NCBI GenBank assembly: GCA_021234155.1
Contig: JAJEKV010000005.1
Coordinates: 13,013,787-13,077,786, forward strand
Direction of reading: 5' to 3'
Source: Isoetes taiwanensis
Lineage: Eukaryota; Streptophyta; Lycopodiopsida; Isoetales; Isoetaceae
DNA length: 64,000 nt
The position numbers were made by a program, and so were the translations under genes. Positions 1-64,000 of the stretch are shown here, one piece after another. How positions within the stretch are numbered: position 1 is the stretch's first letter; the number at the start of each line of letters is the position of its first letter. The notes under the pieces are model-generated. The model searched no databases. It was given only the letters and a program-made list of their open reading frames with translations, and had not been told where the DNA came from.

Positions 1-140
1 AAACGTGCAGCAACGAAGAGTGTTGGAACACGAAGAGATTACTTCTGGTATGCTGCCAGAATAAAGATAGCAGAGAAGAGAACACGCCCGGAGAATGATG
101 TAAACCCCATAGCTCCTGTGAAATTCCCAAAGCTATCTCT

Positions 141-458
141 TCAATTCAAATTCCATATAACACTACAATTAGGCAATCTTTTCATGTCTTGCAAAAAGAA
201 CGGCAGAGATCCAGAGGTAGTAAAAGCTACTAAGCAGATCTGGTTTGAAGCCACAACGAGAACGTAACTAACATCACAAATCTCGCTAGCAAAAATGTGA
301 TGCGTCTTACTATTGAAAAAAGTCTCTGCGACAACTGGGTGGATTTTTTCTAATTCATGCACAGTACTTCGACAAAGCACCTTGGAAGCGGAAAAGCAAA
401 GAATATAAGCTGAGCAAAATCTAATACTCGAGATTGATGCTGCGGCTCTGAAAAGCAA
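141..458 (-). CDS. unidentified reading frame, possible exon
   Basis: A 105-residue open frame on the reverse strand, start codon at 458 and stop at 141. I do not recognise it. The second half has a globular-protein composition (a segment reading HPVVAETFF, then FASEICDVSYVLVVASNQICLVAF) with a hydrophobic strand-like core. The first 30 residues are Ser/Ala/Ile-rich and could be untranslated or intronic sequence read through. It lies just downstream, in its own direction, of the GC-richer stretch at 540-900, which could be a promoter or first exon. No family can be named, and a chance open frame remains possible. Confidence 0.25.
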   Translation of the reverse strand: MLFRAAASISSIRFCSAYILCFSASKVLCRSTVHELEKIHPVVAETFFNSKTHHIFASEICDVSYVLVVASNQICLVAFTTSGSLPFFLQDMKRLPNCSVIWNLN

Positions 459-748
459 CTATGGCTATGGCGAAAAGGGAAGAAAAAGGCCAACAAATTT
501 ACCTGCCCAAATACCCAAATCAGAAAAAAATTATACAGATCCGGGAGCTCCAGCGGGGGATCAGACGAAGAATAGCTCCCGATCTGCAGCTCAAAAATGG
601 TAAGGCGCAGAGGCAGCCCGAATATCGTGGTCGTGGGGTTTCCGCCCAGCCGTTCATTTGCTGGCAATTTTGCGGTGAAACTGATAGAGGCCGTCGGATA
701 AAATGGCACGTTCCGACAGCAAGGATCAAGGCTGGAGCGTTAGATTAA

Positions 749-1825
749 AAGTACGTGGAGAAATATGGGACGTCCTCTCCGCAGTAAAGAGAACGGTAAC
801 GCTGCAGAAGTTAACGACGACGGCAGTCATACTGACGCCGTACAATGTGCTAAGGAAACTTTCCGGCGGGAAATCGGCAGCGGCGTCGCTGCCAGTTTTC
901 CCACGGAAACCTTGAAAATCAGTCGGCTCTCTCACGTAAGCCATCGGCAGTCAAAAAATTTGGCAACTAAAAAGAAAAAGATAATTTTTTCTTTTTTTTT
1001 TTATCTCAGCTATGGCGATCTTCCAGAGTTTCGGCGACGGCGATCTTTGGCGTCGGCGAGGCGCCTCCTTCTAAGTCATGTTTTCTGAGCTCCTAAAGGT
1101 CGGAGCTCCAGTTTGAGCGAGTTTTTTGTTAGATTTGGGAGAGTTTTGGAGCTTATGTGGCAAGTTTTATGTTTTCTTCTATTTTTCTTCTGTTCTCAAA
1201 GTTTCAAGAAGCTGCCTTTAATATCTTTGATTTTTTGTAGGTTTACGGTCATGTGTTAGCAAAAATGGTGCAATCCTGCAAAATCTTGTTCTGCACACCC
1301 ATTTTCGCCAAGAATCTCGTGGATCTTTATGTTGAAGCGAGATGACAGTATAGCTTGAACTCCAGTTGTAGATATCAAACGAAGTAGAATTTTAAAACAC
1401 TTCCAGCAAAGAAAATGCATGAACATTGGAATCAATTAAGTGTAGAAACTCTACAATACAGGGGAATGCCCAAAACTAACTAATGTTTGTCAATCCATTT
1501 TCATGCCTGTGAAGAATCAATCCTTCTTGGTAGATTTGTTGACAAGTGATTTATGTACGTGAGAAATGACACCACCATCAGCAATTGTGCCCTTGATTAA
1601 TAAGTTGCATTTAATTAAAGTGGGCTAGATTCTGACGTTTGGCACTCATGCAGTAAAATGAGACTTATACAGATTTTTTTTTTTTGTGCATTGAATCACT
1701 AGGGATAATTCACATCATAGAACCACAATCGGTTCTTGTGCCTTTATCATAAAATCCATAGACATGCAGTGGAGAGAGTTCTCAAGAATTCGAAGTGACA
1801 TGCTGAGCATAACATGCAAATAATA
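749..1825. other. no supportable gene
   Basis: GC-rich up to about 930, then AT-rich with a T-run at 990-1000. Several short frames cross 700-1,088 on both strands, but none has recognisable motifs. From 1,100 to 1,825 I see only AT-rich sequence with no repeat, RNA gene or domain. Confidence 0.5.
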
Positions 1826-4586
1826 TTATCTACCCTCATACAATGCTATAGCATGGAGGTTGCTCTTGGCTTTGTCCATTTCTTGGGAATCTTGTGGGTC
1901 TTGTCCTTTGCAATATGATAAGTAGGGTATGCCCATAACACACACTCCACCAATTCTCTCCTTTGAAGCAGGATTTGTCCTCCACTTTTTCTTCCAATAG
2001 TCAGAGTATTGTTCCTTCAAGTTGCCTTTCTTATGCCTCCCAACGCGCTCCCAATATTGAACCCAAAACTCAGGGTGCAACTTTCTCCCATCAGGCATGG
2101 TGGTTGTAATATCAGAGATTGCCGTCCCTAACCATATTGGACAGTCCTCATCGCCATCCTGACTAGCACAAAGTAGCCTTCATTGATGTCCTCGAAAAGA
2201 TCCCACTCAAGAAGGTCAAGCCACCTCGGCTTTGAAGCTTTGCTTCCCATAAACCATTTGGAGCCATTGTTGGGACCTTGTGTAACTTTCTTTGATGTGC
2301 TTGATCCATGAGAACCCTCCCATGTAGTCTTTGGCAAGAAACCCTTTCTCAATAGCTCCCCACATGGCTATTATGTTTCTAAGCATGGCACTACTTTCTC
2401 CCAGTAATTGATTAGAGAGTCCATGTGATTTTTCTTGAGTGATGAGGTGTGCTTTCCCTTTCGAACATCCTCCCAATCTGTTATATAATCATGGATGCTC
2501 TTCACTGGTTGGCTAGAGTCTTTACCATTTTTGAAAGGAGGAAGTGGTTTTGGCTCACCTGTAGGAAGAACTTCACCCTTAGGCCCCCTTTGCCACATTT
2601 TGATGCCTTGCACAGGCATCCACAACTTATCACCCGACCTCCACTTATACTGCATGATTGGTATTCCATATCCCACCCAAAACTTAAACTATAGTGGCTT
2701 TAAGTGGCCTGCCAACTGCTCTTACCCTCCAACAAGTATCCCTCGACAAATGATTTCCAATGTGCAATCTCCTCGACCAAGAAGGCCATTAGATTAGGGT
2801 CAATATAACTTTTGAACACATCCATGAGTTCAGGGAGACTTGTCACGTTCTCTCTCTTGAGCTTAGCACCGAAGAATGCATCTATATCATCATGTGTGTG
2901 CCCAACTATCATGAACCCCACCTTCACAATCTTGAAGACTTCTATTGTTGTCAAGTATGAAGTTGCCCCAAACATCCATCTATTCTCGTTTTCTTTCCAA
3001 CAGTTATCCAGATGAACACATAACTCCTCTGATAGTTGATTTTCTTGTATGGGAAACTCATCCCAAGTCCTCCTTGTTTCTTTTGACACTTTTGATGTGA
3101 TCTTCTTTATCTGCCTCTGGTAAGTAAGCGATTGATCATCCAACAAGGCATCAAAAATGGGGGCTGATGAAGAATACCTCCTCCCTTCTTTAGTTTCTCT
3201 CTTTAATTTTCTCAAGCACTTGAAAATCGAAGTCGTACGGAAATTCGGATCATCCTTCTAAAGATCAAGCACAAAATGACCATAGATGCCAGTGCCATGT
3301 CCATGTGTTAAGCCCCCTAAGCTTACTTAATTTTGACAAAGTTTGGGCAAAGGATCTAGCTTTGGTAAGAAAGTCTTGTATTGGTCCATTTTGCCTCATG
3401 AATCAGACACAAATATCTATCACGCTGCATCTAGGAAAATGTTTTCCACTGCCAACACAGTTGTCTACATGATATTTGATCTGACTAGTGATCTGCAAAT
3501 TGCTCCTTGATTTCCATCTTTTCTTTTTCTATTGCAGTTGATGCAACTGTATCCTTCAGCTAAATATAGGTGTTGCACTTCGAGAATGGCATTTGTTACA
3601 AGACATACACATTAGAAAAGTGAGTTTTTCATAACCTACTGAAAAGATGATTGAGAAAGAGGCCGACATCCTGTTGCTTCTAGAATTGCATTGATCTCTT
3701 TAAGGTACTCTTTCTGGATATAATGTTGTGGCAACACTCTTTACATCACTAACACTATTCTCGTTTATTTTGGACTTGGGTGAAAGCATGATAGGGTATA
3801 TATAAAAAAATATTCAATAGGTACCCTTCTGTGTACTTCTGTAGAAGTACACAAATGTATATTAAAGTACCTAAATTACATCCTTACCCAAAACTAGTTG
3901 TACTAAAGAGTAACAAGTAGACAATGTTCTAAGGTACTTCTTCATACCGACAATATCTCAAAAATTGAACTACATCATCATCTTTGAGTATCCAGAGGTA
4001 CTTTTAGTAATGTCCTGATTCATGTATACCCTAACTTGCTTTCGCCTACTAATGGGGCATAGATTGGGACACGTATCTTACAAAGCTTTCAAACTGCAAT
4101 GGCCCTCAAAGAATTCGCTCTAGGTTTCAAAGTGAGTGCATTGCCATGCTGGAACACTCTATGCCCTCTTCTAAATTGTTCCCAGTATCTGTAAAATGAT
4201 GTATTTCTCAAGCCAAAAATCCATCTTAATGTCTCATACATACCCTCAAACCCTTCAATGATAAAGTAGTATTCCTGTAACATCATCATAGCAGGAATTT
4301 CTACACAAGAAGTAGATGAAATTAATTGTCTTTCTGAAGTTGTCCTATGTACTGGAATCTTATTTCAACAAGGTCATCCATGCTATACTGAATCCTGCAA
4401 TCTTGTGCAATCAAGATTGCAACATTCTTGTCCTCTGACTGCTTCTAGATTTCTTTGGTCGACTGCCCTACTTTCCAGCCTTTGCAGGCACCTCGCACTT
4501 CTAGCCCTCTTAGATGCCCTTGGTTGCCTTTTATAGAACACGTAGCACCTCTTCCTTATAATCAATGGATGCTCATCCATCATCAA
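1826..4586 (-). pseudogene. DUF7869-like transposase remnant, copy 1
   Basis: Reads right to left across several frames and matches the copy at 30,120-32,500 block by block. The order is: a Cys block (ECC then C) near 4,430; an HGN block (frame 4,289-4,089); DKMDQ followed by KT near 3,375-3,400; LDN near 3,000-3,014; and GHTHDDID near 2,877-2,905. A C-terminal part follows with GIPIMQ near 2,650, a NYWEKV block near 2,400, FVLVR near 2,170 and a final block ending at 1,826. D (DKMDQ), D (LDN) and the GHTHDDID acids/His look like the catalytic set of an RNase H-fold transposase. The best frame is 171 residues (3,215-2,700). Stops and at least four frame changes show it is dead. I found no terminal repeats for it. 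Confidence 0.7.
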
Positions 4587-4599
4587 GTCTTCTACATGA

Positions 4600-6560
4600 C
4601 CTTAGTGGGGCTTCAAGGTTTGAGTTGGATCTTCCAGGTTCTTTCCATATCTTAGCTAAGCTTGAGAGTTGAACAATCCAAAGCATATAATGCAACCACT
4701 GGAAGTCCATTGGGACATGATGGTATCAACTTAGATAAGCAGCCTTCCAATGCCAACACCTAGATGGTCATCCCCAAGTCTTTGATCTTTTGCACTATCA
4801 GATCGATCCACCATAGCTATGATACCCTTTGCAAAGACTGTCCTGGTGCACATGTGCATCAGAAAGCATTCCATCTTCCTCCATTGGAGCCTAGGGCATT
4901 GTCTCACGCTTGCCTTGCTTTTCTGATTTCAGTTGGCGCCATTCCCTATATGAAAAAGAATCAACATTTCAAGAAAAACATTGCATTAACATTTATCATT
5001 TATCAAAATTCATAGCACTTAAAACCATTGCACCAATATTTAACTTTTAACAAAGACCATTGCATTTAACATTTCCAAAAATAAACAAGGTGCTACGCAC
5101 GGAGGCTTGCCCTCCATGGCCGGAGGGTGAAGTGGTTTAAATCATACTACAAAGTCATGTTTTGACAATCAATCAAAATTGCTACTTCAAAACAATAGAA
5201 TACTTGATACCATGACTTTATGAGGATTGGCCTGAAGAAATCTTTGGTGGTCGGCATGGAACAAGGATGGTAGAAGCATAAGGACAAGTCTAATGGAGGA
5301 GAGAATGGAAATACATGTATTGTCAGCATAGAAATGAGATAACTCCTTGAAGACCTCTGATCAGTTTTTTGTCACAGAGAGCTTCAAACATCTGGGGAGC
5401 AGGCTTTGTAGAGGAATGAAATATTGACGCATAGCCTGACTATAAACCTCGCAAGAAAAGTAAAATCCAATGATCCCGGACTCGAAATGCAAGATCTATG
5501 CAATGCACATACCAATAATCCATGTTTCCATAGCTAAATGAAGATCCCTCCCAAAAAAAAAAAAAAAAAAAAAAAAAGGAATGATAGCCATGTACAAGTA
5601 TTGATGCAGGGGGTCTGGTGGAATTTCTATGTTTTAAGTTTGGACTAGTGAATGCAGTGAATGTACATTGCATTGTGTGAGCTTGATGAAGGAGTTATGT
5701 AGGTGATGATTATGGGTGTTTTGTTTATGTGTGCATTGTTTTTGATGGTTTTGTTTCAGGTAGTTAATGCTTGATTTGAATTCTAGGATTTTGGAGTTTG
5801 CAGGCAATGAATGCATGAAAGTGAGGCGTAGTTATATTTATTGCGTCATATGAATGAAGAACCACGTGAAATAGATTAGATAGTGGAATTGTCAGATCCT
5901 TAGAAACATATGAAACAATGTATGAAGGATCGAAATAGAAAGAAAAGAATCTGATATAGTTGAATAAAGATATATTTACCTTTTTTGCCTGTTCTTAACC
6001 TATGACAAACTTATCAAGAGCATCACATATCTACCTTGGAGTTGGCAGATCTTTCCCAAGGTTTTCACCTCCCCAAGCATCTCTAGTTCCAAAAGCATCA
6101 CCTCCTCCTGATCCTCCAATGGTAGGTTATGCCCTAACTAGATTGGTATTTGGAAGAAATGGAGGATTAGGTGATTGTTGCATTGCAATTACAAGAGGCA
6201 ATGTAATACCAGCTCCCTGCTACCAGTGTTGTGGATTGTCACCATATCTTCTTGAATCTTCAATACTAGGGTTTTGAAAATACAAATCACTTAAAATTGG
6301 ATCATAAGAATAGACTGGATCCAATACCAGTGGTCTGTCAATAAAAAGCAATAATTTATTTAAACAATGTGAGCTAAGGGAGAAGTTTCATTTTCTAAGG
6401 CTAAGGTTAATAGCCTCGTACTAGTTTTCCCTTGAGATCACAATATTTTAGACTTTACATAAGCAACAATAGCAACCTGCTAAGATATATCATTGTGAAA
6501 TTATTCAGTTGTTAATCCTATCAAAGTCATAATATCAGAAGTACAAGGGCACACAATGAT
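4600..6560. other. no supportable gene; A-run
   Basis: AT-rich sequence with short unrecognised frames. There is a run of more than 20 A at about 5,551-5,577, which could be a retroposon tail or a slippage tract. At 5,095-5,135 a GC-rich hairpin-like stretch (AGGCTTGCCCTCC, then GGAGGG) sits beside 'accattgca/ttaac'-type sequence, recalling the stretches near 7,430 and 37,430. Confidence 0.45.
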
Positions 6561-6584
6561 TATGCTTGTGAAAAGATTCTTTAC

Positions 6585-7245
6585 CGAAGAAGTGGCTACC
6601 GATTCAACATTGTCGTGTTCATAAGATGTTCAAAATTTTGCTCCTCATCCGACACATATTCTCAATATGTTGTAATGGCCTGAAAATTTCAAAAGTCAAA
6701 GTTTGATAATGAAAGAACAACTAAGTAACTTAGAACCATCATGAAAATACTAGAATGAATGACAATGTTCTAATGAAAGACTAATTAACTTAGAACCACA
6801 CTAGAATAAATGACAATCCACAATTGCCATGCCTTTATCAACATATGATATACCTGGTCAATAATGAAAAGATCATTATCGAGCTTGGCAATGATAAATC
6901 CAAGGTTAAACTGGCCAATTACCTGCAGAGAGTGCGAATATTGAGATTTAAAATGTTCGATATGCTACACTTTGAAATTTTGATCAGTCCAAGCTTCGTC
7001 AACATGAGGAGATGGACATAGCATTCAACATAAATAGAGCTAGAAATAACCTCCATCCTCTTGAAATCAGCTTTGTTGAAAGACTTTTCCAGCTCACTTG
7101 TGGTAGCAGCCAATGCTGTCTCTTTTTCTGTTCCCTCTTTAGGAACCTCATCCAAAGTAACTGAAGCCGCTATAAAGGATCTACTGAGGCCTTTCTTTAC
7201 AGCTAAAGTCCCATTACTTGAGCGATGTCATGCTTCCCACTGCAT
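6585..7245 (-). pseudogene. unidentified spliced exons
   Basis: Two exon-like stretches on the reverse strand. The first, about 7,230-7,040, encodes a charged, Glu/Lys-rich segment (LDEVPKEG, then SELEKSFNKADFKRME) and ends at a GT-type donor. The second, about 6,678-6,585, follows a good TTTTCAG acceptor and ends at a GTAAAG donor, but contains in-frame stops in some frames. The first lies immediately downstream of the dispersed repeat at 7,247-7,457. A copy of that repeat lies immediately upstream of the first exon of the FRIGIDA-like gene near 37.2 kb, so this may be a diverged relative. I cannot see a FRIGIDA domain here. Confidence 0.3.
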
Positions 7246-7246
7246 C

Positions 7247-7457
7247 ACTGCAGTTGCATCAGATTGGAGCTTCGGTTTGCCTTGCCAGTTACCCGGTTGA
7301 AACATCCACGATCTAGAATGCAGGTGACCGCCAGTTTACAGAGAACAATAGGTTTGGAGCAGTCATTGGCATATCCTAGGTAAATTTCCAGCATATACCT
7401 AGGATATGCCACAAACCCACATAAGCGAGGGTTTGCCCCCCTAGGGGCAACCCAAAA
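7247..7457. repeat. dispersed 210-bp repeat, copy A
   Basis: Closely similar to 37,236-37,447 in the same orientation. Both begin at the GCAGTTGCATCAG stretch, share CCAGTTACCCGGTTGAAACA and ACCGCCAGTTTACA, and end in a hairpin-like GAGGGTTTGCCCC / AGGGGCAACCC stretch. Both copies lie directly 5' of a reverse-strand exon. On the reverse strand, one frame keeps residues such as GCFNRVTGKA in both copies, so it could be a shared 5' leader or exon rather than a mobile element. Confidence 0.6.
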
Positions 7458-7689
7458 ACGAAGAGGTTTCATGTACAAATCATGTAAATCATTAATAAAT
7501 AGAAGTTCCAAATCTGCATACAGAATTGCCCATTTAAGAAATTGAATTGAACACTTCAATGGGCAATCCTTTAGAAACAAAACACCCAACACATTTCTAA
7601 GAACAAAAATACATACGTCAAGTATCCAAGTTCCCTTCATAAACATAACGAGAAACCCATATAATCTAGAAGTTTGCACTTCATTCTAG

Positions 7690-10300
7690 CAATGTTTGAA
7701 ACATCTTATCCTCTTGAAATAGCTCATTGGCTAAAGTAGCAAGTATCATTGTCCATGATACCACAATTCCTATTCAGAAATGTCGTTTGCCAAGACAGAC
7801 CATTTCCCTTTATGCGTTTGCAAGAGAACCTTTGCTTTCTACGCTTTCATGATTAGAACCTTCTAGGCATTTCACAATAAAATTTTGAATTTTGGAGGAG
7901 CGAATAGAATAGAATTGAGATTAAATGCACTCATAAACAATAATGACCAGGCAACAATTTGGTGCAATGTGTTTTTTCTTTGCATGTCGAAGAATAATGC
8001 GCAAGGCATCAATATGGTGGAACATTTTTTTTTAAATTACATCACCTTAAACTCTTAGTGACCCTAATAATATTGATATATTTTGACATGCAAGTCTTAG
8101 TCACACAAAAAAATAGTCACAAGGATAGTTGATTCTGTATTTTAACATAAAATGTTATTCGAATATTTTAGGTATTAAATCAACTACATTTTATGACCAA
8201 TTATACCATGAGCCTTTGACCGATGGATAGACCATAAGCCTAAATAACGTTTTGTTTTCGCACCGCATTAAGTGAGTTTTGTAAGGAATCTAGGGGATTC
8301 TTAAGGAAATCTTTATAAAATCTAAGGAACATTTGTCAGTATCTTGAGGAATTTGAATGAATCTTAGAAAACCGCAGAGAATCATAGATAGACCACCAAG
8401 AAAGTAATAATCGACACATTTTGGATAGATTTTGGATTTCTGTACAAAAGTAAGAAGATCTGGCAGCAAATACCTGTTGTTTTGCAGAGATAAGGAAAGC
8501 ACAACTGACGTTAGCTGCAAAACAGTGCCCAAACCCTAACCTAATATCCAGACATTTTTACCAGTTGTCTTTCGATTGAGCAAAATGCACCACCCCACTT
8601 AGGGACTGCCAGATATTGCCAAGCTACACGCCATAGCGATCCTAGCCATTTTTACTACTTTAGTACAACTTGTTCAGATTTTAGGAAGAGAAATTGCAAG
8701 CAAGGGGATGCCTGTGAATGTGCCCATGGGTCTCATACACCCGAGCAACTAAGGCTTCTTCCGGCAGCACAAGCAGCAATAAGTTCTTCAACTTCATCAT
8801 CATCCAAAAAGCAAAGTTGTCAAATTCCTAGCTATTAGATTAGTAAATTTTCTCCAATCAATCATTTGAGATTATGACCGCAGTGTCTAAGGCAAACTCC
8901 CAAGAAGTCTAAATCAAAAAGCCCTCAATATTTAACACAATCATAATATGTTGTTTAAGGATTTGACTTTAAGACATCCCCAATGTTGGAACAAAATCAT
9001 CAACAACCTGCAAAATAGGAGTAAGATATAGGTTTAAGCAATATATGTGATATATTATATGAATGAATAGAACAAATTTATCTACAACAGAATGATAGAC
9101 GTGCCATTATCCATATTATATGTGGCAAAGCTCTGAGTGAGAGGCCATAACAAGCCTCTGATTGTTGAAGCTCAGGACGATACTTTCTACAAGATGTCAT
9201 GTACCAGCGACGGAGGCCATGGCCATTTTTTAAGTCTACCTACATACTTCGGAATGATGTCAATGATACAACAACAAATTATATGAATACAAAAACACCT
9301 GTATTTGGGACAAACAAATACATAAGAAACAAAGATAGAGAGAAGCACCTATACAAGAGCATATGGTTTCTTTATACCATGACCAAATAAAAGGAAATCT
9401 TGTGTCTTTTTCTCCATCAGCGATGATGGTGAAGTATAACTCTTGCAACAGAAATGCTTTATTGGAGAAATAACCTACAACTTACACAACTGCTACAAAA
9501 GTACAACTCTTGCAAGAGGAATGCTTTATTGAAGAAATAACCTACAACTTATACAACTGCTAGAAATCGCAAAGGATGTTAGCTTGAAAACACTCAAAGT
9601 GCTTTAAGCAAGAAAATTCTTGTGTGACAACCCTTCTTTTCAATGTCATACATCTACTCAGAACGGCTCATGTACCAACTCTGCCCCATCACCAAGATAC
9701 GTCTGGAAAAGTTGCAGAAAAGTTGCAGAATTTGCAACGTCCTTGAAACATAAATATGTAGCATAATAACAGGGGGTTTTCTTTGTGTTTTTGTATGCTT
9801 TTCACAAAGGTTTTCTTAAGATTTCATGGCGTATTTGAATGGATGTACTAATGCGTACATCTAGAGTGCACCATTTCTTAGTCATTGATTTAGCTTTTTT
9901 TTTTTCAATGGTCCAACATCCAAGGGCTCACAACAAAAGCCCTCTTTTTATTTTAGGGGCTGAACATGCAAGTCTCATGGATAGCATTTTAGGGCATTCT
10001 TTGCCCTAAAGCTTAGCCATGAACCATTGTTGGGGTTGGCCGACATCACCGACACATCGGATTTGAAGCAGCGGATTTGCCTGCAGGGTTTGCTGGAAGA
10101 ATTTGAGTATACTGAATTTAAGAACCAGTGGAGATCCAGGCTTTAGTCTCCAGGCATCGGGCTGTGCATCTAGGGTCAAAAAATTCGTGGAAGTGTGATT
10201 CTTAGGGTGTGATGATAAGACATCTGGCTGAACAACTCCTGTATACAGCTTCTTTCTGAAAATTCGTGCATTTAGGGCTAGGCCTTCTGGAGCCGAGGTT
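7690..10300. other. no supportable gene
   Basis: AT-rich sequence on both strands, with only short frames that resemble no family. The only structure is the 67-bp tandem duplication at 9,433-9,566. Confidence 0.5.
9433..9566. repeat. 67-bp tandem duplication
   Basis: Two adjacent units, 9,433-9,499 and 9,500-9,566. Both contain AACTCTTGCAA, ATGCTTTATTG and AAATAACCTACAACTTA, with scattered substitutions. Confidence 0.75.
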
Positions 10301-10323
10301 GCTTCTGGAGCCTGGCTGTAACA

Positions 10324-10812
10324 TTGCGGTGGCTCCGATCGAAATTTTACAAAATGAAGGCCAAGTTCATTTCTACAGCACGTTATATAAAACATTTTTG
10401 GATTGATCAAGCAAGCAGAAACTCCGAACAGGCCACAAAGGATTGGTCAATCTGGCCATTTGGTAGCACACAGTCATCGCTTGGATCTATTGGGTCGGCT
10501 GAAGGAAAAGAGCTGCTTAGGGTTTTGAATAGAGGCCTGGACCTCCTTCAGAAATGCACAGATGAAGATCCTGCAAATCTAGCTTTTGTTTCCATTCTGC
10601 TCATCAATGCAGGTGAGTTTTCTGAGATTGTTGATGCTGTTAAAAGAATTTCCAAGAAATTTATAAAGTTGATAGAGGTTTGTAATACAGCTAAAAGGGA
10701 ACAGGGTAGAAGCATGAAAGGGTGGGCCAAAAAAGGGACACTTTTATACATTTACATTTGGCAAAATGTAAAAAAATTCTCCTTGAGGTCTCATTTATTA
10801 GGGGGTACCTAA
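10324..10812 (+). CDS. unidentified reading frame (162 codons)
   Basis: The longest uninterrupted forward frame in this part of the window. I do not recognise it. Residues about 45-125 look like a soluble alpha-helical protein (ELLRVLNRGLDLLQKC, then FSEIVDAVKRISKKFIKLIE), and the last 35 residues look like intron or UTR read through. A splice donor near 10,700 could end a real exon. An A-run and a GC-richer stretch follow at 10,850-10,900, just before the spliced gene starting at 11,080. It may be an exon of a decayed gene or chance. Confidence 0.3.
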   Translation: MRWLRSKFYKMKAKFISTARYIKHFWIDQASRNSEQATKDWSIWPFGSTQSSLGSIGSAEGKELLRVLNRGLDLLQKCTDEDPANLAFVSILLINAGEFSEIVDAVKRISKKFIKLIEVCNTAKREQGRSMKGWAKKGTLLYIYIWQNVKKFSLRSHLLGGT

Positions 10813-11079
10813 TTTTCAAACGGGTTGGGAAACTTTAATGCACTAATTTTAAAAAAAAAAAAAAAAAAAAAGACCTCCTTCCTCGATTCTTTGATCCCGC
10901 CCATTCCCAACCCTGCTGCTCCCGCCATAGCCAGACCTTTGCAAGGTCGATCATGGACCCTAAGCCCTGATACTCTCCCATTATCACCTAGACGGAGCTA
11001 GGGTTTAGGCTGCGAGGAGGGTGTGATTTTGTGCATTCATTAGTGATTGATCAAGCCCTATTAGTAGCAGCAAGAAGCA

Positions 11080-14000
11080 ATGAAGCGACAAAGGTCGGAT
11101 CAGTCCGGGGAAGTCGCCAAGAACCAAGGGTTTGAAGCCCATGGCAACCCCGAGCCTAAGCCATCGGCGGCGGCGAGGAAACTAAAGACAACTCACGGAA
11201 AATCTTCATTGCGGCCCGAGTTGCTCAAGGTTAGCATTAGACGACTTAGGACCTACAATTTTGATTCGTTTTTTCAGTGCATTTGCAAGTGGTTCATGAT
11301 GTTTGGGGCTCACGAACCACCGGTGTTAGGGGTTACCAAGATGCGGGATCAAAGGGGTTTGGATGGCAGATTTTCTTAAGAAATATGAGCATGTATTGGC
11401 AAAGGCGGAGATCAATAACCATCACATTCCATTGTACTTTGCAAGGGCCTTTGCACTTCATTACAAAGGCATACAAATTATTTGGAATGAGGTAAAGGAG
11501 AATGCTATTTTACGCTAAAAAAGAGCAAAAGGAGTGCGATGTTACACATGCGGTGACCCTAAAATCGTCCAATGTAAAATATGCAAGGTAAATGCCACAG
11601 GTCGGTTTGAAATGCGGATGGATGGGTTGAAGAAATTGGTTGAGAGTAGACTTGTGGATGCTACTATCTTGATTAGCAGATTGAAGGAGTTGAAGGACAA
11701 GAGGAAGCTACTTGAATCCGGAGATTTGCGAGGCTAGAGAGTGAGAGAAGCACATTAAGTAGGGTTGTCCAAAAATCGATGCGCGAGATAAACACTCGGC
11801 TTGCCAAAATTCGATACTAAAGGCAGCGGGGCAGCCAATAGATTTGCAAATGGCATTGGCAAGTCACTTTGAAGAGGAAAAATCAAGTTTTATGGAGGGG
11901 ATGAAAAATTTAACAAAGCCAATCGAAGACATGACTTCGAAGCTGGACATTAGCCCTTTGCCATCCATGAAATCAGCAAGGATTTGGAGATGAATGAAAT
12001 TAGTGAGAGTAGGATAAAGGACATGATGTTACATCTTGAAACATCGGATGTAATTACCTTGCATCCCAGTCCTGTTCTTGCAGTGAGATAGTAAGGCATC
12101 AAATCCTCGTGTGAAGAACACATCTTTGCTCTTGCAATGCATGCCTTGATGATAGTATTTTGGTGTTGCCATCATGTGGACATCCCTATTGCCTTCTTTG
12201 TCTCTCATACAGGTGTCTCTACTTGAACCCGGTGTGTTTTTCATTGTCTTTGGCCTCAAGAACTTACGTGCAAATATGGGAATTTCTACTCAAGGTAATT
12301 TGTTCACTTGATTTCATTTTACGATTGTAGGAATACTTTTTGATATGCAAGTGCTTATTTTTAGATATGTATTTGTTTGGTAGAGTCTTGAATCGACATT
12401 TACCTTCTACATAGACTTAAGTTTTGTTGTTACGGAGAATGAATGTAGTTCAAGGTGCTTGGATTTGGATCTGTACATTCTTTTACGTCATTTACATTTC
12501 TTTCATGTACATGCTTTCTTGCTTCACTTAAATTTTGTCATGTACATGCTTTCTTGCATAACTTACAGACCTGTCTCATGTAGATGCTTTCTTGCATGAC
12601 TTACATTTATTGACACTTTACATTCTTGATTCCTTGTTTGTTAGTTTTGATTACATTTACTTTTTTTTTTGCGAAGCAGGGAGCATCAAGAAACACGAAC
12701 CTCTTTTGTAACGGGTAATGTAAACATGTAGATGATTTATAAACATGTAGAATTTTTTCAGATCGAGTCTAGCTAACTAGCCATTGTCATATCAGGTGTG
12801 AAGCCATTCCTTGAAGGAAGAACCTTGCTACCTAAATTCTCGGATGTTTTGAACCTAAACCAACCAAGGATGATGCCATGTCGTGGGACTCCTTCTACAT
12901 CAGCATCACCTATTAAGGCATTCTCTCACAGCTCGGGAAAGACAGAATCAGGAAAGTTTGTGGAGATGGCAATGCCTAGAATCAGTAAGTTCAAATTTAA
13001 TTGAGTTGATATAAGCTTCAATATTATTTCAGGTTGCTAATTTGTAAGATGTGTGATTGCAGGTGGAATTAGTCTTCAAGAGGAGATCCCAAATTTGGAT
13101 GCCGAGTTGGCTTCCTTGACTCAGCAACAGGTTCCTATCAAAGGTGAGCAGACACTTTTATTTTTGTATGGTGTCATCATTAATTTAGCTTATATTTGTC
13201 CATTCATACAGCTGAAGTAGGTGGCGAGAATATTGACCAAAAATCCCTACCCGCCACGAGAAAAGTACCAGCCATTGTTGAGGGTTTCTACAATAGGTCG
13301 CCATTTAATGAATGTTCTTTTAACTTGTTTTCGATAGTATAGGTATTTAGCTACTTAATTCTTTAGTTGTGTTTGTCTTACACTACCTATTCGAGCACTT
13401 CATATGTACTTGCTGGTCTTGAAGCTCAATATGTTTTCCATTTCTTTGCCCGAAAAAAATGGCGTGAGACTTGCTTTAGCTAGTTTTGGTTTTAAAGCTC
13501 ATCAAGCGGTAACATTTGTTCATGAGGTGCATATTCTCCTAGCTGGTTATGGCGGATGAAGATAAGAAAGCACCAGCAGACTATAGAAGCGATTATCGTG
13601 AAGGAGGAGGATGCTCCCCAAATAACAAGCGGAAGCTTCGAGCGGAAAGGATGCACCGGCTAAGAGTGCAGCTAAGAAAAGGTATGCACTTCATCTTAAC
13701 TCACACCATTTCTTCAACTCACACCATTTCTTGTAGGCAAAAATCATTTGAAAACACAAAATCTCTTGAAGATTCTAAATCGGTGAAGAATCGATCTTTG
13801 ATCTGCAAGGTAATATTATGAAACATTTGTTTTATGCACCGCATGATACTTGACACTTCAATTTGATCCTTGTAGGAGCATGCGTGGCTGTGTTCTTACG
13901 CCTTTCGTGCCTTTCAAGGATAGCCCCCCGATCCTCCCATGAAGGTGGTCGATATTGACCTTGAAGAACTCGTGCACCCGGATCAAGAATGACAAGCCGC

Positions 14001-14720
14001 CTTATTGAGCTGTATGGCAGGTATGCACAAGGTGTTGTAGATGTAATTCTAATTTCATCTCCTATTCTTTGTGTATTTATAATGAAGTATAATTATGACC
14101 TTATCTTCTTGTAGGTACCTGCATCATAATTTGCCATCGGAGTGGAAGAACAAGATTTTCTTTTATCCATCTTTTAACTTTCACTTGTTCAAGGAAGCTC
14201 TGACAAGTAAAAGAAAAAACCGAGGCCTCAAGAAACATTGTAGATATCGTGAAGCGAGGGGAATGAAAAGGGCTGGTTATGTCAAAATGCCGGTATGTTC
14301 TTCTACGGGTGCTTGAGAATGAGCACTTTGTGTTGGCTATATTTGCCTTTGCAGAAGGGAATCCTATAGTTCTTCGTGCACCATCGATTCATATATTGAA
14401 TAGTCTGAAAGCTTTTGCGACAAATGAGAAGGCAATTAGAGGGTATGCATTTCTATCTACTTTCTCCCATTCCTGTCTACTTAAATATTTACATTTCTAC
14501 TTTTAAATGTGCATGTGCGGGCTTCATCATGCGAGATATTGACTCAATCAATGAGTCAAACCTCAAAGCGGTGTTGATTTTATTCGAGAAATAATGTGAA
14601 GGGGCTTGAACATCTTGAAGTACCTCGGCAGCCCGATCTGTCAATTGCGGCTTGTATGTGATGGCTGCATGCACAAATTTGTAAAACGCGGTTGTCGGAA
14701 ATAAGGAGTTGAAGGTAAGT
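11080..14720 (+). pseudogene. multi-exon transposon-type gene with Ulp1 (C48) domain
   Basis: A chain of forward exons with good GT-AG borders. A basic N-terminus starts at 11,080. A helical segment follows (FLKKYEHVLAKAEI, 11,370-11,470), then a Cys-rich CxxC...CxxC segment at 11,540 and a coiled-coil stretch to about 12,000. Further exons begin after AG acceptors at about 12,795, 13,063, 13,212, 13,740, 13,875 and 14,115. The last exons carry an NEHFVLAIF segment (the His region of Ulp1 cysteine proteases) near 14,314 and an NCGLYVM segment near 14,645, preceded in another frame by VPRQP (the Gln-x-Asp/Asn-Cys-Gly region). Ulp1-like proteases remove SUMO-type modifiers, and plant DNA transposons often carry one. 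Frame changes and stops make this copy a remnant. Confidence 0.5.
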
Positions 14721-15291
14721 GTCAATTCTCTTGCAAGCTTTTAGTTTACACCATTTTTACATTTTGTTTGCTTTAATGCACTATGCACGAGGTTACAGCA
14801 GGCTGGTTTTCACCGCGATTATCGCTAGGTCGGTGAGCATATGCGCAAGAAGCCACAGCTTAAGCGGTGTGAAGATGGAGAAGCCATTGATGTGTCGATT
14901 GGTAGATGAATCTAACCATTTGTTTATGAGTTTTGTGGATGAGCGGGTTGTTTTCAGATTTGATCAACACTTGGTTTATGCTCGATATCATAAGCACGTA
15001 TAAAATTCGGATCTTGGTAATACCTTGAGCGCCTAATGGAATCACTGCATAAAAATCAGACTTTGTTTTGGCCTAGTTGCCTTCAAAATTTCGGATGTAC
15101 TTGGCGAGTGCCTCAACCAATTAATTTTGAAAAAATGACATAAGTTGTGCCATATGGCATTATTCTAAAGCATGTATCGGTTTTACGCGGTGTCAATTTA
15201 TCCCAAGTGTTTTGTATGTCTTTCATTTCTCCTGTTCTTAAATTATCCTCATAAAAGTTCTACCACTTATTGACAACTTAAGCTCATATTA

Positions 15292-15427
15292 GATGAGTGC
15301 TTCAAGATGATGAATGTGAGGTCATGATCTTACATGACTTGATCATTTGAGATGGGTTGGATGAGTGCTCCAAGATGATGAATGTGAGGTCATGATCTTA
15401 CATGACTTGATCATTTGAGATGGGTTT
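15292..15427. repeat. 68-bp tandem duplication
   Basis: Two nearly identical units, 15,292-15,359 and 15,360-15,427, each starting GATGAGTGCT and containing GAGGTCATGATCTTACATGA. Only one or two bases differ, so the duplication is recent. Confidence 0.85.
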
Positions 15428-16029
15428 GATGATAGTGTATGCTTGATACATCCCATTTCTTTTCCGACTCACTAAGTCCCCAACACTTGACTTACGAGTG
15501 CGGTGACTTCGGACTCGGACTATGTACCTTCACATTCTTCTGCGGCAACCTCTGCTTTTCGGACTCCAACTTTTCATGGGGTCCATGGCGAGGGAGGTGA
15601 AGGTACAAATTGACTTGATGGATACACTTTCATCCCCCTCGAAATGTTAGTGCAAGGTATTTCAGTTTTTTTTTTGATAAGTGCACACTTTTTTGCTTCC
15701 ATCCCATCTTTGTGACTTCATGATCTGAGCCCATGGGATTGAGATGGACAAGTGCATTGACAATTTTGTAATCTCGACCATGTACATGAGATATAGTTGT
15801 AAATTTTGACATGTACATGAGATACGATTTGTAAATTTTGAAGTCGACCATGTCAATATTTTGACATTGTGAACATGTACACTATTTTGACATTTAACCA
15901 CCTCTATCTAAATATATAAAATCTCTATCTCCTTCAAATCGGACACTTCATAGAACTATCATGCCTAGCATCCAAAGCATAAATTCTGCACAAAATTGTC
16001 GGAGCACAATTAGGAGGAGATGTTAATAA

Positions 16030-16440
16030 GTTGTATAAGTGGTCAAGATGTCAAACATTGCACAAAAGTACTAGCACTTTGTGCACAAGTGTTAAATAAT
16101 TCTACGCTATAAGTGGTGAGGACAAGATGTCAACACTTGTGCACAAGGTGTTAACACTTTGTGCACAAGTGTTAACTACTGTGCTGCGTGTTAAATAACT
16201 TGTATAAGTGGCAAGGGAAAAAAAAAAAACTTCGTGTCCCTTTTTTTATTTTTACAAGGTCAATAATGTCTTGCCAAGGTTCAAGACCTTTGTGCAACTT
16301 GTGTCAAGATGTCAAACCTTGCACAAGGTGTTAACACTTTTTGCACTTTGTGTCAAGATGTCAAACCTTGCACAAGGTGTTAACACTTTGTGCACTTTGT
16401 GGCAAGATGTCAAACCTTGCACTTTGTGTTAACACTTTTA
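16030..16440. repeat. minisatellite, 49-bp core
   Basis: Units starting CAAGATGTCAAACCTTGCAC repeat at about 16,306, 16,355 and 16,404, each followed by GTGTTAACACTTT. Looser copies with TTGTGCACAAGTGTTAA extend back to 16,030. Confidence 0.75.
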
Positions 16441-16906
16441 ATTTTACAAGGTCAATAAAGACCCCACCAATTCTAAAGTAGCCAAAGTTATGGTTTAGGG
16501 TACAACATAAGTGTCCCCATATAAGTCCCCCATTCTAAAGGATACAATATAAGTGTCCCCATTGTTTAAAAAGAGGCATCTTGAGCTATGTCGGTATAAG
16601 TTGTCTTGTAAGCCCTGGATCAAACAAGCAAATTCAAAACCACAACACTAGGCACTTCCAAAATGGCTCTTACCATATATACACTCACGAAATATGAACC
16701 ATTAACCTAAGGTAGCCATTAACCTTGAGTTTTCAAGTACAAGTACAAGTGTCTCAAGTACATGTACAAGTGTCTTGAACCTACCTGCTGCCAATGTATT
16801 CACTTTAATATTGAAAACAAGTGATCAGAATTGTTCTGCTGGCCAAACACATGACAATAATTATGTAGCGATGTACAAAAGGTAAACTTGATACAAAGAC
16901 AGAAAT

Positions 16907-19900
16907 TCACGGTACATCTACAATCTCAGGGTGATTTCCTAATAGCATCTCGTGCCAATACTGAGACAGTTCATATGCATAAGCAGCACCTTTTATCTTG
17001 TGCTTGACTGGCTCCAATGCGAAGCGAACCCCTATTACAGACTCGGGAGGGACAAAAACCTTCTTCTCTTTTAGTAACCTGTACTTCTGATGGCAGCTAG
17101 GGATCAGCTCGAAGTAGTTGCCTGTAATAACCTCATCACCTCTGAAAAATAAGTTTCCATAGTCATCCATGGTATCTACCTCGAGTACATGTTTTACCGA
17201 TTGCATTGAAGGATATAATAAGGGACCCCCTCATGATTTATGCAGGTGTGAAGCATCAAAATAATCACCAAACTGCGGCGTCTCGTCAATATTATCCTCG
17301 TCATTTGCCCATAAATCCTCGGCCTCATCAACATCTCGGGATTGATCTTACTAATTGGCTCTAGTTTTCGCAACTCCACCTACCACAATGGTCGGCATTC
17401 TCACAAGCGAGGCCAATTAAAATTGATGCATGCTTTGCAAAAACATGAAAGAGGTGCGCACAATAATTTTGTAGCATCGTTTGAGTCTATTGAAGACACA
17501 CAATGAAGTGATTGCCGCCTTTTCTTTGGAAGTACATCATGTGCTTGGGACCGATCAATGTCAGTCACCTCCCGAATACCCTCTCCACATCTGATTTTTT
17601 TCTCCCTCAATACTTGACACGCCTTGATTCTTTGCATCTTTTACTATCTTCCCATCCTTTTTCCTTTGTTACGCTTCAAGCCACAATTTAGAGATTGCCC
17701 CTTCCCCATCGTGTGTTCCCTTCCCATGTCACGAACCAAAGAAATTCCACGCATTCTTATCTTATGTTGAACATGGTATCTTGTCACATGATAGAATGCT
17801 CTTCTAGATTTAAGGCGGGCTGCACAACCATCGGACCAAACCAAATGGTATTTCAAATGGCCACCACCATTCTCTTGCAACCATTTGAGGTGCATCTTGA
17901 ATGCATCTTATGCTGAAGTGGGTATCATGAGTTTTGTCGATGCGAAATAAATGAGTGCACACATTTTCTCAATCGCCATTTACCTTGAACATGGTGATAT
18001 GAACGAGAATACTAATTTGTTCATTGTACCAATCTTTGAGCTTGAATCTCGTTGAATGGCTTCAAAGTATAATTTTCGGAAAAATCAACAAGCGATAGCA
18101 GATAAATCGTTAGCGAAGTGTTAGGTATGCATTCTTTGAGCTGCTTGCTTTGCCAATGTGCCACAAAATTGTGATATATAAACTTAGACATATGGTTGAA
18201 CATCTTTCCAACATCTCCTTTGCCTTTGCCCTTCTTGTCAACTAACCCGAGCCGGGAAGTTCCCTTTTTGAAGGTTCATTAACATAGTTATAGACTTGCC
18301 AATCGGTAGAATCCTCGATGCTTCCATCCTTCTCTCACGGGACACAACTCAATTGCTTGTTTCCCCAAGTTGTCACATTTTGTTTCCATGTAGGCTAGCT
18401 TGTGCCACTCCTCATCGGTAGCCCTCGGGCATACCATGGCTCTCCAAAGCGTGCTCACATTATCATAATACGCTTCTTGGCTTGGCAAATCCAGGCATTA
18501 ACCTGAAGCACACACATTGCAATTGCAAGTACAATTCTCGTGGAATTTTGACCTCATCATATTGAAAGCCTTCTTATATAAATCTTTTGCTCATGCTTCA
18601 CTGTGGCCGGGTATTCCTCTCCTTTAGCTTTCGTGTATGCAAGAAGGTTTTAAGTATTGAATTGCACGATGCCAATTTTGACTTTTGGATCTTTCGATCA
18701 ACAAAGATTTGGTATAATTCAGCTGCAAAAGTACTTTGTCGAGAATCTTACAAAATATTAGAATGTACATTCTATATGTTTTTTAATGTATCTTCCACAT
18801 TCTTACATCTAAGTACTTTCTTCCTCAAAACCCCACATCCTTACATAATAGCTACTCTATGAAAAGCATTCACATATTTTCTTGACATCTACTACATTCC
18901 CTAAAGTAGCTTCCTTTAGTTTTATTTTCTTACATCTATAGCACATCTCTAGGTTAGCTTCAAGTATACCTTCAAGTTGGATTCAATGTAAAGCATGTCA
19001 ATATAACTTCTACAAGAAAAACTGAATAACATTTCTTGATGCATGATGTGGAACATGCTTGTCTGAGAGAAAAAGACTCTTGTCACTGCAAAAATGTAGA
19101 AAACATCTACATGACTACATACATTCCTAGCTAAAAGTACATTTGATGTTCGGATCGAAAATTCAAAAACTATGTGACTCCTCCATGACCCTAAAATACT
19201 AGCATGTACATGTGTAATGTCGATGTCTTGAATTGGTTGGATCCTCTTCTTCATGACATCTCTTACCTTTGGTGATACTTTTTGTATTATCTAACCAGAG
19301 CTGAACAACTCTGTCCTTCATAGCCTGATCTATGGCATTTTTTCTTGGCTTTCGTCCTGCTAATGCCCACAGATTTGCTCCACACGGTGACATTTTTTTC
19401 CTCCTTTCTGCTGCTAGCTTCATATTTCTAGGATGCAATTTGAGGATTTTGGTTTTGCGATTGTGATGTGGCTGTAATACTCCTTCCTTTCCAACTACCA
19501 TGGAAAGAACAGCGTGTGTTTTGACAAGCTTGTCATTGCTATTAGCACGTTTCACTTCTTGGAGGCCATCCTTAAGGTTTTCAAATAAATCTCTTTTCAC
19601 AATAGCCTCTTTAGGCCTTCCAACAATAGGGCCAAATAAAAAGTCAATCTACTATCCCGGAGCAATTTTCCGGCAAAAGTTTTTTTTTGTTTTTGGATTC
19701 AATCTAGAAACTTGATTTAGTATGTGATTCATGAGAATCATTCACCCTTCTTCTAATCTGTTTTGTCCCATATCCGGCCTCTCTCTTGCATCTTTTTGAT
19801 GAAGATTGGTTGTCCCCAGAAGAAATGCATGTAGAGTCCTCCTCAATAGCAAAATTCGAATCTGATGGTAAGTCCTCCTCAAGAACAAGATCCGAATCTG

Positions 19901-19955
19901 TTGTTGCTGGTGAATTTGATTCTGCCATAGCTTCATACATTCCAAGATCGATCAA
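16907..19955 (-). pseudogene. second DDE-type transposase remnant (DFSENY/SDG/GKG family)
   Basis: Read right to left. An acidic/Ser-rich N-terminus lies at 19,955-19,704 and a basic segment with LWLDNTKS at 19,600-19,260. An EWHKLAYMETKCDN Cys segment follows at 18,488-18,288. HNF and WQ lie at 18,203-18,100, followed by DFSENY and NEIQ near 18,040-18,070. Next come HLVWSDGCAARLKSRRAFY at 17,850-17,780 and a degraded MGKG, then a Cys segment (CFCKAC) near 17,420. The C-terminal part has EGVPYYI at 17,215 and a 99-residue frame at 17,206-16,907. DFxENY, (W/S)DG and the HGKG-DG-GA-KR region are the catalytic landmarks of an RNase H-fold family widespread, as I recall, as uncharacterised proteins in plants and animals. 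Frame shifts show it is inactive. It is unrelated in motif to the DUF7869-like copies. Confidence 0.6.
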
Positions 19956-20333
19956 ACAGGCATAGAAATGGGGATCCTATTCTTGGTTCCAATGAGAAAG
20001 GGGTTTCAATCCGGTAGCTTCAATCCTGTGGAGGGAGTTCAAAACTCAAAACGTGCCCCCAAATTCGTGGGTTGCCAAAAATAATTGCAAAAGAATCTCC
20101 GTGGACCAAAAGCATTAATGATAAATGACCCATGTAAAATTCAAATTTTACCTTAAATTCACTTTAAGCTAGTGTATTTTTTTACATCAATTTGCAAGAA
20201 ATACAAGACACCCTTTCATGCTTCTACCCAACAACTCCAAAGTAAAGTAGACTTAATAGATTGTAGGATGCTGCAAAACTCTCTTCGATTGGCTTATGAA
20301 CAAGACAAGCACGCGAGTATAACCAGGTATCAG

Positions 20334-20337
20334 ATTG
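20334..20337. other. target site duplication ATTG (left)
   Basis: ATTG directly precedes the left terminal repeat and is repeated at 32,897-32,900 directly after the right one. Confidence 0.85.
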
Positions 20338-20369
20338 AACCATCATTCAATTAAATTGGGATTATGTCT
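20338..20369. repeat. left terminal inverted repeat (32 bp)
   Basis: Identical, as reverse complement, to 32,865-32,896. The adjacent inner sequence TATTCCAAAATCGCGCC is shared with the right end of the 1,658-bp element (type I end). Confidence 0.9.
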
Positions 20370-20699
20370 ATTCCAAAATCGCGCCGTATAAGCCTTTTAT
20401 TGACCATTATATTGAATTAACCACACTTTTGCACTGATTTCATTTTCGGGCTAGGAAGATGCATTTTATGTTGAAATGCAAAGGCATCCAAATATTCGGT
20501 GCAAATGACCCATATTATGAAAGAATGTTGGCAATATAAAAAGTAGGAAATTGCTTATTAATTCGTACAATCACCGACGACAACGAAATCTAAACATTGA
20601 AATTGTAGTGTTTTACGAATAAATAACAGCAAGCAAGTTGCTACAAAACGAGATTTTTGGTCAAATCGCGCGTAAGCGCGATTTTATTCAAGATAAATA

Positions 20700-22600
20700 A
20701 CGTATTATAGTGGAACATAAACTTTAAAACTAATCCGAATCATCGCCGACAAAGGCTGCGGCGGTGTCGAGATCCTATCGATCATGAACAAACCATGCTC
20801 GATTCCATATAAGATGGATTACAACATCAAAGGGATCAGGATAGAAGTTTTGACGGATTCATAGCAACGACATCAAGCCAGTCCCGAAGTTCTATTTCTA
20901 GCTCAGCGGCACTCGGCAGAGAGGTGCATGGTTCATCTGGCGAGGGTAATAGAATGTGCCATAATAACAAGCGGATGGAGCCCGGGCCAGATGGTTTGCC
21001 AATTTCATGCATACCTATTTATAGACACCTAAATTATTGATGGTATATACATACAAATTATTGCAAGTATAGCAAAACCATACACATAATATAAAAGAAC
21101 AATACGCATACGTAACCAATAATGCCGATATAAGAACACAATAAATATTCGAAAGAGGTTGGTGTAAAGTATATTTCATATTCAAAACTTTTGGAAAGTG
21201 TATTTCTGTATACATATATATCAAAAAGTTCCCTTTCTAGAACGATCTTTCTCTAGGTCCCCTGTCAATTTCCTGTCCGATTAAGTTTAAGGGTATAGTG
21301 TTTGTATCTCTTCTAACCGTTTTTCCTGTAGCTATTTCAGTGCAAGATCGCGACAAAAAGGGGGAAGTCATCTTTGTCAAAATCTTCGGGATGATAGGAT
21401 GGTGGATTTAGTGATCTGTGGATCGATTGAAGCAACACTTCAAGGCGTCATCATCAACTATAATGATGTCTTCCTTCTCCGAATGCCCAAGTCATCCATC
21501 ATGTCGCTCAAGCATTTCACAAATATTTTTTACTGTAGGATCCTTCGGGTTATTGAATGACTTACATTTGCTCTCGATCCCAAGCGGATGCCCAATCTCT
21601 ATGTAACTTCGGGAACTACTCTCAAAACTTCTGTATATTTCTATTCTCCATCGACGACCAAATTAAATGAAATAAAGTGAAAGCTTGGTCTAACATCTCC
21701 TTCGAATCTGGCCCGCGGATATACCCATTTCAGACTGTCTCAAATGGTTTTACGTGCATACCATGATAAAGGGAATTGTGCTTTAGGTAACGTTTTGCGA
21801 GAGCACTCCATTCAAATCGAACAGGAATTTTCGAGGAAACTGGATTAGGGTGCGTAATAATAAAGTACACACTTGTGAGACAAGGAAAAAGAAAATTGAA
21901 ATCGCCGGGGCGGCGATTTTCAATTTCGTTTTTGAAGAATTGAAATCGCTACCTGGCGCCGATTTTCATTTCGTTTGAATAACATACCTTTACGGTTCTG
22001 TTCAACATCCGCAATGATGAGCTTACTCTCGGCGTCTTGAGGGAAGTGAAGCCACATCACTTAGTGTTTGAACTAAGGTTGATACTTCATTACTCTTTAT
22101 GCTAACCCGACTTGAAGCTTTCCGAATCCTTTGTATCATCTAGGATTTTGTCTTCCGTTTGCGTTACCTACATCCACTTCCGATTCGGATTTTCCAATGT
22201 GATTGGAATGATAGGCACGCTCTCGGCCGCATAGTTAACTGCCGCTTGTCGATATTCTTCTTTATGTGCTCCATATGCTTTCTCATTTCTTCCGCTCTGC
22301 AGCCCGGATCTGCCAGTAATTAGGACTTAGATTTTGGAAGCTTTATTTTTGCACTACCTAGCGGACCCTAGGTGCCACCTCTAGCACTTTCTCGTAAAAA
22401 AATATCAAGGAAGTCCTTGGCTTGACCATCGAGACCACACTTTGGCATTTTCTAGCTAGCTTGAGCTTCCCTACCGACATAACCTCAGACATGAAACTCC
22501 CAACACGTAGACTCTAAAGGGCGAAGGCTTCAATCGAAAACTTCGAAGGGCCAAAGAAAACCCGTACTTATTCAGCCTCCCTTATCTTGTCAGTAGCTCA
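20700..22600 (-). pseudogene. possible downstream coding segments of the cargo gene
   Basis: Only fragmentary reverse-strand coding character is visible, for example a segment with EEMRKHMEHIKKNIDKRQL near 22,300-22,240. Stops are frequent, and two palindromes interrupt it near 21,900 and 21,950. I cannot say whether it continues the same gene. Confidence 0.25.
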
Positions 22601-22615
22601 TACTTGATTGGTGAA

Positions 22616-25600
22616 TTAAGGACGAGTGGTCGACCAGCTTTTTTCTTCTTCCTCTTCCTCTTCGTCCTCTTCAAAGTCCACATCCACATCTGCAGTCTCC
22701 TTCCCTTTGTCTTCAAACATTGGATTCGACATAAAAATATTTTTCAATAGGGGTTCATCTGGCCGATAGCAATCGCCAAGCAATCTTCTCACCTTCCGGT
22801 TTCCCCTTGAGTCTTTCATATTTTTATCATCCATAATGGCTATCATAAGGACTAGCACATGTGAGATCTTACTTCGGTACTAAACTCACTATCTTTGTTT
22901 TCATCTATCATTCTTGCTTGCCCCATCACTTTAATGCATTCGAGATCATTTGCAGCGGCTAGTGCATAGGCGTGGGACATGTCAAGTGGCAAACTATCCA
23001 CGATAGTATAATGCATCTCGGGCCGTAAAACCACTGCATGTGTTGAAGAAGGTGCTGTAATCATCTTGTGTCCATCTCGTGCCACGGCTATCAAGAACAA
23101 ATAGAGTGATGTCGGTTGGCCCTTCACCCACGTCTGGTATGGCACACTTATAACCAGTGGACACCTTATAGAAAAAAGGAGACTCGTCTACTGCCGTCTT
23201 CTTCACCAAAGCAACTTTTCTTTTTAGGTCGGGGCCTTAACTTTCGTGTGAATCCCCTTAAGAGTTGCCACATTCTTCGCCTTTTGCTGCTTCACAAAAT
23301 CTTTTGACCAAAATACATATTTCTTAATGTCATCATTAGATACGTTGTACTTTTGCATTAAGCCTATCTCTGATAACATGAAGTCTCCTGAGAGCCTTTG
23401 CAGTTCTTCGCCAACAGCTTTTTTCAGGACTTTCATATTTTTTATCGATTCGCATGCATCTTCGAAAGATGTCATGTGCTTTGCTGCAGACGTTTTCTTG
23501 TAGATAACTTCCTTTCTGATGCAACTATCTAGAACGAGATTAATTACGCATCATCCAATCCTTGTGCCTTTCTCATTTACGTGATACCTATATAAAAAAT
23601 AGACGATTATCTTGGGAAACCACGCCATAACGAATCGGCAACTTCTTTTTCGAATAAGCGCCCCAAAATTCGTTCCATTTTTCCCATACCTAGTCGAAGA
23701 AAAAAACAATCTTGCGGGGCATCCTTTGGCACTTTGTTTGCTCTTACGAGCCGACTTTGTGCATCCCTTTTTTTCTTCTTTGATCTAGTGCCCTTGGTCT
23801 TGTCTCAGTATTATGGTTTGGCACGGTGTCCTTTCTAGTAATTTGAATTCGCACTCTTAGATTGCCCTTGTCCGTTTCGGCATTGGTTTTCCATATTCGA
23901 TCCATTGTTACTGGCGTGCGCATAAGCTGATTTCCACATATGGATTTGCAAAATATGGGCCGTTAGATAAAAAAAATAGACAGTAGTGAAAGTAACAATA
24001 TAAAAACGCGCCAGCGACGCGTTTTCGTAACTTCCGGATTTACAAAGCGGCGCTGGGCGCCATTCCTTCATGATGAAGAATTCGCGCGCACGCCGTTTCT
24101 TGTAAATCCGTCAAAACAAATAACAACATAAAACGCGCCAGGCACGTTTTTGCTAATCACGTATTTACAACGCGGCGCGCGATTTCTTCATGTATGCCAT
24201 ATGAAGAAATGGCGCCAGCGCCGCATTCTTTGTAAATAACATTGATTAGCTTAAAACGCTTGGGCTGATTTGGAACGCTTATGTGTGGGAAAATAAAATA
24301 CCTTTTGTATAGGAATGTCTTTCCCATGTCATTCAAGATGCTACCGATTTCGCTAATTTCGCCGCTATTGTTGAACCGAGGAACCGGCAATTTCTCGAAT
24401 CAATCTATATAGAATAAGCGATTTCCGATTTTTGTGCTTGATTGATCAAAACCTTCCAGCCTCCCTTTGAATGCTGGCCATCTATTATCATGAAGTGAAT
24501 ATCGAGGTTGCCAAGTAAATCTTCAAGTTTATTCCATATCAACACCTTCTTCGTCTTCATATAATCAAAAGGCACCACATCTGCGGCATTGGCTTTTGCC
24601 CCGGTTTTCTATCATCTTCGTTGACTATTTCCATTTGTGTGCCGCTTGTCGTATCTTCTGGCCGACAAACATAGCCTTCGTGGACACGAAAAGCCCGCCG
24701 ACATGGATAGGGACGCGTGAAGCTAAGGCCCAAAGTGGATACTTGTCAAAGATATTTCTTGAGTTTGCTCATGGCCTCTAACCGTCTCGCCTTTGTCATC
24801 ATCACTAGTCATATCTGTAATGCCTAGAACGTCCGGTGTTTCCACGGCTCTAGAACTTGCATCTTCCTTCTCTTTTTAAAGCTTGTAGGTACAGACTAGC
24901 TGACGGCCTTGTACTAATTGCTCTTCTCACAGCTGAGAGACCTTCACATATTTTTTTTGGTGTCAATGGATCACCACCTGACCAGCCAAATTTGAAGAGG
25001 TTATCTGCGCGCTCATCCGTTCTTAGGGCAGTCTCTTTAAAGGAACTGGCACTGCAGTAATTTAACTTCTTCAATACTTTTTTATTTTTTTGACCCGCTT
25101 CAAGTAATACGGAATAGTAAGAATCGTCCTGTTCTTCGCATGTGATTAGAATACCTTGTTTCTTCATTTGATCTGTTTCCTTAACTCTAGACATGAAAAT
25201 CAGATCTGTCTTTCCACTAGTCTTGAAGATCTCCACATAGCCCTCTGGTAGATCTTCTTCTGGACATGGAGGCTCTACCCGAGCCTTCATTATTCCGGTC
25301 GTATCTTCAATGGTCACAACGTGTGCCAAATCAAGAATCGATACATCTTCCTCCGTTTTGTTTTTTTTCATGCAGATGTCCCTCGGACTCCTCAAGCAGC
25401 TTTGCTTTTTTTTTCACATTTTAGAAGATCCCCAAAGTTACAATCATGTGGTGAGTAATGAAATCGCTACCGAAGCTGCTTTTGATAGACTTTACTTTCA
25501 AAAACATAAATTGTACATAGGAAAAGTAGCAGAGACAACAAAAAACAATCATATCAGAGACGTTCTACATTATAAATCGCGCCGAGCGCGTTTTTAAGAG

Positions 25601-26090
25601 GGGCCCTACAGACGCTCTATATTATAAGAGACATACTAGGCTACAAAAAAGACTTGTCAAAAGAACTGGAGAATACAGAACAAAAGTATAAACAAACAAG
25701 TCTGCAAGAAACTATAATTAAACGGTCTACATTATACAAAATGGAGAATACAAAACAAAAAACACAGAGTACAGGAGAAGATTATAACAAAAACACACAA
25801 AACAAGGTAGTAAAAGCAGTAGAAATGACACAGAAACAATATAAAAGGTAGAAAATACACAGAGACACGCATACACAGAAAACACAGGTAGAAAAACATC
25901 CTAAAAACCTAACAAAAAAAAGGGACACAGAAATCAATTACAAAACAAAAACAGATCAATTACCTGAGGCGCTTGTTGGATTTGTGCTTTCTGCTTGTTC
26001 AGCAGCCTCCAGGCTTGGGATTTGTGCTTTAGTAAGCCCACCTCTACCAGCCGCCGGCCGCCGCCGATCCTCTAGACGCCATAGAACGCG
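22616..26090 (-). pseudogene. large multi-exon cargo gene of the 12.56-kb element, DGQH motif
   Basis: Coding-like segments read right to left. A possible first exon (Arg/Ala-rich, then KAQIPSLEAAEQAE) lies at 26,090-25,965 and ends at a GTAATT donor. A 181-residue frame follows at 25,395-24,850. A segment with PLWALASRVPIHVGGL lies near 24,700. VVPFDYMKTKK followed by FMIIDGQHSKGGWK lies at 24,590-24,450, and VPRFNNSGEISEIGS at 24,390-24,240. A palindrome cluster lies next, then frames at 23,475-23,224, 23,209-22,860 and 22,858-22,616, the last ending in an acidic Glu/Asp tract. DGQH followed by a Trp/Lys helix recalls ParB/DndB-type (DGQHR) folds, but this is tentative. Frame changes between segments could be introns or decay. 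Function unknown. It faces away from the transposase. Confidence 0.5.
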
Positions 26091-26314
26091 CAAGTGCGGA
26101 TAATATGAGACTGGGGTTTTGGTTTAAACTTATATGTATGCGTTCATAATCTAGGTCGCCGATTTTTACAACCGTGAATTCAAATTAAGGCCCTTTTAAA
26201 TTTATATCGCTTTAATTAACCGCCTGGCCCCGCTCATTTACAAATTTAAATTGTGTTTTTTTTTTTAGTGCAATTTCAAGATAACAATTAATTATTAATT
26301 TCAAGAAACGATAT

Positions 26315-26590
26315 GTGGCAATCTACTACCACCTAATCGGCCACCACCTACTATCGAGCCCAAGATCATTCCTACTATCGAGCCTAAGAACAATCGACTA
26401 TCAGAGCGCCCAAGATCCGTCTACAACGCCTTCAATCCCATTCGATCGAGCCGCCTTCAATCCCATTCGATGTCTGCTGAACTATGGTGAGTGTGATTCC
26501 ATTCCGAATGCATTCTCTTGTCTGTTGGGTGTCAAAACCCACAGACGCAATGTAAAGTGGTTGGGGGCAGGGCCCAACCAAGCAATATAG
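26315..26590 (+). pseudogene. unidentified forward frame upstream of DUF8039 exon
   Basis: An open frame of 91 codons with no recognisable domain, ending shortly before the exon at 26,712. It could be a 5' exon or leader of the same forward gene. The CTAT microsatellite at about 26,650-26,667 separates them. Confidence 0.2.
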
Positions 26591-26711
26591 TGTGGTGTGT
26601 GGTCACATGTCCAGTTGGATGTTGCCTAGTGGCGTGACGTTAAAATACTATCTATCTATCTATCTTTTTTTCGTCCTCTATTTTTTCCAATGCATTCTGG
26701 TTCTTTATCAG

Positions 26712-26955
26712 TGTCGGAGAAGAATGCTATCTTTTAACAGCAAACTTGAAGCGCCGAGTAGGCTTATGCAAAATCGAAGATCTGAATCTAAGTTCTATGT
26801 GTCATGGTGTTCCTCTTGGAAACAGTTTCTGTAAGATTTCCATTATAAACTGCAATTATAAAGATGAGGCTCTTCCAAGAAGACATCCCGGTGGCGATAC
26901 AGTTGGTGAAAGTGTGGGCACATTTGTAGCATGGCCAAAAGAACGTCTGAAAAAG
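26712..26955 (+). pseudogene. exon encoding a DUF8039-like domain
   Basis: After a TTTATCAG acceptor the forward frame reads VGEECYLLTANL and KRRVGLCKIEDL, then HGVPLGNSFCKISI, then DEALPRRHPGGDT and finally VGTFVAWPKERLKK before a GTATTT donor. This order (G-x-C-x-L, VA/VG-G, HG-x-PLG, an acid plus P, GTFVAWP) is the pattern of DUF8039, a plant domain found in DNA-transposon proteins, often with an Ulp1 protease. The exon is open and well preserved compared with its surroundings. No Ulp1 part is visible next to it. It lies on the opposite strand from the large cargo gene. Confidence 0.6.
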
Positions 26956-27027
26956 GTATTTATATTACGATATTAAAAAAAAAATGAATATATCATAATA
27001 TCTGCGTGATGTTGTGAATTTTGTATT

Positions 27028-27129
27028 CTTTGATGCTCTTTAGCCAGTCATATCAACCCCATGAAACTACACATTAATGAAAATATGTAGTTTCTTGGGG
27101 TTGGTCATACTGGCTAGAGGGCATCAAAG
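27028..27129. repeat. 102-bp long hairpin (foldback)
   Basis: Arms of about 45 bp pair almost perfectly. The left arm contains CTTTAGCCAGTCATATCAAC, and the right arm contains TTGGTCATACTGGCTAGAGG. The loop is about 8 bases, near TAATGAAA. It could be a tiny foldback MITE or a small-RNA-type hairpin. It lies inside the 12.56-kb element between the DUF8039 exon and a palindrome. Confidence 0.8.
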
Positions 27130-27292
27130 GATTCAATGTTTTCGACATTGCATATAAAAAAACATAATAAACTAATGACATAAAAGTATAGTGCAAAATT
27201 GCGCCAGCGCCGAAGTTTGTATTCATATTCCAAAAAATGTATGTACATTTCTTCTTCTGCAAAAATGCGCCAGGCGCGAATTCTTTCTATCT

Positions 27293-27800
27293 CTACAATA
27301 TGTCACATAGGCCCACTTCATCGGCCCAATACCGCAAAAAGTCCCACCTGAACCACTCGATATGACAGATCCTCATCTTCCCCGGGCGAATGTCGAAGTC
27401 TCCAAAAAGAGTGTTGTATCGATCCTTGATACTATAAATCAAATCCTCGCATTTATTTGTTGGCATGAGCCTTACTAAGAGCATGAGGAGCCGTGATATG
27501 TCCAGAGATGCGATGGAAGTGTTCCCATGGCCCCGATACAGATCGTCTAATGGATTCTCCAACTCTCTTTGAACGCTTTGAACAAAGACAATCAAGTAAT
27601 ATCTTGTATTGTGGTCCAGAGTTGATGGTCGCCCGTGGGAAGTGTATTTGAACTAGAACCAGCCAGTGTATTTGAACTAGGATCAGCCAGTGTCCATGCA
27701 TAAGGAAAATCCATGGCACTAGAACGAGAGAAATTAAGTAATTAGCAAATGATATATTACTCTCCCCATAAAACGATTCTGAACATACATAATTCAAAAC
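27293..27800 (-). pseudogene. unidentified cargo exon of the 12.56-kb element
   Basis: The reverse-strand frame at 27,595-27,293 (100 residues) reads like a folded protein (ELENPLDDLYRG, MLLVRLMPTNKCEDLI, then HIEWFRWDFLRYWADEVG). An upstream segment at 27,720-27,600 contains a repeated SSNTL phrase from a short direct repeat. I do not recognise it. GC-rich palindromes lie on both sides (27,261 and 27,796), as in the other cargo segments, so it may be part of the same long gene. Confidence 0.35.
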
Positions 27801-28124
27801 GCCGCCAGCGCTGTTGTTTTGTTTTTTTTTTCACAGATCTATTTCACTCGCGCCTGGCGCGATTTGTATAGAACCGTATGAAATAGAAAAGCCAAACTAA
27901 AAACGCGCCTGGCGCGCTTTGATTAACCTAGTGGAAAATCGGAACCCAAAAATAGAAATGTGCCAAGCGCGATTTCTCCCATTCTAACATATTATTCTAA
28001 CAGAATGCATAATGCTGAATGCATATTAGTTCATTGTTTTAGTTCATTATTTAGAGCAGATAGAGGAAGAGCTAGTGAAATAGAATAAGAGCAGATACAG
28101 CAGAATCATATAAGCAAGATCATA

Positions 28125-28265
28125 GAGCAGATAGATCATACAGCAGATAGATCATAGATCATAGAGCAGATAGATCATAGATCATAGATCATAGATCATA
28201 GATCATAGATCATAGATCAGAGATCATAGATCATAGAGCAAGATCATAGAGCAGATAGATCATAG
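28125..28265. repeat. AGATCAT simple repeat
   Basis: Head-to-tail copies of ATAGATC/ATCATAG-type units with a few GCAG interruptions. Looser copies run from about 28,080 to 28,390. Confidence 0.85.
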
Positions 28266-28499
28266 ATCATTATTTACTTCATTATTTTAGATCATTAATT
28301 ACAACAGATAGAGGAAGAGCTAGTGAAATACAATAAGAGCAGATCATATAGGCAAGATCACAGAACAAGATCATAGAGCAGGATCTATATATGAAGGTGG
28401 TAGGGCAGTTTAGGACTGATGCATGTAAAAGTAAATAACATGCTTTATGTAAAATAACTACTTTATGTAAATAACAGGAAATACTAACCTATTTGTGTT

Positions 28500-29110
28500 C
28501 TGTACCCGAGAATTGAGCTTTGCCTTTGAGCCGAAACCAAAGAATCGAAAAACAAAGTTGATTTGATTCGAGAAGCCAATAGCAGATGATTTGAGCCTTA
28601 AGAAGCCGAGAAAAAGCAATAGCAGCTAATTTGGAAACCGAGAAGCCGAGAAGCTTTAACACAAAAAACAAAAAACCACAAAACTTTGTTATTCAAAGCC
28701 AGAGAGATTGTAGAGAGCCGAAAAGCCAAAAAAGCCAGAGACATTGTATAGAGCCTACAAACCTTTGAGCCGAAAACCCTAAAGCAGATGATTGTAGAAG
28801 CCGAAAAGCTCGAAAAGCCGAGTTTAAAGCATATAGAAGCCGAATTTAAAGCAGATAGAAGCCGAAAAGTCGAGATTGATGCAGATAGAAGCCGAGAAGC
28901 AGATAGAAGTCGAGATTGAAGCAGATTGAAGCAGATTGAAGCGCCTAGATTGCATGCAGAGATTGAAGCGCCGAGATTGCATGCAGAAGCGCCTAGAAGC
29001 GCCTGGAATGCCTGGAATTGGAAGTGGAAGCGGAAGCGCTGAATTAGCCTCGAATTTAAAAGTTCGAAGTGAGAGAAAGCAGTTCGAAAACGAATGCTAA
29101 CTTCAAATAA
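28500..29110. repeat. purine-rich cryptic repeat (GCCGAR / GCAGAT)
   Basis: Dominated by short repeats of AGAAGCCGA, GATTGAAGCAGA and AGCGCCTAGA. It produces a spurious 180-codon reverse frame of Ser/Ala/Leu/Phe repeats, which I do not call a gene. Some units near 28,940-29,010 carry the GCGCC core. Confidence 0.7.
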
Positions 29111-29189
29111 TAACTGCCTTAAAAATTTCGTACCGCGCAATCATCACTGCCGCGAAAATTTATTACAAAGATTTTTTGTTTTAAGGACC

Positions 29190-29480
29190 GTGACTTTAAA
29201 AGTTTAAAAGTTATGAGTTAATAGTTAAGTTAGTTGTTAATAGTTATAAGTTAATAGTTAATAGTTAAGTTATAAGTTATAAGTTAATAGTTTAAAAGTT
29301 ATAAGTTAGTAGTTAAGTTAGTGACCTTAAAACTAACCTTAAAACTTAGTTCTAACCTTAAAACTTTTAACCTACAATAACTTTCCAACCTTAAAATTTC
29401 TAACCTATAATAACCTATAATAAACTTCTTAACCTTAAAACTGCTAACCTATAATTAATAACCTTAAAAGTTGTTGCTAA
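29190..29480. repeat. low-complexity TTAAGTTATAAG tract
   Basis: About 130 bp of AGTTATAAGTTAATAG-type repeats are followed by the complementary-like ACCTTAAAAC repeats, so the tract could fold back on itself. Confidence 0.7.
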
Positions 29481-29668
29481 GGTTATTATAGGATAAAAGT
29501 TTAGAAGGTTATAAGTAGAGGGTTTTATTTATATATAATCCCATTATATAAATAGAATGATCAAATACAATAAGACATATATGAGGCTTTCATTTATGAA
29601 CATGTTAGTGAGAGGTTATTTGGATATGCTAACTTACTATATGTTTTTATGCATTCTAGGTCAATGGC

Positions 29669-32500
29669 ATGCAAAATGCTAAAAAAAAAGCCCCCAATGA
29701 TGCTGATCAATGCAAGGAAAAATTCCCAAATGATGAAGATGATGCCCAAGGAAAGGAAAAGACTGCAAATGATGTTGATGATGGCAAAGAAAAGGAGAAG
29801 ACTCCAAATGATGTTGATGATGGCAAAGGAAAGGAAAAGACCACAAATGAAAAGGATGATGCCAAAGGAAAGGAAATTGTACTTTATACTCGGGTCGATT
29901 GGAAAAACAAAAAGGTCAAGATCCTGCATGCATGCAACAGAGAGGCAGTAGGAGAAGGGATTATTGTTCTAGCAGATCCTATCAATGCGTTGAATGATGA
30001 AAGATTAGGGGAGGACAAAGTTAGGTGTGGCAATCTCAAAATTATATGACAATTGGAAGGAAAAGGGTTCAGCAAACAAGAATGCCTAGCTTGTGTGAAG
30101 CAACTAGAGGTTCCAACTATTGTTGCATGGCCTAGGGAAGATTCAACCTGAGGGGAACTACACGTTTCCTATAGATGTAGAACCATTGTCAACAATGTTC
30201 ACACAGTGTAGCAAGAGGCCACTTCCAACTTTCAAACATTATCCCACCAAAAGATGCAAGTCAGATTATGATTGTTCTCCTGAAGCTATGATGAAGATTA
30301 GAGGAGGTGAATGTTGTTGGGCTTCTTGTATTAAAATATTCACAATAGAGGAGTTGGTGGGAGCAAGAGCTACATATCAGGAACATAAGTGTGATAGCAG
30401 GAGGAATTTCATGTACACCATATTTGGCTATGCAATTCAGGATGAAAGATCAAAGTAGAAAAGATTCCCATTGAATGGAAAGTGGATATGTTCAAAAGCA
30501 TGGATGGCTATACATGGAATTCCAACCTCTTCTTGGCACAACTGGCAAAAGAGACATGAAAATGGTAGTAAAATTGCATTGCATGGGAACACTGGCCTGG
30601 TAAGGCCTACCTCAAGAACTATAGCTGCAAAGGAAATATTTGGAAGATATGTGGATTTCAATGCAGAAAACATGCCACATAAGAGTAAGAAGGATGAACA
30701 GGGTAGAGTTATTGTTGAAAAGAGATTGCCATCCCATTGTACCCAGAAGAGCATATTAGAGGAAATAAATGCATTGCTTTGGGAACTTGGAGTGGCCTCT
30801 ATATCCCAGCCCAGTTTTAGTAGGCTATGGAATAAGCATTTCAAGCATGTGACCATAGCAACTTCAAACAACTTTGCCAAGTGCAATTTATGTGCTAAGT
30901 TGAGGGAGACACTAGATAAGACTGTGCAACCAAGTCTAAGGGCAAAGATAAGGGAACATATGAAGGACCATATGACAGATCAACTATCATGTAGATCAAC
31001 TTATTGGATGTGGAGGACCTTATCTGCAATGGAACCTAATAACTATCTATGTATTATACATGATAAAATGGACCAACAGAAGACTTGTCCAAGTACATTC
31101 CTAAGTCATGTGGAAGATCATACCCTTTGCAGATTTCAATGACTGGGGCAATATTGCATGGGCAATCTCAGACCTATTATGGCCATTTCAGTTTAGAGCT
31201 GTGGAGTGATGGTCCAGATTTTCACATTGGGAGTATTATGAGGTGTTTAAGAAACTATGAGAAGGGTTACAATGGTCACCTGTGAGGATCCTACAAACTA
31301 GTCGGGCACTACATAGTGCATTGTTGGATGGAACCCCTAATAGTATTGAAAAGTTTAGCAAGGCAAGATTTAGGAGGAATGGACCTAATGAACATGTTGG
31401 AGCTTCAACATCTCGCGGCTAAACCTCGAGATCTGCCCGTAAAGCTCCTCTTGCAACTAGATAATTGTCTTTGGTCAAAATAAGAACAGTGGATGTTTTC
31501 TTTCCTATCCTACTTAATGTATTTGTGGGTATTTTTGAAAGAGTCAATTTGGGGTTCCTAATGCCCGGACATACTCATGAGGATGTGGATGCATTGTTTG
31601 GAAAATATAGTCATGTATTGAGACAACAGACAGGTTACCAACTTTTCCTGTGCTATTGGAAATATTTCATGGATGTACAAATCCATCTCCTATAGGATCT
31701 ATCATAGAAGAAGTGCCCGATTGGAAGAGTTTTGTGGATGGTTATGCTCTCGACATGGAAGGTCATTCTAGACCTCTTCAATTCACTTTTTGGGTGAGAG
31801 AAGGGATTCCAATCATGCAATGGAAAATGAGACCTTCAGAGGAGAAGTGGAGAGGTGGGGCAGAAATTTGGTAATGTGGATGCAAATGGCAAGCCTATGA
31901 TACCTCCCTGGTCAACCAAAAGCTCTAAAAACCAACCCAAGAAGTCAAGCAATTGGGATTGACTAAGGATGGCATCAATGACTACATCAAGCATTGGCAA
32001 ACTAATTCAGATGAGACTAATCGTGCATTGATAGATTATTGGAAGAAGGTGATCAACTTGTTGGATGAGGTAGACACATCCTCATAAGAGCTGAAAGAAG
32101 GGTGGTTCCCTAAAAGTAAGTGGAAAACATTAGTCGGGCTTGATTTTAAGATGATGATACCATTAGTAGCATTGTGAAGGCATATGCTCCTCCTCAACTG
32201 GGATAAACACTATGTTGGTCCTAAGAAGGATAGGCCAAAATATTTAGGCATGGATTGTTATGAACCTTCTAACCGACGTGGAGTGCCACCAATTTGTAGT
32301 AGTAAAACCAGCAGATCTAGAGACCTATCCAGTGTGGTTGGGATACACTATCTCGGATATTTGCAAAGAAGAAGGTGATGTTAACTTCAATAAGGTGCGC
32401 GTGGAATGGTGGTGTCCAAGACATCGGTTGAGTAATGTCACCGATAAAGAAAAGATATTCAGATCGTTGGACAAAGAGGTGGAGGAGAAATCCAAGTGAT
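29669..32500 (+). pseudogene. DUF7869-like transposase remnant, copy 2 (inside the 12.56-kb element)
   Basis: The transposase candidate of the big element. The N-terminal frame 29,669-30,049 begins with about five acidic/Lys repeats of roughly 12 residues (ND-DD-KGKEK), then YTRVDWKNKKVKIL. The frame 30,120-30,458 has GGECCWASCIKIF. The frame 30,471-31,142 has an HGN segment, CNLCAKLRETLDK (zinc-type Cys pair) and IIHDKMDQQKT (first acidic site, about 31,060-31,080). Another frame continues with YGHF near 31,170, LQLDN near 31,452 and PGHTHEDVDALFG near 31,567. The C-terminus has GIPIMQ, a YWKKV block near 32,040 and FVVVK, PVWLGY and VEWWCPR at 32,290-32,415. At least three frame changes and some stops make it inactive. 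It reads towards the right TIR, about 400 bp away. Confidence 0.75.
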
Positions 32501-32864
32501 CCCGATCTTTGGCTAGACATTGAAACCGTGATTAAAACCCGTGGACTCCAAAACTATTCCTAGTAAAACAAATGAGAGTTACAATACCTCGGGATGTAAG
32601 GAATAAGGTTCTCATATCCTTGGGGATGCTAGTGGAAAAATGAAAAACAATTACTATGTATCTTTTCTACAGTTAATAAAAGTTGTGTACTACTTGAGTT
32701 CCATGATATATGATTTTGTAATTTGAAGTTAAGGTGTGAATTTATATTCCCGTGTGTGATTATATGTTAACGTCTATTCTAGTCTAAGGGCAACAAAGTT
32801 ACTAAAAAAGTGAATTTAACAAAGTTACTAAAAAAGTGCAATATAAAATTTATCCCAAAATTAA

Positions 32865-32896
32865 GACATAATCCCAATTTAATTGAATGATGGTTA
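32865..32896. repeat. right terminal inverted repeat (32 bp)
   Basis: A perfect inverted copy of 20,338-20,369, followed directly by ATTG (32,897-32,900). The inner neighbour (read outward-in as TAATTTTGGG) matches the left end of the 1,658-bp element (type II end). Confidence 0.9.
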
Positions 32897-32900
32897 TTGC

Positions 32901-35170
32901 TTGTTTATGTCAGATCCAATCCCGGCCAATATCTGGATTTTTTATACACTATTTGGGTTCTTCGGAATTCGTCGCATTTGAATCTAGATGGGAATTCTTG
33001 CCATAGCTGACTTGCAGGTTTTAATGTTTGGCCATGCATGCCATATCTTATTTCTTATTTAACATTGTGAGAGATGTTCTACTGTCAACATATAATAAGC
33101 TAGATTGCCAGTATTTATAGATGGAGTTCTTATAAATGGTAAGCAAAAGTTGCTGATTTTGAATTCTTGCTGAAAATGCATTCTAATATCAATAAGAATT
33201 CTCATTCTCGTACAGATGAAATTCTTCATTGTAGTGCTTGTAAGAACACTGCCATTTATTTCTACATAAGTGATTGGTATTATTGGAGCAATGCATACTA
33301 TGCAACTTCTGCAAGTTTATGTGATGGTTTCCATCAAGGATTCTATTATTCAATTTGGCTACATGAAGACCAAAGCATAGCATCACATGTAAAAGCGCTT
33401 TTGATGGTTTCCATCAAGGATTCTATTATTCAATTTGGCTACATGAAGACCAAAGCATAGCATCACGTGTAAAAGCGCTTTTGAAGGTCATGGAACCTTT
33501 CACATTAATTGCGTCTTCTACTTTTGTTTATAATTTAAATTGGTATATCAAATTAGGAAATCTGGTATTACATGGTTATACATGAAAAAGGTGTAAGCCT
33601 TGGATACATAAACAACCTCTATAGTGTATATTTCTTGGCACTTACACACTTACATAAACAGGCTAACTGGCCCATAAAGTTTACCGTAGGGCCCAAAAGT
33701 TTTTTAATATAACAATCAACACACAACTACCATTAACATTATTAACACAAACCATTGCATTTAACACATTTAAATTAAATTCCCCCTTAAACCCCCTTTG
33801 GTTTGGGTGCATATTCACACGGGGTTACGTAGGGCAGCGAGAGCCCCAAAAATATATTTACAATACATGTACAAATTTAACACCATTAAGTACATTCTCT
33901 CAAATCTTATAGTATTTTGCAAACCTTAATATATAGTATACAAAAACTTGTACATGCAATACGAGTGAACATCCAACTTGCTGTAAAAAAAAAAGATTTT
34001 TCTCCAACGTAGTGTATATATGTCGACATAGGAATTACTGTTATGCAACGTAAATCACATAAGAATGGCAGAAACGTATTTGAAGAGACAATTGACTTCC
34101 TGCTCTTTCTTCTTGTTTATTTGGTTTGTGCAAGCTGCAAGCAGCTTGCCGCTGTGTCTTACCTCTGTATCTGCACATTAAGAACATGACAAATTAGCGA
34201 CAACAGAAATGGCAACAAAGTACAAATTTACAACGAGATCTTTACATGCCTGTAGCTTTATGCGGAAGATCGTGTTGCTAAGTTAGTTGTTGGGTCTATG
34301 GATGCAAGTTGTAAAGGCATTTGGCGGTGGTTGAAAACCGACAATGCTGCCTCCTCTTATGCCTCTTCGTTACTCTCTTATGCAATCGTAGGATTGGGTT
34401 TTCGTTAATGCAATGAAAGAAGCTGCAATATCAAGAAACTTGGATTCTATCCAAGCAATAATAATGTTGATACAACCTGCTCTTTATGTAAAACATAAAT
34501 GCTCGCTCGTTTCCCCAACGCTTGGTGATGTTTCCAAGAGGAATGAGGGCCAAAATAATTGGCATAGGAACATGCAACATCAAGTTCTTCGCACTCCAAC
34601 AGGTTACTTGACATCCCTAAAAGTGCATCAATCGGGTGTGCTTCTCATCATATCATATCATATCATATCATTCTGCTCTATAAAGGCTTGCTACAACCTA
34701 AGGGAAAAATATTAAAAACACTTCGTTAGCACAAAATGGTTTGCATATAGCAAGACAGTTAAAAAGAAGCCTTGGTGACCTTTACTGTGATATCTTGGCT
34801 TCCCCATGCATATATTGTTAAGCGAAACCTGTATGACAAAGGAACATGATCAACTTAAAGAGAGTACTCATCTCTTCCTAATTAAGGGAGGATTCTTTCT
34901 TACAAAATCAGTCCTTTGTGCATGTTCTTTTGCATTATTAGTTCAAAAAATGCACTTTCGCGCAAAACAAAGGAAGTTACCTCTTCTTGCTTGGATGTTG
35001 CCTCTGGGGGCAATGTATAACAACAAAGACTACACCAGACATACATAGGCAAGATTCCGTAAGGCAGCAGAGAAGTTTAAAATAACTTGCAAATGCGAGC
35101 TCTATCTTTTCAGCAAGAGCATCCGTTAAAAAGCTCAAGGAGAGGCCTAAAAATTATGCTAGGTACACAA
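32901..35170. other. no supportable gene; one tandem duplication
   Basis: AT-rich sequence with short unrecognised frames only. It contains the 80-bp duplication at 33,323-33,482 and a short ATCAT microsatellite near 34,648-34,670. Confidence 0.45.
33323..33482. repeat. 80-bp tandem duplication
   Basis: Units 33,323-33,402 and 33,403-33,482 start GATGGTTTCCATCAAGG and end AAAAGCGCTTTT. Only about one base differs (CATCACATG against CATCACGTG), so the event is recent. Confidence 0.9.
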
Positions 35171-35173
35171 TTT

Positions 35174-35606
35174 TTAAATTCCTACCATAAATGGCTCAAA
35201 TATGGCAGGATGTACTTGCTGTTCCAATTCTAGAGTAGCGTAGAAAGAGGGCCATAACTCCAGCAAACAAACCCCATTTCTCAAGCATAAACAAGCATTG
35301 AAAAGTTCAAAGAATGATCTATGGAAGTCGCTAGGTACATATTTTCCAAATTCATTGTGTACCCATGCCAAATTCAGCGCTATCATTTTCCCAGCTCTTC
35401 CCACTCCAACGAGAATCACAAGCTATGATGGACAAACAACAGTGTTGCTTCTTGCCATCCTCAACTACAATACTACTGGTATGTCCTGACACCTGCATAA
35501 GGCCCATCATAAGCAGTCCGGATCCGCCTATCATATCTGGACTATCCACCCAAGGAATGGTAGGGACCCCTTTCTGAAGATGTATATGCCCCATCGCCTG
35601 CGCCAC
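35174..35606 (-). pseudogene. unidentified segment downstream of the FRIGIDA-like gene
   Basis: Two overlapping reverse-strand frames (35,606-35,352 and 35,419-35,174) look like one protein with a frame change. The first contains GVPTIPWVDSPDMIGG, and the second contains FHRSFFELFNACLCLRNG. I do not recognise it. It could be the 3' part of the neighbouring gene or a separate remnant. Confidence 0.3.
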
Positions 35607-35639
35607 TTACTCGTGAATGTTTTAAATGCCCTTCTACAG

Positions 35640-37228
35640 ACCCTCCTGACCTTTTCTCGTCTGACTTGGCTTTCTCTAATTGTACTACCCTTCAAGCAGC
35701 ACCGAAGAAGAATAGTCAGGTTCCAGATTATAATCTTCTATGCACTTGACAACAGACTTCAATGCTGACAGCTCCTTTGCTGCAGCCCCATTCTGATGAA
35801 AATATCAATCAGATTTGCCATTACTTAATCTTAAACTACGCATTAGGATCATTACTTAACCTTAATCTAGTCATTAAGATCTGCATGGTGCTAGGTTTAT
35901 ACCTGCACTGCAACTGAAACATTTCCAGATTCTAAATGGCCTGGCTCCTTTGCTGCGGCCTCATTTTGATAAAAATATCAATCAAATTTGTCATTACTTA
36001 ATATTAAACTACATATTAGGATCATTACTTAACTTGAATCTACTCATTAGAATCTACATGGTTCTAGGTTTATACCTGCACTGCAACTAAAACATTTCAG
36101 ATTTCTACATGGCCTGGACAGTCTTTCTGAAATCTTTGAGGCATGCTTTTAGTAAAGCAATAGGTTGTGCTTGTTCCAAAACATCAAAAACCTTGGCAGA
36201 AGACAATGCCTCAACATCTTTCCTTCTTTTGCAGCTATGCAATAATAGGATGAAGGAGTTAGAGACAAAACAAGTGCTGGCACAAAAGCACAATCCAAAA
36301 AAGACAATAATTCAAGTTAAATGCCCGTAGTTATCAGTTAAACAAATAAGATAGTGGAAGATCAAGGGCTGCCGCTGGCCATGAAATCTAGTGCAGAAGT
36401 GCAGCAAAATCGGATAACTTAAATGGCAAAAGAAGTTGCCGTATAAGGGCAGGCATAGAGAGCTACAATGGCCACATAATAGCCTGAGCTCAGAAAAGCA
36501 CGTTTGTGTGACTAGGCAAGTGAAGCCCCCTGCAGAGTGCAGGTGTTCGCTTGCCCCGTGCACTGGCTAAGACCAGGTTGCACAATTCATCTTCACTGTA
36601 CTCAGAAGCAAGATCAAAAGTAGCCAAGAGTTGAAGGAAGGCCTGCGCATTTAAAGATGAATGCATCTGCACCATCTGCAGACATATCCATATCGGATTT
36701 CCACTTATCTGCGATCTGCTTGGCCGACGCTTTTAATTCAATGGATGACTGGTGGGGAGATAGAATCATCAAGAACTTATGCTAATGCCTGCAACAGAAG
36801 ATGCTTGCACAACAATCATCCCGCAATGCACCTTGTCCTGCTTTGCCACTACTTTGAGTGTCATTCTGTTCTGGAAAATTGCATCCCTGCAAAGCAAAAA
36901 GAACCAACTTTGTAGGATCAATTGCAAACTGCAATAAGCTAGGCATTTAGTATCTCAAGGCACGAATATCAGTTTGATCGTTTACACAGTATTTTCTGAG
37001 TCTAGGACCATCCATAATTTCGCAAAGCAGCTTGAGATGTTAATGTACTTTCACTTCAACCCTTTGCGTATCTTCAGCTTTTAGAGTCCTCTAAACTTTA
37101 TCATCCTCCTTAGCAACAATTTCAGAAGATAGTAAAGCACCTACCTCAGCCAAAGAACCGTTGGCCGCAGGAGCAATTTCGATCTCCAAGTCAAGACTAA
37201 TAATATCATTTGCTTCGGCAACGTCCAT
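35640..37228 (-). pseudogene. FRIGIDA-like gene, degraded
   Basis: FRIGIDA-like proteins are plant nuclear factors, some acting in flowering-time control. The first exon is 37,228-37,145, with MDVAEANDIISLDLEIEIAP and a GTAGGT donor. Further left: a segment with LCEIMDGPRLRKY near 37,020, DPTKLVLFALQGCNF near 36,890, and ELKASAKQIADKWKSDMD near 36,740-36,690. AQAFLQLLATFDLASEY, then EDELCNLVLASARG and ALCRGLHLP follow at 36,640-36,500. AQPIALLKACLKDFRK lies near 36,180-36,120, and ELSALKSVVKCIEDY at 35,775-35,730 after a TTTCATCAG acceptor. These follow the FRIGIDA domain order (MDG, FLQ-LAT, LCR, PLLKAYLKD, KCIE). Stops (for example near 36,100) and frame shifts indicate a pseudogene. Confidence 0.8.
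35769..36117. repeat. 175-bp exon-intron tandem duplication in the FRIGIDA-like gene
   Basis: Two diverged units, about 35,769-35,943 and 35,944-36,117, both contain CTCCTTTGCTGC, ATCATTACTTAAC and TAGGTTTATACCTGCACTGC. On the reverse strand each unit carries the end of one exon, its GTATAAAC donor, a short intron and the start of the next exon. Confidence 0.8.
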
Positions 37229-37235
37229 TTGGCTG

Positions 37236-37447
37236 CAGTTGCATCAGATTCAGATTGGAGGTTGGGTCTGCCTTGCCAGTTACCCGGTTGAAACATCCAG
37301 GATCAAGAACGCAGGTGACCGCCAGTTTACATAGAACAATAGAACAATAGGTTTGGAGCAGTCACCAAGGTATATCCTAGCATATACTTAAGATATACCA
37401 CAAACCCATATAAGCGAGGGTTTGCCCCTCTAGGGGCAACCCAAAAA
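37236..37447. repeat. dispersed 210-bp repeat, copy B
   Basis: Partner of 7,247-7,457, same orientation. It ends directly upstream of the start codon of the FRIGIDA-like gene (37,228). An 11-bp duplication (AGAACAAT) distinguishes it from copy A. Confidence 0.6.
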
Positions 37448-37627
37448 CCATTGCACTAATAATAAACATCTTACCCTTAACTTTTAATTTAACACCATAC
37501 TAACTATACGTACAACATGCCATGGGTGGCTTCTGAGCACGTGTGACGTGTGGCGTACTGTCAAACCATATGCCTGCCACATTAATCATAAAGCTTTATC
37601 TCCTGGCTTAGCGGCATCTAGAAATAA

Positions 37628-38096
37628 TTGCCATTATTTCGGCCACTTTACTTCTTCTTTCTTCATATCCACTCTGTTCTTCTTGTACTCTGTTCTTTGA
37701 CTCCGTCCGACTCTCTTAGAAGGCTGATTGAGGCGATCATCACCGAAAATGCAAGCCAGCTCATTTCATATGACGACAGCTTGTCTACGGATCGTGACAC
37801 ATCCAAAGCCGAAGTCCTCGTTCAAACTTTCTCCTCGAAAGGCCGATACAACTTGAGAAAAAAGTGAGGGTTCTTTAGCAAGTTTGCTATAAAATTTGCG
37901 TTCTGTTTCTAGAATCGATGTTCTTACTTCCATGCTGTTTTTACACTATTTAGAGGATCTTACCATCTCCTTATACCATTTCCAGCTTGACAAACCCTAT
38001 TCTCGATTTGCAAGTTCCTGTTTAGAAAACAAGCCAGTTATGGAAGCGGGTTGTTCTTTGTCCCAATCCGCCAAGTACGTTCTTAAGGGCCTTTAA
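37628..38096 (+). pseudogene. unidentified forward frames
   Basis: The frame 37,628-37,867 contains LRRLIEAIITENASQLISYD and ends in a basic tail; a second short frame runs 37,896-38,096. Base composition is coding-like from 37,690 to 37,860. No family is recognised. It lies just left of the palindrome-rich tandem array and could be the 5' part of whatever gene that array interrupts. Confidence 0.25.
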
Positions 38097-38449
38097 ATGT
38101 TGACTTTTTTCAAGTTCATGCTTACTATTTTTAAGTAGATCAAGTTCAGGAACTCTGTTTAGATGGATTGTAGTTATTGTTTTTATTTACCCAGAGCCCT
38201 GAATAAGCAAAAGAAATATAAATGTCGTCCCATAAAGAGATAAAAGAAGAAAAGGATTGCAGATCATGGCTTTTCCTTAAAGAAATCAGAATTGGTTGCA
38301 TTGGGTTGCTCTGTAAATATACTAGAGAAATGAGAAGATTGCAATATCCAACCTAGCTAACCTAGAGATTAGGTCATGCCTTGCAGAATTTGCGTTATGA
38401 TTGCGTTTCCCAAGGAAGCTCAATCTGGTTTGAGTCATTCCCAGAAATG

Positions 38450-39800
38450 TCTTAGCCTGAGTTGTACTCTCAGCTCGCGAGTTTAAACTATTCTCAACTC
38501 GCGAGTCGAGGAAGCCTCTACTGAGAATCAAATCTCCCCTCCAGTCTGGGTAGCTGGTTTGTCGAGGTGGCCTAATCTTGACTCGCAAGTCGAGAAAGCT
38601 AACACCCAGACTAGATCCCTTGACCCTCCCTTGTCCGGACTTCTCCAGTATCCTCTCGACTCGCGGGTCGAGAATGCCGCCATCCAGACTGAATCCCTTC
38701 ACTTCAGGACTGACGGAGGAGAGGGACTCAGTCTTGGTAGTCGCATAGTCGACATCTGAATGCCAACTCGAGACTGCATTCTTGATTCGCGAGTCGAGAT
38801 ATGCCTCCATCCACACTATCTCTAGCAATCCCGACGGGTTAGTCGAGACTGCCTATTCCATCCACGCTAACATCTCTAGCAATCCCGACGGGCTAGTCGA
38901 GACTGCCTATTCTCGGCTCAGAGTCGAAGGTGCCTCTACCCAGACTGGATTCCTATCCTTTGAATCCTTGAAGGGGAGGGGCCTAGACTGATTAGAGGCA
39001 TCTGTGATTTGCGACTTGAATCGAGATATGCCTCAGTCCACCCTAACCCCTCTAGCGGTCCCGACTGTCTAGTCGAGACTGCCTATTCTTGATTTGCGAG
39101 TCGAAGGTGTTTCTACCCAGACAGGACCCCTCTCCTCTGAATCCTCGAAGGGGAGGGGCCTGGTCTAAAATGGAAGCATCTGCGATTTATGACTTAAGAC
39201 TGCATTCTTGACTCGCGAGTCGAGATAAAGCCTCAATCCACACTAACCCTTCTAGCAATCCCAACTAGCTAGTCGAGACTGCCTATTCTCGGACTGGTGA
39301 GTCGAAGGTGCCTCTATCCAGACTGGATCCCTCTCCTCCGAATCCTTGAAGGCGAGGGGCCTGATTTGGATAGAGGCATCTGCGATTTGCGACTCGAGGT
39401 TGCATTCTCGGCTCGCGAGTCAAGATATGCCTCAATCCATACTAAACCCTCTAACAGACCCGTTTGCGAGTCGAGCTATGCCTCAATCCACACTAACCCC
39501 TCTAACAATCCTGACTGGCTAGTCGAGACTGCTACTTCTCGACTCGTGAGTCGAAAGTGGCTCTATCCAGAATGGATCCCTTTAATTTGAATCCCTGAAG
39601 GGGAGGGGCCTAGCCTGGGTGAAGGCATCTGCCATTTGCAATTGAGACTACATTCTCGACTCATGAGTTGAGATATACTTCAATCCACACTAACCCCTCT
39701 AGCAATCCCGACTGGCTAGTTGAGATTGTCTATTTTCAATTTGCGAGTTGAAGGTGCCTCCACCCACATCTGCGATTTGCGAGTCGAGACTGTATTCTCG
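38450..39800. repeat. tandem array, about 205-bp unit, with GACTCGCGAGTC palindromes
   Basis: Roughly five to six diverged units. Each has a palindrome close to CTCGACTCGCGAGTCGAG, then ATATGCCTCAATCCACACTA, GCAATCCCGACTGGCTAGTC and a second palindrome. GGTGCCTCTACCCAGACTGG, a GAAGGGGAGGGGCCT stretch and CATCTGCGATTTGCGA follow. Unit starts lie near 38,785, 39,010, 39,210, 39,410 (with a 55-bp partial unit inserted) and 39,660; the part before 38,780 is more diverged. Single palindrome copies also occur at about 43,735-43,755 and 44,370-44,395. CpG sites are far denser here than in the surroundings. Confidence 0.85.
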
Positions 39801-39819
39801 ATAGCAAGATAACACAAAA

Positions 39820-40610
39820 TCAAACTCTATCCTCTATCTAGGAAATCAAACTCTGCCCTCTATCTAAGAAATCAAACTCTACCTTACCTTCCTTCCTTCC
39901 TTCCATCCTTCCTTCTATCTAAGAAATCAAACACTCCCCTCTGTTTAAAAAATTGAATTCTCTCTTGTATCTTTCGTATGGTAAGCTAGAAAACAAGAAA
40001 TTGAACCTGCCCTCCGTCTAAACTAGCAAGACCTGTAGTTCTTCGACGTTCTCTTTGATTGCTTGCTCCCTTACTGAGCATCTCTCGACGTAGAGAGTTT
40101 CTCGACCCTAAAGTATGCTCAACAAGAAAACAAGCAATTAAACAAGGCCTCCAACAGTTCTATATATTCAATATTTCGAGCAAGTCTACCATTTGGCTTT
40201 TAGGAAACAAGCATTCTAACAGTCTAAGAAATCGAAGAAATCGAACTCTCCCCTCTATCTAAGAAATTTAACTCTACCCTCTATCTAAGAAATCAAACTC
40301 TCTCCTCTGTCTAAGAAATCGAACTCTCCCCTGTATCTTTCGTATGGTAAGTAGAAAACAAGAAATCAAACTTGCCCTCGATCTAACTAGCAACACCTGC
40401 AGCTATTCGACATTCTCTTCGATTACTTTCTCCTTTGTTGAGCATCTCTCAACGTAGAGAGTTTCTCGACGCTGAAATATACTCAACAAGGAAGCAAACA
40501 ATCGAACGAACCCTTGAACACTTCTACATATTCAACATTTCTAGTAGGTCTACCATTTGGCAATCTAACACGTTCTAGGAAACAAGCATTCTAACATTCA
40601 TATCTAGGTA
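39820..40610. repeat. duplicated about 350-bp block with 23-bp minisatellite
   Basis: A block of AAATCAAACTCTACCCTCTA-type units, a GTATCTTTCGTATGGTAAG stretch, CTCGACGTAGAGAGTTTCTC and GGAAACAAGCATTCTAAC occurs twice, at about 39,900-40,225 and 40,240-40,605. CCTTC repeats lie at 39,885-39,915. No coding signal. Confidence 0.8.
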
Positions 40611-40999
40611 CATCATGTAAATAAAACAATGGAAAACACTCATCTCTTCTTGTCAATATTCTCTAGACCATTGTATCACAGATCCTGATGCCTCTCCAAG
40701 GGTCTTTGCCTCTTCCATTGCCTCATCAATGGGGCTTCTCGCTGAATAATTTATATTAAGGTGATTCTTGTGTACGCCTTCTCCATGGTGATGCAATGAA
40801 TGAGGCCTATATTCTCGAGCTCATCTCCCACTGCTACCTTGGCTCTTTAGGCATCGATCAAATCAGTTGGTTGGAGTCATAGATTCATGCAAACTTAGGA
40901 GCTTACAACATCGTGGCTCCATCACGAGCGACTAAGAGCTGACTGCTAGCGCATGATAAACCTTCATGTGCCCATCGAACTGAGCTTTACAAAATAAAT

Positions 41000-42600
41000 A
41001 TGATATTCGAATTGGATGATCATGTTGTACACTTATCCCGCTATTTTACTTTCAATAAGTGCATGTCATTAATTTCAAACTTAAGAACACACTGGAACCT
41101 GTTTTTATATGCAGTCCCAATATCTCAAAATGCTCCCAGAAGAGATGCAGTTCTGAAGTTAATTCGAGCAGCAAGAAACAGTACCGCCATCTAAACATAT
41201 CGATTCCAGGCCGTGGTATCAGAAGAGACCCCCTGTCATCTAGAAACCCAAAGAAATGAAAGATTGCACCTTCCGGTAAGTTCTCAATTCTGAATCATGG
41301 CTGCGACCTGTTCTAACGATGTATTGCTTTATAGTGTTTTTGACGGAGTCACTAGTTATCAGTGGTAGAACCTCCTTCATCGTGCTTGAGAGATTGGAGA
41401 CACAGATTCTGGTTACATCTGCGGTTTGCTTGCGGTATGCCGAAATAACAGCTTGTGGAAAAGAAAAATATTTGTTCTTCTGGTATAGGGATAAAAAAAG
41501 CTCGGATGATGAGTATAAGAAGATCAGAGTGGTCCTCTCTATTGCTGCTCCGAATCCAAAGCATCTGACTTTGCATGTCAAAGATATGATGAAGGGAAAG
41601 TTTTACCACACTAGAAAATAGTCTATTTCAAATTATTCCTCTACTTCAATGAGCAAGGTTAAGGGAATGGATAAGAGGCCGGCGCCAGTCAATTGCCAGA
41701 ACTTAGACTAGAAGGACTTGGAAGGGATAAACAAGGCCGGCACACTCATGTCACAGGAGCTCGGCATGGAAATTTCTAGGGTCAGAGAAAAATTGTTCAA
41801 CAAAAGCATCTTCACATCCAACGTGCTTAAGAGTCTAAAGCGCTCATCTGTTACCAAGAATATGCAAGATAAGGAGAGAAGTCCTCCAAAGAAAAGTGTA
41901 AGTGTGGAATCTTAAAGCGATGAAGAGGAGTCGGAACTGGAGAAAGAAGAAATGGCAAAATCCCAATTCTTGGATCCCAACGAGAAAATAAAGCAGTCGC
42001 AGAAAGGGGCCCAGAAGATGAAACAGCTGGCTCAATTTTATCCTCTGGAGATTGGCCACAAAATGATGTTGGATATATATAAGATGCCTGAAAGTTTTCA
42101 CTGGTGATGCGGTCCTCTTCAATCACAAGGAATTCAATGCAGCTTATATGCTAAAGATTCTCAACCTCATGGTGTGTCATCCTATATTGGATTCCATTCA
42201 GCAGAGCTACAGGAGAGTTGTTTAATTTCGAGAAGCTGTGCAGATATGTCCTTTTAGAGGGCCACGAGAATGAAGCTATCTGGGAAAAATTGACGGAGAT
42301 CTGGGCCTTGTGGACGAAGGATAGGCTTAAAGACGGCAATGGAGAGTTGCCGACAAGGCCTGATCCAAAATTATTTGACAAATAATTTATGAAGAGGATA
42401 CAATGGCTTAACGGATAAGGAAACCCTCGACCTACAAAAAATAATGTGGGATGGAGCTATTTTGCTAAGGAAGACAAGGAGCTCAAAAATGCAAGATGCA
42501 AAGGATTACACAATGGTTTTGAAGAGAAGACGTGCATTAGAAGAGGGTATCACGAAATTCTGCAACGTTGCCTACAAAATAAGCTAAGATTTCGAATGTT
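41000..42600 (+). pseudogene. unidentified forward coding remnant
   Basis: Several forward segments have coding character but change frame. They are 41,319-41,621 (SFIVLERLETQILVTSAVCL, then KKIRVVLSIAAP) and 41,718-42,105 (a basic/acidic segment with a stop at 41,915, continuing SDEEESELEKEE and FYPLEIGHKMMLDIY). Next come 42,090-42,215 (VFTGDAVLFNHKEFNAAYML) and 42,220-42,385 (FEKLCRYVLLEGHENEAIW). I recognise no domain. It may be one gene with the phosphatase-like remnant that follows. Confidence 0.35.
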
Positions 42601-42739
42601 TTAAGGAAGCAGAACGTGAAAACCAAACCCTTTCCTAAACGTGCTATGTCACTTCTTAAGCGTAACCTTAGATTCGAGGTCATGCCATTTAATATGGGTG
42701 ACAGCTCCCCGCCTTGAGCATTTTTTATTTCAGGGACTT

Positions 42740-43520
42740 CGGTCCACTTCCATTCCCATCAGCTTCATGCTCATAAGCATATGAGTCTAGTTCCCTGTGC
42801 CCGCCCACACCTCATAATAGTTCCGATGCAAGTCAGCAGCATGGCGCACAAACGGATTCTGATGGAAATGAGGCTACATGCTCGCACGTAGCGGCAGATA
42901 AATGCAATAGCAATAAAGGAATTAAGATCCCGGCTCTAGATCCCGAACAGGAAATCTGGTCGGAGCCAAACTTGAGCTAAGATCCAGATGTCCTCATAAA
43001 GCTCACAAGTTTTATGTTAACGGAGTTTTAGCAACAATGTACCAGGATGGTCATGTCCCTGAGCTCAACACCTCATAAAACGCGACAAAAACACAGAATG
43101 AGATGGTCTATCCTCGACCCCAAGCAAAATAAATTATTGAGGCACATGTAGCGGGAATTCCAAGTGGCCATCTGGTCTTCAATGACCAAGAGAAATGCTG
43201 TGAATATTCTATCTGTACTCGGGCTACCCATTTTGAATTTCAAGTTTATATGGGACAATGAAAAAGTTGAGCACGTGAACTACCTCGATCCGACCATCAT
43301 TAAAGAGAAGCTTATCATGGTTAAGAGGCTCAAAAGAGTTTATGAAGCTTAGCAAGATTTCGACAAGCACAACACGATTATCATAGATGACAGTGCCTAT
43401 AAGTATTATCATAACTCGGATAAAGCTATTCGTCGAAAGCGTATGAAACAGATGAATGGTTGTCTTATTGACTTGTTCCGGTGCTGGCGGAGTCGTTATT
43501 CTCCATTCTGGTGGTCGACA
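42740..43520 (+). pseudogene. FCP1/NLI-type phosphatase-like remnant
   Basis: FCP1-type HAD phosphatases dephosphorylate proteins such as the RNA polymerase II tail. In order: FYVNGVLATMYQDG near 43,015-43,055, at the place of the D-x-N-G active-site motif of a plant subfamily, with the nucleophile Asp apparently replaced by Tyr. Then VYPRPQAK near 43,110 and REFQVAIWSSMTKRNAVNIL at 43,150-43,215 follow. A segment with WDNEKVEHVNYLDP lies next, and IIIDDSAYKYYHNSDKAIRR near 43,380-43,430 matches the conserved DDSPYK region. A Ser/Asp/Gly-rich stretch precedes it. Stops and frame shifts make it non-functional. Confidence 0.6.
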
Positions 43521-43817
43521 TGATAAGGAACTATCCAAATCTCGAAGTGGTGGATTAGGAGGGAAGCGAAATCATGTGAGCGATGGACGTGAAATATTAT
43601 GGTGAACAAGAATAATAATTTCAATGTTGGAAAAGGAATTTCATAAAAATGTTCAAAAATTATTCTGTATTTTTTATATAATCTGTATTATTATCTGTAA
43701 TGAAAAATCTTATACATTTTTTTCTGGTGGCTATTCTAGATTCGCGAGTCGAGAAAGCCACTGCTTGTCCACCAACTATTTCACTTTTGCAACTCTTTTG
43801 TTCATTAATACTGGCTA

Positions 43818-44200
43818 ATGGCACAGTAATTATTAATTATGATTCCTCTCTTCTAGGTGGCAGAGAAGAGAGGTGGCAAGCTTATCCCACAACTCCTGCA
43901 GGGCTTTAGGATAAGCTTGCTCGTGATTGCAGGTACTACAGAACCTCAAGAAATGAGGACGAAAGGAAGAAGATCTTCCAGGTTCACGAGGCGCAAAGGA
44001 TCCTCCAAACATTATATGAAATCCATGGAGGTTGGGGAACAAGCATTTTTTACCTAACGATTGAAGAAAGGATGGGGGAGGGGGCTGGGAAAATCGGCTG
44101 GACGGGCCAGCGCGTGGCTGGAGAGGCACCTCCTCGTGAGGCTTTCCACGTTCTTCAAGTTGCTCCCAAAGCTTGAAAAAGATCGGAAGATGCTCGATTG
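43818..44200 (+). pseudogene. unidentified forward exon-like frame
   Basis: After a CTCTTCTAG acceptor a frame with one internal stop reads through to about 44,175. It includes YRTSRNEDERKKIFQVHEAQ and ILQTLYEIHGGWGTSIFYLT, then GWTGQRVAGEAPP. It looks like protein but I do not recognise it. It lies between two isolated GACTCGCGAGTC-type palindromes (43,740 and 44,380). Confidence 0.35.
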
Positions 44201-44749
44201 TTATTCCTATTAGGTGGAATGTGTGTGATGAGGATATTACCGTCATGATGGCACTTTGTCCACTGTAATATACATTGTAACCGTCTCATTTATAAATAAA
44301 AAATTCTTTCAAATACTATCATTATGTTTTGATTGTGTAAGCAGTTCCTTTATTGTGCTTTTAATATTCTCGACTCGCCATTCGAGAATAAAGTGTCGAA
44401 ATATATTCACGGAGGGGCAGAACCTTACATGAAAAAACTCGTCTGCACAACAATTAAATAGGTCAAAACAGATTCGCACGTCCTTTCGTTTATCTCCGCA
44501 AATAGTAAGTTACAAATGCCTTAAGTTATACATTTCATCTATAAATCTTTACTTGCAACTCCAATATTGCTAAAGATTATACATCTGCTATAACTCCAAT
44601 CCATTCATTGAAAAAAAAAAAAAAAAAAAACTTCCACAACATGTAAATCATTCCAATTAGAAACTGTGACATAAAAGGTTTTATTAAGAAAAAAAACAAG
44701 TAAAAAAACTTTTTTTTTTTGCTTTGAAGGATGTCAAACTTTATTAAAA

Positions 44750-45300
44750 GTTCAAGCCATTATATCTATAAATGCTTTTTACAAATTTTTGGTTGGAAAG
44801 AAAAAGATTTTAATCAAAAATAAGATTTTTATGAGAGGTTTTTTTCGCCAAGCCATTGTATGCAATATCTAAGTCACTAAAAATAGATAAAGAAGAGACG
44901 CGCTAGAGAGAGAATGTCAATTGTTCCTTCGCTCATAACTTGAGCTATAGAGATCAGATTCAGATGATCTTGGGCTCTTTGGAAAGCTTATATAGATTTT
45001 TATTGGCACATGATTTGTCCTAGATCTATCAAGATAATACCTGCTTTTTGTACTTTTCACTCCGGATACCTTTTTGCAAAGTGCATACCATGCAGAGTTG
45101 ATGGTAATATAGTTTTTATCATAATTTTTGAATCAGGACTCTATTTTGAGTGTTTTTTCTTGCATTGGAAAGCTCTCTCTAGGATATTTATGATGATGTA
45201 TAATATGCTCATGTTTGGTTAAGTTTTTTTGGGTCAAAACGGCAAATTTCCAGGCAGATTTGATAGGGTTTCAAACCCCACTAGTTGTTGAAACATGATT
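44750..45300. repeat. dispersed about 500-bp repeat, copy A
   Basis: Similar over its length to 49,960-50,460 in the same orientation. Shared phrases include TTTACAAATTTTT, AATCAAAAATAAGATTTTTA, GAGAGAATGTCAATTGTT, CTCATAACTTGAGCTA and CAGATTCAGATGATCTT. Outside it, TTTGTTTTGGTGTGTTATGG (45,380) has an inverted partner, CCATAATACACCAAAA, at 45,495-45,511. A TTTTGTTTTGGTGTGTTATA also follows copy B at 50,595, so the full element may be longer. Type unknown. Confidence 0.7.
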
Positions 45301-45326
45301 TGCATAGTAACAAATCATACTCTTTG

Positions 45327-45353
45327 CCCAGCTGACCATTCTGGTCAGCTGGG
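45327..45353. repeat. short perfect hairpin
   Basis: Arms CCCAGCTGACC and GGTCAGCTGGG around a 5-base loop (ATTCT). It lies just after repeat copy A; the matching position after copy B is degenerate. No downstream T-run or gene suggests a terminator. Confidence 0.7.
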
Positions 45354-46948
45354 AAACTTGACAGAAAGTTGAAACTTTTTGTTTTGGTGTGTTATGGGAT
45401 TTGTGCTATATTTGATAGTTTATATGTTATTCATAAACTTGCCAATGTTTTTTAAATTTTTATTTCTTTTCTAAACCAAAAAAATAACATCTCCCATAAT
45501 ACACCAAAAGAACTGCACAGGCGGGATTAAAATCTCAGAGGATAATCATGATCTATTGAGTGGGACCACTAGCCTATGCGTAAGATAACATCCTTAAATA
45601 AATCTCAAAGATCAAATGTCGCATGGCAGGAACAAGCGAAGAACAATGGTAGGCCTTAGCAATTATATCTCAAGTTTCCTGGAGGATAGCAGCAACAAGA
45701 ATATCCAAGCCTTAAAAAACACACAATCTTCTTCGCTTCCAGATGGACCACAATAACCATCTTGACGCCAAGTGAAAGGCTTGGCTTCATAGCTTATTCC
45801 AAGTATCTGGATAAAAAGTCAAGAGCACTTGCTGACTTGTCAATGTGACATGAAAAAGAGAAAGCAGCCATACTTGTTGTCTCTCAGATAAAAATGAGAA
45901 AAAAAAAACTACTTACTTAACCTGCAAATGTAATGTAACATAAACATATCTGCATAAGTTTTGTGATTCTAAAAAGACATCAACTATATGCATGCACTCT
46001 TGCAACTGTAGGAGTCATTAATAATCCTTGGATTTAGCCATTTCCAAGGCATTTGAAAAAAGCCCGAATTTTTGGCCGAAGGGCATCCTATAGTCTAGCG
46101 AAATTGGATTTGATACAAATGAATTTACAAAGTTAATGAATCTAACTTGATGATGTGACGAAATGTGCATTTCGTTACTAGCCCAAAGACCATAAAAAAC
46201 GAATCAGGCCAGTCTTAGGCTTGAGAACTTTAATTAATGGCATAGAATAATACTTTAAGAAATAAAGATGTGTGTGTTCTTGATGGCTCTGTGCATCATT
46301 GCAGAAGAAAACGAGCACCGTTCTTGTGCCTCCAAGAGAAATGGGTCTGCTGCCATGGTGCATAGAACCTAAAAAATAAAATGCACATAAGATTTTGGTG
46401 CAAATTTAACATAAAATAACAACCCTATCAAATATAGCTCAAACCATTAAAGATTTGAGGCAACTCTACAGCTTTTTCTATTATAGTAAGAAGCAACTTT
46501 TCCTGTTATTGTGCTACATATTAATTCAACACGTGTGCTAGATTACAAATAAGGGCCAGATTCCACATGTGGCAGCAGCACTTCTCTTTGATATCTCAAC
46601 TTCCGGCTCCTTTTCTTTAGGGCAGCAACTCCCTGATTCCATAACGGCAGTGGCAGTTTGAAGCCAATTCAAAATAAACGTTTAAGATCTAGTTTTTAAA
46701 GGAATCTATGGCAAGATTTGTCTGGCACTTGATTCAAGTTTTAAAGGCCAGGGTATCACCCCTGTCACTTAAGCTAGTGTTTTGGAGTTAAAGCGGGAGC
46801 GTTTTTGGTTTTAGGAGTGTTTTGCTAATTGCTAAATGTTGCAATGGAATCAAAAGACAAGTCTTAGTTACGACGTGCCATCCTAAAATTGGTTCACGCA
46901 GAGCTGACGCACATCTAATTTCCTACGTCCCTAAGAAGCAATCCATAA

Positions 46949-47145
46949 GGGTGGTTTCCCATGGGCCACGGACCTCAAGGTTTTCTTGAGGTCCAGATCA
47001 AAGCGTGCAGGTTCCCGTGGGCACCTCAACCTCAAAGACTCAGGTTTTTGACCTGAATCAGAAGTAATCACCAAGCATTTCTTATTGCTCAGGTTTTTGA
47101 CCTGGACCCAAATTTTCAGGTCGCCAATCACATGGGAAAGCACCC
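46949..47145. mobile_element. 197-bp MITE, TAA target duplication
   Basis: Terminal inverted repeats of about 15 bp (GGGTGGTTTCCCATG at the left, CATGGGAAAGCACCC at the right, one mismatch) are flanked by TAA at 46,946-46,948 and 47,146-47,148. A 3-bp TAA duplication and small size are typical of PIF/Harbinger-derived (Tourist-type) MITEs. The interior contains two copies of CAGGTTTTTGACCTG. Confidence 0.7.
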
Positions 47146-47199
47146 TAATGCCCCGATACTTTGTTTACCTTGCACATATCAACACATATCAACACATAT

Positions 47200-48080
47200 G
47201 TGCGATTAAAAAACCGTAAAAGGAATGCCATTCCGACTAGAAACGCGGCAAGGAAAACTAATAAAATATGCCACGTAGACGAGGGGAAAATTGATACGGA
47301 GACACTTTCTTCAGATGTATATTCTTGGAAGCTCGTTAGACCGGCTATGGATCGATGAATCTTCATTTACCGGAGGTTTGAGCTCTACTCTTTCACTTCT
47401 CGTAGTTCTATCCTTTATGGGCGTTCGTTTTTCTTATTGTTGCGACTTTGTATGGCAATTGGGAGAAAATTATATCTTGTTTCGATAGGCGAAGTTTTAG
47501 GGAAAACGAGTTCTTATTAGTTTTATGAAGTATCTGCTTTTGTCTGATAAATTTTCTTTAGTTTCTTACCCTTTTTTTGCTAGTTTTCACGATGAAGAGA
47601 TAGATGACTTGTATTTTACGACTATAAGCCTGTAGGTAGTGTAGGCCTTATGGACTCGAAGGCGTTTTAGTTGAAGCAATTTGCTATTGTAAACTAGTTT
47701 TGCCAGCATTATCATTTTCCTTCGGCTGACCTTTGTAAGGGACTTTTGATGCACTACTATTTGCTAGGGAAAAAAAACAGAACTTAGAGGTCCTTTAAGT
47801 AAGCAGCCTGAATTTAAAGGTCCTTTAAGTAAACAATCTTCTGCCTTATCCAATTATTTTTACGTGTTACCACAGGGCCATTTTAAAGTCTGTAATTAAG
47901 GTAATTAGCCACATCATTGTCTTATGCCTTGTTCTAAGTAATAACTTGTCGTTCTCAAGGAAACAACTGAATGGGGTTATGAAATAAAAAGGGTACGGAG
48001 TACAGATCCTGTATGGTGTACATTTTGTTGGTCATTAAATGGTACTAATGCTTGGCTTTCATTAACATATAGTAATGAGG
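47200..48080. other. no supportable gene
   Basis: Short forward frames at 47,161-47,488 lack recognisable motifs. The phrase AGGTCCTTTAAGTAA occurs twice near 47,790-47,830. Otherwise plain AT-rich sequence, possibly upstream part of the gene whose last exons may lie at 48.2-48.5 kb. Confidence 0.4.
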
Positions 48081-48179
48081 AATCTTATGATGGGATTATC
48101 ATAGCATATCTTGGGGATAAAGAGGCTGAAGTAATAATGTCAAGGCCTATGGCATTGGCATTGGTGGTCATGATTTTAA

Positions 48180-48548
48180 TCCTAACCTCACAAACAGAAT
48201 GGAAGCAACAACCAGAACAAGAGCAGCCTTTACCTACCGTTCCAAAGCTACAACACATCTCATCAAACCACCAATTCAAAGAGCAGGTAAGGTTCTGTTT
48301 TGTGAGGAAATGGTGAAGTAAATAGTGCAGTTGTCCTGGCATATGCTCAATGATGATCGAGTCAATAAGCTTCCAAGTCCAACTGACTGATGTTATTTTG
48401 CATCAGATTATCTTATTCCAGGAGAAGCAAATTCATTCTCTGACAGAGCTTGTGAAAGGTTTACAAAATCAGTTACATATGTGCCAAGAGAGTCTTGCTG
48501 ACAATAGCACAGGACCAGTGCCAAGCATGCAAGACGAGGTGGTATAGA
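48180..48548 (+). CDS. possible last two exons of a plant gene
   Basis: An exon-like stretch with TEWKQQPEQEQPLP and FKEQ ends at about 48,286, directly before a GTAAGG donor. After an acceptor TTATTCCAG the next exon (48,422-48,548) reads EKQIHSLTELVKGLQNQL, a short coiled-coil, and ends in TAG. The reading frame is kept across the splice (FKEQ to EKQI). The protein is unidentified. The well-formed splice sites and continuous coiled-coil make it more convincing than its neighbours. Upstream exons are not visible. Confidence 0.4.
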
Positions 48549-48559
48549 TAAGTCCAGCC

Positions 48560-50990
48560 GATATACTTTAAGAGGAAAATGTAGCAACAGTGACCAATTT
48601 CTTCTAGTCTCAACAGGTGTCTAGAATAAGCACTTTTCTTTTTTTATGGTGCTGTGGTACAGCTGAAAGAAAGCTTTTAAGTGTCGTGCGAGCTGGCTTT
48701 GTGATTGATTGGGTGAAGCTTCATGTTTGATTGCTCACCCAATTGTATATGCCTGTATAAGAAGGATGTTTTGTATATTGGATGATCCATTTTTTCTTAA
48801 ATCCCAATAGATTATATGGAGCATGTACTTAAGAGATTGAATTTTCACTGTCCAGTTAATGACATCATGAACAAGAGGAAGTACTAAACGAGTTGTGCAA
48901 ATCGTCAATGGCTTTGGTTAGGAGCTTGGATCCTTGAAAAAGTAGCTCGTAGATCAGCATGTGCCACAAGAGAAGGCAAAACTTACTGGTTTTTATTTCA
49001 TTAGGGCCAAAAAACCCCTTTTCTTTAATTGATTGGTTGTCTCCTGAACCTGTTGATATTGATATTGAGGACCATAGATGATGGAAGCTTTATCAATGTC
49101 ATAGTTGGCCGTTATATTTTTTGGTGGTGCAATTTTAGTCTGCCACTTACAACAGTTTACCAGTCTGTTACCAGTTGAACATGCATATAATTGTTGACGA
49201 GTTTGACGTGACATTCTCAACTATGGTATTATTGGAGTAAGTTGTGTGATCCAGCAATGGGCTGCGCCTGGGTGCCATTAGGGTGAAATCACACTTGCGC
49301 CCAAGCCCAAACCAATAAAAAATTGAAAAGGCACCTAGAGCTAGTCCAAACCCAAGATTTGAATTTATCAGACAAATTTATTTTGTGTCTGTGTAGCAAA
49401 AAATAATGCATGCCAAAACTTTAGATGGGCAATATACTGTCCAAAACTTTAATGCATGGCAAAGGCCACGTCATACTTTAGGCTTTAATGGCAAATGTTT
49501 GGATTTGGGCAGAAGTGTGATTCCAACCTTAGTCGCAGCATTCACGGGGCAAATAGGGGTAAGCTGTAAACAATTTTTTAGTAACAAGATGCAGCATGTG
49601 GCAATAAGACATGGATGCAAAATATAATGGATTCCTTCCCTACATATCATTTCTCAATAATAAGTGCAAGAAATTAATTGCAATGGCCTTTTCACTTTTC
49701 AGATTGACTTGATGCAAAAGCCCTAGCTTCTTGCTTTGTGATGGATTTCTTAGTAAGAATTTGAAGAGTGACTACATTCTAATGCTCAAGTAGTCTAAAA
49801 CTTATTTATGGTATCATGAAGATGGAGAATTGACAACTTTTAATGTTCATTTTATATCTCATAACATTGGAATCAAAATTCAAATGGGATGAAGAACAAA
49901 CTTGCATTTAGATAGATGTACATACATGACAATGTCGCAAAGGGGAGATTACGTTTGCAAATGCTTTTTACAAATTTTTTGTTGAAAAAAAATGTTTTAA
50001 TCAAAAATAAGATTTTTATCAGAGGTACTTTTTTAGCAAACAATTGTATATAATATCTAATTGACTAAAAATAGATAAAGAGGAGGCACTAGAGAGAGAA
50101 TGTCAATTGTTTCTACGCTCATAACTTGAGCTACAGAGGTCAGATTCAGATGATCTTAGGCTCTTTGGAAAGCTTATGTAGAGAGCTTGGTATATGATTT
50201 GACTCAGATCTATCAAGATAGATACCTGCTTTTTATACTTTTCAATTCAGATATCGCTTTGCAAAGTGCATGCCATGGAGATTTGATGGTAATATGGTTT
50301 TTATCATAATTTTTGAATTCAGACTTCCTTTTGACTGTTTTTTATTGCGTTGGAAAGCTCTCTCTGGGTTCTTTCTAAATGCTCATATTTGGTTAAGTTT
50401 TCTGGGCTAAAATATAGTAAATTTCTGGGCGGATTTGGTAGGACTTCACATCCCACTAGTTGATTCTCTGCCCAAATAATTATTCTGTTCATGTCCTTTG
50501 TCTTGCATCATTGTAGTGCAGTAAGCTTTTATGAAAATATTGAAGAGATAATGTTATCGTGGCCGCATTTGGTATCTGAAAAAAAAAATTGAAACCTTTT
50601 GTTTTGGTGTGTTATAGGAGATGACATTTTCTTAGTTTGAAAAAAAAAATAAAAACTCAAAAAACATTGGTAAGAGTAAAATGTTGTGATTAGTAGGATA
50701 GGAGGAATTTAGAAATAGAAATCTTTGATGAGGTCCTCATTGCATTTGAGATAAATATTTCTTAAGAAAAAAGCTATTGGCAATGAGGTAGATATTTGTT
50801 AAGAAAAACAGTTAAAGAGCAAATAATTTGAATCATCATAATATCTCCACCCCCTACATGCATTCATAGTGTTGACCGTATATGCATAACGGGGACCATC
50901 TGCTTTAAACCCATAACATGGGATTAATCACTTCATCCATGTATTCTTATAATGCTAACCATTCCTGAATATTCCAGCCCATATTCTCAA
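48560..50990. other. no supportable gene; dispersed repeat copy B
   Basis: AT-rich, apart from repeat copy B at 49,960-50,460. Short frames near 48,993-49,627 show no domain. Confidence 0.5.
49960..50460. repeat. dispersed about 500-bp repeat, copy B
   Basis: Partner of 44,750-45,300, same orientation. Shared landmarks include GAGAGAATGTCAATTGTT at about 50,093, GCTCTTTGGAAAGCTTAT at about 50,160 and TTTGCAAAGTGCAT at about 50,258. Small indels separate the copies, so both are old. Confidence 0.7.
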
Positions 50991-51106
50991 TGGACAAAGC
51001 ATGAACCCTCGTTTCAAAATCAAAATGGGGTCAAACCCCAATTTTCACATTACACTACGATTCTTCTATCATAGTCATGAAATCAATGATAAGCCAACCA
51101 AGGAAA

Positions 51107-51243
51107 CCAACACTTGGCTACTCAAGACAGAAAATAAGACAAGTGCTACACGAAGAACAAAAGAAATGGGAAACCAACACTTGGCTAACACTTGGCTACT
51201 CATGACAGAAAATAAGACAAGTGCCACACGAAGAACAAAACAA
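51107..51243. repeat. tandem duplication, about 75 bp
   Basis: GACAGAAAATAAGACAAGTG, then CACGAAGAACAAAA occur twice, separated by ACCAACACTTGGCTA-type repeats. Confidence 0.75.
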
Positions 51244-51264
51244 CAGAAGAGATTTGGAATGTAA

Positions 51265-51370
51265 GAAGATGAAAGCATGGGGATTTGAACCACCCCACCA
51301 AGTTGAATCGGTACCAAAATGCTAATACCAACTATACCAAAAGGCTAATACCAACTGCACACTTGCTTAA
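51265..51370 (-). repeat. SINE-like sequence with box A/B motifs
   Basis: On the reverse strand a TATAGTTGGTATTAGCA stretch (box-A-like) is followed about 40 bases later by GGTTCAAATCC (a good box B) and CCCATGC. No complete cloverleaf can be formed, so it is a tRNA-derived SINE fragment or chance, not a tRNA gene. Confidence 0.35.
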
Positions 51371-51599
51371 GAACACAAAGAGAAGATGCAATGAAAATGT
51401 TTTGGGGTGTTCTAAATTTTTTTTGGACTATTGGATGCAAGCATATTACACAACATATTCCATCTCATCAAATTTCGGCCCTTGAATGCAAGTCAAGATG
51501 GGGTCAAATCCATCCTATTTGACTTATCCCTTAGAGCCATTCCATGGTTATATATCCTAGAAGCATAATTTGGGTCACATAAAGCATATAAATTACAAT

Positions 51600-51720
51600 G
51601 AGCCTGGGGAGTCGAACCCCAATATAAATTCCCATGCTCATCCAAACATAGCAGGCATCCCACAAAAGGGATGCTTGTTATGCCGAGGGGCCGAAGCCCA
51701 CTAAGACATCAAACAAGTTA
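51600..51720 (-). repeat. second SINE-like sequence
   Basis: On the reverse strand AGTGGGCTTCGGCCCC is followed by GGTTCGACTCC (an exact box B consensus) near 51,612. The spacing of about 80 bases is longer than in a tRNA. Related GGGGTCAAACCCC stretches lie at 51,028 and 51,495. Confidence 0.35.
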
Positions 51721-52906
51721 GTCCTATTTATCAAACATCAATCAAAAGTGACATCATAATGGTCCCTAACCAATTTCAGTTTAATCATAATCATTAACAA
51801 ACCATTCCCACAACCAGCATAACCACAATTATATATTAACTCAAAACAGACTTTACAATGTTGAAGGACACTCAACTAGGTGAACGAAGTCGAGCTCCCC
51901 AACACCAAGGTGCTCCTGCAAGCACTACAACACAGATCCAGATCAACCTCCATGAACTTCATATACAAATAAGAAACTAACAAAACATAAACACCAAAAC
52001 ATGTAACCAAACTAGTTCATAGCCGAGCCACTTTGCGCATGCCGTATCACCGCATCTAATTGACGTATCTCCTACACAAGTAATGCCCTTGCAAGACTTA
52101 TATGAGAATGCAATATGTGCAATTCAGAAACAGGCACACCCAAATGCTCCCACTCCACAACAGATATAGCACTGTCAATGGACATGTAGATTTCCCTAAG
52201 CTGCCGCCTAAGCACACGCAGTGATGCCGCAATCCTATGCACCTCAGTCCCAACCTGAATAACGTTATTAACAAACTTCTAAGCGGAGAACGTTGCCTCT
52301 GGTTCAGCTGAATACACAACCGGGTCGGGATGGGATGCATCTACGGCAGGAAATGAAAGACTCGGGCAAGGACACAACAGGCTCATCCATGCCAACAACT
52401 GGTTCCAGATCAGTCTCCATGACTCTTGCAATTATACAACAAACAAAAGCATGAAAACAAAGAAACTGAATTGTACAACCAACACCCAAGCAAGTTCATC
52501 AGCCAACAGCCATGGTACGATCACCCTTGTGCACAGGGATATAATCTATGTCAGGCTCAAGTATCACGACATCAGGGCTATCTACACTATAAGAAGCATC
52601 ATGTATATCCTCAAAATTATTATCTTCCTCATCAGCAGGAATAACATCATCCCAATAATGCCTTGCGCCCAGGCCCATTCTTCTCCACGGGCACAAAGCC
52701 TGCTGGCAAACCAAATAGAATCGTCCTCATGTTGGACGGCATGCAGTGACTAGAGTTCAGCAGCACTATCTAGGCAGCCCGAACACGATGCTCATTGATA
52801 TGAGCCATGTTTGAAGGGATGATCCAGGAAGTAGACAAGGTAAATTCTCCAGATTGAATCATCGTAGCCAAGGTATACAATAGACTAGCAGTCAACCTAC
52901 GATTCC

Positions 52907-52910
52907 CATG
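52907..52910. other. target site duplication CATG
   Basis: CATG before the left end is repeated at 54,569-54,572 after the right end. The unoccupied counterpart in unit 2 (near 55,168) reads CCCATGGTAATTC with a single CATG. Confidence 0.9.
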
Positions 52911-53112
52911 AACCATCATTCAATTATTTTAAGAATATGTCTTAATTTTGAGAGTTTTTTTTCCGCGCAGCGTCCGTCGCTTTTTGGCATTTTTTCCTTC
53001 CGTCCCTTTTTTTCTCTTCTCGTCCGTGCCCATTATTTTCTTGAAAACTTTCCCCCTAATTTATTCACTTCCTTTTCTTTTTCCTCACACTCCCCTGCAT
53101 CCCGCTCTCATC

Positions 53113-53225
53113 CAGCGGCGCCTTCGGGCTATGGCGCTGTTTCTTCATGCTATGGCGCCGTTTCTTCCGGCTATGGCGCCTGTTCTGCAGAATATGGCCT
53201 CTACACGCTATGGCGCCTGCTTCGA
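53113..53225. repeat. 21-bp minisatellite GCTATGGCGCC
   Basis: GCTATGGCGC(C) starts near 53,129, 53,150, 53,171 and 53,208, with a diverged copy near 53,191, each followed by GTTTCTTC-like sequence. Forward frames read GYGAVSS-type repeats, but nothing else supports translation. Confidence 0.8.
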
Positions 53226-53493
53226 CCATTTCGACTGAGGCAAGGAAGGAGATACATTCCAGCTGAGTAAGACTTCCCATTCTGGTTGACCTAAGGTACA
53301 ACTTATTTCGGTATGGAGGTAATAAAGGAGATGGTCCAAATGTTGTCTACTGGCTTGTTTAGCCATAGATTCGTAGCTTAGTTTCTTTCTGAGGCTTGTG
53401 CAGCTCTTATCTATTTCGGATGCAGGATACAGAAGCATCTCTATCCTATTTCGGTCCAAAAGACAGAGCAGTTCTTAGCTATTTTGGATGCAA

Positions 53494-53609
53494 GGAAATC
53501 GATTATTGTGCATGCCTTTTCTTTGGATTTTATCTACAAGATTTATTGCTAGGGAATTGATTATTGTGCATGCCTTTTCTTTGGGTCTTATCTACAAGAT
53601 TTATTGCTG
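53494..53609. repeat. 58-bp tandem duplication
   Basis: GATTATTGTGCATGCCTTTT and ATCTACAAGATTTATTGCT occur twice, starting near 53,501 and 53,559, inside the 1,658-bp element. Confidence 0.85.
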
Positions 53610-53971
53610 CTTTCACTTCTAGGTTATTGAATTTGGCTTATTAGGCATCGAAACACCAAGGAGCTTCTATTTTTTATAGAACCCTGGAGTTATTTGGAGT
53701 TTTTGATGGGCATAACAGGACTGAGGCCGCTGTGAATTCCTTTTACAACAGGTTTCTTCAAAAGTTAAATTGCTGGTTGGAGTAGATTATCATGGAATCA
53801 TGACAAAATGTTCTCTGTGGTTGCTAAATTGTGACAAAATGTTCTTCGTGGTCTGCTAAATTGTAAACTGCTATTGCTTTAGTTCTTTGGAAGGTCTTGG
53901 TAGAGTTATTAAACTAGAGCACATGCCCAGTATGTTGGCTGACAATTAAATGAAAATCAGCTGTTGCAACT

Positions 53972-54090
53972 ATGGAAACTAGCGAGAAACATCTGCAGCC
54001 AAAGATATTGGAGCCAAGCTTAGTGAAGAAGCTGCCCAACCGTGCAGATGAGGATAACTGGAGATGCAGTATGAACTTTATTTGTTGTCC
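53972..54090 (+). pseudogene. possible captured exon inside the 1,658-bp element
   Basis: A short forward frame (METSEKHLQPKILEPSLVKK, then PNRADEDNW) has a coding-like composition and is followed by AT-rich non-coding sequence. It may be a host gene piece captured by the element. Too short to identify. Confidence 0.25.
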
Positions 54091-55979
54091 ACATCATGTG
54101 AAATTGCGCCACTTTTGTCACAATTTTCTATTTCAAAGCATTTTAGAGGACGTCTTCTTTATTAATTGTATAGATATCCAGCTCTATTTGCCTAAAATAT
54201 CATAACTCCAAATTTAAGATTGTTAAAATTATGTGAATATTTGGAGTAATTTTATTTTTACATATTGTTATATATGCTTGATTTCGATAAGTAAATGATT
54301 ATTTCTTATGTGATGTCAATAAAAAAAATTGTTATTTCAAGTATATTTATTGTTTTAATGCTATACGATCTATCGATGTAATTTCAAGAAAACAAGTCCT
54401 TTTTGTGCCTTATTTAAAGTAAATACAAATAATTAACCAAATATGCAACATACACTACGCTTTCTAAATACAAAAAATAGAATAAGAAAACACTAGATGC
54501 TCTAAAAATAACGCTTATTTGGCGCGATTTTGGAATAGACATAATCCCAAAATAATTGAATGATGGTTCATGGTAATTCACAAAATGTGCAGCTCGATTC
54601 AAGAGGTTCTTGAACGGAGAATGCTGCCTCTGGTTCAGCTGAATACACAACAAGGTCGGGATGGGATGCATCTATGGCAGATGAAATGAAAGACTCAGGC
54701 AAGGACACAGCAGGCTCGTCCATGCCAGCAACTGGTTCCTGATCAATCTCCATGATTTCTGCAACTATACAACAAACAAAAGCATGAAAACAAAGAAACT
54801 GAATTGTACAACCAACACCCAAGCAAGTTCATCAGCCAACAGCCATGGTACGATCACCCTTGTGCACAGGGATATAATCTACTCCAGGCTCAAGTATCAC
54901 GACATCAGGGCTATCTGCACTATAAGAAGCATCACGTATATCCTTAAAATTATTGTCTTCCTCATCAACAGGAATAGCATCATCCCAATAACGTCTGGAC
55001 CCAGGCAATGACTAGGGCAGCAGCACTCTCCAGGCAGCCCGAACACGATGCTCATGGATATGAGCCGTGTTTGAAGGGATGATCTAGGAACTAGACAAGG
55101 TAAATTTTCCAGATCGAATCATTCTAGCCAAGGTATACAATAGACTAGCAGTCAACCTACGATTCCCATGGTAATTCATAAAATGTGCAACTCAATTCAA
55201 GAGGTTCTTATTGTCAAGCACAACAAGGTTCTTCGTATCACTAGCTCCCCATCTCAAATAGAGATCTTTTCCTTTCTCAATAGCAGCTTCACTCACATTA
55301 CGGAGATGACAAACATAATGGACTTTCCCAACATCCTTTATGCAGTACCCAACCATGCCTCCAAAACAATGAAGGCGACTGTTTTTAAGGGCTTTGCATA
55401 CCAAAATCACACCCGGAGCTTTGAAACCCAATTGAAATCCTTTTTTATAGCATCGCTCATGGCCCTGGGGCTCTTGAACCGAGCTCTAAAAACAGCCTGG
55501 CAGTGCAAGTGATCAACACTTGCATCACGCTCCATGGCTACAGCTCCAGCCAAACACCTTCGATTGCAAAAGCCAACAAGAGCATCATAAAAACTCGTGG
55601 GCACATCTTGCCCAGACAAACCCAAGGTGACACTGACATCTATGGCACTCCAATCCTGACCAAGAGAACAACCAGCAGCATGTACCCCAGTCCGAGGCTC
55701 TCCAGAAGAGGAGCCGATTTTCAAAGAACTCAAAGAAGGAGGCACAGACCAAGTAACACCCTTCCCATTCCTCGCTGCTCTCGTCAAAGACATCACAAAC
55801 AAAATCAAAGCAGCAAACCCGGCTTACCTGTGACAGAAATCTGCTGACACAAAACTGGAGATGGCCTTCCAAACAACCAAGACGACCCCTCTTTATTCTG
55901 TGGCCCAAAACAGAAACAATGACAGAGCCAAGACACATGCCCGGCGCCACCATCGCCATTTCCGCTATGCCCATCTCCA

Positions 55980-57330
55980 GACCACGTGAGAACTCCCAGT
56001 TTCGACCAACCCAAGCACAGATGCCAGCCCTAGATTCCTATATTTCGAATCCATAGTGCCACCATCATTTCCTACCGTATTTTCATATGAATACCCATAC
56101 TAACCTTAGGCTATAAAAATACCATTTGTAATTTCGGCCACATAATGGCACTCAAAATGTAACATGCAAAACTAGAAAAAGCAAATAGTATGGTAGGACT
56201 TATTTTAAAACCATGTGTTTTGCCCCGAGGCGTCCAGCCATGTTTCAGATAATATACGACACAACGATGGACTAATTGGCTCATATATGACTTGCATATA
56301 ACTAGCCTTCGTAACTGAAACTACTACAACCACTCTAACAATTTGAGGGTTATAGCAATATCTCTAATATAATTGTAGAAAAACACTGTACAAATTGCAT
56401 GGCTATTCGGTTGACAGACATACCAACTCTGCTTTCTATGAAAAGCTCTTCAACTTTTAGCCATCAAATTAATTACCAAACGAACATTGGAAATCTTAAC
56501 TTGGTTTTTATCTCATTCTGCTCTTGCAATCAAAGACATCAGCTTAACTTGGCTCTGTCAGTGAGCTGACTTGAGATTAGCTTCTAGATAAAGATTAGTT
56601 TGGCCTAGCTTTTCAAACTTAGCAGGTATGTCACTCTGTAGATTTTTCTCCCCAGTATTAGCCGAAGAACTCTCCGGAATAAATAAATGGAAGAGGGTAT
56701 TTCTCCAGCAGACTATTCTCTTTGAGATTTCAAATGCTCCAAGCAACTAAGATTATACATTTCACATGAGATATTTCTTTCAAGAAAGTTCATGCTTAAA
56801 TTCAAAGATCTTAGCTTTTTCTGCTGGAATAGAACGATTATGGATGTCAAGGATTACCAAATTGGAAAAATGCTTACAGGGAATAGGTTCATTTAGGTCA
56901 TATCCTTGGCTGCATGAGCTGCATGCTTTTGCACTTTGCTAAGTACCTAATGGATGGTGCATGAGCTAATTTCTGAGCTAATTTCGTATGTCCAATGTCC
57001 AAAAGCACATAAAATGAAGGAATCTTTCCATCAAACTGTTGTTATTAGAGTCCCATTATAAAGAATATTGTGAACTTTACCTAATTCCTGAGGAATATTA
57101 CCATGCATATTGTTGTTCTCAAGATAGAGTTCAAATGTGTGAGATTGTAGCAGGTAAAGGGTCAATTGCACTAATTAGCTTGTTAGTGTGCAAGTTCATC
57201 TCAATGGTGTCACTTTTCTGCATTTATAAGTGCTGTAAAAGTATTTTCCCTAGAAATGCCACCAACTGGGCAGAAGAAGAAAGCCAACTAAACCTATCTG
57301 TTCTGCAAGAACAATAAATAGTACTTTAAA
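55980..57330. other. no supportable gene
   Basis: AT-rich sequence with short frames only (for example 56,746-56,558 reverse and 57,039-57,317 forward). No domain, repeat or RNA signal is visible. Confidence 0.5.
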
Positions 57331-57338
57331 TGGAAACT

Positions 57339-57640
57339 CTACTCCAGTCTTAGCAGACGACTCATGAAGAAACTCTGAAATAAATCTTCAGCTCCTTTTA
57401 GCAAACCATGCTGAATATAATCTGAAATTAGTGAGTTCGATGAGATCACATTGAGTTCGAGCAATTTCTGAGAAAAGATCATGTGATTGTGTAAGCTTCC
57501 CATGGTGCACGCATAGTATAACCATGAATGTCCATGACACCACATTGTGGCATTTCCTCAAAGAGCTGCATAGCCTGCTTGAGCTTTCCATGTCTTACAT
57601 AAGCTGATAACAGAATATCATAAGCTGCTTTGTAGAATAT
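57339..57640 (-). pseudogene. pentatricopeptide-repeat (PPR) protein fragment
   Basis: Three consecutive 31-35-residue PPR motifs lie in three different frames: AAYDILLSAYVRHGKLKQAM followed by QLFEEMP; NVVSWTFMVILCVHHGK followed by SHDLFSEI; and NVISSNSLISDYIQHGLLK followed by AEDLFQSF. NVVSW and xxLIS-YxxHG with DLF are the marks of the PLS class, whose members act in organelle RNA editing or processing in plants. Single-base indels between motifs and a stop at 57,339 make it a pseudogene. No upstream motifs could be followed beyond about 57,650. Confidence 0.75.
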
Positions 57641-57699
57641 GGCTACAGCATATTCTACTTACATATACATGAGCCAGTTTCTAAGGAGAGTGTTCTGCT

Positions 57700-58400
57700 C
57701 CAGGTTATCACTTCATCAAGGCTAACCATGACCTCCTTTGATCTGTCCCTTTCTTAAATTGTTCACTGTGGAAATAGCCACTTATTGATGTGCCTGCAAG
57801 GTGTCCTGCTAACACAAATGCCAACTGTAGAGGCAATTCCCTGATATTCAAAAGATATGCTTAAATGAAGTACTAATCCTCCTAATGCTCATTTTCTTTT
57901 CCAATCTTTTTGTAGCAAGGAACATACCTATTTCTCCACATACAGGGATTGGTTTTCCAGCTGAAGTTCCTGAGCTGCGCGCACACAATCATGTGCAAGT
58001 AACTAAAAATAACATCATGTCATTATATGAACATGCAGACATCTCAAGCATAGATATTATTTAGTTTGACCAGATTCTGAAATCTAGCCACATTCAACAA
58101 GGGACCTGTAAGAATTGATCAACCAATTTTTTTTTTTAATTGAACCATATACTTACCTAAGAAAAAATCTAAGGAATGAAGCAGAACAAAGACTGGTCTC
58201 CATATGCAATGCTTCTATATGATTGTATATGTCAGAATAGCTAATGATGAGCAAGCAGTTCTTAAAGGATTCCACATCTGTGCGTCCTTGCAAGCCATGG
58301 CTTGAAGATTTTGAATGTCCTTACTTTTCTCAGGTATGCTCCAAACACCGAGAAGAAAGAAGCAACTGCTCTCACATGAATAATTCTATAACAAAATTCC
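57700..58400. other. little visible; one possible reverse exon
   Basis: Near 58,000-57,925 the reverse strand has an exon-like stretch (HDCVRAAQELQLENQSLY, or SSGTSAGKPIPVCGEI in the next frame) ending at a GTATGT donor. Nothing else is recognisable. It may belong with the exons at 58.7-59.0 kb. Confidence 0.25.
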
Positions 58401-58489
58401 AATTTTAATGAAACTAAAAAGGTTTGGACTGCCTTCTCAACCGTTGTTCATCGGAATTGAATTCCTGAGAGAAGCACCTTCTTTCATCT

Positions 58490-59010
58490 CAAATCGGCAA
58501 GAATCCTGCTGCAATCACAAATGTCTGCACAAATCCATCAGAGACAATCTGCAAGATCAAATCGTAAAGATCATGCCATCTCCTGCCGAAAGTTAAGCAA
58601 AGAATTAGATACGAACCAGGTTCCATAATTAGAAAAGTTGGGGAAAGGGGCATAACAGGATGGCATATTCAGTTAGCTTCTGAAAATGTAATACCATTTC
58701 CAGGTTCACCAATGGAGGAACATAAAAAATGATCCTTGGACGCCTCTCCACATACTTGTAGATTATGCCAAGATTCTACAATTCAAGTGCAAAAAAGCAC
58801 ATTGGAAATAGTGCACCAGGTAAAAATGTCAAGAGCATAGCACATTGCAAGTTATTCTGCAAAAAAGGCTACTCTAATACAAACATTTTCTACAGTATTT
58901 GTGAGGAAAAATAAAACCTTATTTACTGGAAACACCCACAATTTTGCCTCCATAAAGAGCATCTGCTATTTGATGCAAGGTGATGTATGGAGTTTCAGGT
59001 AAATAATTCA
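58490..59010 (-). CDS. unidentified spliced exons
   Basis: Exon 1 (about 59,005-58,927) reads ETPYITLHQIADALYGGKIV then GVS and ends at a GTAAAT donor. Exon 2 (58,775-58,695) follows a TTGTAG acceptor, reads NLGIIYKYVERRPRIIFYVP then PLVNLEM, and ends at a GTATTA donor. A third coding-like stretch at 58,590-58,490 reads RRWHDLYDLILQIVSDGFVQ then TFVIAAGFLP. These are intact, of normal protein composition and correctly spliced, so a host gene or a recent pseudogene is likely. I cannot name the family. Confidence 0.4.
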
Positions 59011-59019
59011 TCTATGGCT

Positions 59020-60850
59020 GTTCTTACGAAAATTGCACATAGATATGCAACTAAATTCCTTTTCTGAATGGTCTTCTTGACTTTGCTTCCTGTTGCATTG
59101 CAGCATCATGTGTCGAGTACACATAAATTAAAGCAAGAGTATATCTCCAAATCCAAGCCTGATTCAATCGTCCAAATTCTAACAGTTTTATGCCCCATCT
59201 AACCAGCTCAGGCCACAGAATAATACATGGACTTAATTGCCCTCTTACTTACATGTTTTTCTTAAGCACTCTTATTTCATATGCTACACGAAGTGCAGCC
59301 AATCATCTCGGGACATCAATCCTAACCTAGAAACAATTTCCATACTAGAGAGCTATAGCTTCAAAATGAGCATTTACTTCAAGGCCTGATGCACCTAACA
59401 CCAAACGAAAGAAAATATCCTTTCTTCGTGTGTTGGCAGTTAGGCTCTTACTCATCCAGGTATATCTTGCACTGCTCATCATTGTCGCATGGTTATTTTG
59501 CACATGTCATGTGAGGAAGGATACCTTGCACAGAGAAGTACCAGATCACAAAATAGAAAAAAAAAGGTTTTTCAAAAGAAACGTACTTGATGCCGACCTG
59601 CTAAGAATAGTCCTGCCGCTGCCGTGGTTCATTGCAAGATGTGATTTGTGTTTATGATGATACTCAATCAGTGGCGTAGAAGGAATCCGGTCAGACAAAG
59701 GGCAGAAAATGTATATCCCACAGGCGATAGTCAAAATAATTTAAAGCATATATAATAAACGTCAAAGTAAAATCAAGCACGACTATACTTGAACAGGATC
59801 TGTTCTATAGTTCGTACTAGGAACTATGCTGAAAATGCATAGACAAATCCCATAACCCGGACGATGAAGTGGAGCCTGCTGGCTTGAGCGCGATTGCCGG
59901 TTCTGCTCTTCTTGTGAAGTGTAGACCATAGATGACCGTCACAGTGGTACATTCCTCCACTGCTGAAGGTCAGCAGGCAGTCTGACGGGTTCCCTTTTTT
60001 TTTCCTCCTCTAATCCGCATACATTTTATTACCCGAGAAGTGAATATATGATCAAAATCATGGGCGCTCAAACATACACAACAAAGGCCAGAGCCTAAAT
60101 GCCAAAAATGTGTGTTTCACCAAGCATAATGCCAACCACTATGGGCGTGAATTCATAAAAGAGGCACACAGGGATTGAATCCGCTTCGCTTCAGCATGAT
60201 TTTCAATTCTGCTCCTCCTTGCAAAATGTAGGCCATAGATGACCGTCATAGTGGTATATTCCTCCACATGTTCTGGCAGATATCACCATACTGCCTTTAA
60301 ATTCTAATGAGTTCACTAAATTACCCACATATTCCAATGGATTCGGAACTTGGATTAGGTACAGATTCCAGTTCCTCTCATCTAAAACTGAGATTAAATA
60401 CCACTACTCACAAGCTCCAATGAAAGAAGCTTGGCTCTGATACTAATTGTTGTGAACCATCTCTTTTCCTGCAAACTCAACAAAGTAAAGAATACAAACA
60501 ATTTCAAGAGCTTTCTTATAGCTAATCCTTGGCTCAAAACAGATTCTTCCGGCACAAATTCACCACCCAATTGGACTCAGATTTGTGAATACTGCAAACA
60601 AGGTCTCTAGTGTTTCCCAAATTTGAGAGTCTGTTAACCCATCTGGATAACCTCTCTGGAATAAATTTAGGAGTCCTGGTCTTTGAATTGACTAATGAAT
60701 TATAGATACTACTCAAACTTTTTGAAAAAGGAACGAGTTTTAGCTGAATTAGGATCATCTACGACTTTAAATCTACAATTGCATCTGTGTTCCTCCTCCG
60801 AGCTTATGCCATAACAGCAGCAGCCATAGATAGTGTCATATAGCAGTGTC
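59020..60850. other. no supportable gene
   Basis: Short frames only. The phrase AGATGACCGTCAYAGTGGTA, then ATTCCTCCAC occurs at about 59,932 and 60,240, and GCGYGATT, then TTCTGCTC precedes both, so a roughly 80-bp diverged repeat is present. Confidence 0.45.
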
Positions 60851-60859
60851 ATCCCTGGC

Positions 60860-61566
60860 TAGAGATCAATGGGGCAGTCATAAGGACAATGCTCTAGAAG
60901 CTTCCTGGCTTTGACCTTGTCAAAGACATTTGCAAAATTCTTGTACTTATCAAAAAGGACAAAGGACAGGGGCGGATGTCACTGAAATAGAGCTTGTCGA
61001 TGTCTTATTTCTAGCTCCTTTGGGAACGATGGACGTGAGTTTGAAAATTGGATGGCGAGAGCAGTTTGACTCTCGTTCTAACTATTGTAAAATCTTTATA
61101 GAAGAACAACTATCACAATTTGAATTTGTATCTCAAATTGAACCTTTTTTTCTGAAGTAAATAAATTAATATAAAGTGACGATAAGTTATTTATTTATTT
61201 GAGAGCCTCAAATTCTACCTCCAGAATTATATAAGTTCTTTAGGCAATTCAATGATCTCTTCAAGGATGAAGAAACTCTAGACCTTCCTCCTCATCATCC
61301 AGAATATCATGCATTTGCAAGCTAATGCAAAGCCTCCAAATAGAGCACCTTATAGAGTCGGCCATTTTGGAACTTGACAAGCAGATAACTGAGATGTTAG
61401 CTTGTCAATTGATACGTCTTAGTTGTTCTCCTTTGGTGCACCAATCATTTTGATTAAGAAGAGGAACAAAGGGTATTGAATGTGTGTAGACTACTGAGCA
61501 CTTAAAAAATTGGCCATAAAGGATAAGTTTCCAGTACTAAGAGCTGATGATTTCGTTGATGAGTTA
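60860..61566 (+). mobile_element. Ty3/gypsy retrotransposon fragment (protease to reverse transcriptase)
   Basis: A retropepsin-like end (INGAVIRTML, then FLAPLGTMDVSLKIGWREQF) lies at 60,865-61,085. A typical pre-RT stretch follows (LPPHHPEYHAF, KPPNRAPYRV) at 61,285-61,355, then RT landmarks GAPIILIKKRNKG, MCVDY and ALKKLAIKDKFPVLRADDFV at 61,435-61,565. The order is that of gypsy pol. Several stops and frame changes show it is dead. Beyond 61,566 the RT palm (FxxLDL, YxDD) is missing; a DUF7869-like remnant follows on the other strand. No LTRs were found. Confidence 0.6.
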
Positions 61567-61569
61567 CGC

Positions 61570-62210
61570 CTAGCATATGGAGTGGTATGCCATGCCGCTT
61601 ACATACAATACCTTGAAAAATATCTCATGATTGCTAGCATCGTGGTGAATATAGCCATCCAGTGAGACATGTACTTGTGAAATTGCCATTTCAGCCCCAC
61701 TAGGTCCTTGATTGCACTTTGGACTAAGTGTCTTGGTACACCTTTGTGCATCAAAAGCTTTCTGTCCCCATTCACCTTCCACATGTATATTCCCTTATGC
61801 CAAGGCCATTTATTGTGGATGGGTCTCGCCTTGTCCGGAAGCTTTCCATTCCCATTAACCTTCCATACAAACTTGAAAATTAGAGGATCCTTATGACCCA
61901 TCAATCTCTCATTGCCATCTAAGATGTAGCCTTCAAAACGCACTACACATTGTAGAATACTGGAGTTCAAACTGCACTTGTTATAGAGATCTAGCAGCTC
62001 CGGCATAGTAAACACTTCTGATTCAACAAAGAAGAGAAGTTGCCAAACAAAGCATCGATATCATCATGTGTATCTAAGCCATCATATTCCATACTTAGAT
62101 CTCGTCAAGTACTTGTATATAGACCAGGTAGAACAACTATGAGAAGATGTACCCTGGTCTGTAGCATTATTCAATTGCAAAAGTAGGCTCCTTGAAAGTC
62201 TCTTTGATGT
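61570..62210 (-). pseudogene. DUF7869-like transposase remnant, copy 3
   Basis: Read right to left: LLLQLNNATDQG near 62,140 (the LDN site changed to LNN), THDDIDALFGNFSSLL at 62,075-62,030, then a 138-residue frame 62,015-61,599. That frame has MPELLDLYNK, RFEGYILDGNERLMGHKDPL, then IFKFVW. The first catalytic block (DKMDQ) is not present upstream. Frame changes between blocks show decay. It abuts the gypsy fragment at about 61,566. Confidence 0.6.
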
Positions 62211-62239
62211 CAATCCCATGGTTGACGGATTGGGCCTCG

Positions 62240-63610
62240 ATAATTCTTCATCGCTGCATTGTCTATTTCAGAAGGTGGTCAATATGGACGATGCTCATCT
62301 CCCTAACATAGCTTATATTGTGGCAATGGGGCCTTCGCGCTGCAAGGCCTCAAGGCCTGCTGGAGGGAAAAGAGAGCTCAGTGGCTGGCCTCAAGGCCTA
62401 CTGGAGGGAAAAGAGAGCTCAGTGGCTGGCTAGATGGAATATGCAGGAGCACAGGTGCATACAGGTGCAAACAAAGGCAGATTGCCATTGAGGCAATACC
62501 TTGATGCTTCCTTCCTTAACAACCTCTGGGATGCCAGCACCCTTGAATAGGTCAAGATAGCACACTATCAGCGCCATATAAACCCCACATTAGAATGGAG
62601 TCCGCAATGCTATCTGCATACCCTTTTGCCTATGAAAAGGCACAGACTCATTGCCTCGATTTGCACAGGTGCACACCCTTTTCGAATTAAGATGGGCGGA
62701 TAGATTGGAAAGATACCCCAGAACATGCTATGTCAATGCTGCCAAATGCGAGCCATTGAGGGTGAATGCCATACCCTTCAACGTTGTCCAACATATGTTC
62801 AAATCCGGACATGCTATACTGAGTTGATCAGGCTGGCCAGCCACTATATGTGATATTGAGCACGGCCTATGTACAGATGTCGAGATCATATCTTCAGGAT
62901 GTCATGGATATGCAGGAATAGCTATGTCCTCGAACACATACTTGACATGTGTATATATATATATTTCACGATGATGTATATTTGTACAGTTTGATAGCAT
63001 TCTTATTACTGTCACGATTTTTCCCTCGAAAACACTTTGGGGCAGGGGTTTTTTAACCCGAACAGTAATAGGTCTGCTGCGCTCCTTCATTGGATCCTAT
63101 AGGCCGATTGGTCCCCGTGGACGATCAAAATCATTCTATTCTATTCTATTCCTTTGGTTGTGATGAATGTCTAGCAAGTCCATGTAACTCACACCTTTTA
63201 GGTTTTCACCTCTACACCTTCCTCCAACAGTTCACGTAGTTGGCTGGAAATGTTTGATGCTTCACAAGGAATGGGTTTCCACCAAGACTTTGATCTCCTC
63301 GACGTGTTTTTTGGTTTCATCAAGTTGGATGTTCTGCTACACCAAGCCATATTGGACACAAAATATCTTCTGGACAAATCAAGAAAAATATAGTTTTCTT
63401 GGTATCATTATAAGGTTCACAATCTAGAATGGGACCATCTTTTCAAGTCCAGCATATTGCATCTCGAAGAAGGCTAGTGGAGGTGTCACAAGGGACTAAA
63501 TCTAGTGGAGGTGATGTTTGTTATCTGGCCGAGGCCAAAACTCTTTAAGCAAATCTGCTCCACAGTCCCAAGTGGTTGATGCAAGACATTTAATAATCAA
63601 TAGTTTTAAT
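62240..63610. other. no supportable gene; tandem duplication
   Basis: Contains the 41-bp duplication at 62,346-62,427 and a short TA tract near 62,950. Otherwise unrecognised. Confidence 0.45.
62346..62427. repeat. 41-bp tandem duplication
   Basis: Units 62,346-62,386 and 62,387-62,427 read GGCCTCAAGGCCT, then CTGGAGGGAAAAGAGAGCTC, then AGTGGCT, with one difference. Confidence 0.9.
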
Positions 63611-63634
63611 AGATTGTGTAGCATATGCAATTGT

Positions 63635-64000
63635 CTCCTGATTGCTAGCATCATGGTGGATATAGCCCATCCACTGAGATATGTACATGTGAATGTAACA
63701 TTTCAGCCCCACTAGGTCCTTGATTGCACTCTTTGGACTAAGCATTTTGCATCAAAATTAACCATGTGATTTCCCATTAACTTTCCGCATGTATATTCCC
63801 TTGTCCGAAAGCCATTAAGTGTGGCTAGGTCTCGCCTTGTCCAGAAGCTTTCCGTCCCCATTAACATTACATAACAAACTTGAAAATCAGGACCCATCAA
63901 TCTTTAGTTGCCATCTATGTAGCCTTCAAAACACACTACTTAGTGTAGGGCATTGGGGCCCAGATTGCATTTGTTTTAAAGATAGAGCAGCTCTGGCATT
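63635..64000 (-). pseudogene. DUF7869-like transposase remnant, copy 4 (cut by window end)
   Basis: The DNA is closely similar to 61,625-61,990 of copy 3. Shared stretches include TGATTGCTAGCATC, TTTCAGCCCCACTAGGTCCT, TGTATATTCCCTTG/TTATGCC and TCTCGCCTTGTCC. The reverse frame keeps FEGYI, then MGP and FQVCY where copy 3 has FKFVW. The more N-terminal part would lie beyond base 64,000. Copies 3 and 4 form a subfamily distinct from copies 1 and 2. Confidence 0.55.

Follow-up and report, generated by a model that had tools for sequence, protein, structure and literature searches.

The window, a 64,000-nt stretch of the Isoetes taiwanensis genome (contig JAJEKV010000005.1, positions 13,013,787 to 13,077,786, forward strand), contains a large element with terminal inverted repeats (TIRs) and a 4-bp target-site duplication (TSD), together with a short sibling carrying the same ends. 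The large element has a DUF7869 transposase gene toward its right end and, on the opposite strand, a second gene and a phosphatase-like stretch toward its left end. The features are as follows, in window positions.

20334..20337, no strand: left TSD copy, ATTG, read in the window
20338..32895, no strand: whole element, 12,558 bp, delimited by TIRs, TSD and end-to-end alignment with 10 full-length relatives
20338..20369, plus strand: left TIR, 32 bp, starting AACCATCATTC, from an end scan of the window
21240..21830, minus strand: NIF/FCP1-like phosphatase stretch, bounds approximate
22070..25413, minus strand: second gene, reading toward the left end and opposite to the transposase, bounds approximate
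29900..32499, plus strand: DUF7869 (PF25273) transposase gene, read toward the right end, bounds approximate
31062..31064, plus strand: presumed first catalytic D codon, motif IIHDKMD, readable in 11/11 copies
31460..31462, plus strand: presumed second catalytic D codon, motif LQLDN, readable in 11/11 copies
31588..31590, plus strand: presumed third catalytic D codon, motif HTHEDVD, readable in 11/11 copies
32864..32895, minus strand: right TIR, 32 bp, complementary to the left TIR without mismatch, from the end scan
32896..32899, no strand: right TSD copy, ATTG, read in the window
52907..52910, no strand: left TSD copy of the sibling, CATG, from the end scan
52911..54568, no strand: sibling element, 1658 bp, with ends of the same kind that differ from the 32-mer at 5 and 2 positions, from the end scan
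54569..54572, no strand: right TSD copy of the sibling, CATG, from the end scan
55167..55170, no strand: the one CATG of the sibling's paralogous empty site, from a gapless alignment across the junction inside the window

The TIRs of the window element are perfectly complementary over exactly 32 bp; complementarity is lost at base 33, and the termini read AACC...GGTT. An earlier sequence-only reading had described perfect 32-bp inverted repeats with ATTG on both flanks. Its left repeat (20338-20369) and the ATTG flanks, which lie at 20334-20337 and 32896-32899, were confirmed; its right repeat, given as 32865-32896 instead of 32864-32895, lay one base too far.

We searched the 1.658-Gb assembly with the 32-mer end. 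At up to three mismatches, it occurred at 1718 forward and 1709 reverse places (3427 in total), whereas the control, the same 32-mer read backwards, occurred at 0 places, which rules out a chance repeat. Pairing was analyzed for the first 100 places listed, all exact matches. Among these were 25 inward-facing neighbor pairs, 17 of which spanned 12.0-14.0 kb, and no outward or same-strand neighbors at 11-14.5 kb. The 4-bp flanks agreed in 15 of the 16 inward pairs examined, with varied sequences; the single mismatch (pair L012/L013) was TATC versus TTGG. An exact partner at 11-14.5 kb was absent for 66 of the 100 ends. Many ends look single because the listing holds exact matches only and because other elements, such as the 1658-bp sibling, carry the same end. 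Ten full-length relatives (12,282-12,482 bp) aligned over their entire length. The inward pairs and matching flanks that the sequence-only reading expected from a genome search were thus found, and the element belongs to a high-copy TIR family with TSDs of no fixed sequence (15/16 pairs). With many copies, agreeing flanks and the empty site of the sibling, its description as a TIR transposon with a 4-bp TSD is borne out.

No transposase domain was found in the four sibling ORFs scanned. The sibling contains a PP2C-like motif, FGVFDGHN (53645-53785), for which Pfam and PDB searches returned no match. A PDB sequence search with one sibling ORF gave no meaningful match.

The transposase gene of the window element is split into the frames 30108-30458, 30459-31142, 31067-31285, 31286-31483, 31465-31695, 31611-31874, 31929-32087 and 32248-32499. 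PF25273 matched 31465-31695 at 4.4e-11 (43.2 bits, above the Pfam curated cut-off of 26) and three neighboring fragments at 6.9e-05, 0.0024 and 0.048. It had no match in 31929-32087 and 32248-32499, and at E up to 1 it was also absent from 30108-30458 and 30459-31142; the last of these matched five database proteins, the best at 5.2e-50. ORFs of two relatives matched PF25273 at 2.1e-06 and 3.6e-13, with 50 bits in copy L031/L032. Between element copies, conservation is highest at 29.8-32.9 kb. In an alignment of 46 related proteins, D41 (the first D) was present in 40/40 ungapped rows, D121 (the second) in 46/46 and D163 (the third) in 46/46, and the three aspartates may be the catalytic residues. 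PDB searches with three element ORFs gave no meaningful match, and a PDB profile search with the alignment returned only a chance-level ribosomal match. Of 9196 candidate transposase matches in the genome, 150 were scored, with stop-free frames of up to 807 aa. The 807-aa match, seen without regard to its TIR, was 83% identical. The 20 best DUF7869 loci in the assembly had no family TIR within about 1.5 kb, so that DUF7869 by itself is not diagnostic of the family. Among the 120 listed of 143 related proteins, named DUF7869 relatives came from the liverwort Riccia, the fern Adiantum, the lancelet Branchiostoma, the crinoid Antedon, bivalves including Mytilus, and the hydrozoan Clytia.

The second gene has coding blocks at about 22.07-22.9, 23.0-23.8, 24.3-24.8 and 24.85-25.41 kb and probably consists of several exons. 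It is under purifying selection between two subfamilies of the element, A and B: dN/dS was 0.09-0.21 in five frames, two of them largely overlapping. The best stretch gave 0.09 (bootstrap 0.05-0.15), versus 1.18, 1.50 and 1.99 in wrong frames or on the wrong strand. Away from CG/CHG sites, dN/dS was 0.07-0.15 in four frames and 0.07 for the best stretch. Codon-phase bias reached uncorrected p<0.01 in 7 of 86 windows along the sequence, all 7 within 22.5-25.3 kb. The genome holds 122 matches to this gene, with identities from 100 down to 60%, and 17 of them have stop-free open frames of at least 600 aa. Where a transposase match and a second-gene match lay within 40 kb of each other, 33 of 37 pairs were arranged as in the window and 4 otherwise; counting each match one time, the figure was 28 of 31. 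On contigs up to C297 there were 8 second-gene matches, 7 of which had an exact family TIR 2.7-3.6 kb from their low coordinate; two of these 7 were copies already studied, leaving 5 of 6 independent. A DGQHS stretch, which we took to resemble ParB-like domains, gave only DUF6551 in Pfam (E 0.17), and that reading was dropped.

At or beyond the 3' end of the second gene lies the NIF/FCP1-like stretch. PF03031 matched the corresponding ORF of copy L045/L046 at 2e-17; the window copy consists only of broken fragments that resemble this ORF by eye. The stretch is either the 3' part of the second gene or a separate third gene. Its dN/dS of 0.36 (0.23-0.56) stood against 0.48 (0.31-0.76) in the opposite-strand control and 1.41 in the shifted frame; only the shifted frame differs from it, and selection here is weakly supported. 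Nothing fitting a NIF phosphatase captured by a transposon appeared among the literature matches listed.

In all 11 copies read, the genes are interrupted by stops and frameshifts, and no fully open transposase was found in these copies or in their majority sequence. At the transposase end, CG/CHG sites showed 9.2% C>T (or G>A), 6.7% transversions, 3.7% deletions and 3.6% insertions, versus 0.4, 0.8, 0.8 and 0.3%, respectively, more than 3 bases away from such sites. The excess ratio at CHG was 5.9 for substitutions and 4.4 for indels, with control motifs near 1 and GAC/GTC at 1.6 and 2.1. The CG/CHG excess was smaller in the second-gene region (2.5-2.8 for substitutions, 1.4-2.4 for indels). 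Deamination covers the C>T part and leaves the indels and transversions unexplained. The assembly was built from ONT R9.4.1 reads polished with racon and pilon. From this sequence context, a good share of the frame breaks probably stems from base-calling errors in repeats that can be methylated. On contig C2, stretches with the same flanks appear, by eye, to show differences of this kind. The claim of at least three gene remnants in the element holds as to the transposase, the second gene and the NIF-phosphatase stretch, but the word 'remnants' is doubtful, as the differences between copies cluster at CG/CHG.

The Sola superfamily was reportedly described by Bao et al. in 2009. According to a review, Sola elements have a DDD transposase, a 4-bp TSD, TIRs of 11-1124 bp and lengths mostly of 2-9 kb, some exceeding 15 kb, and are spread broadly over hosts, seed-free plants included (PMC10741241). 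The present family shows varied 4-bp TSDs (15/16 pairs, the window element and the sibling), 32-bp TIRs, lengths of 12,558 bp in the window, in the upper part of the range, and 12,282-12,482 bp in relatives, and, as far as conserved motifs tell, a putative DDD transposase in a seed-free plant. It probably belongs to Sola, beside which it is set by description. The sequence-only reading knew of no described plant family with such a combination; this is not supported, since DDD with a 4-bp TSD is how the review characterizes Sola (PMC10741241). Unlike Sola as described, the family has a second gene that is under selection, lies opposite to the transposase and gave no homologue for the piece searched; it also has a NIF-phosphatase stretch and 3427 ends (up to three mismatches) in one genome. 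The DUF7869 proteins of the six genera above share the domain family and the D-D-D motifs, and were found as proteins.

We therefore read the window element as belonging to a high-copy family of large cut-and-paste DNA transposons, probably Sola, with its own second gene (probability about 0.78). This reading builds on what was observed of the ends, TSDs, copy number, sibling empty site, DUF7869 match, linkage of genes and TIR, and the purifying selection seen in the second gene. The DUF7869 transposase, with a putative DDD active site and encoded beside the right end, would bind both 32-bp ends and cut the element out; a 4-bp staggered cut would open the target, and joining would leave 4-bp duplications that differ in sequence from site to site. 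The second gene, encoded opposite to the transposase beside the left end, with the NIF-type stretch at or beyond its 3' end, may be a helper of the element, namely a regulator, an anti-silencing factor or a transposition cofactor. It is taken as a helper and not as a random passenger because it has been kept by selection, which would then act for the element.

The same gene could instead have been captured from the host: A and B would separately have taken up two diverged paralogues, and the selection would have acted in the host. The subfamilies are 94-96% identical at the transposase end and only 62-66% identical at 21.9-25.8 kb, with a sharp identity edge near 25.8-25.9 kb, which indicates that this block was exchanged or replaced; NIF phosphatases, moreover, are ordinary cellular enzymes, commonplace in cells. 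Yet place and orientation relative to the transposase are constant in 28 of 31 one-to-one pairs, with a TIR nearby in 7 of 8 matches, the 122 matches range from 100 to 60% identity and include 17 long open frames, and no protein homologue was found for a 332-aa piece of the gene; we consider capture unlikely. Somewhat less unlikely, but still the weaker account, is that the family is a dead fossil, immobile, with genuine frameshifts and stops. The disruption of all 11 copies read and the closed transposase frame of their majority sequence would fit this, and the base-calling account draws on sequence context; against the fossil reading stand the CG/CHG-clustered indels and transversions beyond deamination in an ONT R9.4.1 assembly and the related matches with stop-free frames of 600-807 aa.

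As to classification, an undescribed superfamily defined by DUF7869 and the 4-bp TSD seems improbable. In its favor, the open-licence literature searched held no mention of DUF7869, no protein named Sola occurred among 120 of the 143 related proteins, and the likeness to Sola was judged by description, not by sequence; the D-D-D motifs, the TSD, the TIR and size ranges, the seed-free host and the wide host spread of DUF7869 relatives nevertheless fit Sola as reviewed (PMC10741241). That the element is instead a Ginger, Mutator, CACTA, hAT or piggyBac element is hardly credible. All five are TIR superfamilies, and Ginger likewise has a 4-6 bp TSD, but with TG...CA termini, TIRs of 40-270 bp and an integrase-like (Gypsy-like) protein (PMC10741241); the window element has AACC...GGTT ends and 32-bp TIRs, and no integrase domain was found among the ORFs scanned, on which grounds Ginger was rejected. 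The target duplication of piggyBac is TTAA. The varied 4-bp TSDs here excluded it.

Among the literature matches listed (open-licence papers), none described a lycophyte Sola element, and none a Sola-like element accompanied by a gene like this second one. The nearest case read is the Sola2-Fanzor composite elements of dictyostelids, likewise Sola-type elements with an additional protein gene and a 4-bp TSD; those carry Fanzor1 and have AT-rich TSDs (PMC3627910), whereas the family here carries a different gene, the searched piece of which has no known relatives, and its TSDs vary. What is new here is a second gene opposite to the transposase, selected and linked to it in a constant arrangement. 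Tentatively, and with somewhat less than even confidence, we propose that quillwort Sola-like elements are two-gene transposons relying on a lineage-restricted helper, possibly joined to a NIF/FCP1-type phosphatase and long under strong purifying selection inside the element. The helper would act on transcription or silencing of the element, and the module would be traded between subfamilies with one transposase.

For plant assemblies from R9 nanopore reads, intact methylated repeats can pass for pseudogenes, misleading dating and calls of autonomy. If the second gene is a helper, this would be a new case of a plant transposon retaining an accessory function, and the idea is tractable because the transposon is large and abundant and has clear ends. 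If the two-gene proposal is true, the helper would allow elements of 12 kb to multiply to thousands of ends although the genome is methylated.

The element measures 12,558 bp, and the match between its left and right ends breaks off at base 33. The features of the window are as follows (window positions).

16042-16439: tandem and inverted 49-bp repeats around GTCAAGATGTCAAACCTTGCACAA
20338-20369: left inverted repeat, 32 bp, perfect, with ATTG outside
Left half of the element, minus strand: reading frames of the second gene
About 29.9-32.5 kb, plus strand: frames of a DUF7869 protein (PF25273), the presumed transposase
32864-32895: right inverted repeat, 32 bp, perfect, with ATTG outside
38766-40561: clustered degenerate direct repeats, units of about 200 bp, with interspersed TCTAAGAAATC motifs
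44897-45189 and 50083-50374: two copies of a repeat, separated by about 5.19 kb, identity 85-92%
52911-54568: sibling element with the same ends, 1658 bp, CATG on both flanks

The sequence-only reading was right in its observation of a transposon with perfect 32-bp inverted ends and a 4-bp duplication; its left end stands, and its right end had been placed one base too high.

The 32-bp end was searched for in the whole genome (1,658,258,908 bases, 1110 contigs). With up to three mismatches it occurred 1718 times forward and 1709 times in reverse, and the pattern read backwards, used as a control, occurred 0 times. Among 100 listed exact ends, 25 pairs of inward-facing neighbours were found, 17 of them spanning 12,038-13,954 bp, and no outward or same-way neighbours lay at 11-14.5 kb. 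Ten of the 17 long pairs were retrieved whole (12,282-12,482 bp), and all ten had identical 4-bp flanks (ATGA, GATT, AGTT, CAAA, TATA, CCTC, AACT, CATT, GATT, TAGA). Five of six further inward pairs also had equal flanks (CTTT, ATAA, TTAC, TTCT, AAAA), the mismatched pair being L012/L013. The check proposed earlier, a genome-wide search for inward pairs with matching 4-bp flanks, gave agreement in 15 of the 16 pairs tested, out of 25 listed. Because the duplicated letters vary between copies, there is no fixed target. An exact partner at 11-14.5 kb was absent for 66 of the 100 listed ends; crude extrapolation from the 34 in such pairs gives about 580 full-length copies in the genome. The subterminal sequence inside the shared 32 bp of 30 ends (L001-L030), sorted by eye, falls into two types, each with variants: the left one lies near ATTCCAAAATCG, the right one near TAATTTTGG. 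This points to several subfamilies that use the same end.

The sibling looks non-autonomous and lies inside one copy of a duplicated stretch, the other copy of which (window 55160 onward) lacks it and represents an empty site. The sibling's flanks, fused with a single CATG, aligned gap-free across the junction to this copy, and this ungapped alignment demonstrates that insertion duplicates 4 bp in the case of this end type. The sibling contains a reading frame, LELFGVFDGHN (window 53645-53785), which we take to resemble a PP2C phosphatase motif; the frame had no match in Pfam or PDB.

In the presumed transposase, PF25273 was matched at 4.4e-11 at window 31465-31695 and at 6.9e-05 to 0.048 in three adjoining fragments, with no Pfam match to it in the outer fragments; ORFs of two relatives matched at 2.1e-06 and 3.6e-13. 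The N-terminal 227-aa frame matched five database proteins (best 5.2e-50), and the first-D region was present in all three of the five that were aligned. When 46 DUF7869 proteins were aligned (44 database relatives plus two sequences of this genome), all 40 ungapped rows carried D41, and all 46 rows carried D121 and D163. The corresponding motifs IIHDKMD, LQLDN, and HTHEDVD were readable in all 11 element copies. This conservation suggests that D41, D121, and D163 may form the transposase active site; the DUF7869 profile had no match among solved structures. A genome search with 204 aa of a relative's transposase gave 9196 candidates, the best 150 of which were 100 to 73% identical; their frames reached 807 aa with no stop inside the match. 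The TIR of the window element was not found within about 1.5 kb of the 20 best DUF7869 loci of the Pfam search, and therefore the genome harbours other transposon families of the DUF7869 kind. A first look for DUF7869 had given 9902 candidates, and the 150 scored included frames as long as 987 aa. A protein of the fern Adiantum nelumboides (P0039, 527 aa) is annotated with an integrase core (PF00665) and DUF7869.

The 11 copies comprise subfamily A (window, L031, L037, L039) and subfamily B (the remaining seven), which are 94-96% identical at the transposase end; at 21.9-25.8 kb their identity drops to 62-66%, and the transition near 25.8-25.9 kb is abrupt. Between the majority sequences of A and B, dN/dS in five frames at 22-25.4 kb was 0.09 (bootstrap 0.05-0.15), 0.10, 0.14, 0.14, and 0.21, the first two frames largely overlapping, whereas the controls for the 0.09 frame (both wrong frames, and the opposite strand) gave 1.18-1.99. 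On codons away from CG/CHG, the four longest frames gave 0.07-0.15. Of 86 windows, seven showed codon-phase bias (p<0.01, uncorrected), each of them lying between 22.5 and 25.3 kb, and lower-divergence blocks alternate with intron-like stretches.

A search of 5.77 billion proteins with a 332-aa ORF of the second gene gave no match with an E value of 0.001 or lower; the gene's other pieces were compared with Pfam and partly with PDB. Within the genome the ORF gave 5394 candidates, of which the best scored included at least 122 matches of 100 to 60% identity; 45 of the 122 listed were stop-free, 17 of these with open frames of at least 600 aa. Among the best-scored matches, 33 of 37 transposase/second-gene pairs at most 40 kb apart were in the window's arrangement and 4 otherwise (28 of 31 when every match was counted a single time and paired with the closest partner). 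On contigs up to C297, an exact family TIR lay 2.7-3.6 kb from the low coordinate of seven of eight second-gene matches, two of the seven being copies already retrieved; for the eighth, the nearest exact TIRs were at 9.2 and 11.0 kb. We consider the second gene most likely to be a helper maintained because it benefits the element, with a probability of roughly 0.6. Beyond it, a NIF phosphatase stretch matched PF03031 at 2e-17 in the pair L045/L046; its dN/dS of 0.36 (0.23-0.56) was not separated from the opposite-strand control (0.48, 0.31-0.76), and the shifted frame gave 1.41. The second gene may be linked to a CTD-type phosphatase, which hints at an effect on transcription, though such an effect seems rather unlikely.

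Differences between copies, indels included, cluster at CG/CHG sites (L031-L050; L001-L003), as tabulated for the transposase end.

Differences at the transposase end, 11 copies (C>T or G>A; transversions; deletions; insertions)
CG/CHG bases: 9.2%; 6.7%; 3.7%; 3.6%
Bases more than 3 away from CG/CHG: 0.4%; 0.8%; 0.8%; 0.3%

For CHG the ratio reached 5.9 (substitutions) and 4.4 (indels), as against values near 1 for control motifs and 1.6 and 2.1 for GAC/GTC; the corresponding CHG ratios of the second-gene region were 2.5-2.8 and 1.4-2.4. Decay of methylated cytosine accounts for C>T, but not for the transversions and indels. The assembly was made from ONT R9.4.1 reads with miniasm, racon, and pilon (PMC8566536). 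On contig C2, three stretches that share their flanks seem by eye, uncounted, to show the same kind of differences. The gene remnants noted earlier are broken as read in this assembly; judged from the methylatable sequence context, a considerable share of the frameshifts probably stems from base-calling errors. In the majority sequence of the 11 copies the transposase frame was still not open. Fairly recent movement of the family is suggested by the divergence of copies from their majority outside error-prone sites, where substitutions amount to 1.2-1.8% for the transposase end and 3.5-4.2% for the remaining measured stretches.

The analysis establishes the TIRs, the duplications of 4 bp, the number of copies, the linkage of the two genes, and the selection; as to mechanism, a DDD transposase would cut the element at the TIRs, and the element would be joined to its target with a 4-bp stagger. 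In a review of plant transposons, Sola is described with DDD, a 4-bp TSD, TIRs of 11-1124 bp, and lengths mostly of 2-9 kb, some over 15 kb, and as present in Physcomitrella (PMC10741241); a second review lists Physcomitrella Sola1 and also Capsicum (PMC9033089), and Sola elements are reported in the ferns Azolla/Salvinia (PMC6786969) and in Ceratopteris (PMC6890710). Going by these papers, the combination of features is known in kind, and the suggestion that no described plant family has it is unsupported. By description the window element matches Sola in TSD and ranges of TIR and size, its three conserved aspartates may correspond to the DDD, and it differs in its companion gene; Sola2-Fanzor (PMC3627910) was the closest case found to a Sola-like element with a companion gene. 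The open-licence literature gave no paper on DUF7869, nothing relevant on Sola in Isoetes, and, among the matches listed, no description of this family.

The window element is a real member of a Sola-like family that has probably expanded recently, and its interesting part is the second gene. The CG/CHG pattern of differences, as would be expected of R9 nanopore errors at methylated cytosines, may also affect other 'pseudogenes' in this assembly.
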